From Anadara kagoshimensis (taxonomy: Eukaryota; Mollusca; Bivalvia; Arcoida; Arcidae), in NCBI GenBank assembly GCA_021292105.1, contig CM037868.1:35590876-35654875 (forward strand): a stretch of 64,000 bases of DNA, read 5' to 3'. Under the pieces are notes generated by a model, which saw only the letters and a program-made list of their open reading frames with translations, was not told where the DNA came from and searched no databases. Both the position numbers and the translations under genes were made by a program. Below, in pieces: positions 1 to 64,000 of this stretch (position 1 is its first letter; each line of letters starts with the position of its first letter).

Positions 1-95
1 CCCCCTTTCAAGTCTTGGGTCAGACCCGGTCGGGATTCTTACCCACGACCGCCCACGTACTGAGTGAGCATTCTACCAACTGAGCTACGGCAGTG
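1..95 (-). mobile_element. SINE-A head, truncated by window edge
   Basis: Read on the minus strand this is a tRNA-like sequence with an A-box-like 'tagctcagttggtagaatg' and a degraded B box, followed by the same 'gggtctgaccc' junction seen in the complete copy at 40,111. It lies head-to-head with the plus-strand copy starting at 190. It is a SINE head, not a functional tRNA gene: the anticodon arm does not fold well and the SINE body follows. Confidence 0.7.
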
Positions 96-189
96 GTTTT
101 AGACAAGACAAGACAAAACAAACACATACTGAAACCACTCGTAATTTTTTTTAATCACCGGATTTTGTACAGACACTAAACAAAAAATA

Positions 190-522
190 CCACTGCAGTG
201 ACTCAGTTGGTAGAGTGCTCGCTCCATAAGTAGGAGGTCGTAGGTTCGAGCCCCGACCGGTTCTAATCCAAGACTTGAAAGTAGGTACTGACTGTTCTTT
301 CGCCAAACACTTGGCATTACGAAATGACACAGTTCTTTAATCGGATGAAACTTAAAATAAACGAGGTTCCGTTTCGCGTTGGGGTTGGCAAGATAAAGAA
401 CCCTGTTGTATAATGTCATATGCACAATGCACAGGGAAAATTTGTGCACCTTCGCCTATAGCTGGCGACGTCTCGATATCAGTAAAATATTCTTGACTGG
501 GACGTTAAACGCCATTACTCAA
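190..522 (+). mobile_element. SINE-A (tRNA-derived), near full length
   Basis: The head has an A box (gactcagttggtagagtg) and a B box (ggttcgagcccc). The body contains 'ctttcgccaaacacttgg' and 'aacgaggttccg', and the tail is 'cttgactgggacgttaaac' plus 'gccattactc'. It matches the 40,111 copy along its whole length, with substitutions. It resembles the molluscan V-SINE type I remember as RUDI; that name is from memory and unchecked. No coding capacity; mobilised by a LINE in trans. Confidence 0.8.
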
Positions 523-530
523 CTCAACTC

Positions 531-1540
531 ACTAAAGAAAAAAAAGATAAATACTATAACATGAAAAGAAAGAACAACTGTAAAAAAACAAATAAAAAGA
601 GAAAGAAAGAAGAAAGAGTAAAAATCAATATAATAAATGACATAAAAATAAAAAGAAAGAAAAAAATCGCCTTTGGTCCCACATTTTTCTAATCGTTAAG
701 CGATTAGCAATGTTTGTTCCATTGTCGATTTGACTTATTGGCTGTTTTACATGCCAAGAAAATCATTTAAGCTTGTTTTATTTAGCTATATTTGTTTTTC
801 ATTGAACATTTATTCAGATTTATTATTAAATCTAAAAAAATGTCACCTTTTGTAAAACTCGAAAAGCCATTTTCCGGAAGTTATTAATTGTTTGCTAAAC
901 TCCACGTCGGAAGCGAACTTTCTGCCGGAAGTTGTTCCATTACTTAATATTTAGCTTACGTACATATTAATATATTATAATATACTGACATGAGAACATG
1001 GCGATTGTGTTAATTTTAGTTTAAACAATATTTTATTCTCACAAGACAAAATATATATACAATATATAATTAATATACAATCAAATAGAGAATTATATAG
1101 AAAAGGATCCAGGGTAAATTTAAAAATGTTGGCATCGCCCTTGTGACTTCAAACTTATAACAATGAAACGGATTTTCAAGAATAAACTAGCGATCATGAC
1201 ATGTTTATAAAACGTTTTCATCAATATTTGCAGAGTCTTTTCAAAAAAATATTATTTATTTTATTGTTGGAAATAGGGCCTCAGCGGCCCATCAGTGTGT
1301 TTTTAAGCGCATGTCTATAAAATACCCCCGTTTCTCATCACTTTAGAATCGAATTTCAATCAGACAAATTCATGTCAGAAAGTTTGTCAGTTGGGGTGTC
1401 GAATGTGTTTTCCCAAGACTCTCCGTCCCCCAACGCTCCAAGAACTAACTCTCTCTAAAAATCAAAATTTGAACAAATGGGGAGAAAAATATAAATGAGG
1501 TTTAAAACACTATTAGTCTGGCCACTCTACTTCCACCACC
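531..1540. other. AT-rich non-coding DNA
   Basis: A-rich then mixed AT-rich sequence. No open frame of gene-like composition, no splice-flanked coding block and no repeat that I recognise. Confidence 0.6.
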
Positions 1541-1562
1541 CCCCCCCCCCCCCCCCCCCCCC
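1541..1562. repeat. Poly-C tract
   Basis: An almost pure run of about 22 C flanked by 'cttccaccacc' and 'atcacacacac'. Its length is likely unreliable in the assembly. Confidence 0.9.
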
Positions 1563-2430
1563 ATCACACACACTTCTAAAAAATTTATACAATGTATTCT
1601 GGCTAATCAGTTCATTGGCTTGAAATCATAACGGTAAAAGGGAAACTTCAATAGGCTGTTAAAACATGGATTTAAAATTAAATTCCCATGAACACAGGTT
1701 TGAAAATTAAAACAATACACACAACACATTTCGATTTCAACCGTGTAAACAGTTAAGTTACCAATCTTAACCACATTCTGTATTTGTTCACACTCAATGG
1801 TCCGTTATAAGACCATGCCAATTTTTTTCTTTGTTGAGCGTCAGACAACGGGTAGGTTTTTGGACTTCAAACGTGAAAAAGAAACAAATTTTGTTTCAAA
1901 TTTTTTATTTATTTATTTATGTATTTATTTAATTATTTATTTAAAACATATAAATGTAGTTTACATTTTCGTTTTGTTATTTTTAAAGTTCTTTTTATTT
2001 ATTTATTATTTTTTTATTTATTTATTTATTTATCTTATACAATTTTTTATACTTTGTTACAATTGTTAATGCTCTATGCTCATTTTTTAACTTTTCTTAA
2101 AAGCCAAATTCCATATTTTTTTTTACATAAAAGGTTCGGTATTTTTTATTTTTGCCTGTTTTTTTTTTTACCTAATAGGTAGCAAGTTTTTGTTGATGTG
2201 ATGATAGATATAAACAAGAAAAAATTGATGTGGCCTTATTTTAAGGGAGAAAACTATTATTTTAATGACATCATCCAAATACTTGAAAATCGGGAGTTAT
2301 TATTTTCGATTTTGATCACAAATAAAGCTATTTAAAGTGTCAACGAGTCCATTGTCCAGGTATAAAGGTATGTGAATTATGCTTGTTTGCGCTCAACCAA
2401 TAAAGTACAGACCTGTCCAAAGTACACTAG
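1563..2430. other. AT-rich DNA with (TTTA)n-like stretches
   Basis: Runs of ttta/tttatt at about 1,900-2,040 create long open frames that are compositional artefacts (Phe/Tyr/Ile/Leu only). A short MITE-1-like fragment (gtacagacctgtcc) occurs at about 2,405. Nothing else supported. Confidence 0.6.
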
Positions 2431-3160
2431 CCCAAGAACCACTGTCCCGGTTTCACAATCATTGCTTAACTAGGATTTTCTTTAACGTAAATTAGCAAAT
2501 TTTTAAAATCTCTGTTTGGAACTAAGAATAAATATTTTTATCAAAATTATTATAAATATAATAAGCTTGATTTAATATTTAAAATGACACCTTAAATTTC
2601 TCAATATCCGAACAATCACATGTATCAAAATTATAAAAGTTTTAAGTTTGCAAGATTTAAGTTAAGGAAATCTTAGTTAAGAAATTGTTAACGCAAGAAC
2701 CACTGTCCCCGGTTTCACAATTATTGCTTAACTAAAATTTCCCTTAATTTCAATTTAGCAAAGTTTGGAACTAAGAATAAATATTTTTATCAAAATTAAT
2801 TATAAATATTATAAGCTTGATTTGATATTTAAAATGACACATTAAATTCCTCAATATCTGAACAATCACATGTATCAAGATTATAGTTTTAAATTTGCAA
2901 GATTTAAGTTAAGGAAATCTTAGTTAAAAACTTGTTAACGCAAGAACCACGTCCCCGGTTTCACAATTATTGCTTAAATAAAATTTTCCTTAATTTCAAT
3001 TTAGCAAAGTTAGGAGCTAAGAATACATATTTTTGTCAAAATTTATTATCAATATTATAAGCTTGATTTGATATTTAAAATCACATCTTAAATTCCTCAA
3101 TATCTGAACAATCACATGTAACAAGATCATAAAGGTCTCTAATTAGCAAAATTTAAGTTT
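2431..3160 (+). repeat. Three tandem copies of MITE-2 (about 250-bp unit)
   Basis: Units start at about 2,431, 2,692 and 2,940, each opening with 'caagaaccac' then 'ggtttcacaat'. Each ends with a degenerate inverted copy ('taaggaaatcttagtta'). The third unit is broken by a SINE at 3,161 and resumes at 3,524. A dispersed full copy with good terminal inverted repeats is at 40,595. Confidence 0.85.
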
Positions 3161-3523
3161 AGTTGGTTGGTTGAATGTGCTTAAGTCGCATCAGCAATGT
3201 TTCAGTATTCGCGACGAGAAACTATTTAATTAATCTCTATGGATTAATCTATAAACAATTTTGTGTATGCCTGTGAAGTGTGGGTGTGTTGTATGGTCTG
3301 CCTTGCACTAGCGCGCACTCAGGGCGACTTTACCGTGCTAGCTCACAGAGTCAGTACGCCGCAGACAAGCGTACTACTCCCCCAATCCAGGTGAATCAGT
3401 AAAGGCCAACGGTAAGGAAAATTCACTTTCCCACATGTGGTCCGAGCGGGACTCGAACTCACAGCGGTGAGAGACCCTGGATTTGAAGACTGACGTCTTA
3501 TCCACTACGCCACCGCGCCCTCG
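3161..3523 (-). mobile_element. SINE-B (tRNA-derived), complete, with target-site duplication
   Basis: On the minus strand it opens with a tRNA-like head (ggcgtagtggataagacg; B box gagttcgagtcccg), followed by a body and a tail ending in repeats of the type aacc. Flanks 'atttaagtt' (3,151-3,159) and 'atttaggtt' (3,524-3,532) look like a 9-bp target-site duplication with one difference. The insertion splits the third MITE-2 unit. Confidence 0.85.
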
Positions 3524-3545
3524 ATTTAGGTTAAGGAAATCTTAG

Positions 3546-3753
3546 GTCAGTGTCGAGTAGGCAGCTAATTTCGGCCCCTCGTCAACTCGGTTATCATCTA
3601 TCTCCCTACCGCTTTTCGGCCACTGAATATCCCTCCATATCACTGTCACTTGACTGCCACTGAATATCCCTCCATATCTCTGCCACTTGACAGCCAAGGT
3701 TCGATTCCTTTTTGTTACCTCGGTGTTAAAATTTTCGATAGGCCTGTACTGTA
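3546..3753. mobile_element. MITE-1 copy, one terminus clear
   Basis: The right terminus 'gataggcctgtactgta' matches the MITE-1 family terminal repeat. The interior has the family's 'cttttcggccactgaatatc' motif, duplicated. The left terminus is not recognisable, so the copy is truncated or diverged. Confidence 0.6.
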
Positions 3754-3785
3754 TGAATTCAACATTCTTGTTTGGGGTCAGAGTC

Positions 3786-4790
3786 ATCCGTTAAACTAAC
3801 AAGACTTCGAATTAAAAATAGCCAATTTCTAAGATTTTTTTAATATGGTTAAATTTCCCGAATAAATATTTATTTTTGTTTCACAAAAGCTACATTCCAT
3901 AAAAATCGCTGAGACATTCATACTGGTGGACTGTTTTTGTTAAGATTTAGAATTAGCTGGTCTGGTGCGCGATCAGCCTTTTATAAAGGGGTAGAAATAT
4001 TTTTAATTCGATTACAAGTGAGCTGATCAGAACAATATCGGATTTGGTCAATTGTTGTGTAAATATTACAGGGATAATCTTGTTATGAACGGCGAAATCC
4101 GGCGAAAAAGCATACACGTGGACAACAAAAATTAACAAGATCTCGATCATGACGCATCAGAGATTAAGATTAACAGGGGCCAAGTAGCTGTAGTCCCAGA
4201 GGTTCCAAAAATAAGTCTGGTTCCAGTTTCACAATCATTTTTTTTACAATAAAATTTTCTTGAAAATTTAAATAATTTAAAATTTATTAGTTTTCAAGAT
4301 ATTCGTATATTTAAGGTATTGTTTTGAAAATCAATTTAAGCTGATAATATCTGCATTTAGTTTTGTCGAAAATGTTTATTCGGTATAGTTCCAAATTTAA
4401 GTAAAGAAAACCTTTAGTATAAAGAAATGACTGTGAAATATGGGCCAGGGGCCTCAGTAGAACATAGCTCCTCAAACAAAGTGTGGGTCCCTTAATTTAC
4501 ACTTGTACATTCAGCTATTCAAAATTATAACGTTTTCTGGAGCGAGATGGGGCTCCTAACTGAAAATACAGAAATTACGCTTCCTCTTTGCACATATTAT
4601 CCTTGTTCCAAACCCTCAACCCGTAACATCCTGGATTGTTTAGCAATTTGTTTAAAATGCATTATTAGATTTTTTAACTTGAAATCCTATTTTTATCAAC
4701 ATTTATGTACATGATTTTGTAAAACTATTTTATATTTTATATTTTAAGACTCTAATAACTCTGGTATATATATCAATCAAAAAACAAACA
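3786..4790. other. Non-coding DNA with a diverged MITE-2 relic
   Basis: About 4,222-4,440 opens with 'ccagtttcacaatcatt' and closes with a degenerate inverted copy, so it is an old MITE-2. The remainder shows no gene or repeat. Confidence 0.5.
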
Positions 4791-4797
4791 TACTTAT

Positions 4798-5020
4798 CCA
4801 TGTCGGAATCACAATCCAGAAGAAAAGTAAAAACTTTGGAACTGACAAGTTAGGTTAAACACGTGAACTTCTATCAGGGAATTGAGGCCGGGTGCTCTGG
4901 AAGGGTAATCACCTCCTGTTTAGCTACCTACACCCGTCACGTGTGTAATCAAAGTTGTGTAAAAGTAACATGGAACTATGGGACGTCAAATATACCCAGG
5001 ACAATCCTGGACACAGAGAC
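4798..5020 (+). repeat. Repeat-C copy
   Basis: Shares the ordered motifs 'agtaaaaact', 'aggttaaacac', 'gaagtgaggcc'/'gaattgaggcc' and 'cacctcctgtttagctac' with copies at 21,838 and 22,674. Class unknown; no terminal structure seen. Confidence 0.65.
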
Positions 5021-5059
5021 ATCAAACTTATTTACATACAGTACATATATGCATCCAAA

Positions 5060-5600
5060 ATTGCATATTTTTATTCTGTGTCACTAACAAATTAATATCC
5101 ATTGCCTAAGCTTAAGGTGCGATTTCGACTACGTCATCCCATGATTGTCATTGTGTCTGTCATAAAATAATACATATGACAATAATACGTGTACATCTAT
5201 TATTTGATAAAAATTCAAAAGTAACCAACGACACGATCTATAATCGATCACTATTGCCTACGTTACGATTTCGATTTGTTCATTCCAAATTGAATCGACT
5301 AAAATTGCAATTTTTTCAGATTAATACCATCGTCTTTTCGTCAGTGCCTTGTCTGCGATTTCGATCTGGTCATCCTAAATTGAATCGATTTAAACTGTGT
5401 CACCAACAAATTAATATTACCGTCTAATCGTCAGTGTCTCGTGTGGAATTTCGATTTGATCATCACAAATTGAATCGATTTACATTGTGTCATTAATTTC
5501 ACGGTCTGATCAACCAGGGACGAGTCCGATCAATTCATTAGTGGTCATCGCGAGTTGAATCGATATCGATTTTAACAGTGTCATTGACAACAAATAATTA
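5060..5600 (+). repeat. Degenerate tandem repeat, about 90-bp period
   Basis: Recurring 'gatttcgatttg', 'aaattgaatcgattt' and 'tgtgtcac(t/c)aacaaatta' blocks. The 'gatttcgat' block is spaced about 89-92 bp between 5,264, 5,353 and 5,445, with less regular flanking units. A decaying satellite-like array. Confidence 0.75.
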
Positions 5601-5614
5601 ATTTAATAGTATAA

Positions 5615-5742
5615 TACATAAAACCATAAAACACACTCTCACTTTACATGCATACCCGAACTTGTTCACAGAATAATAAAAGTGTTTCTCGTCGCGAATA
5701 GCTGGAAAATTGCTGATGCGACGTTAAGCACCATTCAACATC
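5615..5742 (+). repeat. Left arm of perfect 128-bp inverted repeat (SINE-B 3' part)
   Basis: The reverse complement of this block is identical, base for base, to 5,979-6,106. It corresponds to the 3' part of SINE-B (contains 'cgtcgcgaatagctgg' and 'gctgatgcgacgttaagc') in plus orientation. Confidence 0.9.
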
Positions 5743-5978
5743 TAAATATATGAAGTTTGACACATGTCAAAATAATTAAATTTTAAAGAATTAATTAAAA
5801 ACTAATTAAAATTGCCAAAGAAGCAAACATTTCGTATTTGATAGTTACCACTTTGGCAGTTTGCTGCCAAATATACAAAACTAACCTGTCCGAAAGTTTG
5901 ATAATAACCTAACAACAGGGATCGAACCTCCAATGCCATGTGGCTTAGATATTTATAGCTAATGACCAAATAGATTTT

Positions 5979-6319
5979 GATGTTGAATGGTGCTTAACGT
6001 CGCATCAGCAATTTTCCAGCTATTCGCGACGAGAAACACTTTTATTATTCTGTGAACAAGTTCGGGTATGCATGTAAAGTGAGAGTGTGTTTTATGGTTT
6101 TATGTACCAGCGCGCACTATTGCTAGCTCATCGAGTCAGTATGCCGTAGAAAAGCGTACCACTCCCCCAGTCTCAATATACTAACACCGTGTGAACCAGT
6201 AAAGGACAATAGGAAGGAAAATTCAATTTCCCGGCATGTGGTCTGAGCGGGACGCGAACTCACAGCGCCAACAGCGGTGACATACTCCGAATTTGTAGAC
6301 CAATGCAAATAGAGATATA
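5979..6319 (-). mobile_element. SINE-B copy, minus strand; right arm of the inverted repeat
   Basis: Same family as 3,161-3,523: 'cgcatcagcaattttccagc', 'ccagcgcgcac', 'agcgggacgcgaactcacag'. The tRNA-like head at the right end is degraded. 5,979-6,106 is the arm identical to 5,615-5,742. Confidence 0.8.
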
Positions 6320-6475
6320 TAGTACAGACCTGTTGAAAAAAATTAACTCTGAGCTGACAAAATGGAGTCGGGTCTTGGCTATAGAGTGGCAGATATATCA
6401 TTAACTATTGTGACCAAATAGCTGCCCTGAGATAGCTATAGTAGCGATTCGGAAACCGGCCAAATCCAGATTGAG
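6320..6475. mobile_element. MITE-1 fragment
   Basis: The left terminus 'tagtacagacctgttgaaa' is followed by 'gagctgac', as in the family. The opposite terminus is not found before the tandem array at about 6,545. Confidence 0.5.
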
Positions 6476-6544
6476 AATTTTTTTTCACTTCGCTTTGCCG
6501 AATGTCGGTGGCTTTCTCATGACACTCCTGTTTCCTCTGTCATT

Positions 6545-7055
6545 TCAGAACTGACCTTCTGCGTGTTATTGAAAGAATCTCAAATGGGGCGTAAAATACC
6601 ACTACTCCACTCCACCATCCCAGAACTGTCTCGATATAAGTGACATAATTTTGACTTGGCGTCAAAGATCATGACTCCACTATGCCCGAACTGACTGCCT
6701 CGATAAAAGTGAAATAATCTTGACTGGACGTTAAACGTCAATAATCCACTCTACCATCACAAAACTGACTGTCTCAATATAAGTGAAATTTATTATCTTG
6801 ACCAGTGGATTAAGCACTCGATTACTCCCCATTGCACCATTCTAGAACTGACCGTCTCGATATAAGTTAAAGAATCTAAACTGGGATGCAAAACACCATT
6901 AATCCATCACACCATCCCAGAAATTACCGTCTCGATATAAATGAAATAATTTTGACTGGGGCTTTGAACGCCTTTACTCCACTACTCCAGAACTGACTGT
7001 CTAGATATAAGCGAAAAAGTTTTTACTGGGGAGTTGAACGCCATTACTCCGTTTT
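6545..7055 (+). repeat. Tandem array of SINE-A 3' tails (about 85-bp unit, about 6 copies)
   Basis: Each unit carries 'aactgac(t/c)gtctcgatata', then 'agtgaaataatcttgactgg' and a 'ttaaacgccattactcc'-like end. This is the SINE-A tail multiplied without its tRNA head. Units are diverged, so the expansion is not recent. Confidence 0.8.
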
Positions 7056-7149
7056 TTAGGGCAAATACAGAGAAAATTTTAGAAAGTGGCTGACTTCGCA
7101 TACAGCGGAAAATCGAGTTTACGTCATGTCAATTTCGTAAAATGCACAA

Positions 7150-7362
7150 TACAATCCTGTCGAAAGTCTAACACCAAACTAACAAATCATTGTCAAATCG
7201 GTGGCTCATGCCACCCTTCGTTAGCTATACCGTGGCAGCTATTGTTTATCTTTAGGCACATTCTCGGCCACTAGCATTCCACATTTCGGCCACTTGGCAG
7301 CCGGAATTCAACTCCGTATTCGTTGGCTAAATGTTAAACTTTCGACAGGACTGTACCTGTAC
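7150..7362. mobile_element. MITE-1 copy
   Basis: Left terminus 'tacaatcctgtcgaaagtc', right terminus 'actttcgacaggactgtac', about 210 bp. The short open frame inside is not a gene. Confidence 0.75.
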
Positions 7363-10332
7363 TATAGGCAGCAGACAGCCGAACGCGGTGCATTGATATG
7401 CATTCAAAATACCTACTCAACGTGACTACAATATTTAAAATAAGACTTTTTAAAAATTCAATCTGGGACACACTCCATAAATTAAACGCGTCTGTAATGC
7501 AAGTCAACACCTGTGAAAAGTTAAAAAAAAATTAATTTTGAGGGGAAAAAAAAACAATTTACAACGTCGTTTGGTTAACCTGTATCGTAATACGTAGGTA
7601 AATAAATAAAAAGTAAATATTTTATTTTTTAAATTGAGACTTATAGTGTTTAATAGTCATATAATATGTTGTTTAAAACTTTTTTTCAATTTAAAATTGC
7701 ATTTTCTTGCAAGATTAAACATCTTAAATAGCCTAAATATTTTAAAATTTATTATGCATTTGAACTTTCTCCCAAGATAAAAACATAAATAGGTGTTCTT
7801 TTTAATGTTTGGCATATAGTATTAAGCGCGATGTCTTTTAAGTTTTTTTTTAATTTTGTTTATTTATTCAGGTTACATAATATCAAATCATATAGTTTTC
7901 ACAGACGCTTTCACTTTAAAACATGATCAAACTTGTTCGTACAAGTACTAGTTTATGGAAATCCTTTAAAAATCGTAAAATAAATACTAAAAAAATGAAG
8001 TGTCGCTTCGAACTATAAATCTTATTAATCGAATTCTTCTGTACGCTTTTCACCTTCGTAATACCCAGGTGTGTTTGTAAACATTCATAACACGTCGATT
8101 GTTTTTCCCGGCATTCCTGGAGTTTGGAGACGAAAATATAATTACCTTAAATAGCTTTTCATGCGGATTAGGATAAAACGCGATTAAACGTATATCTTTA
8201 ATTACCTTGCTGTGCCGGTATCTGTATTTATATGTCAAACGTTTGCATTTTCAAACTTGTTGACAAGTACCCAATGGAATCTCACCTTACCTGAATAGTT
8301 CATAACGAGGGGGCGTGTCAAAAATATACAATGGGCGTTTTCATTGGTTGTACCTGAACGTGAGTGACGTAACTAAATAACGGTTTTAGAAATTTACATG
8401 GCATGGAAACAGGTACCCGTTCATGGGCATGGCTTGTGGTGTACCTAATTTGAGCGATATAACTAAATAACGAACCGGCAAAGGTTTCTCCGGAATTTAA
8501 ATGGGCGTGTCAAAATTTTGAGTGACATAACCAAATAACGGACAGGTAACGGTTATTAGGAAATTGAATACCTGTCAAAATTAAGCACATGTATTATAAG
8601 TAATTGTAAATATTGATATGTGTCGGGTATAATATTAAAATTGGGTAGTGTATAGCGTTCCGGATCGTGATCAGACAGGTATATATATTGACGGGGTTTA
8701 TAAATGCAAAACACCGTTAGGCATTGCATTCAATACTTCTACCCGATAACTGTTAAAACGTGTTGTGCTGTTCGCTATTTAATCATGGTTACAATGGATT
8801 TATTACTGGGAGTTAAAAAGAAAAACCAGACATTTAATTTGGAATAGATATTGGAAAAAATTTACATAGATCTACTAAATGGTAAATAGATATTTATTTT
8901 ATTTTTGTTTTTAATTAAGCTTTTTATTTTAATTTATTATGCAATTTATTGCTATTTTTGTGAATTTGTTTGCATGACATTGCACTTCTCTTTCAGAATG
9001 AATTTTTTCCAATGCTTGAATATGCTCTCTCTCCTCACACACACACACACACACACACTTTTTTAATTTTACATCTGCATGTATTTATATCTTCTATCTT
9101 TTTTATGGTTTTTTTCGAAGTTTAGAAAATTTTCTTTCGAATACGTGTTGAAATTGAAATTGGCCAGATTTTGTGACTTTTTGCATATTTAATTTTATGA
9201 ACAGTTTTTTAAATTAAAATGTCATTTTAACCTTTAATATACATTTAAATTTTAACCTTCGTTCAACTCTCCCTCGGTGCATACATATATTTCATTTATA
9301 TCAATTAACCTTTCTCAAGAAAACAATTAAAATTTCCACTTTCTTGTAAGATATTATCAAATTTTATCAACAAATAATGCTAATAGGTTAATTTCAATGC
9401 ACAACTTGAACCGAATACACCAATGACTGGGTTATACGATAAATGTGCCCTTACATCGATAACATCGCAACGGTTCAAAATCATACAGGGTTAAATTATG
9501 TTCGAGAACACTGGATTATTGAAAATAAAATTGGGCGTGATAACATGCCATTTTATATATTTTTATTCTTTGAAATATCAATACACGGTTTATTTGTGTT
9601 ACGCATGAGCAAGATTGCTTTAAACTGGACCCTTTGTTTTCCTTTTTAAACGTGTATTATATATGTATAGATAATTATTACCTCAGGTTTTTGTCGTTTT
9701 ACACACGGAACTTTTTGGTTTAATTTGTTTATTATTATTGTTTTTTATATTTTGAACTTTTTTTTAATGGTGGGGTTCGTATGATAATGCACAAACGCGC
9801 ATGCCTTCCCTACTACGCCGTCATGTGCTGATTTATGAATACTTAATTTCACGTAATAAAAAAACAAAACACCCAAGTACTGGAAATATTTTAAGTAAAT
9901 AAATTGGGATAAAATTCAACTGGCAATTATAAGCAGGTAGCCCTTATATAGAGGTGGTATTTAAGGCAGGTTTGACCTTAGGTATTGACTGTTCTTTTGC
10001 CAAACACTCGGCATTTAGAAATGAAAGGATAAATTTTAATAAATAAATAATAAATTAAATACAATATCCACTATATGGATCGTAGATTTAAGAAAGTGTG
10101 CTCTGTTCTGCACCATAAACGTTGCATGTGAAAACAGAACCGTTTAAATCGCCGGCTTGATAAAGTAAAATAATTTGTCACCTTCTTATCAGCAACGAAT
10201 ATTATGATAATTTGACACTAAGGCAAAGATTTAACGATTTTTATTGATAAAAATTTACGTGGGTTATTTATAATGCAAACTAGGTCTTTTATCAACAAAA
10301 AAGTTGGATTTTCCCAGGCTTGGGTCCTATGT
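7363..10332. other. Non-coding DNA, mostly AT-rich
   Basis: A degenerate repeat at 8,285-8,580 has three occurrences of 'gtgac(g/a)taac(t/c)aaataacgg'-type blocks. A short (AC)n lies at about 9,034-9,058. A SINE-A body fragment is at about 9,970-10,035 (gactgttcttttgccaaaca). No coding block with splice signals is evident. Confidence 0.55.
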
Positions 10333-10540
10333 AGTACAGGTCTGTCGAAAGTTTAACACCGAGTTGACGAATAGAAGCCGTGGATCGACTAGCGAGCAAT
10401 CGAGATATATATGGATAGTTAGTGGCCGAAAAGCCACAGAGATATAGTACAGGGGTTAACGTAATGAGGAGCGAGTTGAGCTGTCAACTCGGAATTTATT
10501 CGTTAGTTCAGTGTTAAATTGTCTACAGGCATGCACTCTA
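10333..10540. mobile_element. MITE-1 copy
   Basis: Left end 'agtacaggtctgtcgaaag', right end 'gttaaattgtctacaggc'. The interior contains the family motif 'gatatatatggatagttag'. Only about 40 bp separate it from the next copy. Confidence 0.7.
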
Positions 10541-10580
10541 CATCTTGTAGACACTGGTGGAATTAAACTTAAAGTACGCA

Positions 10581-10796
10581 ACAGTACAGACCTGTCGAAA
10601 GTTTAACACTGAGTTAAGCAACTAACAGCTTATCTCGACCCATCTTTGGCAATTTCCCAACAGTGTTTCGGTAGCTTGTATCTATCTTTCGGCAGCTTTT
10701 CGGCTCACTGGATATCCATATTTCGGCCCTCGGTAACCTAGCTTCCACTTCTTTTAGGTTAGCTCAGTGTTAAATTTTTAACAGTCCCGTACATAT
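10581..10796. mobile_element. MITE-1 copy
   Basis: Left end 'acagtacagacctgtcgaaa', right end 'gtgttaaatttttaacag'. The interior has 'ctttcggcagcttttcggc' and 'ggatatccatatttcggc'. Confidence 0.75.
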
Positions 10797-11101
10797 ATAA
10801 CGGTATTATCTGAAAATTCTTTAAATCAATGATTTATATTTACCTGTAAAAATTCTTACCTGATTTACCTGTCCCAGGTAAACTGCACGGAATTAAAATT
10901 TTAAAAAATGCATTGAACATGACTTGATTTGAATAAGATAAAATATATTGTTTGACATTTGTAAACAAGAAATTCTACGTTTAACATGTCTGGCTATAGA
11001 AGTGCTACGGTTGAAATGTTTTTATTTATTTATTTATATTTTATTTTTTTATTTTTTATTTTTTTAAATGATAATAATAAATAAACTTGAGTTCTCGTGA
11101 C

Positions 11102-11178
<77 letters not shown>

Positions 11179-12014
11179 ACAGACGTGTATTAAACATATC
11201 CTATCCGAAAAATTGACACCGGGGACATTTATATAGCTTTTGATTAAGTGCAATTCTTAAAATTATTTACATTAAAAAATCATTGAACCATCTTTTATTT
11301 CAATAATAGATTGGATAATTCGTGGTTTAAAATGAAATTACGCATTGCACACAGTTTCGCGAATGATTCGCTTCAACGGTAGCAGAAATTGCTCAGTCCC
11401 GAGTACGTGGACACTTAGCACCTCTGTTGTGTCATATTACAAAACATCAAAAATGAAACATTCTTTTCCAGAGCAGTCCCTGAGAATTATTCCTACATAG
11501 GTTTTCTCAGCAACTATTAAAGCTGTCCAAAAACAATAGGTATTCGTAAACCATTGCGTTTTATTGTAAAAAATCGAGGATTCCCGTTACCAGTTTCTAT
11601 TCAACGTTACGGGATAATTGCAACGGCAACGTGAATTTCTATACACAATTAATGACCCCTGAGGAATGTAAACAAAAGAACTCTTTTGAAAAAGAGATAC
11701 ATTTGTATCTATTATCCAAAAAAGTTTGGGAAAAATCACGTGAATAAAATAGAAGAACCAAGAGGTGACCCGATTGTGTCAAAGATAAAGCAACAATAGA
11801 TTCCGAGACAATGCCTCAATTTTAAAGCCAGTGATTTTTGTCAATCGTATCGAATTGATGAGTCGATTTGTCACGCCAATTTGAGTTTGATATCAGGATA
11901 AAATTAGGCTATTATTTCGATTTGAGTCTTAATTACAATTAATCAGAATAAAGGTCAAGATGGAATGTAAGATAACGACAGAGTGGCGTGTTCTGTGTAT
12001 GAGAGAGAGAGAGA

Positions 12015-12054
<40 letters not shown>

Positions 12055-12311
12055 TAGGGAGAGAGATGCACAAGCCATTGGTATGGAAACATTTACTGAT
12101 TCATCACCGTCTTAGTAGTGTCAGCACAAATTATGTGGGGACAAATCTCGCATCCCTAGATCTACTGTGGGTTACTTGAGTGCTCAAGTGCTCAATTTTC
12201 AGGGTTATGTAGGAGAATTTAGCATTGTCCCAACAACAAATGTTCCAACATTGCATCCAAAATTGACAACTGCATATCCTATTTATCTCACATTGTCCCC
12301 CACACACAGAC

Positions 12312-12353
<42 letters not shown>

Positions 12354-12625
12354 GGTTGAGATTTAAGCTTTCGAAACTAAACAGAAGTTTTATAATTTGC
12401 TCAGTGTGTAAAGTTCAATCCCGCGAGACTTAAGCCACAGAAGACGCGTGAAGTTATATAGAAGTTAGTAAATGTTAAGTAATGCAAACTAATCTATTAA
12501 ATCTATTTACAGAAATTAATTTTTCGTAAAAATCAAGAAAACACCGGTTTAAAATTTCAAGCTTCTATTTCAACTTTACGTGTCTATAATATATAAAAAC
12601 GTTGAATAAAGAATACTGTTAACTA
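10797..12625. other. Non-coding DNA with three (CT/GA)n microsatellites
   Basis: (CT)n at about 11,106-11,176, (GA)n at about 12,001-12,066 and about 12,314-12,350. Open frames here consist of Arg-Glu runs from the microsatellites. Nothing else supported. Confidence 0.7.
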
Positions 12626-13313
12626 TAGTACAGAATGTCGAAAGTTTAACAATAAGCTGACAAATTTGTGCCGAATCGACAGCCCAGCTCGCCCCCCCCC
12701 CTCGTTAGCTATAATATGACAACAGCTGTCCTTATCTCTCGGCAGTTTTTCACCACTCTAGCTGTCCTTATCTCTCGGCAGTTTTTCACCACTCTAGCTG
12801 TTCTTATCTCTCGGCAGTTTTTCACCACTCTAGCTGTGCTTATCTCTCGGCAGTTTTTCACCACTCTAGCTGTTCTTATCTCTCGGCAGTTTTTCACCAC
12901 TCTAGCTGTCCTTATCTCTCGGCAGTTTTTCACCACTCTAGCTGTGCTTATCTCTCGGCAGTTTTTCACCACTCTAGCTGTCCTTATCTCTCGGCAGTTT
13001 TTCACCACTCTAGCTGTGCTTATCTCTCGGCAGTTTTTCACCACTCTAGCTGTGCTTATCTCTCGGCAGTTTTTCACCACTCTAGCTGTCCTTATCTCTC
13101 GGCAGTTTTTCACCACTCTAGCTGTCCTTATCTCTCGGCAGTTTTTCACCACTCTAGCTATCCTTATCTCTCGGCAGTTTTTCACCACTCTAGCTGTCCT
13201 TATCTCTCGGCAGTTTTTCACCACTCTAGCTGTCCTTATCTCGGCCACTGGAGAGCCGAGCTTAAGACTAGTTTTCTTTAGCGCAGTGTTAAACTTTCGA
13301 CAGGTTTGTAATG
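12626..13313. mobile_element. MITE-1 copy inflated by an internal minisatellite
   Basis: The termini are family-like: 'tagtacagaatgtcgaaag' on the left and 'gtgttaaactttcgacagg' on the right. At about 690 bp it is roughly three times the usual 210-220 bp because of the 36-bp array at 12,722-13,245. Confidence 0.8.
12722..13245. repeat. 36-bp minisatellite, 14 full units plus a partial
   Basis: The unit contains 'cttatctctcggcagttttt' then 'caccactctag'. Units differ at one or two positions (ctgtcc / ctgtgc / ctgttc / ctatcc). Because 36 is divisible by 3, both strands carry a 218-codon open frame; these are by-products. The unit is built from the normal MITE-1 interior motif (ctctcggcag). 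Confidence 0.95.
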
Positions 13314-13661
13314 CATACACGTAATGACAAGTCATTTTTGCGTCTCTCGGATTTCGTCTTGGCACACTTTTAGTCTCGGGTTTTCAGTTACATATGCTTA
13401 AAGGGAGGGACAAACGAGTCATGACAACACCGATATAGTTAAGGTAATCTTACACGAACGCGTCTAAATTCTTTAAAAATATAAACCCTTGTAACTTAAA
13501 CCCGATCTGATACCCAGTGCTATCCCACATTTATATATTGTTGTTTATCTTTGAACTAGAATTTGATATCTGTTTGCATAATCAGATATACATGGCTGAC
13601 TGGATTGTAAATCTCAAGTCGAATAAAAAAGATAAAAATGCCGATACACTCAGGTGCTATA

Positions 13662-13881
13662 TACAGTACAGACCCGTCGAAAGTTCGACACCACGCTAAA
13701 AATTTAGTACCGGAACGGTAGCTCATTTCAACCCCTCGTTAGCTATATTTCAGCAGCCTTTTTTTTAGCTTCTATCTGTATTTCAGCATCTTTTCTACCA
13801 ATACCTCAGTCACTCGGCAGTCAAGCGCTTTTTGGCATTTTCGTTAGCTTTTTGTTAAATTTTAGACAGGTCTGTACTGTA
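13662..13881. mobile_element. MITE-1 copy, both termini clear
   Basis: Left 'tacagtacagacccgtcgaa', right 'ttagacaggtctgtactgta'. About 220 bp, starting and ending with TA, consistent with insertion at TA. Confidence 0.8.
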
Positions 13882-14578
13882 GTTTTATATAAAAATTAAA
13901 TACATACAATTTAAATTTAAATTTTAAAAGGTAAATGCCGACCTTATGGCTAATAGTATCATTTTTTTAAATTTTAAATCCATACAATTAAATTCCAATA
14001 AAAAAACCCGTTGATTTAGATTTCTAATACAAAAGGCGAACTTCGTTAAAATTTAAATTTATACAATTTAATTTTATTTAAAAAAATCTACTGATCTGAG
14101 TTAAATTGTTCTAATTACGCGTTTACCCACCCGTGACTCGACTTGATTTAAATAATATAGATCGTATAACGGAGATTTTAAAACACCTGCCTGCCACCCG
14201 AAAGCCGAGGAGTCACGATTGTCGGGTTTCTTGAATTTCTAAACGAATGTTCCGTAATCCGAACCAAAATATTATTTAACTTGAAGACTGCATGTCTAAA
14301 CAACGCAATATATGTACAAAATCCTCCCATTACTGCTTTTAAAAAATATGCATATATTATATTAAATACCATAAGCTGTTTATATTTTGGGGGACCATTT
14401 GCTGTGTTACATTAGGACTATAAGAACCAAAACAAGCGTTTCAACCACACCACCTGGCATGATGCACGCATATACTAGTTTTTCTGAGTGCGTGAATTTT
14501 TTAATGCACTTTTTGTGATTTTTTGCAGTTTTTTGTGGTTTGCTATTCGGGTTGATGCCAAAAACCGCGCTACTATGG

Positions 14579-14609
<31 letters not shown>

Positions 14610-14656
14610 AATCAAGGTAAAGCAGATGATAAATATTTTCATTTTTTTAATTTCAG
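13882..14656. other. Upstream region or 5' intron of gene A
   Basis: AT-rich. A (CT)n tract at about 14,583-14,609 precedes the splice acceptor 'tttcag' at 14,651-14,656, so a 5'-UTR exon should lie further upstream. I cannot identify it or a promoter. Confidence 0.45.
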
Positions 14657-15149
14657 AATTTGAACATAAATGGTGGTAAATATGAATACACCATCTTCGC
14701 TGCGAATTGATTTAGAAGCTATACCTAAAGAACTATTAGCAAGATTACAAAATTACGGAGTTACCGTTCCTGAAAACAAGATCTCGAAGGAAGATTCTGA
14801 GGTTCAAAAATGTTTGGAAAACAATAAAATAGAGAATGTGAACAACGGACCAAGATGTGTTTTATCCCCAAAGTCCACCGCATCAGATGATGACGTTTTT
14901 AGGTTTTCACCAAAACCTAGAATTCAATATGTGACACTTCCGGAAGAGAATAGTAGTAATGAACCGGAAACGGTTCCGGCATCGCCAAAATCAGTCCGGG
15001 ATCACTGTACAATATACGGGGACAATTCTGATTGGATGTTAATTGAAAAATTAAAATCAAGATCACCACCGCCATCATCACCCGATACAACATCAAGACG
15101 ATTTGGAAATATGTTTAATTTTTCACATGCGCAGAACGCAAATACCTCG
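14657..15149 (+). CDS. Gene A coding exon 1
   Basis: Acceptor 'tttcag' at 14,651-14,656; 13 nt of leader; ATG 14,670; donor 'tcg/gtaagt' at 15,150. Encodes 160 complete codons (phase 0 end). Contains SPKPRIQYV and SPPPSSPDTTSRR, both rich in likely phosphorylation and docking motifs. Confidence 0.75.
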
Positions 15150-16539
15150 GTAAGTTTATTAAAACTTTATATCATTGTTTTGAACGATTCAGTGAGCATG
15201 TTCGTTTAATAGACTGAAGTGGAGTAGATAGAGTACTGGGCTGGGTAACTCCAAGTTATCTTAGCAGTGACGAACACTTAATGTCCATAAAATCAAAGGC
15301 GTTAAGTATTCGTAACTGCTAAGATAGCTTCAAGTTTCTCAGCCCTGGTGTTTTTACTCCTCAGACAATATTTTTCGACTTATATCGAGTAACGGCGAGT
15401 TATGTCCTAGAGAAGATTCTTTCACTTATATCGCGACAGTCAGTTATGGGATGGTGGAGTGAAGTGGGTTTTGATCAGAATTTAATAGACAAGAGGCACT
15501 GAGATAAATAAAACTAAATAAAATGGTATATTTATACATGTATATTCAATTTTCGCTCTGTTCCCAACGTTTTGGCAGCTAAGCTAGAAGATGAGAGCGA
15601 GAATAGAACATTTATAATTGATCCCCGTTTTTGTGAATTTATTTTTGAATAATGCAATCCATTGTTCAATTGAAGTTAAAACAGCACAAAGGCATAACAT
15701 TCTGATCAAAACTACAATACCAGGGCTATATAAAAGACTCCATTGTAATGGCCATTACTTATTGAACGGATATTAAACATCGATATTTTCTTATTTGGGT
15801 TTTATATAATTCTAGCATTATGCCTTCCAGAAATGTTTGTACATCTTTTCCTTGTCACATGTTAATCTAATCGATCGCCATTAACGGTCGATTTTTCTTT
15901 TATGGTAGTAAAATCATTGAAATACCTTCAACATCGATCTTTACGGTTATAATAATAATGCGTATTTGTAATTTCAGGGTAATATCGAACGTCCACCAAA
16001 GAGATCGTTTTCACAGTCGAGTATCCATGATATCGAACACCCCCAACAAAACAAACTCTAGGTACCCAAGAATCTAATTATCATCGATTATCACCTTCGA
16101 TCGAACGCACTCCTATAAAAGACCATATAAATTTGACGGAAATGGGGTACCAAAGACTCTCTCCATCAATCGAACGCACTCCTATAAAACAGGTGCAATT
16201 GTCTCAGGAACGTTCAAATGGAATGAAAAGTCTATACACAAGGACAGGTAGTGAGGAATCGATACTCAATGATCGAGTGCCTTCGCCCTTTGTACGGGAT
16301 ACCATTGATTCCAGTAAACTGTCACCCGAACAACAGTCAATATTACTAGAAGAGCTCTCCCGCAGAGGAGTTAAGAAACAACTCAGCTTCGACTCGCATC
16401 ACTATGGCAACGAAGGTATGTGTCAAAAAATATAAAGAAGTGTTAACGATTATTTTGTCAAGACATTTCTGAATGTGATAAGTGTTTGGATAGGATACAC
16501 CAGAATAGCGATCTTACCACAAAAGTCAATCTGTAAAGT

Positions 16540-16582
<43 letters not shown>

Positions 16583-17845
16583 TAATAACAATTCAGTCGA
16601 ACCTGCTTTATGGGCCACCTCTATATACAGTCCATCTTTTAAAAGCCAGTCAAATTTATATATCACAGCCGCTCTTAATTATGTTATTTGAACCTGTATA
16701 TAGGGTCAACTGCTCATAAAGTACACTTTTATTGTATTGCAATAATAATCATCACCATCATCATCGTCGTCATCATCCTTTAAAGAAAACCTTTTTTCCA
16801 TCGAACTTTTTTATGTTATACATATCTAATGTTTTGTTACAAATTGGACTTGTTACAGATCAGTTTCTGTCGTCAAGAGACGCTTACCTGTCGCCATGCC
16901 AACGCAGAAACCAACAAGAACGTTACCATAGTGTTTACGACTCGGATGTGCTTATCAACCAACTACTGTCTCGTCTGAACCAAATAAAACGTAGAGCCTC
17001 AGATGATTGCTTCTGTGACCATGACAACGACAGGATCATCAAACGGAAACGAACAGGTAAATAATATAATAATAAAGTTAAAAGGAAAATTATGTAGGGT
17101 TCACGATAATCATTAATTGGACATGGATTAGTATGTATGTTTTGGATATAATTGTTATTGTTACTTTTAGTATAAGCTGGTTATCAGTGGTGTGGTTCAT
17201 TACTTTATGAAGGACAGTTATAGTACCCTGTTATTTAGAAATGGGCGGCCACACACACATGTATTTTTGGTGGCGGTCCTTCACACATATATTATTGCTC
17301 ATTCTGCAGCATCATACAGCATTATGGCCCATGAGTCCTTCCTTTTTTGGTTCGTTTTTAGATCCGTATCTACCATTTACAAAGTGTTTAGTTAAAATCT
17401 AAACATTAAACAATGAAACGTCTGGTGTTTGGGGATCGGCCATTTTGAACAAATTTACCTCTTCAAACAGAATCCGTTGCTAAGTGATGATGGCAACATT
17501 GTTTGTTGTTGCAAAAACAATAATTTCTAATTTTTTTTGTTTTCAGAATGCAATCGCCATATTAACAATATGACATATCGTCGACATTCGGATGATTCTG
17601 AGATGAGTAGTAGACACCCGGAACCGGAAGTATGTTCAGATAACTGCACATGCGCTGTGATGGAGAAACAATTTTTACAAATGGCAGAAAACGCTTATAA
17701 AAATATACGTAGAAAAGACTCTAGTGCTGAAGGCTTTGAACAATTTAGAAAAGAACTTGTTGCAACAAATGAAGTATTAAAAGACTCCTTGAATGTTTTA
17801 AAAAACATGAAAGATATGTGTGAACATAGATTTGTGACGTCATAG
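14657..17845 (+). CDS. Gene A: unrecognised Ser/Pro-rich basic protein, four coding exons
   Basis: Coding exons 14,657-15,149 (ATG at 14,670), 15,978-16,415, 16,859-17,056 and 17,547-17,845 (TAG at the end). All internal junctions are ag/gt with matching phases (0, 1, 1). In-frame TGA and TAA just before 14,670 fix the start region; the ATG at 14,682 is an alternative. The product would be about 471 aa if one base is restored in the C run at 16,040-16,044; as written, a TAG at 16,059 cuts it to 187 aa. Visible: a helical N-terminus (KELLARLQNYG), Ser/Pro clusters typical of proline-directed phosphosites (SPPPSSP), a duplicated peptide RLSPSIERTPIK, a basic nuclear-signal-like KRKR at the exon 3/4 junction, a Cys cluster (CSDNCTC) and a C-terminal amphipathic helix. 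I do not recognise the family. A nuclear or regulatory role is inference only. Confidence 0.7.
15238..15345. mobile_element. Foldback MITE in gene A intron 1
   Basis: About 45-bp imperfect arms: left 'aagttatcttagcagtgacg', right 'cgtaactgctaagatagctt', with a loop around 15,285-15,300. It should form a long hairpin in RNA or DNA. Confidence 0.75.
15365..15478 (-). repeat. SINE-A tail fragment in gene A intron 1
   Basis: Minus-strand copy of the 'tctcgatataagtgaaa...cttgactggg' tail module, here as 'cttatatcgagtaacgg' and 'ttatggg atggtggagtg'-type blocks. Confidence 0.55.
15978..16415 (+). CDS. Gene A coding exon 2, with a 1-base frame break
   Basis: Acceptor 'atttcag' ends at 15,977; donor 'gaag/gtatgt' at 16,416. 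Exon 1 phase enters frame 0, which hits TAG at 16,059-16,061. From about 16,031 onward the sensible frame is shifted by one. It contains the repeated RLSPSIERTPIK block and runs to the donor in the phase that exon 3 needs. Adding one C to the C run at 16,040-16,044 joins the two parts cleanly. This is either an assembly indel or a real frameshift allele. Confidence 0.65.
16537..16581. repeat. (AAT)n microsatellite
   Basis: About 15 units of taa/aat in gene A intron 2. Confidence 0.95.
16592..16738. mobile_element. MITE-3, truncated
   Basis: Left terminus 'cagtcgaacctgctttatgg', interior 'gttatttgaacctgtatata'. The right terminus present in the 25,248 copy is missing. Confidence 0.7.
16859..17056 (+). 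CDS. Gene A coding exon 3
   Basis: Acceptor 'gttacag' ends at 16,858, donor 'acag/gtaaat' at 17,057. 198 nt, in phase 1, out phase 1. Encodes a segment with a leucine-rich helix (LINQLLSRLNQIKRR) and ends in a KRKR basic cluster. Confidence 0.75.
17547..17845 (+). CDS. Gene A terminal coding exon
   Basis: Acceptor 'gttttcag' ends at 17,546. The open frame runs to TAG 17,843-17,845. Encodes about 99 aa: His/Arg-rich start, a CSDNCTC cysteine cluster, then a charged amphipathic helix (about 60 residues) with coiled-coil character. Confidence 0.75.
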
Positions 17846-18823
17846 ACGTGCTAGCTTTAAATTTTTAAAAGCTAGAAAAAATAATATGGTTATTTATTAC
17901 GGAAAACTGCCGTCCTAAAATGTGTTCCGATTTGTTAATAATTATTTTATTATTATTTGAGGGGTTATTTCCCCTGTTGTTATAGGAACGTAAATAATAA
18001 TATTTATTTGATATTTATTGAAAAGCCGATCAAAAAAGTGTTTTCTTTTTGATTGGAGCGGCCCCTCTACAGCTGTGATATATTAAACCATTCACTGCCT
18101 CTATCCACGTTTGACCATCAATAGATCGACCACGCCCACCATTCCATTCATATTCCAATCATTCCACTAATTTATGAATCTATCATGAACCTCATTGATG
18201 CCAATTCATCCATAATGGATTCCCATTTGTACAATAGATTGTGGGAATGATTGGAAAAAAGTGTGTATGACGTAATCGTTTTGTGTGCATGACGTTTTTA
18301 GTGGTATCTAGTAAATTTGAAGTGTGCAGGTGTCCTTTGAAACTAAATCATATTTGATTTTTTTTTACCTAAAATATTTAGTGATATTTCAATTTTAAGA
18401 CATCGTTTTGATCAAATATTTCCAGTTTTAAATCCAAAAAAAAATAAAAAATTAACACAACTTTTTTACAAGTCCAAAAAAGGAAACTTCAAAACTAAGT
18501 GCAAGCAGTATTTTTATATATCATCCAACATGCTTCTACCAAATCTAAATGTTTTTGAAGGAATTTGGCCAGTCTATTTTTTAAACTCTCTGTCAAAAAG
18601 AACCCATTTTAAATCCCTTTGGCCACAACATTTTAAATCCTTGTGGCAAAAATATTTTTTCCCCTAAGACCACCACACTTTTAAATTCCCTGTCACAAAT
18701 AGATATTATTTTTTCACCCACTTTGGCCACCTGTAGATGGATAGAACGTGATTTTTATAAACCTCTTTGTGTGATATAGTTGATTTTGTGTTAATCCTTT
18801 ATGCATCAACCATAAAGTGTATA
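17846..18823. other. Gene A 3' flank
   Basis: Non-coding, AT-rich. Candidate poly(A) signals are weak: AATAAA inside an A run at about 18,443, and a cleaner one (gaataaaactttaaag) only at about 20,552. I cannot place the transcript end. Confidence 0.4.
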
Positions 18824-19301
18824 TACAGTACATGCCTGTCAAAAGTTTAACACTGAGCTAATATAAAAAAGTCGAAATTTTCGAAAGAATTCGAAACACC
18901 AATTGCTATTGGAACAAAATGGAAAGGAGATGAACACAGCTGCCATAAAGTTGTTGAAAGGAAAAGTGATAACTGCTGCATTAAAGCTTCAAGTAACTAG
19001 GGTCAAGATGAAATTCCGATTCTCCGCCACTTTTTCAGTTTAGTGGTCGATAGTCAATATTTTGGTAGTTAGTGACCCCCGAGCTGCAGTCAAAAGCTGA
19101 TAAAATTTGAATAATTTGACGAATTTCCAATTCTCCACCACTTCTGTCAGCTTAGTGGTTGAGATATTGGTAGCTTATGACAAAGGCAGAGATAGATAGC
19201 AGCTGCCGAAAAGATATGAATATGTATGGGATAAGATGAGTTTCCGATTCTCCACCTGTTTTATAACACGAGTGTTAAATTTTGAGCAGGCCTGTACTGT
19301 A
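18824..19301. mobile_element. MITE-1 copy, long form
   Basis: Left 'tacagtacatgcctgtcaaa', right 'gagcaggcctgtactgta'. About 480 bp: the interior holds a partial duplication (two 'ttccgattctccaccac/cactt' blocks). Confidence 0.75.
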
Positions 19302-19512
19302 TAAACCAAGTGTGTATTTATAACTGTGTGGAGTTTATATATGTATTTTATAATTTATAGATAATTTATTGATATACATCTATATATATATATATATTAA
19401 TTTATTTGATTTATACATAAATATTTTCATCTATTTATATTGTATAACCCACCCCATCCCTTACCACACCCACCCACCATTCCTCACTTTTATATCCCTT
19501 TTTGCCTTCACC

Positions 19513-19779
19513 TACAGCAGAGACCTATCGAAAGCTTAGCATTGAGCTGACTGAAAGTTCTGTTAGGCGGCTGTGACATGGATTGTCAGTAAACAAAAAA
19601 GCTGCCGAGGGGCATCAAATGGCTGTGAGCTGAATAGCTGATGTCCTAACAGCTGCCAAAATATGTATAGCAGCTGCCGATGAGCTGTCTTGATATAGCT
19701 AGCAACGTGCTGAGATAAGCTGCCGATTTGGCACTTATTCGTTAGCTTAGTGTAAAACTTTCGACAGGTCTGTACTGTA
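19513..19779. mobile_element. MITE-1 copy
   Basis: Left 'tacagcagagacctatcgaa', right 'tttcgacaggtctgtactgt'. The interior has several 'cagctgccgaaaa/cagctgccgatgagctg' blocks, the same motif that seeds the 12.7-kb minisatellite. Confidence 0.75.
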
Positions 19780-20765
19780 TTTTTTTACAAGTAATCAGCA
19801 TTTGTTTTTTAAGGTTGTCTCTTTTAGAGTTTGGATTTCGTGTTGGCATTTTGATGCAACTTGTTATAACTGATGTTAAATTTCAAAATTTGATTTTCTT
19901 TTTGTAAAACTACAAGGATTTTGGTTTTGGAGCTCAAAGCACGTTTTTTATAGAAAAAAAATCGAAAAAAGGTGAATTCTAAAATATAACTTTTACAGCA
20001 CAATGTGTTATCACGTATGCTGTTTCTTCTTTCCAGCACTAGATTCGAAACTAAATACGAAACTATTCAATAATTATTTATTGTCAGATTAAAAATTACC
20101 AAACTTTCCTGTTTGTATAATGAATTTTAGTGTTTTTGCTGTGATTAGTGAAATTTCTGTCTCGGTTAGAATTAGTATGTCCGGTGTTTAGAATATCGTT
20201 TCCATTTTCATAATTAGTATCACCCTTTCATCTAAGTCCCAAAAATGTTTCACCCTATTAATATTAGCATAGCGAATCATTCCATCGTCGTCACCTAGTG
20301 ATTTTTCATCTAGACTGGTTTTTTCTCTTGAGCGACTTCCGTCAGAAGTCAACTCGGACAGGGAACCAGTTAGTCAAGTCATTCATCTTTAATTTAATAA
20401 ATTATTTATATGCATGTGGATAAAAGTTCTTTTTGAAGAACAAAATCCAAGAAATCCTTATCAAATTCCGTCCAAAATTTGAAGGAGGTTAATTATTAAA
20501 CTTGTAGTAGAATAATATATATATGTAATAACTTATTGATTGTGATGTTTTGAATAAAACTTTAAAGTCTTTTTTAAAAATGATATCTTGTTTATTTGTT
20601 ACACATTTTAGGGGTTTTCATCAACTAAAAAGATTTGTTTTAAATATAGTGTTCTCGGCTCTAAAATCCGTTCATTTTGGTACAATTTAACCTAATTGGC
20701 TGAAAATTGTGGAACTTTTATAATACAAGTTAAATTCAAAAACCCTAAGTGTATCCAGTGTCCTT
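19780..20765. other. AT-rich non-coding DNA
   Basis: No supported gene. Contains the AATAAA at about 20,552 mentioned for gene A. Confidence 0.5.
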
Positions 20766-20769
20766 AAGC

Positions 20770-20990
20770 AGCCGAGAGAGATGTAGTCAAGATTGTTAAA
20801 CTTATATCGAGGCGGTCATTGCTGGAATAGAGTAATGGTGTTTTAAGATTCAGCTAAGCTTGTTTGCTTATATCGAGGCGGTCAGATCCAGGATGTCGTC
20901 GCACTAGAGTAATTGTGTTTTATGCTCTAGTCAAGATTCTTTCACTTATATCGAGACAGTTCTGGGATAATAGAATAGTCAGGAGTACCC
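20770..20990 (-). repeat. Two to three SINE-A tail modules
   Basis: Repeated 'cttatatcgaggcggtca' and 'gagtaatggtgttttaag'-type blocks, minus orientation relative to the SINE-A tail. Confidence 0.7.
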
Positions 20991-21543
20991 TGCAAAAACC
21001 ACAGGTCTTCTACAAGTGAAGTGAAACCCGACGTTTCGACCCATCCCAATTTTCAACTCCGTGATATATAGACAAATCCGTTTTAGCCAAAGACGTCATT
21101 TATGTATGGTAGAAGACACGGACATAACTACCGGCGAATTACTGGCGTATTAACTTAATAACTTGTGAAACAACTACGCCATAAGCAGGAGAAGGAGGTT
21201 TACCAATGAAATATATTGTAAACGAAACTGGTTGCTATGACGACTGCAAAAATTTACTGAAAATTCAAATGCCTGCAATTAAAAAAAGATCCGAAAATAA
21301 AAGTATTAAAAATTGATATTCTATTCACATATAAACGTCATGGCATAGTACTTAAATATCCAACAATCTTATTAAGCATTATTTCCAGATGGTGCTAAGC
21401 TGGACATTGGTCAGATAAATCGATAATATTGACCATCTATTGTCCATTTTTGTACTTGCTCGTATCGTATTATGATTATTTTATAAGCCTGGTCTTTTGT
21501 TACACCCCAGTGTTAACGCGGCTCTTTGTATTAACATAACATT

Positions 21544-22114
21544 ATACAGACCTGCCCAAAGTTTAACACTGAGCTAACGAAAAGGAGTCGAAGCTCGCCT
21601 GCTGAATTAACGTTGCCGAGATATGGATAGCTGGTGGCTGTAAAAACTGCCAAGAGATAGATAGAACCTGGAAGGATATAGCTTATGGAAATAAATAAAT
21701 AAATAAATATATAAATAAATAAATAAATAATAATAATAAATATATAGATAGATAAATAATAGATAGATAAATAGATAGTAAATAAATAAATAAATATAAA
21801 AAAATAAATAAATAAATTTATAATAAAAAAACAATACCCGTCCATGTCAAGATCATAACCTCAAAGCAAAGTAACTTAAAAATTGACAAATTAGGTTAAA
21901 CTGGTGAACTACCACAAGAGAAGTGAGGACGGATGGTCCGGAAAGGTAAGCACCTCCTGTTAAGCAAGTTACAACTGCTACGTGTTTAATCAAATTTGAG
22001 AATGGAAAGAACATGAAACTCATAATAAGACCTCAAACGAAAGGCAGAGATGAGTTGCCGATTCGGCATTCCTTTGTAGTCTCAGTGTTAACCTTTCGAC
22101 AAACCTGTACTGTA
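21544..22114. mobile_element. MITE-1 copy carrying a nested repeat-C and a TAAA tract
   Basis: Left 'tacagacctgcccaaagttt', right 'ctttcgacaaacctgtactg'. Inside are a long imperfect (TAAA/TAGA)n tract at about 21,690-21,830 and a repeat-C copy at about 21,838-22,035, expanding it to 570 bp. Confidence 0.7.
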
Positions 22115-22401
22115 GTCTGCGTAATTAACATGTACCTTAAATCAATTACCACCATCATCACGCCATTAAATGGTATAATAGCCACATCATTGAACCTGCT
22201 AATTACATGTGAAGAAACGACCACGGGCGAAATTAATAAACTCATTATAAAGCAAAAATAGTCGATAATTGTTGCCATGGTAAATAATTAATACATTAGA
22301 ATATTTGTGATACCCATTAGCGGTTCGTGGTCAGTTCCGGCAGGTGATCGAGAACTTTTGTTTGTAGAAATTGACCGTAACTGATAAAGTCTCGATAATT
22401 G

Positions 22402-22406
<5 letters not shown>

Positions 22407-22443
<37 letters not shown>
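22407..22443. repeat. (TA)n microsatellite
   Basis: Near-pure alternating TA, then 'cacaattatcgatatataatt'-like sequence. Confidence 0.95.
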
Positions 22444-22447
<4 letters not shown>

Positions 22448-22673
22448 ATTATCGATATATAATTAATTCAATAGTTGACTAGTATTTTTGTAATGGAATA
22501 CAAAACTTCAATTTGGAACATATAAGTCAGAATCAATTTTTATTCAGACTGGCATGTGACAGTTTACCCTATCAAAAAGGTTCAAAAAGGTTATTGTGGC
22601 AACTCTATTGCAACTATGGACATTTAAAAACTAATATTGAGAGTACACCTAAAGCACAGGAAGCAATCACACT

Positions 22674-22862
22674 AACCCATGTCAAAACCACGATCCCAAA
22701 GCAAAGTAAAAACTTTTTTTTTTTTTAAAAAAACCCTGACAAATTAGGTTAAACACAAGGGAAGTGAGGCCGATTGCTCCGGGAGAGCACGCATCTCTCG
22801 TTTAGCTAGCTGCACCCACAAAGCGTGTGATGAAAGAACATAAATCTCACAGTCGGTCCCGT
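22674..22862 (+). repeat. Repeat-C copy
   Basis: 'cccaaagcaaagtaaaaac', 'gacaaattaggttaaacac', 'gaagtgaggccgattgctcc' in the same order as the other two copies. A T/A homopolymer expansion is near 22,715. Confidence 0.7.
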
Positions 22863-22979
22863 TAAAAGGGTCGTTATAGAAACTTCATTGACAACTTACG
22901 GAAAATGCAATCAAATGAAGAAGCACGAAACAGTATTAAAATATCAGATTTATTGTGAGTAAAAGGAAGGCCGTTCGTT

Positions 22980-23370
22980 TGCATGGTTTTAAGCATTAGG
23001 ATTGGGGGATATTATGATTATGAACTGTTCAAATGGTTCGGACTACAACCCTAGCGAAATGAAGGACACATCTTATAGTTGCAGTAACGCTAGTGAAACC
23101 AAGTCCTAATTGTAAAGAGAAGCGTTTTGGGTAGGGACAATAAGGTTACAAAAAACCGATTATTAATAATTATGACGCACCAAATACTTGCACGGTTTTG
23201 CAGTTAACGGTATTGAAACCAAGCTTTTATTGTAAAGAGAAACGTTTTAGGTAGGGACATTATGATTACAAAACCAATGCAGACTGCAAACCTAGCGTAA
23301 TTATGACACATCGAATACTTGCACGTGTTTGCTGTTAACTGTAAATCAAACCCTTATTGTAAGGAGAAGC
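22980..23370 (+). repeat. Tandem repeat, about 117-131-bp unit, three diverged copies
   Basis: Recurring 'attgtaaagagaagcgtttt', 'gtagggacaataaggttaca', 'acttgcacg'. Diverged, so old. Confidence 0.7.
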
Positions 23371-24240
23371 AGTTTTAAGATGAACGGTTACGTCTGCCCA
23401 ATTTTCAATATTTTTATACACCCTCTCTTGAAGTTGTCAAAGTACTATAAAAAGTCCGTAAAAACGCGGACTTGGAGGCCACTAGAGGCCGTAAACTGGA
23501 GTGGAGTTAGTCTTCAAATGCTTGTAAATCACGACGAAGCTAACGTAATAACGATAAACAAACAAAACATTTAATAGATTAAGATCATTAAAGTTTTGTA
23601 TCGCGTATATCTTGTCTATAGATAAGAACTTACAAATACTAGCTAAGTCATAAAATTCAAATTGAAACTTTAAATGATCAAAAGGAGAAGTAATAAGTTG
23701 GGGCTAAGAAAATGTGGTATATTTAGTCACTCCACTCAAAGGTCATATCAATGAGGATTTTTATGTTCTTCGCGACAAAATTTACAACATACACGTGTTG
23801 AAAACCTAATATTTAATATCCAGTATTACTTATATCTTTAGAATCTATGCAATTCAGGGTTGTTAAGATTGTTTAAAGAAGACTTAAAGAGTTTCTCATT
23901 GGTTGTTTTGGTCGCTTTCTCAGTTTTCTATGCTTAACTTCCTTGTTACGTGTTGGCAATGGAACACATTATAGTTATTCATAGGTTAAATATAAATAGG
24001 ATGGTTTGTAAAAACCTTTAATAATACTATAGTCACGCCATTAATCATTTATCCCAACCAACGCCCGTCAAAAAACAGGAACTGCATAACCAGTTTGTCT
24101 TTTCCTGCCACCAGTGCCGTTTTCGAAATCACGAGTTTTGTAATCAATTTTTGCCTTCTCCTGTTAGACTAATTCTCCCATTATCTTGCTGTGGGTTGTG
24201 TCTTCCGTTGACAGTTGTTTACTTACAATATTCTCTATTT
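23371..24240. other. Non-coding DNA
   Basis: No gene or clear repeat seen. Confidence 0.5.
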
Positions 24241-24254
24241 GTATTACACTTTTT

Positions 24255-24668
24255 TCTGAGTTCTTGTGCTGTTAAAACGGACACCCTAAATTGTATGAAG
24301 CACAATATACATAGCATGCGCAGTGTAGTATGCGTAGCTTCCGAAAAGCTGTAGAGGAGGCGAATTCTATTCTGCACAAATTCGTTCGCTTAATATTAGC
24401 TTAAAACTGGAGTGTACTCTGTAAACATGCGTGTCAATGATGATAAAAGTCCTACGGAAGAGAAGACATTTTATATCGCTGCTTTTCCAAGTTCTTGCGA
24501 AATTAAAACAGACACCCTCAATTGTATGAAACATAATGTACATAGCATGTACCGTTTCCGAAAAGCTGTTGAGATATACCGTAGGTAGAGATAGAGTCTG
24601 ACATGAGTTGCAGATTTGGCACCGATTCTATGGCTTAATATGAAACTTTTGACAGGTCTGTACTCTGT
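24255..24668. repeat. 231-bp tandem duplication containing a MITE-1 half
   Basis: 'gttcttg...ttaaaac(g/a)gacaccct' occurs at about 24,260 and 24,491. Both units lead into a MITE-1-like right end; the second ends 'cttttgacaggtctgtactc' near 24,668. Confidence 0.65.
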
Positions 24669-25247
24669 AAACGTGCTTGTAAATTAAACACGAAAATGAT
24701 GATAAAGCCCAATGAAAGAGAGAAAAAAAGGTTTTATATCGTTGCTTGTCGCATGAATTGTTATGGGACCATAAACAATATATATTTGCATTATAAATAT
24801 GTGGTTTTTCGATCATGTGCAACACAACCCTGACTTCGTTATGCGAAATCTCAATTCAGTCATTAAATGTGTCTATATGACTTTGTGTATAATAAATATA
24901 TGCATATGTTTAAAGCATGTTTCACGGTTTACTTTTGAAATATATTTTAATGGCCAATTTTAGACCTTTTATTTTCAGAGTTATGACAATTTACACCATC
25001 ACGGATAATGTGCTCCAAAATTTAAACTTGTGATGATAAATCTCTACACCCATGATAAATACACTGGAGTGTAAAATGAAATTTGATATTGTAATTTTTC
25101 TTAGTAATGCAATTAAAGCAACTCATAAAGATTATATTCATATTGAATGAAAGTGTAAATAACATTACATTAGAAATGTAAATTTTTAGGAACAGTTATT
25201 AGAGATATATATACATTGTACATTTCTTCCAATTCAAAGATAGAAAT

Positions 25248-25423
25248 TGCAGTCCAACCTGTCTTAAAGAAACACCTCTATATAATGGCCACCTGCTTTA
25301 AAGGCCAGTAGAATTATATCCCAATTGTTCTTTATTCATTTGAACCTGTATATAAAGGCGACCTGCCATAAAGACCACTTACTGGTTCCCTTGGGTTGCC
25401 TTTATAAACAGGTTTGACTGTAT
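25248..25423. mobile_element. MITE-3, complete
   Basis: Terminal inverted repeats 'gcagtccaacctg' and 'caggtttgactgta'. The interior has palindromic 'ggccacctgctttaaaggcc' and 'aacctgtatataaaggcgac'. About 176 bp; a common invertebrate TIR type. Confidence 0.8.
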
Positions 25424-25559
25424 TACAGATTCAGAAACACTATTACAATATGTGGATCTGATCAGTAGAAGTAATGAGTTTTAAATTGATGGACATTTCA
25501 GTTTACATTGTACCAAATGAGGTTTAAAATTTAAGGCGTGGCCATCATTTTTGGTTTCT

Positions 25560-25970
25560 TCCGGCTTCTGCAGTTGCCACATGTTGCTATGATAGCCAAA
25601 TGATTTAAAGCATGTGCTTACGGATAACAGTACCTCTCAACGCTAAGGCTCGAATCCCGATTGAGAACGATCCGATATTATTAAACAAAAGTATTCAGTT
25701 CGATCACTGAAGACCAATGGGTTTCTCCGGCTTCTGCAGTTGCCCCTGTGACCTCGGTAGCCAAGTGCTTTTAAGCATTTACTTACGGATTACAGTACAT
25801 CTCATCGCCTAGGTTGGAATCCCAATCGAGGTAGACCCTATTGTGAGAAAGTTTGGAAGTTCGCTTGCCGAAGCTCTATTCTTAGTAATGGATAAATTTG
25901 TTCTCATCACGAATAGCTGAAAAACTGCTGATGCGACGTTAATCAACATCACAACCAACAATGAATTACT
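25560..25970 (+). mobile_element. SINE with duplicated tRNA-like head
   Basis: Two successive heads at about 25,560-25,680 and 25,735-25,850 share 'gcttctgcagttgcc', 'acttacgga' and 'gg(t/c)t(t/c)gaatcccgatt'-like B boxes. They lead into a SINE-B-type tail (tcacgaatagctgaaaaac, gctgatgcgacgttaat). Confidence 0.7.
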
Positions 25971-26684
25971 GTTAAAGTGTTTCTTCTAGAAGGGATTATC
26001 GGACCATTTATCCCTCAATTTTGCCAAACGACTCCGTTGTTGAGTCCTTAATGGCCATGCATTTATTTATCAAAAGTAAGAATGTTATTGTGTCTTAGAG
26101 GAAAAGTTTTAAGAAACTGCCACTCTGAAATATCCTAGATTGAAAACTGGTAATAAAGTGTCTGGGTGCAAATAAATTAATATACATACATATACTAGTA
26201 TCTTATGTTTGGTATGTACAGACTTTAGGGACATTAAACACAGTTTGTCCCCGAGATGACACCCATTATCCTATATAAGTCCAACGTAAACGTTATAACA
26301 ATATAATGATATCGGAGCTAGATAGCCTAAATCCCTTCAAAATTAAAATTGGACTAAAGTGAGAATGAGGTAGTAATGCCTCTATTATTGTCCTGTTGGG
26401 ACTTTTAAGTGGGTGCCATTTTTGCAATTGTGACCCCGTATATTTATCATTCTTGGGTATAAATTAATGTAAGATGTTCTTTTGTGATTTTGCATGTTTA
26501 TCAATTTAGAAAATAGATTTGAAAGTCTTCAATATGTCAAAATGTCAAATGCAGTTTAAAATCTTTCCGTGTTTTTCATTGCGGTCAAGAAATATTTATC
26601 ATGATCAGTCATAGGTAAATATCTCAGTTAATGTTGAAACTAGTCGAATAATTTCGCGCCATTTTTAGTGAAGCGGAGTGGAGG

Positions 26685-26890
26685 AATATTATTTTATGTC
26701 CCAGTCAAAATTCTTTCACTTATATCGAGGTGGTTCGTTCTGGTATAATGGAACCGCTAGAGAAAACCAAAGATCTTCGACATGCAAATTGATAAACTTT
26801 CTCATATTAGAATTTTCTTCAGAAAACGGTGAAAGTCGCTGCAATCGCGCGCTTTAGACCAACAGCCATTGAGGCCCAGCGGCGATATTT
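26685..26890. repeat. SINE-A tail/bivalve repeat fragment
   Basis: 'cagtcaaaattctttcact', 'tatatcgaggtggttcg' and 'gagaaaaccaaagatcttcg' in the order seen at 56.4 kb and 63.7 kb. Confidence 0.6.
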
Positions 26891-26984
26891 TTGTCCTTGA
26901 CGAATTAACAAGTGTACCTTTGCGATTAAGCGATATTTATAGAGGGCATGTATTAAAGAAATAATTTATAACTGAAATACATAC

Positions 26985-27146
26985 ATATTATATACACAGT
27001 GTGTAGGTACAACCCTCAGTATCAGGTCGAGTCCTTTTTTCGTAGCCGTATCACTACGAGTCGCGCTAGCGCGACGAGTAGTGATACAGCTACGAAAAAA
27101 GGACGAAACTGATACGAAGGGTTGTACCTACACACTATGTATATGA
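26985..27146. repeat. Long near-perfect palindrome (about 80-bp arms, no loop)
   Basis: Arms mirror around 27,067/27,068, with the centre 'tcgcgctagcgcga'. Left-arm blocks 'gtgtaggtacaaccct' and 'ccttttttcgtagc' have exact or near-exact partners 'gctacgaaaaaagg' and 'gggttgtacctacacac'. Arm differences are few, mostly at 'cagtatcaggtcgag' versus 'gacgaaactgatacg'. Confidence 0.95.
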
Positions 27147-27152
27147 TTTTTT

Positions 27153-27402
27153 ATCTAACATTTCCAATTTTGTAATTTAAAATGATAAAAAAACAATACT
27201 TAATGTGAAAAATTACATTTTACCACAGAAAACCACTGAACTATGTTATGACATTTACTCTACGTTCTCCCTAATGACGTCACAATGAGAACGTGCACGT
27301 GCACTTTACCGCCAATGTTGTGGTGATACAAGATTCTGTATCATGCGTGTTTGATAAAACTTGTATTTCGTAGAAAAACTAGTCTAATGTTAGATAAATG
27401 TT
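27153..27402. mobile_element. TIR element adjoining the palindrome
   Basis: 'tttatctaacattt' near the left end pairs with 'aatgttagataaat' at the right end. The interior is about 220 bp with no coding capacity. Confidence 0.5.
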
Positions 27403-27435
27403 CATAATAACCGCGAATGGAATTGAGATCGTGAA

Positions 27436-27461
27436 ATAACAACAACAACAACAACAACAAT
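27436..27461. repeat. (AAC)n microsatellite
   Basis: About eight to nine units of aac. Confidence 0.95.
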
Positions 27462-27604
27462 TATATGGACTTGTAAGTAGGTGTGATTGAGGAACCGCCA
27501 AGTGTAAAATACCTGCAAAACCTAACATTTATTACTAGTATTGTGTCCAATTTTATAATCAGCGGTTACAAGGTGCTTTTGTTTGTCTTGTCTTGGTTGG
27601 CTGT

Positions 27605-27800
27605 TTTAACATTGACTTGTATTGTGTCTTGTTCTTGATAACAATGGCCGTTTTATCATTGGCTTGTATTGTGTCTTGTTCTTGATAACAATGGCCGTTT
27701 TAACATTGACTTGTATTGTGTCTTGTTCTTGATAACAATGGCCGTTTTAACATTGACTTGTATTGTGTCATGTCCTTGATTGTGTTTGGCCGTTTTGTCA
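27605..27800 (+). repeat. 47-bp tandem repeat, about four units
   Basis: 'ttgacttgtattgtgtcttg' recurs at about 27,611, 27,658, 27,705 and 27,752, followed each time by 'ataacaatggccgtttt' except in the last, diverged unit. Confidence 0.9.
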
Positions 27801-27955
27801 TTGTTTTGCTTCTTGATCTTGGTTGTATTGGTTGATGTCAAATACATCTTTTTCAGTTGCAATTTTTCGTTGACACTATTAGGATAAATAAATTCGATCA
27901 ATGCATTTTTCTACTGAAGCTTTGAATATTTCTCATTTAGAATATTAATATATAC

Positions 27956-28025
27956 ATTTATTGCCTTTGAGTGAGGGAGATCTATGAACATTTGTTCATA
28001 TTTCCCTCAAACAAAGGCAATAAAT
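27956..28025. repeat. 70-bp hairpin-forming inverted repeat
   Basis: 'atttattgcctttg' pairs with 'caaaggcaataaat', 'gaggga' with 'tccctc' and 'tatgaaca' with 'tgttcata'. Nearly the whole 70 bp folds back on itself. Confidence 0.85.
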
Positions 28026-28100
28026 TGTTTATTATACCGAAAGATGACCATTGAAATTTGAAATAAGAAAGACTGAAAGAAAGAAAAATAATTTAAACAA

Positions 28101-29117
28101 GAGCACCGCCGAGCGGAGCATTATACGCCCGTGTTATATTGATCGAGAAGTACTATTTACTGAGAAGTATAAGTACAACTAGGATATATGTATGTAAAAA
28201 TATATTACCAACTCCGTGTTTGGGCCATAACTCGTACCCAAAAAAGTTGTAATTCAAATTTGCACGAGATATTACCATGATTAAGGTTTAACGTATAACA
28301 ATTTCATTTAAATCCATGTTTGTATTGTCTACTGAATGGAATACAAACCACATGGTCATACATACAGAAATGTCTAAGTTAAAAAAGGGACATAACTCCT
28401 CCAAAAATAATCCGAAAAGTTGTAATTCGAACTTGCACCAGATTATAACATCGAAAATGTGTATACAAATTTCATTTGAATCCATAAATAGTTGTAGGCT
28501 CTAATGACCGGAAACCACATGGTCATACATACAAAATTTCTAAGTTAAAAAGGATCATAACTCCTCCAAAAATAATCCGAATAAGTTGTAATTCGAACTT
28601 GCACCAGATATTTACATCGTAAATGTGTAACCAAATTTCATTTAAATCCATAAATAGTGGTAGGCTCTAATGATCGGAAACCACATAGTCATACATACAA
28701 AAATTTTTAAGTTAAAAAAGGGGCATAACTCCTCCAAAAATAATCCGAGAAAGTTGTAATTCGAACTTGCACCAGATATTACATCTTTAATGTGGTATAC
28801 CAAATTCATTTGAATCAAAATAGTTGTAGGCTCTATGATCGGAAACCACATGGTCATACATACAAAAAATTTCTAAGTTAAAAAAGGGGCATAACTCCTC
28901 CCAAAAATAATCCGAAAAAGTTGTAATTCGAACTTGCACAAGGTATTACCATGGTAAAGCTGTATACCAAATTCATTTGAATCCATAAATGTTTGTGGTC
29001 TCTATGAACGGAATACAAATTGTTAACAGACGCCCGCCCGCCCGCCCGCCCGCCCGCCCGCCCGGACGGACAGCACCGTAACATAATACGTCCCGTCATA
29101 TGACGGGCGTATAAAAA
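28101..29117. mobile_element. Repeat element with five internal about 168-bp tandem units
   Basis: It starts 'gagcaccgccgagcggagca' and has end motifs 'ttatacgcccgt' and 'acgggcgtataa' as a short inverted pair. The unit marker 'gttgtaattc' sits at 28,246, 28,419, 28,585, 28,753 and 28,920 (spacing 166-173). A (GCCC)n run at 29,033-29,062 ends the array. This pattern (repeated 'gggcataactcctcc', then a GACGGAC run) is familiar from molluscan genomes; class uncertain. Open frames inside are repeat by-products. Confidence 0.8.
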
Positions 29118-29434
29118 GGACAGCCTAAAAACATAATTTCTTCTCCGATTCATTGCTTTCCTCCTATCGGAACTCATCGGAGGCAAACGCTAGAACGTCG
29201 TGACCGATTCTCCATTGTGACGTCATGATGTTCCGAAGAGGTGGGATATATGTTTTCAGAGGGATACACGTTGTTTTCTCCACCCTGATCACATGATCCA
29301 ATGATCCAATCAAATATAGATAGTATCGTATTTTCTAAAGAGGTATAATAATCTTACTTATATTATTTTTGTTAATTGTTGTTTTCAATGTCAGATATTT
29401 TAATGAAGATACGATATGCTCATATTTTAAATTT

Positions 29435-29465
29435 TCAATATATATTATATATATATATATATATA
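29435..29465. repeat. (TA)n microsatellite
   Basis: Alternating ta run preceding the TTGGGTC-type elements. Confidence 0.85.
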
Positions 29466-29477
29466 CTTAAACTTACC

Positions 29478-29990
29478 CACTTATTGGGTCTTGCATATAT
29501 TACACTGCTATTGGGTCCAAGTAGAAGTGCTATAGTTAGACGATTGTAAATCTTATGGAATTATAGATAAGTGGCACAAGTAGCTATGTATACGTATATA
29601 TACACGAAAAAATGTGGAAATTTCATAGTTATCAATGATGATTCTGAAACCTACTTGTTGGGTCAGACCCAATTATTTATTGGGTCTGACCCAATAATGC
29701 TATATATATAATATATTATTGGGTCATGGACCCAATAATGTTATCTATATAAATATAGTTGGGTCCTAACAGGTTTGGTTTTGTCTTTTGTATACTATAA
29801 ATCTTCTTGCGGCTGTTTCTTAGTAGCATCTGTCTACTGTTGGATTTTCTGATACTTGCAAATTTTCCATTTCTTATACACATATGCAGTTGGGTCAGAC
29901 CCAATAATGCTATATATCTTATAAATTATTGGGCCATGGACCCAATTATGCAATCTATAAAATATAAATTGGGATCCCAACTGCCTCGGT
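29478..29990. mobile_element. Cluster of palindromic 'TTGGGTC' elements (MITE-4)
   Basis: Blocks at about 29,657-29,765 and 29,887-29,975, with a fragment at 29,478-29,520. Each contains 'ttgggtcagacccaa' or 'attgggtc(t/c)gacccaataat' and 'ttattgggtcatggaccc'. Related copies at 38,968, 39,313 and 54,063. Confidence 0.75.
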
Positions 29991-30114
29991 AGCTCAGTAT
30001 ACTTTTTATTCAGATAATTCTACCCCATCCCAACGTTGTCATACACGGCATCATTTAATATGTAACCCCAGGCCGGTTGCCAAACGCTGAACTGCGTGTA
30101 TCTTATGGTCCATG

Positions 30115-30212
30115 TATTATGCTGTGCATTCCCCTCTCGGGACGTGTCGCTGGTGTTTTCCTTCTGATCCCGGGAATACACAGCAGGGCGGAGCGGGATT
30201 GCGGGTGTTACA
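30115..30212 (-). repeat. Putative 3' LTR of the Gypsy element
   Basis: Direct-repeat partner of 35,957-36,053. On the minus strand it starts TGTAACACCC and ends near GAATGCACAGCA. It contains an internal stem (ctgtgcattcc / ggaatacacag). No polypurine tract is obvious next to it, which weakens the LTR call. Confidence 0.55.
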
Positions 30213-31111
30213 TCAAAGCGGATAACATACACGATCCTGGTACTATCATGTTTGATACAGATTACAGCTCATAATATTAATTTCTTTTGTCAATATTTTA
30301 AGTTAGTCCATATTATGGTCGCAAATTAGGAATCACATTGAATTCATAGTTAAGTTCATAATTCCAAAACACAAGTCCTTCTCGTTTTATGGCTTTATAT
30401 TCCAAACTCAGATCAAGAAGTCAGTCGTTTCCATAGCAGCATTTCAGTTTTAAAGTCTTTTTATCCAGTCTGTCAGCTGATACTGTCGCCCTCTGTCATC
30501 AGTCATGGCCTTTTCTCCATTAACATAGTTTTTCTTCAACCATCTCTTATCGTCAGTTTTCTCGTTGCCTTCCTTCGACAGCCGATGTTCTCACAAACCA
30601 GTCATGTAAATAAAAAAAAACCACATTATAATTTACAATATTTACAATACACGTTGGGCAAACAATTGGGGGCAAATGCCTCACATCAGCAACTCAATCC
30701 TTTATGTACCTGAAACTAAATAATGTATATACAACAATTGGATGCGAATGCATCACTACTTTGACCGCTATGATTACTTTCCCCTAAAGATAAATGTTAA
30801 CAACCTGAAATTAAATTAAATTGATTACAAACAATATCACAAGTAACAACTTTTATGTTACAAAAAATCCCTTGCTTATCTAGCTATTTGAATACCCTTC
30901 GTCAAAACATATAGTGATATTTTTATTTTTTGATTAATTTCAACCATTCATTCTAATGTTGATTTTCCCATTCTTATTACCACTATGTGGAGCAATATCT
31001 TTGATGAACATCATCAAATGTTGGCAATTTAACTTATATTCTAAAGTATGACAACCAACTTTCTTGAAGAATTTTGACAAATTTAGATATGAGAGAATTA
31101 GGTTCACTAAA

Positions 31112-32740
31112 TCACTTTGTAATAATTTTTACAATTAGACCTTTTCTTGCCCATAAGTTATCAGCTTCAAAATCATTAACATTTTCATCAATTTCAGAAT
31201 CTACCACATCATTATTATCAACATTTTGACTGTTCTCCTTATTATTCTGATCATTATTAGCAGGTTGTACATCGTCACTGTCATCGTTTACAGTAACATC
31301 ATTGTCAGTCGGGGATTCTCTGTGGTCTCTTGGGCCAATGTAAAGTTTTAATCTATTATTGTGAATACGAGATTTCACCATTTTGTGATCTGAACACCGT
31401 CTTAGTTTACAATAAAACACGAATATAACGAACACGCTTAAAACGAATACATGGATAGAACGAAGTCAATAATTTGGCTTCTCTATATAAGTCTATATAT
31501 AACAATATAACAAAGTTGCTATATAACAAAGTTAAAAGTAGAGTCCCTAGGGCTTCATTATAAACTTGTTTTACTGTAAACTAAGACGGTGTTCATGTAT
31601 GATTATCTCTAACGTCTACAATGTAAAAGGGACCATCCCACTTTACATGTAACTTGGGAGATAATCCTTTAGGTACTTTCATTGCTTTTAACATTACCAT
31701 ATCACCAGCTTCAAATTCAGGCGCCTTGGCCTTCACTTGTGATTGGTCTTTTGATTCTTTTACAATCGACTTAACAATTTTCAGTCTATCAATCAACTCC
31801 TCCAAATGTTCCTTAGCAGTTTTACCCATTTGTGGTTTTGGCTGAACATTTATGTCAAAGGGTAAATTCATTTCTTTACCAAATAACAATTAAAACGGAG
31901 AAAACCCTGTTGACTCAGTATTTGGAGACATACGCATTGCCATCATTACACTTGGTAAAAGCTTTGGCCAATTTAACTGGTCACTGCCACAATATGTCCG
32001 TAACGTCTGAGCTATCGTGCGATTCATCCTTTCACAAGTAGAATTGGACTGTGGGTGATAAGAACTAGTGTGGTGTCGACTTACATAAAACAGTTCACAC
32101 AGTGCTTGTACTAACTTTGACATAAATGTCTGGCCACGATCACTTACCAATTGGCGCACCATAGCGACTAAATATCTCGTTATATAGAACTTCTGCTACT
32201 TCAGTCGCTTCTTGCGTTTTAAGGGAAAACTTTCAGGCCATCTAGAAAAACTATCTACAACTAGCAAGATGTGCTGGTACCCTTCTTTTGATTTAGGCAA
32301 ACATTTGAGTATGTCCATGTGCCAACATGAGAAAGTGCCCTCTGTGGGTAAGGGCATTAATGAATCTGGCCGATGATGAGTCGGTTGTTTAGCTCTCTGG
32401 CACTTATCACAACTTGTTACATAATCATATACTTGCTGAGTCATACCGTTCCAATAATACTTTAGATTTAGAGCACTGAAAGTTTTCTTAACACCTGTGT
32501 GTCCACCACCTGCTTTACAGTACTAGTCGTGGTAAGCACGTAATGCGTCTTGTCTAATGTCTTGGAGAGAACCAACTGTTCTATCATACTTTCTGCCTTA
32601 TGTACACCCTTAGTACGTGATCGATATAAGTGTATAAGCTCGACCATAGCACCTAACCTATAGTGGTCTCTTTCATAGCATAAATTTCGACCTCTTTTCG
32701 GGTCGTCCGGAAGTTCATTTATCTTAAGATAATTTATCAA
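31112..32740 (-). pseudogene. Gypsy integrase and C-terminal tail (broken)
   Basis: Fragments in order: linker (32,740-32,468); zinc CxxC (CDKCQ) and first catalytic Asp in the WHMDI block (32,444-32,196); second Asp in LVSDRG and Glu in the STCERMN block (32,162-31,890); GPF/Y-like module with WDGPFYIVDV (31,889-31,593); tail from about 31,391 to 31,112. All three DDE residues are present but lie in different frames. The tail is separated from the GPF/Y module by a TIR insertion at 31,392-31,594. Confidence 0.8.
31392..31594. mobile_element. TIR element inserted in Gypsy pol
   Basis: Outer inverted pair 'gaacaccgtcttagttta' (left) and 'taaactaagacggtgttc' (right), continuing into 'caataaaac' / 'gttttactg'. 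The interior has 'atataacgaa'-type motifs. It interrupts the reading frame between the GPF/Y-like block and the tail. Confidence 0.8.
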
Positions 32741-32911
32741 GTTTTTTAGCTCTGGACATTGTCCCTGAAGCTAACAAATACTGGGCACATCATTTAATTC
32801 TACGGTGTCATTGTCAATAACCGCGACTAACGGTTTGCCTTGTATATATTCAAACATAACAACTGTTACAGTCACGTCTGACCTACTGTCAATACTATTT
32901 ACATGTGTCAC

Positions 32912-33337
32912 TCATTTTTGTTCGTTATTGTCTACATTATCATAAGGTATTCTAGATATAGCATCAGCATTTTGATTCTTTTTACCTTCTTTGTAAATAA
33001 CATCAAAACTATAATTTTGCAATTCTAAAGCCCACCTTTCTAACCTTGAATTTGTATCTTTAGATTTATATAACCAAACTAACGCTTGATGGTCAGTGTA
33101 AACCTGAAACTTAGCATGTGAGAGATAAACTTTGTTTTTCATAATACCTTCTAATACAGCCAAACATTCTTTTTCAGTTATTGTCCAATTTTTCTCTTTA
33201 TTTCTAAGTGTACGCCCACCATATAAAATATATTGTTCCTTATTTTCAACATCTAACTGGCCTAAAATGTACCCTATAGCTGAACCTAAGTCGTCAGTTG
33301 TAAGAATAAATGGTTTGTTCAAATCTGGATAAGACAA
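32912..33337 (-). pseudogene. Gypsy RNase H fragment
   Basis: Intact 141-codon frame with FILTTDDLGSAIG (one DASD-like acidic block), TEKECLAVLEGI (the conserved Glu) and YTDHQALVWLY (the conserved Asp), then NADAISR at the C-end. This is the RNase H of Ty3/Gypsy pol. Confidence 0.85.
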
Positions 33338-34336
33338 AATAGGTGTGGACGTAAGTGCAGTGCAGTTTTCAAAGCTTCAAAAGATTTCTGACATTTATCA
33401 TCCCAAACAAAAGGTTTATCTTTTTGAAGAGCATTTAAAGGAATGATTATCTTTGCATAATCTTTAGAGAACCTCCTATAATAATTACATAATCCTAATA
33501 TTTGTCTTACCTCATGCTGATTTCGTGGTACTGGATAATTTCTGACAAGTTCAATTTTTGAATTATCTACCTTGACTCCATCTTTTGATATTATGTGACC
33601 TAAATATTTCACTTCTGTGACACCAAAATGACACTTTTCTGGTTTTAGCGTTAGATTTGCTTTCCTTAACCTAGTAAAATCTTCTTCTAAATGCTCAAGA
33701 TGTTCATTAAAATCCTTGCTCAAGATCAGTAAATCATCTATGTAACATAACACATTTTCCAGTTCAAACCTCTCATCACTTGTGAAAAAGAAATACTGCT
33801 ATTTATAATCCATAGGGCATACGGTTCTATTCGTAAATTCCTGAATGCGTTATGAACGCTGCTTTGGCCTTACTATTTTCATGGAGAGAGATTTGCCAAA
33901 AAGATTGAGATCAACCAATTGTGGAAAAAAATTGAGGTTTCCTCCCTCCAATTGTGTCAAAAACATCATTTAAATTTGGCAATGGGAATGACATTGGTTT
34001 TATGTTCTGGTTTAAAAGACGAAAGTCACAAAGGAACCGGAAACTACCATCTGATTTTTTTACCATTACAACTGGACTATGCAAAATAGAGTTAGAAGGA
34101 CTGATAATATTGTTTTTGAGCATTTCTTCTATCTGTTTTTCTATTTCCTGTCTTGCCTTTGGTGCTGCCCTGTGCGGTGGCAAACTAACTGGAGAGTTCT
34201 CAACTGTATTAATTTCATGCTTATATACATCTGTCAGACCTATTTCAAATAAATATGTAGAGAAAACCTGTCTGTTTTCCTTGGGGAACTTCAATAATTT
34301 GTCCTTTTCATTCTTTGAAAGACATGACTTTGGCAA
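33319..34336 (-). pseudogene. Gypsy reverse transcriptase (two frames)
   Basis: 34,336-33,911 carries the N-terminal RT part (SPVVMVKKSDGSFRF, LCDFRLLNQ). 33,753-33,319 carries the catalytic YIDD box (LCYIDDLLILS) and the thumb (KCHFG...YLGHIIS). Between 33,910 and 33,754 the sequence is still RT-like but has stops and a frame change, so the polymerase is dead. Confidence 0.85.
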
Positions 34337-34617
34337 GTCAAAATTTAAGCTATTTTGCCTCTTACCTGATTTACTTTCAATATTGTTGACCAGTTTTTTA
34401 TAGAACCCGGCTCGATCTCTGATATAGATGCCACAGATCTATTTCTTGGCAATATATCTTCTCATTATATAGATTCACTATCTGCACCATTGCAGTCTTA
34501 CCTTTAGTGTTCACTAAACAGTTCTAAAGCTTTCAAATAATCATTTGGTTTCAAAATAACATTCTTACCTCTGAATTTCTCTGGTATCTTAACAGGAACT
34601 AAAGTCATCTTATTTCC

Positions 34618-34960
34618 CTATATAGCTGTCTTATAGTTTGTTCTTACCTTATTTTGAATTGAATTAATTAGTGCTACTTGTTCTGATCCGTCATTGAGAT
34701 ATAACGTTCTAGTTGGGTAATCTATATTAGCAAGATTTTCACTTAGAAAATCATGACCCAAAATCACTGGATATTCAATATTATTCACTACTAAAAATGT
34801 CTGTGAAATTGTCAGTTTTTCAAAAACCTTCACCACATATCTGTAAACCTACTCCATCTACCCCATAAATCCTAGTTGCTGATAGAGTGATCTTAGAACG
34901 TTCATCGTTTAGCTTATTGTACAAGGACATTGACAAACAACTAACTGCCGCTCCTGTATA
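34618..34960 (-). pseudogene. Gypsy aspartic protease with altered active site
   Basis: The second half (PVILGHDFL) is clear at 34,836-34,618. About 100 bp upstream, in a neighbouring frame, the expected D-T-G-A active-site motif reads Y-T-G-A (tatacaggagcg on the minus strand), so the catalytic Asp is lost. A frameshift separates the two halves. Confidence 0.7.
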
Positions 34961-35089
34961 ATTTACTTGTAATCTCGATTCCTCTGTTGTACGTGTCGAA
35001 TTGTTCCTGCTATCAGTTTGATTTGCTACACGACTAGTATTCTCAGTCCTATTCCGAGTATTATTGCCTATATGTGCATTGTATTTTTG

Positions 35090-35225
35090 TGCCTAATCTG
35101 ACTTTTAACTTCAAAACATGCCCTAGCTACATGGCCAACTTTTCTACATTTATAACATTCTTTCAGTCTAGCTCTACAATGAGCTTGTCTAGTACAACTA
35201 GATCTACCACAAAATCTACAAATTT
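35090..35225 (-). pseudogene. Gypsy nucleocapsid zinc knuckle
   Basis: The minus strand encodes CYKCRKVGHVARAC, a CCHC knuckle with C-x2-C-x4-H-x4-C spacing. It is preceded by a Cys/Arg-rich stretch. Confidence 0.75.
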
Positions 35226-35305
35226 ATTTCGTTTTCTACTTACTTGAGAATGTATTTCATTGGCTAATTGTCTAGAGTCATTTTTAATACTTTAAAACTT
35301 ACTTA

Positions 35306-35856
35306 CTAGTTTTGACATCTCTCTCTGTGTACATGTTCTATATCCTTACCATCTATTGAATTTACATTTAGCTCTGACAACTTAACACATTTCTCTGCTA
35401 TGACAGCAGCGTGTTCAAGTTCTTCTAAAGGTTTAGGGTTCTGTTTTATAATTGTAATTTCCAACTCTGGCTTTAAACCCTTCTTTGCCAATTTAAATTC
35501 CAAATGTTCCGGTATCTCAAAATCTAATATGCTTTTAATTTTAACCTATCAAAGTTCTCCAAAACTTTTCATTAAAAAAATTAATTTCGATATCTTCAAG
35601 ATCTAAATCAATTCCAAATCTTTTACAAAGTGCTTCTACAAGAAGAAGCACCATTCTTTCACTCATAAAACCAGACTTTAGCGGATCCTTTTAAATAAAA
35701 TGGGACATACAAATGCGCTTTGTCCTCAGTAATTTTATTTATTTCAATCCAATTCCTAAAATATTTCACCCAGTTTAAAGGATTGCCTGAACCATTAAAT
35801 ATAGGAGGCGTAACAATAGAAGTAAAAACTTGTACGTTACCTTCCGATTCAGACAT
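35306..35856 (-). pseudogene. Gypsy gag (broken)
   Basis: 35,856-35,659 begins at an ATG and contains NWVKYFRNW and KGSAKVWF, typical of retrotransposon gag. 35,503-35,306 continues gag-like helical sequence (LEELEHAAVIAEKCVKL) after a frame break. Confidence 0.75.
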
Positions 35857-35956
35857 CTTGGATGTGACTTTACATCGATGGACCTGGTATCTTCATTTCT
35901 TTAGCTCTGTAGTTTTCGTCCTGGTACCGTTACTTCCACTCTTCATCCACCAAACA

Positions 35957-36053
35957 TATTATGCTGTGCATTCCTTTCTCGGGACGTGTCGCCGGTTTTT
36001 CCTTCTTATCTCGATAATACACAGCACGGTGGAGCAGGATTGCGGGTGTTACA
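35957..36053 (-). repeat. Putative 5' LTR of the Gypsy element
   Basis: About 87% identical to 30,115-30,212 in the same orientation. On the minus strand the sequence just inside is 'tttggtggatgaagag', a possible primer-binding site beginning TGG. There is no matching target-site duplication outside the pair. Confidence 0.55.
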
Positions 36054-37390
36054 TCCTCGCTCTGACTCGGGTTCGAATCTCATCTATCAGGGGAATTTAG
36101 CTCATGTTTCTCGAGCACTCGCTTGGCATGTCTAAGATCTTAAAACAAACAAATCCAGATCCATTTTATTATATTTATTCCATCTCGCATAGTAATGTGA
36201 GGATGGACAATCTGGCCAAACTATTTAACGGACCTGGACTGCCCTGTAGTCAAATTTTAGTGCGTACTCTATTTATTTTAAATTTGCCGCCCAACGTTTC
36301 AACTAGGACAATTTTATTTATCAAGACAAAAGATGCTAACGATTTATTCTTTAACTTTTCCAAATTTCAACATTAAAGATTATTTATTATTTATTAATTA
36401 TTATTAAGACGATAGATTTCTATCTTTTTACCTCTGGGTTTATCGAATTATAAGGATAATTTACACGTCAGAACGACTGTTAAATCGAACACAACTTTTA
36501 CAACCAAGGGGTCAATTTGACAAGTGATATATTCTAATTGCTAAAAATAATATTACACCCTATACCTTATTTCCGAGTTCAAAGAAATTAATTAACACTA
36601 TAGATTTTTATCAATTATATAACTTAAAGACAACTTTCTTAATATCTTAATTTTTCATAAAACTATGGCTAATTAGAATCTAAATTTAAACATTCAAATT
36701 AAGGTTTTTCTTTTAATATCTAATATTTAACCAATATTTAACTTTAACAAATTACACCTAATTTTACACCATTACACATGGTCCAGCCTGTTGTTGGGGA
36801 ATTGTTATTTCAATTTCATTCTTTCTGCATTTTGTTCAATATAAGCCCGGTAAATAAAGTCAGAATTGGTTCAACATATACCCATTCAAAATTTTTGTAG
36901 AAAGGTTTGGAAAACTGTAGAAATCACTAGAACAATTCACAAGCCAGGCCTATGCATGCCAAAACGCTTATCATCTCCGGTTTTTTTTTTTGAGATGTTC
37001 ATATGTTCATCTACTCAGTCACTGTGAAATCTTAAATGTACACATATAGTTTCACACTGCAAGTAACTAGATTCCCTTAGCGATACAGCAAATTCTGACT
37101 TCGCTGGGAAAAAGCAATACAATTCATATACAGCACATGGACGCATTAGACCACTTTTCCACCATTATACTTTTTGTGATTATGTTTCGTTATCGTACTC
37201 AAAAATGCATTGCATGTCGTTTTCCATTATAATTCAAATAAAATATTGTCTTCAAACCATCTCAAAAACATGTCGATGGAATACCATATTTTTGTCGCCT
37301 CATTTCATTTGGCATTATTGTAATATTAACATGAATTTATTTAACCGGTAACGTGAAATATAATTTTTGTTTTTGTGTAACGTGCTATCA
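36054..37390. other. Non-coding DNA between Gypsy and the minisatellite field
   Basis: AT-rich. No gene, TIR or tandem repeat recognised. Confidence 0.5.
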
Positions 37391-37394
37391 ACAA

Positions 37395-38935
37395 TTCATT
37401 CATCTAACTGTAGTACAGCCACTGAAACAAACTGCCATACAACAATCCATACACATTGTACCACAACCACCCAAACACACTGTAGTACAACCACCCAAAC
37501 ACACTGTAGTACAACCACTCAAACACACTGTCATACAACCACTCAAAGACACTGTCATACAACAACTAAACACGCTGTCGTGTCATACAGCCACTCAAAC
37601 ACGCTGTCAAACAACCACTCAAACACACTGTCATACAACAACTAAACACGCTGTCGTGTCATACAACCACTCAAACACTGTCATACAACTAAACACGCTG
37701 TCGTGTCATACAGCCACTCAAACACGCTGTCAAACAACCACTCAAACACACTGTCATACAACAACTAAACACGCTGTCGTGTCATACAACCACTCAAACA
37801 CACTGTCATACAACTAAACACGCTGTCGTGTCATACAGCCACTCAAACACGCTGTCAAACAACCACTCAAACACACTGTCATACAACAACTAAACACGCT
37901 GTCGTGTCATACAACCACTCAAACACACTGTCATACAACTAAACACGCTGTCGTGTCATACAGCCACTCAAACACGCTGTCAAACAACCACTCAAACACA
38001 CTGTCATACAACAACTAAACACGCTGTCGTGTCATACAGCCACTCAAACACACTGTCAAACAACCACTCAAACACACTGTCATACAACTAAACACGCTGT
38101 CGTGTCATACAGCCACTCAAACACGCTGTCAAACAACCACTCAAACACACTGTCATACAACAACTAAACACGCTGTCGTGTCATACAACCACTCAAACAC
38201 ACTGTCATACAACAACTAAACACGCTGTCGTGTCATACAACCACTCGAACACACTGTCATACAACTAAACACGCTGTCGTGTCGTACGACCACTCAAACA
38301 CACTGTCATACAACAACTAAACACGCTGTCGTGTCGTACAACCACTCAAACACATTGTCAAACAACCACTCAAACACACTGTCATACAACCACTCAAACA
38401 CATTGTCATACAACCACTCAAACACGCTGCCATACAACCACTCAAAGACACTGTCATACAACCACTCAAACACACTGTCATACAACCACTCAAGCATGCT
38501 GTCATACAACCACTCAAAGACACTGTCATACGATCACCAAAACACATTGTCATACAACTACTCAAACACGCTGTTATACAACAACTAAACACGCTGTCAT
38601 ACAACCACTCAAGCATGCTGTCATACAACCACTCAAAGACACTGTCATACAACCACTCAAACACACTGTCAAACAACCACTCAAAGACACTGTCATACAA
38701 CCACTCAAACACACTGTCATACAACCACTCAAACATGCTGTCATACAACCACTCAAAGACACTGTCATACAACCACCCAAACACACTGTAGTCCAACCAT
38801 CCAAACACACTATTTCAACCACCCAAACTAGTTCAATCACTCAAACACACTGTATTACAACCACTCAAACACACTAGATACCACCCAAACACACTGTTGT
38901 TTAACCACCCAAACACTGTAGTACAATGTACTAGT
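37395..38935 (+). repeat. 24-bp minisatellite field with higher-order structure
   Basis: The basic unit is 'tcatacaaccactcaaacac' plus 'actg' (24 bp), with variants 'aacaactaaacacgctgtcg'. Between about 37,560 and 38,340 units are organised in a larger block of roughly 115-120 bp that itself repeats about seven times. Flanking parts are simple 24-bp repeats. Open frames on both strands (His/Thr/Asn or Trp/Leu/Tyr-rich) are by-products. Confidence 0.95.
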
Positions 38936-38967
38936 GTAGTGAAGCATATGTATTGAGTAAACTCAAA

Positions 38968-39022
38968 AATGCTATATATATATTATTGGGTCATGGCCCC
39001 AATAGTGCTATCTATAAAATAC
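38968..39022. mobile_element. MITE-4 fragment
   Basis: 'atgctatatatatattattg' then 'ggtcatggccccaatag', as in the 29.7-kb cluster. It interrupts the 24-bp field. Confidence 0.65.
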
Positions 39023-39029
39023 ACACACA

Positions 39030-39260
39030 CACACTGTCATACAACCACTAAAACACGTTGCCAACCACCCACACACGCTGTCATACAACCACCCAAACCA
39101 CTGTAGTACAACCACGCAAACACACTGTAGTACAACCACCCAAACACACTAGTTCAGCCACTCAAATACATTGCAGTATAACCACCCAAACACACTAGTT
39201 CAACCATTCAAACACACTAGATACCACCTAAACACACTGTTGTTCAACCACCCAAACACT
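39030..39260 (+). repeat. Continuation of the 24-bp field
   Basis: 'tagtacaaccacccaaacac' units, diverged. Sequence 'agtacaatgtactagtgtag' occurs both before (about 38,920) and after (about 39,265), so array end and MITE-4 were duplicated together. Confidence 0.8.
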
Positions 39261-39264
39261 GTAG

Positions 39265-39480
39265 TACAATGTACTAGTGTAGTGAAGCATATGTATCGAG
39301 TAAACTCAAAAATGCTATATATATTATTGGGTCATTGCCCCAATAGTGCTATCTATAAAATATACTGTTGGATTCCCCACCAATAATTCTGTTTATTGCG
39401 ACTATTTGAAGGGAATGTGTCCCTTTGACTATGGTTTGTGTTTTTAATGTTCATTTTCATTATACTCAATGTAAAACCGC
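39265..39480. mobile_element. MITE-4 copy, longer form
   Basis: Shares 'tattattgggtca', 'tgttggattccc' and 'gtgtccctttga' with 54,063-54,260. These define a common 3' part not present in the 29.7-kb copies. Confidence 0.65.
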
Positions 39481-40110
39481 AGTGGTAGAGTCATCCTCGA
39501 GTACAAAAGGTTATGGATTGAGCCCAGTCTGGATCATACACAAGAAAGACTTTTAAGATTCGAGATAAGGCTCCCTTGTCTGGTTCTTGGCATTAGCAGG
39601 ACAAGAGTAACAACTGGTTCACCCTGTGTCAGAATGACAAGGGGTGTGGTATGATTTTCTGTTGTGTACCAACCCAAGTGAGTAGCACCTTAAAGTGACC
39701 CGCGGATGCACAGCTACACATCATTGACCACGTGTGTTAAGTTTCGTTGCATTAAGTCTTATAGTATTGGAGGTGTTAGCAGGACTAGATGAATGGACGG
39801 AAAGGACGATTCCTATATTGCTAAAACTTGAGGAATTCACTTTCATAATGTTTAATCTGTGCATGAAGCCAACTCAGTTGTGGACTTTTGATGATCACTG
39901 CCTGTTAATTTTGATGCGTGGGTTCAAATGAAAGTTAACACGATCCACATATTTTTCTGTTTAAAAAAAACCTGCCAATTACTTGCCACTTTATTGGGAA
40001 TAGGGACATCACTTAAATTTCACATTAAAGACAAGAGTTTACAGAACAAAACACCTAGAATATTCAATCATAATAAAGTTGCGACTCCTCAATGTGTCTT
40101 GGTAGCGTAA

Positions 40111-40447
40111 CCATTGCAGTAGCTCAGTTGGTAGAGTGCTCACTCCGTAAGTGGGAGGTCGTGGGTTCGAACCCGGCCGGGTCTGACCCACGACTTGAGA
40201 GTGGGTAGTGACTGCTCTTTCGCCAAGCACTCAGCATTACGAAACGAAAGTCAGTTCTTTCAGATGGGAACTTAAAATAAACGAGGTTCCGTGTCACGGT
40301 AGGCGTGGCATGATAAAGAACCCTGCTGTATAATGCCATTAGGGCAACGCACAGGCAAAATTTCTGCACCTTCGCCTATAGCTGGCAATGTCTCAATGTA
40401 AGTGAAATATTCTTGACTGGGACGTTAAACACCATTACTCCATTCAC
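40111..40447 (+). mobile_element. SINE-A, full length, with a perfect 14-bp target-site duplication
   Basis: tRNA-like head (A box tagctcagttggtagagtg; B box ggttcgaacccgg), body and 'cttgactgggacgttaaac' tail. Flanks 'tcttggtagcgtaa' at 40,097-40,110 and 40,448-40,461 are identical, so this is a young, LINE-mobilised insertion and fixes the element's length at 337 bp. Confidence 0.92.
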
Positions 40448-40594
40448 TCTTGGTAGCGTAATGGTTGGAGTGTCCAATTCAAGAACGGGAGGTTTTGAGT
40501 TCGATTACTAGCCACGTCATTTTTAAGATGTTAAAATCGAAAGTTATTGCTTACTGAAGGGTCATCCGCCTTTAATTTAGAGGTAATAACAACT

Positions 40595-40853
40595 GGCCCC
40601 AGTTTCACAATCATTCCTAAGCTAAGATTTTCCTTAACTTAAATTAAGCAAATTTTTGTAATCTCTTTTGGAACTACCAGTGAATATTTTTGTCAAAACT
40701 AAATTGCAAATCTTTTAATCTAGAAGTGATCTTAAAAATGACACCTTAATTTCCTCAATATCTTGAAATTTAACAAAATTATAAAGATTTGAAATTTTGA
40801 ATGATTTAAGTTAAGGGAAATCTTAGCTAAGGAATGATTGTGAAACCGGGGTC
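40595..40853. mobile_element. MITE-2, full copy with about 50-bp TIRs
   Basis: Left 'ccccagtttcacaatcattc' pairs with right 'gaatgattgtgaaaccgggg'; 'taagctaagattttccttaa' pairs with 'ttaagggaaatcttagctaa'. 259 bp, AT-rich interior, no coding. Confidence 0.9.
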
Positions 40854-40861
40854 TGATCTTT

Positions 40862-41035
40862 TAGATCAGACCTTAAAAACTAAGGTTCTGTGTCACTAAA
40901 GGTGCGGCAGATGAAGATCCCTCTTTGCATAAGCTATAAATGCGAAGCACTAGTACAAATTTTTGTCACTTCACCTATAACTGGTGACATCTCGATATAA
41001 TTGCAATGATCTTGTTTGGGACAAAAAGGACTCCT
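40862..41035 (+). repeat. SINE-A body/tail fragment
   Basis: 'aaggttctgtgtcac', 'agatgaagatccct', 'cacttcacctataactggtg' and 'acatctcgatataa' in SINE-A order, without a head. Confidence 0.6.
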
Positions 41036-41639
41036 CCAGTGTTGCAATTCAAGAGCAATACATGGAGATTGAGAAAGTGATGTTCTGCTATATTTATCAG
41101 TTTCAAAATAGAAACATTTGTACATAATATATATATATATATTATTATTACAGCATTGAATACATGTAAATAAAAATTGTAAGCTACACACAAGAATTCT
41201 GCAGAATGATTTGTTTCACCTTGAGGCACATGTAAAAGAGGTGTGGTGGGGAGTTAGAAACAAAAAGAAACTGGGGTGGGGAGGAAACCACCTAAGGTAC
41301 TTTTTGTCAGGTTTGGTCCATGCAGCTCCTATACCTTTGGAAAATCAAGAGTTAAATGCAAAACTTTACTTTTTCATTTAAATTTAAAATCCTCGAAACA
41401 GTAACTCTAATGTCTTCTTTTTTCTTAAAAGGCAAGACAATACTTGTTGTTATGGACTGATTGTTAGGAACTGAAAATATGAAAACAATTCATTTAGATT
41501 TTGCCATTGCCACCAACAAAAAAACATAATAATTGTATGTTTAAGGTCCTTTATTTCATCAACAAGAAAATAATATTGCCATGCATAATTTGTGTTCAAA
41601 CCAAACAGTAGATCCTTTTTATAGAGGACAATTTTCTCA

Positions 41640-42508
41640 AGTTGAGTAAATCAAATGTAAAATAATACACATATAAAAACTGATGTTAACAGACTTTGAA
41701 TCCTCAATGACCTTTGACCTCATGACCTTGAAACTTAACTCAAGTATTCTTTATGATTTCCTGCACATTCACCTGCAAATCTAGATCAATAAACTTCATT
41801 TTATAAAGTTTACCCCAACAACTTAACATTGGGAACTAATGCAGACACGGAGGGGTAGAACAGAAGAAGCCCTTCTGCACTTCCTACATGTGGGCTAAAT
41901 TAAACTTATCACCCTTTGAACTCCCATGCATTGTAATGTGGTCTAAGTATTCTTCATTAAGTTTCTACAACTTTCACATGCATATATCTTATGTCTATCC
42001 ATTTTAAGAATGTGTCACATTTGAGAAAATTAACATTTTAAGTCTTTGAGTTTGGCCCTAGTATTTTTTACATATTATTTCCATGTATACATGTCATTAT
42101 CTGTTTAAATAATCAAGTTACAAAAATTTTAAGCCAGTTCAAGAATTTTTCAAAATTTAACGCAAAAATGTGTAACCTATTTCTCAAACAAATTTTATGA
42201 AATGAACAATTTATAGTCTTAAGACCCCAGAGAACCCAAATATCACATCAGATTTTTTCTCTCATCATGGCTTTTGGAGAAAAAGATTTTTAAAGATTTT
42301 TGCACCCCTAGGTCACTGTGACCTAGTTTTTGTTACAATAGCAACACCACAAACAAATCTGAAATGCACCGGCCCAAATATACCAAGTTTCATTGAAATC
42401 TGTTCAGTAGTTTTAGCGTAGAAGTGGAAAATGTAAAAGTTCACAACAACAACAAGACAAATTTTGATCAGAAAAGATCATGTGAGCCTTCCGCTCAGGT
42501 GAGCTAAA
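41640..42508 (+). repeat. Molluscan interspersed repeat, 3' end intact
   Basis: Ends 'gccttccgctcaggtgagct' plus 'aaaa', a terminus I recognise from many bivalve sequences. 'cctttgacctcatgaccttg' and 'aagtttcattgaaatctgtt' are also typical. The 3' end lies two bases from the stop codon of gene B (42,513-42,511), so the gene's 3' UTR would run into it antisense. Confidence 0.6.
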
Positions 42509-42510
42509 AT

Positions 42511-42715
42511 CTATGTTGATTTCCCAAGCTTTATGTTGTTCAGCTTTGCTCGTATCTGTGCCAGAGTTCGCAATTGAAGAGAAGGACAGGTCTTTTGCAC
42601 TTCTATAAGATCACACGGTGGATGCTTATATTTTTTGTATTGTCCAAATACATCTTGAATTTTTTACGCAATACATTGGTTTCTTCTGGTGTCCATCGTT
42701 TTCTTTTTGGCTGTC
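42511..42715 (-). CDS. Gene B last exon: Myb/SANT-like C-terminus, frame break inside
   Basis: Acceptor 'acttttag' just right of 42,715. It starts GQPKRKRWTPEETNVLRKKF, the first helix of a Myb/SANT-like module (W plus acidic pair). As written, the entry frame stops at TAG 42,605-42,603. From about 42,645 the +1-shifted frame continues with HPPCDLIEVQ and LRTLAQIRAKL (the third-helix 'R-T-x-x-x-I-R' pattern) to TAG at 42,513-42,511. One missing base in 42,640-42,650 explains both parts. Confidence 0.7.
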
Positions 42716-45700
42716 CTAAAAGTATATTAGAAATTAGAGTTAGAATTACAGTGATGTTTCCTTTTTTACAAGATATGGTAAGTGTATGTACATAATTATA
42801 TTAGATTATAGAATCTACCACAAACTGTGGTCAAGATAGGGAAAAAATTTTGACTGATTCTATTTCTTGCACCACAAAGTACAATTTTAAACTCAAAATC
42901 AATTTGGACCAAACATATACATCTGATTTTATCGAGAAAAAAAACCTCTCCAATGAAAATTGCAATTATGACAAAGGGGATGTAAAGTTTATATATATGT
43001 CTTAGCAAAGACCCAAGATTGTTATACTGTATAAAATTGACCTAATATCACATCTGTAAACGGGAATTCTACACAGTTCTACAGCTTGGAAGGTGCAGAT
43101 ATGAACAATGACCTTTGTGTAGCAACCTGCCTCCAGCTTTCAACTGCCTGCTAAATAGCATGCTAACTAAAGGAACTACTGGTTACCTTCTCCCTGAAGG
43201 AAGACATGGGAAAATACATTGTCAGCTTAGTATGGACCAAAAAGGCCAGGGGGACCAGGATTAATCCGAACAATCCAGCTGGAAACTGCTGTTAAAACGA
43301 AAAAATAAGTCACCATCAACTCTCTGGCAGAATAAATCCTGCTGGAGAAAAAGGAAAGAACAGCAGGAACTAGCACAGACCACCCAGCCAGCTCCAGTGG
43401 TGATTGAAAAAGTCAAAGATCAAGGCAAAGACACAGATAGTAAGAAAGAAGAAAAAGGTTCCAGCACCTGTTTGGAAATTAAACCTACCAGCACCATTAC
43501 CATCTCCAACCATGCAACCAAAGCATACCATTGCAAACCAGTGGTCGCAATACCTACATCAGGTGATAAGCGATGCACAAAAAGAAACAGCTCAACATCA
43601 AATAACGTAAGTAGAAGCGCGAAGACAGCCGCACATCACTGCTCCAGCAACAGACTGATGAAATCAACAAAAGCAAAGATGTACAAGCAGCAGCACCACC
43701 TCAACTACCAACCATAGCACCCAGCTCCAGCTCCATCATCCAGAAGGAAACACAAAAAAGCAAAGGTCTGCACAATGACTAGATAGTCCATGTAAATAAT
43801 ATACTACATAGACAATAAACTACACCAAGGGCCATTTAAAGGAAAAATCACCCTAAAAACATCATGTGAATGATGTCATTAAACATCCACAGAATATGCT
43901 ATCAGCATTTAGTTTAACATAATCTTTTGTCACCATATACCAGTATAACTACCTTCATTTGTGTCACCTGAGCATCCCTGTTGTTCTATCATTTCCTCTA
44001 CATCCTCTTTGTCAACCTCTACATCCATCTCTTCATCAACTTCTACATCTCCCTCTTCGTAAACTACTGGTAATTCTTTCAAAATAATAGAAAAGTGAAC
44101 ATCAGTATTCAGAACATGTCTACCTAAACCATTATAGACCTATTGCAAGAAAATGAAACATTGATCATCACAAATATGCAATGTCTCTTATTTGGGAAAT
44201 AATAAAGACTACCAGATATGTTAGTGACATAAAAAATTAAGTAATGATCCAACATTAAAGTTGATTACTACAAGATGGCACTAGGAGAGATCAAGAAGCT
44301 ACATAGCAAATCAAATATCAGTCTTGTATTAATAATAAGCACACCATGGCTGAATAAAGGGCTGTTGTGGTCGAGGGGTTAAGACGTTAGTCTTCAAACC
44401 CAAGGTCTCTCACCACTGTGAGTTGGAATTTCCCTTACTTTTTCTTTACTGACTGGCTTGTTGTCAGTTTAATGTGACCGTTGTTGTCAGTATAATGTGA
44501 CCGAGTGGGGTGTTGTGTATATCTTGGCAATGCTTTTGTGAACTAACACCAAAATAGTTGTCATCAGTGCACACTAATACAAAGCACAAACTCATTACCA
44601 CAAGAAAATATGAAGACTAATCCTGAGATAAGTAAAAACTTGATTTCGTCACAAAAGGCTGAAAGATTACTGATGACATAAAACAACAGGCAACCAACCA
44701 ACCGACCATGGCAGAATAACACAATACAATACATTGGGCACATTAATAGACATGCCAGTTTTATTAGATAAAAGTCTGAGTGCAACCACTGTGGCAAAGC
44801 ATAACTTGCAAATTGGTTTCCAATACAAACAGGAAAAATAAAATCAAATTTTTATCCATACTTAGCAAAATTCAAACTCACATTTAGACAGTGATAAGAA
44901 TTAGACCATGTGTCCAAAGTAACCAACATGCTGATTTAATGTCACTACATGGTTTTTAATGTACTTATGTAAATGAATATATCTCTATCAAAAGAAAGAA
45001 AACAAACTAATTTATTCTTTAAATACTTGTGTGAAATATATATGTGAATATGAATGTCAAAATGTTGTTTTAAATTAGACAACATTGAAAATTTGATCTA
45101 TCAGAAGCATCTGGTGGGGTTATATTGACAAGAAAAATCCATATCAGTGAGTCTTGGTGTTTTTATATTCATGTTTTGGTATTTTAAATGGATTTTTTAT
45201 TGGTGTTTTACATCTCTTCAAGATTATTTCACTCATGAATATAGGGGCAGTATATTTTTTGGAGGGGGGTGTAGAGAAAACCAGTGTCCAGAGTAAACCA
45301 ACAACCTAGGATAAATTAAATCTTCCCACATGAAATAATTTGTCTTCGCTGTGGCTCGAACTTGTACTTCAGGTGTGAGGCTTTGTGATCCATACTAACT
45401 ATACAGACTTGCTACCTTCCAGAAGTACATGTAACTGGTAAATTTCCTACACAAGTCTGAAAAATAACCACCTATAAGATTCTATAGATAAATGCCATAC
45501 AACCCAGAATTTACTTTTTATCTCCACACTTAACTTACACTGAATAACTATTTCATAACTGAAAAACAACTTTTTAAGATTTTTCAGCCTATGTGACCTT
45601 GACCTTTGACACACTGACCCCAAAAGTAATCCTAACCAAAATCTGTTACTATGTATTCACATACAAAGTTATTTTGAAAAAAATTTGTTAGTTATCATCC

Positions 45701-48700
45701 AGAAACCAATTTGATGTTGCCCCCCACCCGCCTGCACACCTGCCAACATTCGTTAATCTAAGAACCAGGTTTCTACGAAAACCTGGCTAAAAATTTACCT
45801 AGTTACTAGGCTTGAAGTAATTGTTCTTTAAAAGGCAAATGTGGAAGAAAATAAAATTCTTAACTCTGATTGGTAAGAATTATGAACAGACCAACACCAG
45901 TTACCTCCTGCCACAATGAGAAAATATACAATGTATGTAAAGTATTATAGAGTAAATACCATCTAAGGTGATGTCCTCTAATTTTTTCCCTTTCCATTTA
46001 TTAACTTGCCCACTTTCAACAGCAAGAAGTAAATGAGAGACCTGTAATTCAGATGTAAATTGAATTAATGAATTGAATGATGCCAACTCACCATAGAACA
46101 AATAATAACAAAAGGAAAGCAATAACACAAGATTTGACTGACATATTTATCATACGATTCTTTGGAAATTTTCGTTAGATGCTAGGAAATAACATAAATA
46201 TTTCCGCATGTATGCAAAAATACTTTTTGCATCTACTTCAGATTAAGTGCAAATTTGATAAATTTTATTGTTCCCATGCAGAGATTTACATATACAGGTG
46301 TGGAAATATACTTGTAAAAATCCAGATGCAAATCACTTATCATTGATCGTTAACTTCAAAAGACCATCAGTTGATCTTTGACCAAAGAGCCTCATTGGCA
46401 AATGTCAGCATCCTTACATCACAACAGACAATCGGAATAAATTCAGCCAGTTTCAATGGTTAAAAGAAAATAAGTAAGCATTAGCAAAGAAGTGGTATAG
46501 TATTATATTGCATACCCACACAAGCAAAGCTTTCGAGAAAACTACCGATGACACAACTTTGGTCTCAACCAAGCCCAAATACACATTTTTAAAACTTTTC
46601 AATGATAAAACTATTGGAATATGGATAATGTTCTTAATAGAAATTAACTGTGGTCAATATACATTTACCTTTGTAAGTTCTACTGTTGAATGGCTCAACC
46701 TATAATTTTCCTTGTGGGTTTTCACATCATGACCAAGATGGTTGGCCAGCATCTCAAATTCATTTGTTGTCATATCCAAAATCTAAAAACAAGCAATACT
46801 TGTTATTTTTGTGCTGCCAAAATTATTCAAATTTTTAAACGCTTTACATGTTTGTACTACACTTTGGACACTGGCATGCCAACTTGATGTGAGAAATCAA
46901 TCCTTGCAATCTTTTCCTATAACCACAGCGTAATTTAGTCTGCAACACTCTAAAACTCTTCCAAAATACCTGTATCTTAGTTGTTCAATTATGATGCCTT
47001 TTCTACAAAGGCAAATGCTGACAAAATTCTGGATATGTCAGCAAAAGGGAAGGGGTATATAAAGTGTTTTTCCAAAATACCATATTGGCATTTGTTCATG
47101 TTTGTTGTAAAATGCCAAATAACTATACAAAGTTTTGTTTTAGGCATAACTTTCATAAAATAGTAAATTATAGAATATAATCCAAAATGCAAGATAATTA
47201 ACTTGATACGAAAAATTTTCAAATCAATATTACATAACATGAATTTAAGATCCTCTATAAATAATGGTCATTGCTAATGTAAACAAACTTATATTGTTCA
47301 ATTATGATACATATGATGAGGAATTGAAGGTATTATATGAGACATTCCAATTATAGTTGTTTTTTAATCAATGAAATCCAAGTCCAAACAAAACATTGAA
47401 TTACTCTGAAAATAGTCACACAGTACCTCAGAAAATAAATGATTTCACAGTAAACAAAACATACCTGGGAAACAGTTGCAATATATTTCCTCAGAGAAGT
47501 AGAGGTGATTCTCTCCGGATGCTGCAAACCAGGGCACTTAGAAACAATTTCTGCCATTTCAGTGTTGCCACTAAATGGGGTATCTGCATTTAATCTTGCA
47601 AAAATATATGGGTTGGTTTCAGGTATTCCAACTTCTTTTCTGAATTTTATTAGCAAATCAATCGCAGATTTTGCATCTGGTGGCAGTATAACATATGCAT
47701 TAACATTTTTGCGTGATTTTCCCGCAGATATCACCATATCCATCCTACAAAAAAAGATTTTAATGACATATGAAGGTTTATACTATCAACTGAGTTGCAA
47801 CATGCCCCAGTGCACACAATGTAAACTCACTATTATACGTCCATAAATATATCACACCCTGTTTTTCCTTTTTCATTTAATTTGATAACATTGAGTAAAA
47901 TGAACTAAATAATTTCATTTTGTATTTCAAAACACAACAGAATTTAATTCTGGTTCAATCTGTATGTTCCCTAGTTTGTCTGTGTTCAGAGAAAACATTT
48001 TTTCAATTTTGTAAGTTCATTTTGATCTTATTGTCTCCCCAGTTGAAAACAACTATTGATATATTGATCAGAAAGGATTGGCACCATATCGATATGAAAA
48101 CAAAAGTGATTAGAAACATCAGTGGAAAACAGTGTACTATGGGTTGATGAAAATTTGTTTAATCTGTTAGCACCAGTAAAGCAAGACTTTTCTTATTAGC
48201 TATTGATTTTACCTTTTATTGATTTTTATTGAAATCAATCAGTTCTATATTGCAAAAAAAAGTATAATGCATCAAAATGTTCTGTTATAACTTTTCTGGC
48301 GTATTTTGTCAAAGAATATGGCAAATGTACAGATAGATAAATGATGTCATGATCGTGTGACCATGGCATCCATTCACCTTACAGTTACCTTTAAATTGTA
48401 TTTGATATAATTACCTGTCTGCAAGTAATCTGTCCACTTCTGATAAAGCAAGTCCAAATTCTCCATTGTCCTCATCTTTCCAATTTGGCCTCTGTAGATA
48501 TTCACAAACTTTCAAATCTTTGACCTCAGCTCTTCGTCTTTTGTTGAAGAGGATTAAACGACACATTGTCAGTTGTGCAAGGTCTGTCCAATGGCAAGAC
48601 AGTCTAGTTTTAGTCAGAGCAATAGAACTGGTTTCCATACTTGTCTGAATGTGTGCAACTAGTTTTTTTAAATCATCTGTTAGGGGAATTGTTTGAACTT

Positions 48701-51700
48701 TTGTTCGCTTCACAGCATTAATACGCTTAAGACATACTGAATTTACACGGTAGTTCCATTCAGCTTTCATCAATTTTTGAAAATTAGTACCATCTTGATT
48801 CCTTCTATCATCATTTTCACGCAATGCATGGCCAACCTTAATTTGGACAACATGATTTAACAGGTTCCCTATGAACTTACCAAGGGTCAATGCTGGATTG
48901 TCATTTCTTAATGACAATGCCTTTGTACATTCAACAACTAAATCAAAATTTTCAGGTCTCACAAGATAATCAAGACTGATAATAGTTTCTGGCCGCATCT
49001 TCTTGGCTTCTAGAATCAATCTTGCTAAAGTTCTACAACATTGGGAAACCCTATACATATCATTGATTTTTTGATCTCCTTCTTCCCCTAAGGAATCCAC
49101 TCTCAAGGCAGCATAACGTTTGAGTAAGGAGTCATCTTCTACAATTGCCTTAACAGTGTCATTCTTCATTCTGGATAGCATTTTCACAACAAAGCTATCA
49201 GTCTCCTCTTGTAATGCACTACGAAGCAAATGTTGTCCATGCCGCACTGCATTATTTGAAGTTTCATTTTCATCAAGACTTGCATTTTCCCCTGTTCCCC
49301 GAAAACAACAATTTCTGTTATGCCACCAAAGTGATGTCCTCAAAATAAATTTTTTGCAATATTCACATGGTAAATAGTCAACTGGCCTCTTTTCCTCATA
49401 ACCATCTCTCCGAGCAACCACTAGACAACCTTCTTTCTTTTGCAAAACATTAATATTATGTTTGAAGTTGCCTTCATTGGCTAAGAGCTCCAAATTGTGT
49501 AGTCTTTCTTTTGATTTCTTTGGAAGCAACAACACTTCTGATACTCTGGTTCTGTCCCTGTGAACGGTAAGGAGATGTCTTGATATTTTACTAGATATTT
49601 CCTTTTCACAAAAGGTACAATAATTCTTTTTGTCATATATTTGCTTACATCCTTCTTTCTTCTCTCCTCTTTGTAGTATATATACATTTGGATATAAATT
49701 ACTTGACAAACCATTCTTGATAGAGATAGAATCTGACATCTCACCATCTGAATTTGTAATTTCAGCATCATCTATGAAAGAGTCATTTATTGTCAAAGAT
49801 TGATAAAGAGGTTTGGTATTGTATGGCATATTTGTGTCGGAGTTTGACAGGAAACTATCTTCAACAAAATTAGCTTTGTCCATGAAAGTATTTTCAAGGA
49901 CAGGATTCAGGGGAACAGCAGGTTTTTTCACACGTTTTCTCTTGGTAAATCGCTTTTTTCTTTTTTGTCCAAGCTTAAATGAAGATGATAGTCCTTCATT
50001 GGAAAAGCTATCATATTCATCTGAAGTGCTGTCTGTAACAACATAGTCAGGATCTTTGACTTTGTCACTGTCTGTTTCAAAAGTCTGTTCAAAGTCACTT
50101 AAGTTTTCATCATGTGAATGTTGTACAATATCATCTTGTGTAGGTTGTACCATATCATCTTGTGTAGGTTGTACAATATCATCTTGTGTAGGTTGTACCA
50201 TATCATCTTGTGTAGGTTGTACAATATCATCTTGTGTAGATTGTACAATATCATCTTGTCTATGTTGTACCATTTCATCTTGTGTAGGATGTACCATTTC
50301 ATCTTGTGTAGGATGTACCAATTCATCTTGTGTAGGTTGTACAATATCATCTTGTCTATGTTGTACCATTTCATCTTGTGTAGGATGTACCAATTCATCT
50401 TGTGTAGGTTGTACAATATCATCTTGTCTATGTTGTACCATTTCATCTTGTGTAGGATGTACCATTTCATCTTGTGTAGGATGTACCAATTTATCTTGTG
50501 TAGGTTGTACAATATCATCTTGTCTATGTTGTACCATTTCATCTTGTGTAGGTTGTACAATATCATCTTGTGTAGGTTGTACAATATCATCTTGTGTAGG
50601 TTGTACCATATCATCTTGTATAGGATGTACCATTTCATCTTGTGTAGGTTGTACAATACCATCTGGTGTAGGATGTACCATTTCATCTTGTGTAGGATGT
50701 ACCATTTCATCTTGTGTAGGTTGTACCATTTCATCTTGTGTAGGTTGTAGCAATTCATCTTGTGTAGGTTGTACAATATCATCTTGTGTAGGTTGTACAA
50801 TACCATCTTGTGTAGGATGTACAATACCATCTTGTGTAGGTTGTACCATATCATCTTGTATAGGATGTACCATTTCATCTTGTGTAGGAAGTACCATTTC
50901 ATCTTGTGTAGGTTGTACAATATCATCTTGTGTAGGTTGTACCATTTCATCTTGTGTATGATGTACCATTTCATCTTGTGTAGGTTGTACCAATTCATCT
51001 TGTGTAGGTTGTACTATATCATCTTGTGTAGGTTGTACCATTTCATCTTGTGTAGATTGTACAATACCATCTGGTGTAGGTTGTACAATATCATCTTGTG
51101 TAAGTTGTACCAATTCATCTTGTGTAGGTTGTACCAATTCATCTTGTGTAGGTTGTACTATATTATGTCGTGCAGGATGTACCATATTATCTTGTGTAGG
51201 TTGTGTAGGTTGTACAATATCATCTTGTGTAAGTTGTACCATTTCATTTTGTGTAGGTTGTACAATATCATCTTGTGTAGGTTGTACTATATTATGTCGT
51301 GTAGGTTGTACAATATCATCTTGTGTAGGTTGTGTAGGTTGTACAATATCATCTTGCGTAGGTTGTACCATTTCATCTTGTGTAGATTGTACAATATCGT
51401 CTTTTGTAGGTTGTACCATTTTATCTTGTCTATGTTGTACAATATCATCTTGCGTAGGTTGCACAATATCATCTTGCGTAGGTTGTGCAATATCATCTTG
51501 CAAAGGTTGTACTGTAATATCATGAAAAGGTTGTACCATATTATATTTTGTAGGATGTACCATACCATCTGGTGTAGGTTGTACAATATAATCTGGCAAG
51601 GGTTGTACTGTATTATCTGGCAAAGGTTGTACTATATTATGTTTTGTAGGATGTACAATATCATCGGGTGTAGGTTGTACAATATCATCTTGTGTAGGTT

Positions 51701-54700
51701 GTAAAATATAATCTGGTAAAGGTTGTACTGTAATATCTGGCAAAGGTTGTACTATATTATGTCGTGTAGGATGTACCATATTATCTTGTGTAGTTTGTAC
51801 CATTTCATTTTGTGTAGGTTGTACAATATCATCTTGTGTAAGTTGTACCATTTCATTTTGTGTAAGTTGTACCATTTCATTTTGTGTAGGTTGTACAATA
51901 TCATTTTGTGTAGGTTGTACAATATCATCTTGTGTAGGTTGTGTAGGTTGTACAATATCATCTTGTGTAGGTTGTGTAGGTTGTACAATATCATCTTGTG
52001 TAGGTTGTACAATATCATCTTGTGTAGGTTGTGTAGGTTGTACAATATCATCTTGTTGTAGGTTGTACAATATCATCTTGCGTAGGTTGTGCAATATCAT
52101 CTTGCAAAGGTTGTTCTGTAATATCATGAAAAGGTTGTACCATATTATGTTTTGTAGGATGTACCATACCATCTGGTGTAGGTTGTACAATATAATCTGG
52201 CAAAGGTTGTACTATATTATGTTGTGTAGGATGTACAATATCATCTTGTGTAGGCTGTAGCATATCATCTTGTGTAGGTTGTAAAATATCATCTTGTGTA
52301 GGTTGTACCATATCATATGGCAAAGGTTGTTGCATATCTTGTGAAGGTTGCACATTTTCATCTGGCAAGGGCTGTACCACATCATCTGGCACAAGTACCA
52401 TATTATTTGGCAAATGTGGTACCATATTGTTTTTTGAAGGTTGTATCATACCATCTAGAGAAGGTTGTACCATATCATCTTGTGTAGATATATCATCTTG
52501 TGTAGATTGTACTATATCCAGGGACAAGGGTCTTACCATACCATCTTCTGTAGGTTGAACCATATCATCATGCATAGGTTGTGTAGAATATTCAACCTCC
52601 TGTTGAGGATGTTGCACTGCTGTACCCTCTGGAAGTATAATTAGAGAATTATAAAATTTCAACTGATTGATTGCAAAGTTTGACCTTGACATTGATACTG
52701 AAAGCATCCCCAACTTGAAATGATAAACTTATCGAAACTTAACAGTGAAATAAAGAGTTTATTATTTTTTTCCATTGAATTTCCTGGAAAAAATATTTTG
52801 TGGAATTTTTTTTTCACTAATTGATATTTAAAATTTCAATTAATGTTTTAAGAAATTTCACAAGCACAACATATGCAGTGTCTGTTTCTGCTTTCGTTTC
52901 CAAATTAAAAGATGAGAATAAGACTTCACAGACAATGCTTACACCTTTTCAGCAGGATTAATTGTAAAGAATTTATCAAAAGTCATTTAAACATTTTTAC
53001 ACATTTAGGTTTTAAAGTTTATTTTCAGCCAAATTTCAAAAAGTCAAATGACTGGAATGGCAATATTATTTATTGTGGAATAGTACCATTTTTGATAATA
53101 AAATATTCATTACCTCTGGCCCAGGACAAATCATGTCTGAAGCAGTTCAGAAATACTGGCATTTTTTTCAAACATTCTGCAAAAAGAAATAAAAAAAACT
53201 ACATTCTTGAAGGATTGTAATAAATACTCCTTAATTGATATGAATATGAGATGCTATGCATTATTTTCAATTTTTTATTTTACTCTTCACATAATTAGTT
53301 TAACAAGATACTCACTTAATGACAGTTATTGTATAAAATCGTCATTTATTATAAATAAACAAAAGCTGTCGGTGTAACAGACACATGCCCCAAAAACATA
53401 ACTGACAAGGCAAAAAAATAAAAATTCTTTTGTGTGATTTGTCAAAATGTAATTATTAAAAACTATTAGAAAATAATTCATTTTTTATATTTGTTTTGCC
53501 TAAAACTATCAAAATAAAACATTTTCTGTTACTTTTCCTGTTACTCATATTGATGAACTAATTAACAGGGTAAATTAGTTTCACCAAAAGGCATGGGATA
53601 GAATAATTGTGCTAGCTATCAGGTGTTTATATTTCTGATTTTATTTCAGAGGTTTTAAATTAATTATAATATAGCTGAAACCACTTTATTGCATATCTGT
53701 TAATAAAGTTACCATGTTAATTGCACAATATAATGAAATCCAATACCATTTTCCATTATACTCAATAGAAATATTATCTCATTAAATTTGCATTGTAAAT
53801 TTGGCACATATCTATTAATTACATAGCAAAATTAAAAAAATTTTGAGAAAAAAAATATAGACATTTATATATTTTAACTGAAGATGAAGTAAACCCACAC
53901 CCTGGTTGTGCTGATCTGTGATAGAATATGTTGGATTTAGTAGTCTTTCTAAATAAATAATAAATTACAAATAGCAGGAAAGAACTCAATGATCAACCAA
54001 CTGCAAGTTGAGGCTTGTTAAATCGACTAGTTCCATGGTAAAAGATAATTCTGAAGCCTAAGTTTTGAGCAAGACCCAATAGTGCTATATATATGTATAT
54101 ATATATAATATATTATTGGGCCATTGCCCCAATAGTATCTACAAAATATACTGTTGGATTCCCAACCAATAATGCTACCAGTATGTTTATTTTGACTATT
54201 TTATGGTAATGTGTCCCTTTGATCATTGTTTGTGTTTTCAGGTTTATTTTCATTGAAACTCATTAAACTGCACTTTCAGCTTGTTGAGTTCTTACCGTCT
54301 ATTTATGATTTATATACTTTAGAATGTCAACTGAAATTAATACAAAACCAAATTGCATATATCTGAAGTGTAGTTCTATGATACACTGTAAAATATTCAC
54401 ATATTTCCTTTTTTCATAAACAAGAGGCTCATGGGGCTGTAGCCAAAGAAGTATGTTGTTTATGTCAATGAAACAGTAGATAACCTTTAACCTTATTCTC
54501 CACTATGCAAGTACACACCACTGTAGAGCTGCAAACAAATATTAGAAATAGGGATGTTCTGTTACTCCAATTTTCTGACAGTATTCAAATAATATCCATT
54601 CTGAACACTTGATAACACTAGATCAACATCAAACTTGCTGAATCACCACAAATAGTACTTAACAAGACAGAAAATGGAATATATTGAAAATATTTGCTTG

Positions 54701-57700
54701 ATCATTTTCAGTTTAAATTGTTGATAAAATATACTGCACTGTTAGTTTTTTTTTTTACAAAAAGAATAATAGTTGCATTTTTTCGCTGTTTTTCTATCAT
54801 TCTGTAAATTTTCTTAGAACATTGAACAATAGATCATTTTCAGGTTCCCCGTTTCGTGCTAATTCGGAGATTTATAATCTACTTAAGTCAAGTGATGTGC
54901 AGGCATGTATACTTTTGGTTTCCTATGGCATCTATAGAAACTGTCATTTCACGATATTGTATATAATGGAGACCTGTATTTTTCTCACCAAATTATGTTT
55001 TTTTTTTGTTTTTTTTTTTGAATTTATTATTATTATTATTATTATTTTTGATTGATATGAACTAAAATGATTTTTTTTTGTTACACAGTAAGGACACAGC
55101 ACCAAAGGCCAACTACTGGAATGGCCAAGCAACAAATTAGAACGTATATGACCAACAAGACCCCTTAAAGAAAATGTCTCAACCAAGCAGAAAGCTAATC
55201 CCCATTCAAAAATCTCAGTCACACATATTTACCACTTGGGTTAATCTTTTGCATTGTGTATTTAATCCTTTGTTAAAATGGCAATTATCACAAAAGATTA
55301 AAAAACATTTGCCAAAAACATTCAAGGCACATTTTCAAAAAAAAAAACAACATGTATAAATGACTGCATTGATTTTACACTTGAAAAACCGAAATCATCC
55401 ACAACACAATCACAAACATACAGCTCATACAAACACAAAAGCACATGTAAAGCACTCATAAACATCACACCTGCAGGATCATTCAACTTTATTTCACATA
55501 TTTGGGGAGGTAATACATCAGACAGATACATACCGGTAACAAAAGAAAGTTGAAGTTATGGTAGACAGAGGGGTATTTAATTAGAGATTTATAATTAGAA
55601 AGAAGAGCTACAATAAATATGTAAACGGGGTAGAGGCAAATAACTGAATGTTGCGAATGTTTAAAAAGAAGTATAGCTTGTCCAAGATTAAAAATATTTA
55701 GTATCTTAGCTGGTGCCATTCCACTGACTATGAAATCGGAAGTGAATCAAATTTTGAAAGTGTGTTTTTGTGTGTGTAATTTGCACAAACCATTACTAAC
55801 TTAGTATGTAGTCTTGTTATAGGTGTTAATTTTAAAAAAATACTGTCGTGGTACTAGTGGACCAACAAGGGTTTTTCATTTCAATGTTGATTTAGTATTG
55901 TAATATCTTTTTCTTTGTATTAATACTTTACTGGTGTAGGTATGTATTAAGAGATTACAGATACTGTATGTGTCATATCATTTGTATTAATACAGTGTTA
56001 ATAAAATACAGTCATTGGTCATTACTGCAGGTGGTTTTTAAAAAATAGGTTTTACTGTATATTTCTTACCAATAATTACCAAAATTATCTTTATATATGG
56101 GAACACTTGTATGATTGCATGAAAAACTTGTACTTGAATAAAAGCAGAATTTATACTTGAATAAAAGCGGAATTTTAGGACAATTTTATGCACTATTTTT
56201 AAAAAAAATATTTCATTTTGCTTTAGCCAGAATTGATTATATCGCATAAACTGTTGGCATGTCACGAGTGGGAGGTTGTATTTTCACTGACTCAATACTG
56301 GGATATAAGTAATGCCTGTAGTTGGATTAAAAGTGAAAAATAATGATTGAATAATGAGACATTGAAAACAAAAAAATTCTTATTTGTTATGTTATTAAGG
56401 GGTGGAGTAATATTGTTTTAATCCCCAGTCAAGATTATTTCACATATATCAAAGATGTCAACTCTAGAAATGTTGAGGAAATGAGAGTGCCTAGAGAAAA
56501 TCAATAACCATGGCAAGAGAACTGTCAAACTTTGTCAACCTAATGACTAGGTCAATATTATCTTTTATATTAGGATTTGGAGCTAGGCAGTGAGAGGATC
56601 TATGATTTGTAAGTTCATTTTTTCAACTCACCATTGGATCAATAAGGCCCCTTTTAACCAAGATGTACCAGGTCTAAATTAAAAGACTTTCATTTGTACC
56701 CTCTACTTAAAATTTAAATATAAGTATCAGAGGAACCTCAGAATGACAAAATAATTGTTTATTTAAATATTTTGCATGGAATTTAATGAAAGTGCAGGGT
56801 ACATAAGAAAGTTTAGCCATAATAGAAATGACACTTGGTCATTTGAAAAAAAAGACTTGCACAACCATCTTGCTTGAGCATCCACCGGACAATATAGAAC
56901 CAGATGTGGTCACAAGGATCCACACAATATAAGGGTCTGCATTCTGTCTTGTTTCAGGCAAACAAGTAGCTTTTGTATACTTGCAAATGTCACTATTAGG
57001 AATATTAGCAGTCCAAATCATCTATAATGATTAAACATCATCATCTTTTGCCGAGAACAATTACAAAAATTTACCATGGTACAGAACAAACAAAGCATAT
57101 TAATAGCACACAATTTATTGTATGCATATACTGATACAGTAGAGAAGAGTAAGTACCTGTGGATGTGTGGCAACCCTGGAACAATAGATGGCCAAGCAGC
57201 TTTGTCAGTAGAGCTTTCTGCTAGTATTAGGAAGGCCCCGGGTTCGAGTCGGCTGCATTTTTCTTTTTACTGTTACATTTTGGGGCTTGCTCAACCCTGG
57301 GAAGTGACTGGCCAATATTTTGTTCCTAGAGTGAAATCTAAAGGTTCTGATTCAATGTAGTTGATCAACTACAATCAATTCATGAATTGGAGAGAGAGAG
57401 AGAGAGAGAGAGAAAAAAAACCACAAAAATGAAGGGAGGAAGTGACAGACCAGGCTTGATAGGTGACATAGCTCAGTTGTTACAGCATTCTACAAATATT
57501 GAAGGTATGTCTATTTGAATCCTGGTTTGGCTGCTACATTTTTCTTCTCTCCTGTTACAGATATTTCTGATCATTCCCTTTTGCATCACTTAGAGTGCTA
57601 CTGTAACAACTAGTATTGGATTTTTCTGTAGTTATTTTATTTTTTAATTTTGAAAAAGTGAAGTCCAATTAAATTATTTTTCATACAGAGAATGGCAACG

Positions 57701-60700
57701 AAAATAAGCATATTAACATCTTGTTCATCTTCAGTCAACATGCCTATATGTCCAGCAGTGTACAACCTATGGTTAATGTCTTTTCGGTTTTATTTCAATG
57801 TCTTCTTTTTATTTGCAAGTGTGAAGCAAGTACATAAAAACATTGTATTGCTTAATGTCTGGTAAAAACCTTGAGTTGTATCCCCAACCATGTATCTACC
57901 CAAGCTCACATAAAACGTTACCATTTACAGTTTCACTAAAAAAGAATTTTGGTAATCACTCTCTGAATCAATATTTTTCAGCTGCAACTCTTTTGCCAAC
58001 TGATGAACCCCAATTAAATCATTTTTCAGATACAAATGCGACAAAATTCCTCTAGATTTCAAATAGCTCTTCAAATCATTTACCTGCTCAGTAGCAAAGT
58101 CTTTCATCACAAGATAGACATTAAAACCTTATATGCCTGCACTTTTCTTACTACAATATGCCTGTTTTACCTCTAACTGCTGATAACCCAAAAATATTCT
58201 ATTGAATAATATTCGAAGACTGGTATAGATATTCGAAAAGTACTATTGGTATTTGTTGCAGCTCTACACCACTGTAAGTCCCATTTTGAATGAATTTAGT
58301 ATCCAGGAAAAGAAATGTGGTAGGTATTCCTAGATTCCAAGATGGACTAATGCAAAACAAGATTTGTTTGTGAAACAATATAAAAACAATATAGCCCAAT
58401 CTTTAAATCAAAATAAAAATAACATGAAACAAGAGGTGTTTCCACTACAGTGTTCTGCAAAAATTGAGATGTGACAAACATTTGGCAATTAAAATCATAA
58501 AGACCCAGAGAAACTTTATTGGGTCTTAAAATGATTGACCAACCTTTTAAGTTGTATTTTGCAGGTACTTAAAATGAAAGTTTTACATACTTTCTTATTG
58601 ATGATTTTTCCACAAGGTAAAAACCAAAGTTAAAACAATTTAACAATACATTTGAAACTTGAATACCTCTGAAATTTTGTTTTCATTGGCCAAACATTTT
58701 CCATAAAACCCCCCAAAACATGGACACTTTATAAGGAATTGTGAAAACATTGACACTCTATAAGGAATTGTGAAAACTGGGAAGCGGAAACACCTTTTAA
58801 AAATATCGAAATATATTTAAGACAACTGCAACGAACAAAACAATACTCAAACCAACCAATTCCTATATCTTCCCACTCTTTATGAGAAATGCATTCAATA
58901 TCATCCAAAGATACTCTGAAACTGTATACAAGCAAAACAACCATTTTATTTTATTGTTTAAGGAATTTCATGACTGAAAATCATTCAACCGGAAATATGG
59001 GTCTGTTAGGGGTTACCCTATCTACCCTATTTTTGTCCCAACTCTTAGTTGCATATTAACAAGAGGCCCATGTGGGCCTTAACTCTCACCTTAATGAGCT
59101 ATCTTGTAGTATTTAACTGAGTTTTTATAAATTAAAGTCTCTTTTTGGAGCCCCATAGTCCAGCATTATAGATTTAATAATTATTTGTACTACAAATGCT
59201 TAATCTGAAATAAGTAAGGTCTAGCTATTGTACATTAGTCATTTGTGAGTTTTAAATAATTTATAGGAGTCCTTCTACAGATACCCCATTTGAAGTCCTG
59301 TTACCTGCATTTGTTTAGATTAAATAACACTTGTATTTATAATATCTAATGTCTAGCTAATGCACATGAGTGATTTATGATTTTTCAATAATCTATAGGG
59401 CCTTGGCTTAGATGAGCTAAAAGTTTACAGAGAAAGAAAATATTTTTCATAACAAATGATGAATTAATAATAATAATATCCCCAACAGTTTGTCATTAAG
59501 ATGACTAAAATTCCCTGCTTATCTGTTAATCTGACATAGGTTATGAAGATCATATGTATAGTTTAAACACATAGAGATTGATAGGACCTAAAACATTTAT
59601 TTTGTGAATATGGGGAGGGAGATAGGGTTAGTGGGGGAGGGTGGGGGACACAATTTGATTTGTCTGGCCTTAAAGCACATGTGAAATGGGTTAGGGGAGT
59701 ATGGGAAAATGGGAGGGGAGAGTCCAGTTTTTGCATAAACATCTTAACATGGGATAATATGGTTAAAATTTTCACCGAGACATGATAGATTAGGCAATCT
59801 GGCTCACCTCTGAAGACAAATTGATAAAACAGCTTTGTCAAATTTAAAATCGCCATATTGGATTTATAACTTGTGGCACTAAATGTATTCTTGCAATAAT
59901 TCGTTTTTGCAAACTGTTATGAACCAGATAGAATCACAAAACCTAGGATGAGAAAGGCTACAGCAATTACTGGCTGATAATGACCTATGTCACTTAGGAA
60001 TCGAGGCCCTGCTAACCATAGCAGAGTATCTATCTTTCACAAAAAGTATATCATTAACAATCATAAATTACCAATGTTTACCACCTGATTTTGATCAGAT
60101 TTGACTTCCTGTTGGCATTTAATAGTTATGATAGGTGTGCAATAACCTTGACGTATGTAAAAATTTAAGTAAATCCCACAAATCGAGGATAATTTTTGTA
60201 AAACAATCGCATCAAATAACACTATCAGGTGAAGTATAAAACAATCCTAGCAAAGACTGATGTTAGGTGTTTAAATGCATTTCAATTGCACTATAAATAT
60301 CCCTTATCATATATGACAGATGGTGTAATGAACTCACTTTCTGTCATCAGCCAAACAATATACATTAGCCTGCTTCTGGTCTTCATACACTGATTTAACT
60401 TGAACTGGCCATTTCATTTTCTTGGGTATACCTGGAAGCTTTGCCCACATATATTTCTCCAACATGGCATCTCTTTCATTGTTGTTATCCTGTAAATAAA
60501 GTTAACAAGTAGGTATTACAAAACTGAAAAGCGATAAACATGAGGAATAATCAAAGATTACAATTACCCCCTCCTCCTCCCCCATCCCCGCTCATCAAGC
60601 ACATCTCTGAAACTCCAAAGTCTCTTAACATGTTTTATTGTAACCAGCCATATATGTAGTACATTAACCAAATGAAGATGCCAACAAGTTGAGCTGAGCA

Positions 60701-63451
60701 ATGACAGACACATTCTGGCCTGTCTAATTATGGAAGAAACATGAATATAATACTTGGATGTTTTTGTGATGTTTCAAAAACATCCAAAGCAAGCCTATCA
60801 GACTTGCAATAACCATGGGATAACTGTTAATCAATATTCTTATGTATGACCTATTGGATTTCTCTTGAATACATTTAAAGGCTTCTTTTTAAATGTTGTT
60901 TTATACCCTTTCAAGATTATTTCACACATATCTGGGAAGTCAATTTTAAATGTTGGAGGAAGTCGGAGTACCCAAATAAAACCATCGACCCACTGTGAAA
61001 TCTTTCTCAGATAAGACACGAGTCAGATTCAAACACGCAGCCTCAGTGCTGAAAGACCTCATGATCCATACATTAGCAACATTAGTAGTGGCAGGCACAA
61101 AAACTGACACAGTATCAACAAAGAAAAAAGATTAAAAACTCTTCCATTTAAAGCACAACACCCTCCCATATGTTTTGGCATTAATATCAACAAGAAACAC
61201 AGAGCCATAATCGTGTCTCTGCATCTTCCTCAATTTGAGATAAAGATTATTTACCTTCCTCCACCAAAGATTTGTTGCATCACCATAATCATATAGCAGT
61301 TCTGCCCCTATGTCAATGTCTGCTTTGGCAAAAATGGCAAGGTGGCATCTTCCATCCACCACAACTTTTTTAACTGCACAGTTGGCATCTTTGTCAGAGT
61401 CATTTACCAGTGAACCTGCCCTTCCACACATGTTGGTAGCATCAATGCTGCAAGCACAAAATAAACATTTCAATTTTTTTCTCTCCAAAATAAAATCAGT
61501 TAACATGCTTGAATACTTATAATCTCTCAAAAAGTAACAACCAAGTTAAACATTTCTGTGATGTAATTTGAAAATGGCCTGGCGTAAACTTAGAATTCGA
61601 ATAGAAAATAAGATAAGGCTGGTCAGAACAGTGGAAACAACACAAGTCAATGTTCAGCAATAACTTGTGTATATATTTGTGTTTTTTCAAATAACTTACA
61701 AGTGCAAGTTATCAAAATCAATAACTTTAATAAGTTACACCACTTAGTTACTACTTATAAGCATGTTTTTGTGTATGTGAAAATTAAAAATATAAATGCT
61801 GAGTTCAAGCCTCTGCGAGGACAAATTATTTCATGCGGAAAAAGTTTGTCAATAGTCTGGGCATTTCGGTTTCCTCCACCAAAAAGTGACTACCCATGAG
61901 CAAAATAATCTTGAATGGGCATAAAATATCATAAAAGCTAGAAATGGTAGTAATACAACCATGAAATTTGTCTGCACAGACTAATGTATCAGTGTACCAA
62001 TTTTCACCAAAGTTGGACAATAAGTCTAATAGATCTATACAAAGATTGTCTTGAAGTACCAAGAAATCACATATGTAAGGCAGGAGCTGTCTATACTCAT
62101 TACTGAGGTGGACTTTCATATATTTCATAAATATTCAACATGATCAAAGAACATACAGCTAGCTAAACAATAAATGTCACTCTGGTGAACTCCAACACTT
62201 CCTCCCATATCTTAACAAATGCTGACAATGACCCAAGAATGACAACACAACTTTCCAAATTCTTCAAGACCAAGCCAAACTTGCATGTATACATAACATA
62301 TAATTACCACATATCTTTATCATTGTGTCTAAAATAATACATGAAGCATCTTGGATACAAGGAATTTCTTTGACGCCTCAAGTACTTTTCTTCTTGCAAA
62401 TCTGCCTCTTCCTTACAAAGTAAATCACCTGCATATTCCAGCAGGAAATCTCCTTTCTGAAATGACTTGCTTGTAAAAACACCATATCCTAAAATAATTA
62501 AGAAAGGACTTTTTACTGTTTCATGATTGATGTGTAAGTTACATACATGTATGAATCATGAAAATAGATTATACATGCAAACATTACATATTATATGTAT
62601 ATGCATGTATATATCAATAATAGAGTATTGTGCATATACAGTAAAACCTAGTTGTATTGCCCCTCAATAACTTTGCTACATCACTTATTGCCACACCATT
62701 TAGAATTTCCAAAATTGATTTCTTCTATGTTTTTCTTTATAAGTGTCCCTCAATATATAACACCAAACTTCCTTATAATGCCAAAATCTCACTGAACAAA
62801 TGATAGCAATGAATCAAGGTTTCACAGTATTTGATGATCAAGAGTAGCACTTGGAAGACTGGATTTATGTTATCACCTTTCCTTCTTCCATATTGTGTTG
62901 GATATCATCCTGAGAAATCAATATCAAATCGAGATCCGGGATTTAATTTCAGACAATAGAAAACACTTAAAAACTTTAAAATCAGCCAAATGGACACTTA
63001 CTTGTCTTGAATGTGCCTTGAATTAAATTTCTGCTCAAATAAGGGTTGGAAAAATTTTTATTACATGTTTATGCCATTTTGCCACAAAAAAGTGAAATAC
63101 AGTGGTGACACAACTAATATGTGGTACCCGTCAGATGATTTATCTGACTTCAAGTGACTTAAGATCATGTTTACACATTACCATAACAAGAGATCATGAT
63201 TTTATCTGATCATCTGATGCTCACTATGGTAAAGTTGTAGTAAGCAATTTTACTCAGCAATATTAAGCAATATCTTTTAAGTTGTTTGAGCTATTACCAG
63301 TGCTTACGTATTACATATATATAGATGGGTACATACCTTTAATCTTGCTAATATATTTTATATCAAAACCCTCTTGGTCTTTTCCTTCTTTTATTATGCG
63401 AACAGCCTTGGCTGTAGGGTTTTCTCTTTTAGTTCTTTTCATTTTCAGCAT
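42511..63451 (-). CDS. Gene B: SET / octapeptide-array / zinc-finger / tyrosine-recombinase-like / SANT protein
   Basis: Minus-strand exons followed by ag/gt sites and phase: 63,451-63,337; 62,488-62,308; 61,447-61,255; 60,489-60,338; (candidate 58,915-58,857); 53,176-53,114; 52,628-48,415; 47,744-47,465; 46,782-46,669; 46,041-45,960; 44,075-43,953; 42,715-42,511. With the candidate exon, and two 1-base breaks corrected, the total is 1,927 codons including the stop. Domain order: SET, Asn/Gln/Asp/Pro octapeptides, C2H2 and C2HC fingers, recombinase-like catalytic domain, acidic linker, Myb/SANT-like end. From memory, unnamed fish proteins share SET, fingers, recombinase-like and Myb parts. 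Chromatin or DNA binding is inferred. Alternative: two genes, with the SET part ending at a TGA just after 60,338. Confidence 0.7.
43080..43760 (+). mobile_element. Possible LINE ORF1 relic in gene B intron
   Basis: Less AT-rich than its surroundings, with Lys/Gln/Ser-rich overlapping frames. The phrase KSPSTLWQNKSCWRKRK near 43,300 recalls basic ORF1-like proteins of invertebrate non-LTR elements. No reverse transcriptase nearby. Weak call. Confidence 0.25.
43953..44075 (-). CDS. Gene B acidic linker exon
   Basis: Acceptor 'ttgaaag' right of 44,075, donor 'gaag/gtagtt' left of 43,953. In phase 1, out phase 1. Encodes about 40 residues, half of them Asp/Glu (e.g. VDEEMDVEVDKEDVEEM). It joins the recombinase-like part to the SANT-like end. 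Confidence 0.8.
44340..44705 (+). mobile_element. SINE-B copy in gene B intron
   Basis: Head 'tggtcgaggggttaagacg' and 'ggtctctcaccactgtgag', then a body and a tail ending in 'aaccaaccaacc'. Diverged from the 3,161 copy. Confidence 0.7.
45195..45320. repeat. Bivalve tail-repeat fragment
   Basis: 'ttggtgttttacatctcttc', 'aagattatttcactcatg' and 'gtagagaaaaccagtg' in the usual order. Confidence 0.5.
45960..46041 (-). CDS. Gene B exon following the recombinase-like core
   Basis: Acceptor 'gaattacag' right of 46,041, donor 'gatg/gtattt'. 82 nt, in phase 0, out phase 1. Encodes VSHLLLAVESGQVNKWKGKK and then LEDITLD, the helix that follows the catalytic tyrosine segment in this family as I remember it. 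Confidence 0.8.
46669..46782 (-). CDS. Gene B exon with recombinase-like LGH and Tyr motifs
   Basis: Acceptor 'gtttttag' right of 46,782, donor 'aaag/gtaaat'. Exactly 38 codons, phase 0 to 0. Encodes FEMLANHLGHDVKTHKENYR. 'LGH' matches the second catalytic His box and the Tyr of ENYR sits where the nucleophile is expected in tyrosine recombinases. Confidence 0.85.
47465..47744 (-). CDS. Gene B exon with recombinase-like T-x-x-R box
   Basis: Acceptor 'ttttgtag' right of 47,744, donor 'cccag/gtatgt'. In phase 2, out phase 0. Encodes GKSRKN (candidate beta-hairpin Lys), NPYIFARL and STSLRKYIATVSQ. The last corresponds to the H-x-L-R-x-x-x-A-T box of tyrosine recombinases, with the His replaced by Thr. 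Confidence 0.85.
48415..52628 (-). CDS. Gene B giant exon: octapeptide array, zinc fingers, recombinase-like N-part
   Basis: Acceptor 'acttccag' right of 52,628 and donor 'gacag/gtaatt' left of 48,415. The first about 840 codons are degenerate octapeptides (VQPTQDDI, VQPTQDEM, VHPTQDEM) encoded by a 24-bp unit. After 50,118 come an acidic segment, a basic KRKKRFTKRKRVKK stretch, a C2H2 finger (CTFC...H-x4-H, about 49,561-49,625) and a C2HC finger (CEYC...H-x3-C, about 49,310-49,370). A helical domain follows, ending in FNKRRRAEVKDL at about 48,520-48,555, the R-x-x-E box I of tyrosine recombinases. One extra base at 52,051-52,060 breaks the frame inside the array. Without that correction the longest frame is 1,259 codons and opens with about 45 out-of-frame residues. 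Confidence 0.85.
50118..52600 (-). repeat. Coding 24-bp minisatellite (about 100 octapeptides)
   Basis: The plus-strand unit is 'cttgtgtaggttgtacaata' plus 'tcat'. Variation is mostly at codon positions that swap Ile/Met, Asp/Glu and Pro/His, and the frame is kept for about 2.4 kb apart from the break at 52,051-52,060. Short 'gtgtaggtt' duplications give QPTQPTQ variants, multiples of 9 bp. Older, more varied units (VQPLPD, VQPSLDG) lie at the N-terminal side. Confidence 0.95.
53114..53176 (-). CDS. Gene B small exon before the array
   Basis: Acceptor 'ctttttgcag' right of 53,176, donor 'agag/gtaatg' left of 53,114. 63 nt, in phase 1 and out phase 1, which matches the phase of the giant exon. 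Encodes CLKKMPVFLNCFRHDLSWAR. Confidence 0.65.
54063..54260. mobile_element. MITE-4 copy in gene B intron
   Basis: 'ttattgggccattgccccaa', 'tgttggattccc' and 'gtgtccctttgat' as at 39.3 kb. Confidence 0.7.
54420..56390. other. Gene B intron, mostly unannotatable
   Basis: A molluscan-repeat 5' end (caagaggctcatggggct) at 54,420, a T-rich/(ATT)n stretch at about 55,000-55,050, and short open frames without supported homology. A further small gene B exon could be hidden here. Confidence 0.4.
56395..56540 (-). repeat. Bivalve tail-repeat fragment
   Basis: 'ggagtaatattgttttaatc', 'cccagtcaagattatttcac' and 'gagtgcctagagaaaatc' in standard order. Confidence 0.65.
57175..57570 (+). mobile_element. 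Two tRNA-like SINE heads in tandem, (GA)n between
   Basis: Heads at about 57,180-57,275 (B box gggttcgagtc) and about 57,465-57,560 (acatagctcagttgttaca). Both continue 'gctgcatttttctttt' / 'gctacatttttcttct' and 'ctgttaca'. A (GA)n run lies at about 57,390-57,412. Confidence 0.6.
57925..58110 (-). CDS. SAP-like exon, possibly of a separate or dead gene
   Basis: The minus-strand frame encodes EQVNDLKSYLKSRGIL and then KNDLI, followed by a helical segment (HQLAKELQL). This resembles the SAP-type helix-turn-helix that opens several transposon-derived proteins in bivalves (memory, unchecked). It ends at an in-frame TAA with no strong donor, and I find no downstream domain. It could be a relic in the gene B intron, or an extra gene B exon: an acceptor at 'ataag' about 25 bases upstream would suit the phase, but it has no pyrimidine tract. 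Confidence 0.3.
   Translation of the reverse strand: MMKDFATEQVNDLKSYLKSRGILSHLYLKNDLIGVHQLAKELQLKNIDSESDYQNSFLVKL
58857..58915 (-). CDS. Candidate gene B exon linking the SET part to the rest
   Basis: The acceptor 'acagtttcag' is good; the donor 'attg/gttggt' is poor. 59 nt would enter in phase 2 and leave in phase 1, exactly what is needed between 60,338 and 53,176. Encodes VSLDDIECISHKEWEDIGI, which looks like real protein (balanced, helical). Accepted only as a candidate. Confidence 0.35.
59058..59421 (+). repeat. Molluscan interspersed repeat, both ends
   Basis: It starts 'acaagaggcccatgtgggcc' and ends 'gatgagctaaaa', the same ends as the family at 41.6-42.5 kb and 54.4 kb. Internal deletion copy. 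Confidence 0.6.
60338..60489 (-). CDS. Gene B exon 4, post-SET segment
   Basis: Acceptor 'tatttacag' right of 60,489; donor-like 'agaaa/gtgagt' left of 60,338. Encodes about 50 residues including EKYMWAKLPGIPKKMKWPV. If the donor is not used, the frame ends two codons later (AAG TGA), giving a stand-alone SET protein. The strong gtgagt favours splicing. Confidence 0.7.
60885..61060. repeat. Bivalve tail-repeat fragment
   Basis: 'tttcaagattatttcacaca', 'aatgttggaggaagtcggag' and 'taccc' in standard order. Confidence 0.5.
61255..61447 (-). CDS. Gene B exon 3: SET domain C-terminal half
   Basis: Acceptor 'tgcttgcag' right of 61,447, donor 'gaag/gtaaat' left of 61,255. In phase 2, out phase 0, 64 codons. 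Contains CIDAT, SLVNDSDKDANC (the N-H-S-x-x-x-N-C box, with Asp in place of His), DGRCHLAIFAKADI and GAELLYDYGD. These blocks are those of KMT5A-like SET proteins. The YDYGD catalytic Tyr is present. Confidence 0.85.
62308..62488 (-). CDS. Gene B exon 2: SET domain N-terminal half
   Basis: Acceptor 'attattttag' right of 62,488, donor 'tgtg/gtaatt' left of 62,308. In phase 1, out phase 2. Encodes GYGVFTSKSFQKGDFLLEYA, the G-x-G cofactor-binding opening of SET domains, then an Arg/Glu-rich insert and CFMYYFRHNDKD. Confidence 0.85.
62640..62825. mobile_element. TIR-like element fragment in gene B intron 1
   Basis: 'acagtaaaacctagttgtat' and 'taacaccaaacttccttata' resemble the element inserted in the Gypsy at 31.4 kb. 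The right end is unclear. Confidence 0.45.
63337..63451 (-). CDS. Gene B exon 1 with start codon
   Basis: ATG at 63,451-63,449 (a second in-frame ATG lies 3 codons later). Donor 'aaag/gtatgt' left of 63,337, out phase 1. Encodes a basic N-terminus (MLKMKRTKRENPTAKAVRII) leading directly into the SET opening in exon 2 (ISKIK/GYGVF). The placement and length agree with SET proteins in which the domain starts near residue 40. No promoter element identified. Confidence 0.75.
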
Positions 63452-63619
63452 ATTGAAACTGTTTTAATTAAAAAAAATATTGTAATTTATGTCACCTAAA
63501 CATGCTAAATCATAATTGTCATTTTCTAAGAATAAATGTGTTTTTACCACCCCGTCCTAAAAATTTGGATGGTAAGATCAAATTTAGGATAAACAACTCT
63601 AACTTTAATACAGTTGAAT

Positions 63620-63850
63620 CCTGTTATCTTAAACTTCATGGGAATTAAAACAGTTTGACTTATCCAAATGCCAAGATAAAAGGAGTGTGAAGTTGTGAAT
63701 GACACTCAAAATGGGAGGAGTGAAGTGGAGTAATGGAGTTTTACGCCCTAATCAAGATTCTTTCACTTATATTGTGGTGATCAGTTTAGAGGTGGTGGAG
63801 GAAGCCGGAGTGCTGTGATCTGTAAGCGCACACTTTAGACCACCGAGGCT
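63620..63850. repeat. Repeat fragments upstream of gene B
   Basis: 'acagttgaatcctgttatc' and 'acagtttgacttatccaaat' look like a decayed MITE-3-type element. 63,715-63,840 is a bivalve tail-repeat fragment (ggagtaatggagttttacgc, ctttcacttatatt). Confidence 0.5.
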
Positions 63851-64000
63851 TCTCAAAATGGGAGGGCATGTGCAGGGTTTTACACAACTTTTCAAAAATG
63901 TGGTTTTTTGGGACTCCAATAAAAAAATAAATGGGGTCCAAACTTTCAAATGTAGGTCCCATAACTGAATTAAATTAAAAGTATTAATTATATAATTATG

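Follow-up and report, generated by a model that had tools for sequence, protein, structure and literature searches.

The locus described here is the main gene of a mobile element and not a lone host gene. In the window, a stretch of 64,000 nt of the Anadara kagoshimensis genome (C12:35,590,876-35,654,875), comparison of copies and termini delimited a giant element that begins at 29465, reaches the window end at 64000 and continues for 1,687 bases past it, for a total of 36,223 bp, with its main gene on the minus strand. We estimate a probability of about three in four that it is a full-length, intron-bearing DNA transposon of ~36 kb which combines a KMT5A-like SET domain, zinc fingers, a tyrosine recombinase (YR)-type domain and a SANT-like tail. 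A sequence-only reading of the window had described these parts within one gene; the finding that goes beyond it is that this SET-carrying transposon is giant, was active recently and has diverged sister families elsewhere in the genome.

Copy number, which the sequence-only reading had named as a check, was read from the ends in the genome searched (1.115 Gb, 36 contigs). The left terminus ACTTAAACTTACCCACTTATTGGGTC (29465..29490, plus strand) was found by genome-wide matching at 34 places spread over 13 contigs (33 exact and one with a mismatch) and the right terminus at 31, and the element is present in about thirty copies. Twenty-seven of the 34 left termini are directly preceded by (AT)6, and an AT run lies just beyond 28 of the 31 right termini. 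In the window, the (AT)n run at the left end occupies 29441..29464 (start approximate) and is the presumed insertion target. Because both flanks are (AT)n where they were read, a target-site duplication is indistinguishable from the repeat. Pairing of the 34 left ends with the 28 right ends carrying an AT run, of 31 known, gave 26 correctly oriented end-to-end copies of 21.7-57.7 kb (median 36.5 kb) and left 8 left and 2 right ends unpaired. The three further right ends, which were outside the pairing, face three of the unpaired left ends as judged by eye. The SET exon and the recombinase exon both lie inside 25 of the 26 paired copies, the exception being the 21.7-kb pair on C6. With the recombinase exon as query, at least 84 matches were obtained in the whole genome, the best 20 being 98-100% identical.

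Two copies on C8 (36,451,425 and 36,451,523) are arranged head to head, as if the AT run next to one had served as the landing site of the other. One of the two spans 57.7 kb and therefore holds ~20 kb of extra sequence. Their left termini are only 72 bp apart, an arrangement that would suit segmental duplication or array amplification in place of transposition; nevertheless, the same sharp ends recur on 13 contigs, mostly next to (AT)n, and the flanks are unrelated in the four copies for which they were read, which makes such an origin extremely improbable.

Four other copies, on C2, C3, C13 and C18, were compared at length with the window using ten-kilobase pieces around each. Alignment begins at 29.44 kb in the C13 and C18 copies, at 30.04 kb in C2 and at 30.13 kb in C3, the last two values being the edge of the pieces; all four extend to 63.9-64 kb. 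An extra stretch interrupts the C13 alignment at 63,924; the match picks up again past it, and the far end of the C3 copy reads N. The main aligned blocks of the four copies are 96.2-99.9% identical to the window, introns included, with the array at 50.1-52.6 kb masked and the lowest values over the 38-kb minisatellite (37407..39269), which copy comparison showed to be variable. The flanks of the window, C2, C13 and C18 copies are unrelated to one another. The element thus displays the dispersed copies, common ends and, in the four copies where flanks were read, unrelated surroundings of a transposable element. Near-identity that includes the introns indicates recent movement at the DNA level, and the carriage of introns in the compared copies argues against movement via spliced RNA. 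Recent mobility is therefore strongly supported.

The sequence-only reading had proposed an exapted or still mobile element-derived chromatin protein. The second half of this proposal held, with 26 paired copies, ends on 13 contigs, near-identical copies and unrelated flanks; an exapted chromatin protein is not needed. A single conserved host gene for a chromatin protein, exapted from a transposon, would agree with the multi-exon structure and the host-like SET domain, but it has to face 26 end-to-end copies, left ends on 13 contigs and a window copy with a frame-breaking deletion in the last exon. It is very improbable overall and, as a reading of the window locus, is refuted by the multicopy element, while a domesticated copy elsewhere is possible.

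Besides the main gene, the element contains broken Ty3/Gypsy-type pieces of reverse transcriptase, RNase H and integrase (31593..34438, minus strand), which match RVT_1, RT_RNaseH, H2C2 and rve in several broken frames. These pieces are common to all five compared copies and therefore entered before the recent spread. Among ten other ORFs sampled in the element, none reached the Pfam cut-off for any family. An integrated large DNA virus would also be large and have a recombinase gene. However, the main gene carries introns, and the longer ORFs scanned (10, 8 and 6 ORFs) yielded none of the genes for capsid, DNA polymerase or packaging, so that a viral origin is hardly credible. One scan of viral contigs, reaching close relatives only, returned no relatives. 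Outside the element, open frames resembling host-gene exons were seen at 14,670-17,064 of the window (plus strand), ~12 kb from the left end of the element, and a 36-bp minisatellite of 14 copies, 97% alike, lies at 12,724-13,242.

The main gene starts with an ATG at 63,451 in a first coding exon (63337..63451) defined by start codon and donor only. It is followed by SET exon a (62308..62488) and SET exon b (61255..61447), both with AG/GT borders and Pfam and phmmer matches, and by exon E4 (60338..60489), also with AG/GT borders. Further downstream, a large exon at 48415..50111 comprises recombinase exon 1, with box I (RRAEVKDL), and two finger-like C2H2/C2HC motifs recognized by eye. Recombinase exon 2 (47465..47744; GK and LRKYIAT boxes), exon 3 (46669..46782; an LGH-x8-Y box whose tyrosine is the putative nucleophile) and exon X1 (45960..46041) are supported by AG/GT borders and by relatives. 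The joins between exons 2, 3 and X1 were confirmed by relatives that match through both junctions in a single open frame, at C6:2,419,907 (query 13-160) and C3:66,665,141 (1-160). The series ends with the acidic exon X2 (43953..44123; AG/GT borders and phase) and the last exon X3 (42511..42715; acceptor only), Myb/SANT-like by eye (W..EE). All these exons are on the minus strand. The chain of phase-consistent ag/gt exons proposed from the letters alone was thus confirmed, except that X2 starts at 44,123, in phase with X1, instead of the out-of-phase 44,139, and that the acceptor near 50.1 kb is not fixed. The zinc fingers and SANT-like end of the same proposal are readable by eye, but gave no Pfam match above cut-offs.

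In X3, the window carries a one-base deletion absent from the four other copies. The second half of X3 has an open frame of 50-96 codons in 32 other copies, unlike the first-half frame read in the window, which fits a deletion private to the window copy. A query with the last exon found one clear relative outside the close family, at C2:13.6M (59%).

The SET domain predicted by the sequence-only reading is present: Pfam SET was matched at every one of its 105 positions (E 2e-18), and phmmer against solved structures gave KMT5A/SETD8 as the best match (E 3.9e-27). With SET exon b as part of the genome query, at least 33 rows spanned the whole exon at 97% and without stops, and diverged SET exons were matched too. 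In the KMT5A alignment, GRLINHS is replaced by GSLVNDS, that is R by S and H by D, with the YDYG tyrosine kept. These positions correspond to R295 and H299 of KMT5A, which we take to be essential. Two of the active-site residues compared are thus replaced in the predicted protein and the catalytic tyrosine is kept. Since the residues aligned to R295 and H299 are S and D, methyltransferase activity appears doubtful, and with it the earlier suggestion that this SET domain methylates lysines; a role as a nucleosome contact would be preferred to an enzymatic one. A further multicopy SET-exon family was noted at ~20 places (e.g. C2:36,606,370 and C31:191,286), 56% identical to SET exon a and with near-identical scores; no recombinase partner was found for it among the matches listed.

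The tyrosine-recombinase-like domain stood as far as its catalytic boxes are concerned. The boxes RRAEVKDL, GK, LRKYIAT and LGHDVKTHKENY occur in the same order as those of Escherichia coli XerD, with the same H-to-Y spacing (LGH-x8-Y) and the same LR-x3-AT spacing; in box II, T is found at HxxR where XerD has H. A two-box core pattern, written, like the other box patterns, after the sequence had been seen, was matched by 79 of 80 XerD loci, and in 168,307 decoy residues it matched E. coli xerD and nothing else. A slightly looser version gave no match in 300,000 shuffles. The four-box pattern is matched by the element protein but is a poor classifier, since only 7 of the 80 XerD loci match it.

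Profile methods, on the other hand, did not back this assignment. Pfam, PHROGs, PDB sequences and BLASTP to XerD all returned no recombinase match. An HMM built from the 80 XerD sequences gave -1.1 bits for the element protein against 7.1 bits for the best of 2,000 shuffles, many of which outscored it. For the 46.6-49.5 kb region, where a profile comparison had been suggested, hhalign against the XerD profile returned a probability of 0.7%, and in the wrong region. Structure prediction for part of one recombinase exon was uninformative (pLDDT 40.6). A transposon that only resembles a YR element, being moved by another enzyme or carried by another element, would agree with this lack of profile support. 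It would leave aside the four boxes in XerD order, of which LR-x3-AT and LGH-x8-Y keep XerD spacing, and the distribution of identity at diverged loci: among those found by both recombinase queries (C2:13.6M aside), exons 2, 3 and X1, which include boxed parts, are 31-48% identical whereas the preceding exon is 27-32% identical. We consider this reading unlikely and, as judged by the boxes, the downstream domain is probably a tyrosine recombinase. Ordinary YR matches are also numerous in the genome (at least 148 for PF00589 and at least 152 for DUF3504); several are open and fall in identical-score groups, so that other YR elements are probably recent too.

The SET and recombinase parts are also found together at diverged loci. 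Among the matches listed, the diverged set comprised 39 SET loci and 71 recombinase loci, which were paired when on the same strand and at most 25 kb apart. In at least 14 cases SET lies upstream of the recombinase on the same strand, and none shows the wrong order or strand, where 0.03 was expected; 25 diverged SET loci have no recombinase among the matches listed. At the 14 loci, recombinase identity is 27-32% in the first exon (where listed) and 36-48% in the boxed part. In several diverged families a single open frame, several hundred codons long, covers the recombinase parts; intronless relatives at C13:9.128M and C36:0.120M, for instance, have frames of ~870 aa. Conservation of order and strand at 14 diverged loci indicates that the SET-recombinase pairing is old, and on the basis of these similarities we assign the loci to diverged sister families of the element in the same genome.

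Between the two parts lies a 24-bp minisatellite (50107..52582, minus strand), which the sequence-only reading had taken as an array of ~100 octapeptide units within the protein. This was contradicted by copy comparison: of 20 copies, the window included, 17 have a break in the frame leading into the fingers. The break lies 23-325 codons upstream of window position 50,111 in 14 copies and at the border of array and exon in the other three; the array differs among copies, three of which carry deletions or changes at that border. In three copies (the window, L013 and L015) the frame stays open as far as the fetched piece reaches, and the window array itself shifts frame further up, near 52.05 kb. 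Copy L018 is open when anchored at 50,111 and broken with a second anchor; it was counted as broken because of a small deletion between the two. The anchor at 50,111 left out copies L015, L017 and L019. The 24-bp unit by itself is open in two of the three minus-strand frames, with long ORFs over the array on both strands. An assembly error in the repeats may account for some of these frames. As the breaks stand beside invariant exons, the array does not look like part of a constrained protein and is probably not protein at all; we take it to be intronic, and an acceptor just downstream of it, in phase with E4, is possible.

For the earlier claim that one gene joins SET to fingers and recombinase, no bridging exon was confirmed between 60.3 and 50.1 kb. 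Candidates at 58.9 and 53.2 kb are unproven, since the 103 matches of a joined query were all at close-family loci as judged by eye, with none at diverged loci. A ~1-kb segment at 56,881-57,924 is found in the window, C13 and C18 copies and is replaced by ~11 bp in C2 and C3; it contains a piece resembling, by eye, a decayed SWIM-type finger and adjoins a SAP-like frame at 57,925-58,128. These SAP-like and SWIM-like pieces were rejected as domains: Pfam gave none above cut-off, and 56,881-57,924 is missing in two of the four copies. The C13 copy also has ~0.7 kb of additional sequence near 54,551.

The element could therefore hold two genes, one for a short SET protein that stops just after 60,338 and one for a recombinase starting near 50 kb. 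Exon E4 reads into a TGA if its donor is unused, ten kilobases including the minisatellite separate the two parts, and the bridging query matched the close family only. Against this, E4 has a GT donor in phase 2, and the constant order and strand at the 14 diverged loci fit one gene as well or better. Published Hydractinia and sea urchin genes with an N-terminal SET and long homologous C-terminal ends would, if they are relatives, be fusions. We hold two separate genes to be possible, at rather less than even odds, and a SET-to-recombinase fused protein, as predicted from exon phase and from the diverged loci, to be likely.

We further compared exons with the rest of the element. Over 28,317 bp aligned in five copies outside both arrays, 44 substitution sites were counted, as well as gaps at 248 sites, one of them exonic. 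Leaving the window aside, the four remaining copies differ at 0 of 3,179 exonic bp versus 37 of 25,138 bp elsewhere (p ~0.009 under equal rates). When the private changes of the window are included, the sites are 2 exonic versus 42 others, which is not significant (Fisher p = 0.23); the contrast between exons and other sequence is therefore modest. In 13 of 19 other copies, the same two substitutions are the sole differences from the 1,697-bp recombinase exon of the window. Such near-identity indicates that the spread was recent.

The ends also carry a repeated motif. The 8-mer ATTGGGTC occurs 21 times in the element, where base composition predicts 0.6, with nine copies in the first 600 bp and eight in the last 600 bp (17 of 21 at the ends). 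Near the left end, the nine ATTGGGTC/GACCCAAT sites lie at 29483..29946. Judging from this clustering, they are likely binding sites, presumably for the recombinase or the fingers. An internal GACCCAAT beside an AT run, end-like in aspect, was noted at 54,060-54,140 within the long intron and is perhaps the relic of a nested relative.

Taken together, these features suggest how the element might move. The protein would bind the ATTGGGTC clusters through its fingers or its tail and bring the two element ends together. Recombination within the flanking AT repeats would then release the element as DNA, perhaps as a circle, and the released element would be inserted into another (AT)n run. The SET domain, not surely an active methyltransferase, could act as a chromatin or nucleosome contact aiding targeting, timing or escape from silencing. 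Both the 24-bp array and the Gypsy pieces inside the element would be passengers.

In the open literature (PMC), a scope that leaves subscription papers and Repbase outside, no description of an element combining SET/KMT5A with a tyrosine recombinase was found in the texts consulted, and neither 'crypton' nor 'SET domain' occurs in the main text, as available, of a review of giant eukaryotic transposons (PMC6431247). We propose tentatively, at a little under even odds, that the element belongs to a superfamily of giant DNA transposons in animals that has not yet been described. Its members would long have had a KMT5A-like SET domain within their transposition apparatus, as a chromatin handle of their own, and would integrate at (AT)n; many cnidarian and echinoderm KMT5A-like genes, some active at zygotic genome activation, would be relatives.

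Among known systems, Cryptons are, in the available text of PMC3212892, YR DNA elements with short direct end repeats as recombination substrates and a proposed circle intermediate. The likeness lies in a YR-type DNA movement without reverse transcription, and the (AT)n flanks could be such end repeats. The introns kept in five copies and a broken Gypsy relic as sole reverse transcriptase agree with DNA-level movement without an enzyme of that kind of its own. The element differs from Cryptons in its 36 kb, its many introns, its SET domain, fingers and tail, and its subterminal motif clusters; in Pfam, DUF3504 found no match in the element protein and, by eye, the DUF3504 matches listed elsewhere in the genome include none at element-family places. 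If of YR type, an intron-bearing element of ~36 kb with a SET domain would enlarge the range of sizes and genes known for animal DNA transposons.

DIRS and Ngaro retrotransposons also encode a tyrosine recombinase, and use reverse transcription. The present element shares the YR, whereas it keeps its introns (five copies) and has no reverse transcriptase or RNase H of its own next to the YR, only broken pieces of a Gypsy relic with a DDE-type integrase. Fungal Starships, as portrayed in the sources available, resemble it in very large size and in a YR gene as the likely mover. Their captain domain is DUF3435, located at one end and accompanied by gene cargo. Here, in contrast, the element is in an animal genome, SET shares a transcription unit or gene pair with the YR, no cargo cluster appeared in the ORFs scanned, and DUF3435 has no Pfam match in the element protein. 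In SETMAR, as its available descriptions have it, a SET domain is likewise joined to a transposon enzyme, the mariner transposase. SETMAR is a single domesticated primate gene and its enzyme is of the DDE type, whereas the SET pairing described here is that of a multicopy element and of several diverged families. A chromatin enzyme fold would thus be standing transposon equipment, as opposed to a one-off fusion like SETMAR.

The expanded KMT5A-like genes described from Hydractinia, Hydra and sea urchin resemble the element in being multicopy, most with an N-terminal SET (PMC10368294). The text available reports up to 65 KMT5A-similar genes in Hydractinia, of which 13 early ones are not adjacent to each other, and 61 KMT5A-like genes in sea urchin; most have an N-terminal SETD8-like SET, and the C-terminal ends of the longer ones are homologous between the phyla (E < 3e-43) (PMC10368294). 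There they are interpreted as host genes coding for H4K20 methyltransferases, and the main text, as available, does not contain 'recombinase', 'integrase' or 'transposase' (PMC10368294). By this analogy, the Hydractinia and sea urchin expansions may be relatives of the element. Multicopy KMT5A-like gene families may then be mobile elements, which would call for another reading of how they expanded and of the surge in their expression in the early embryo.
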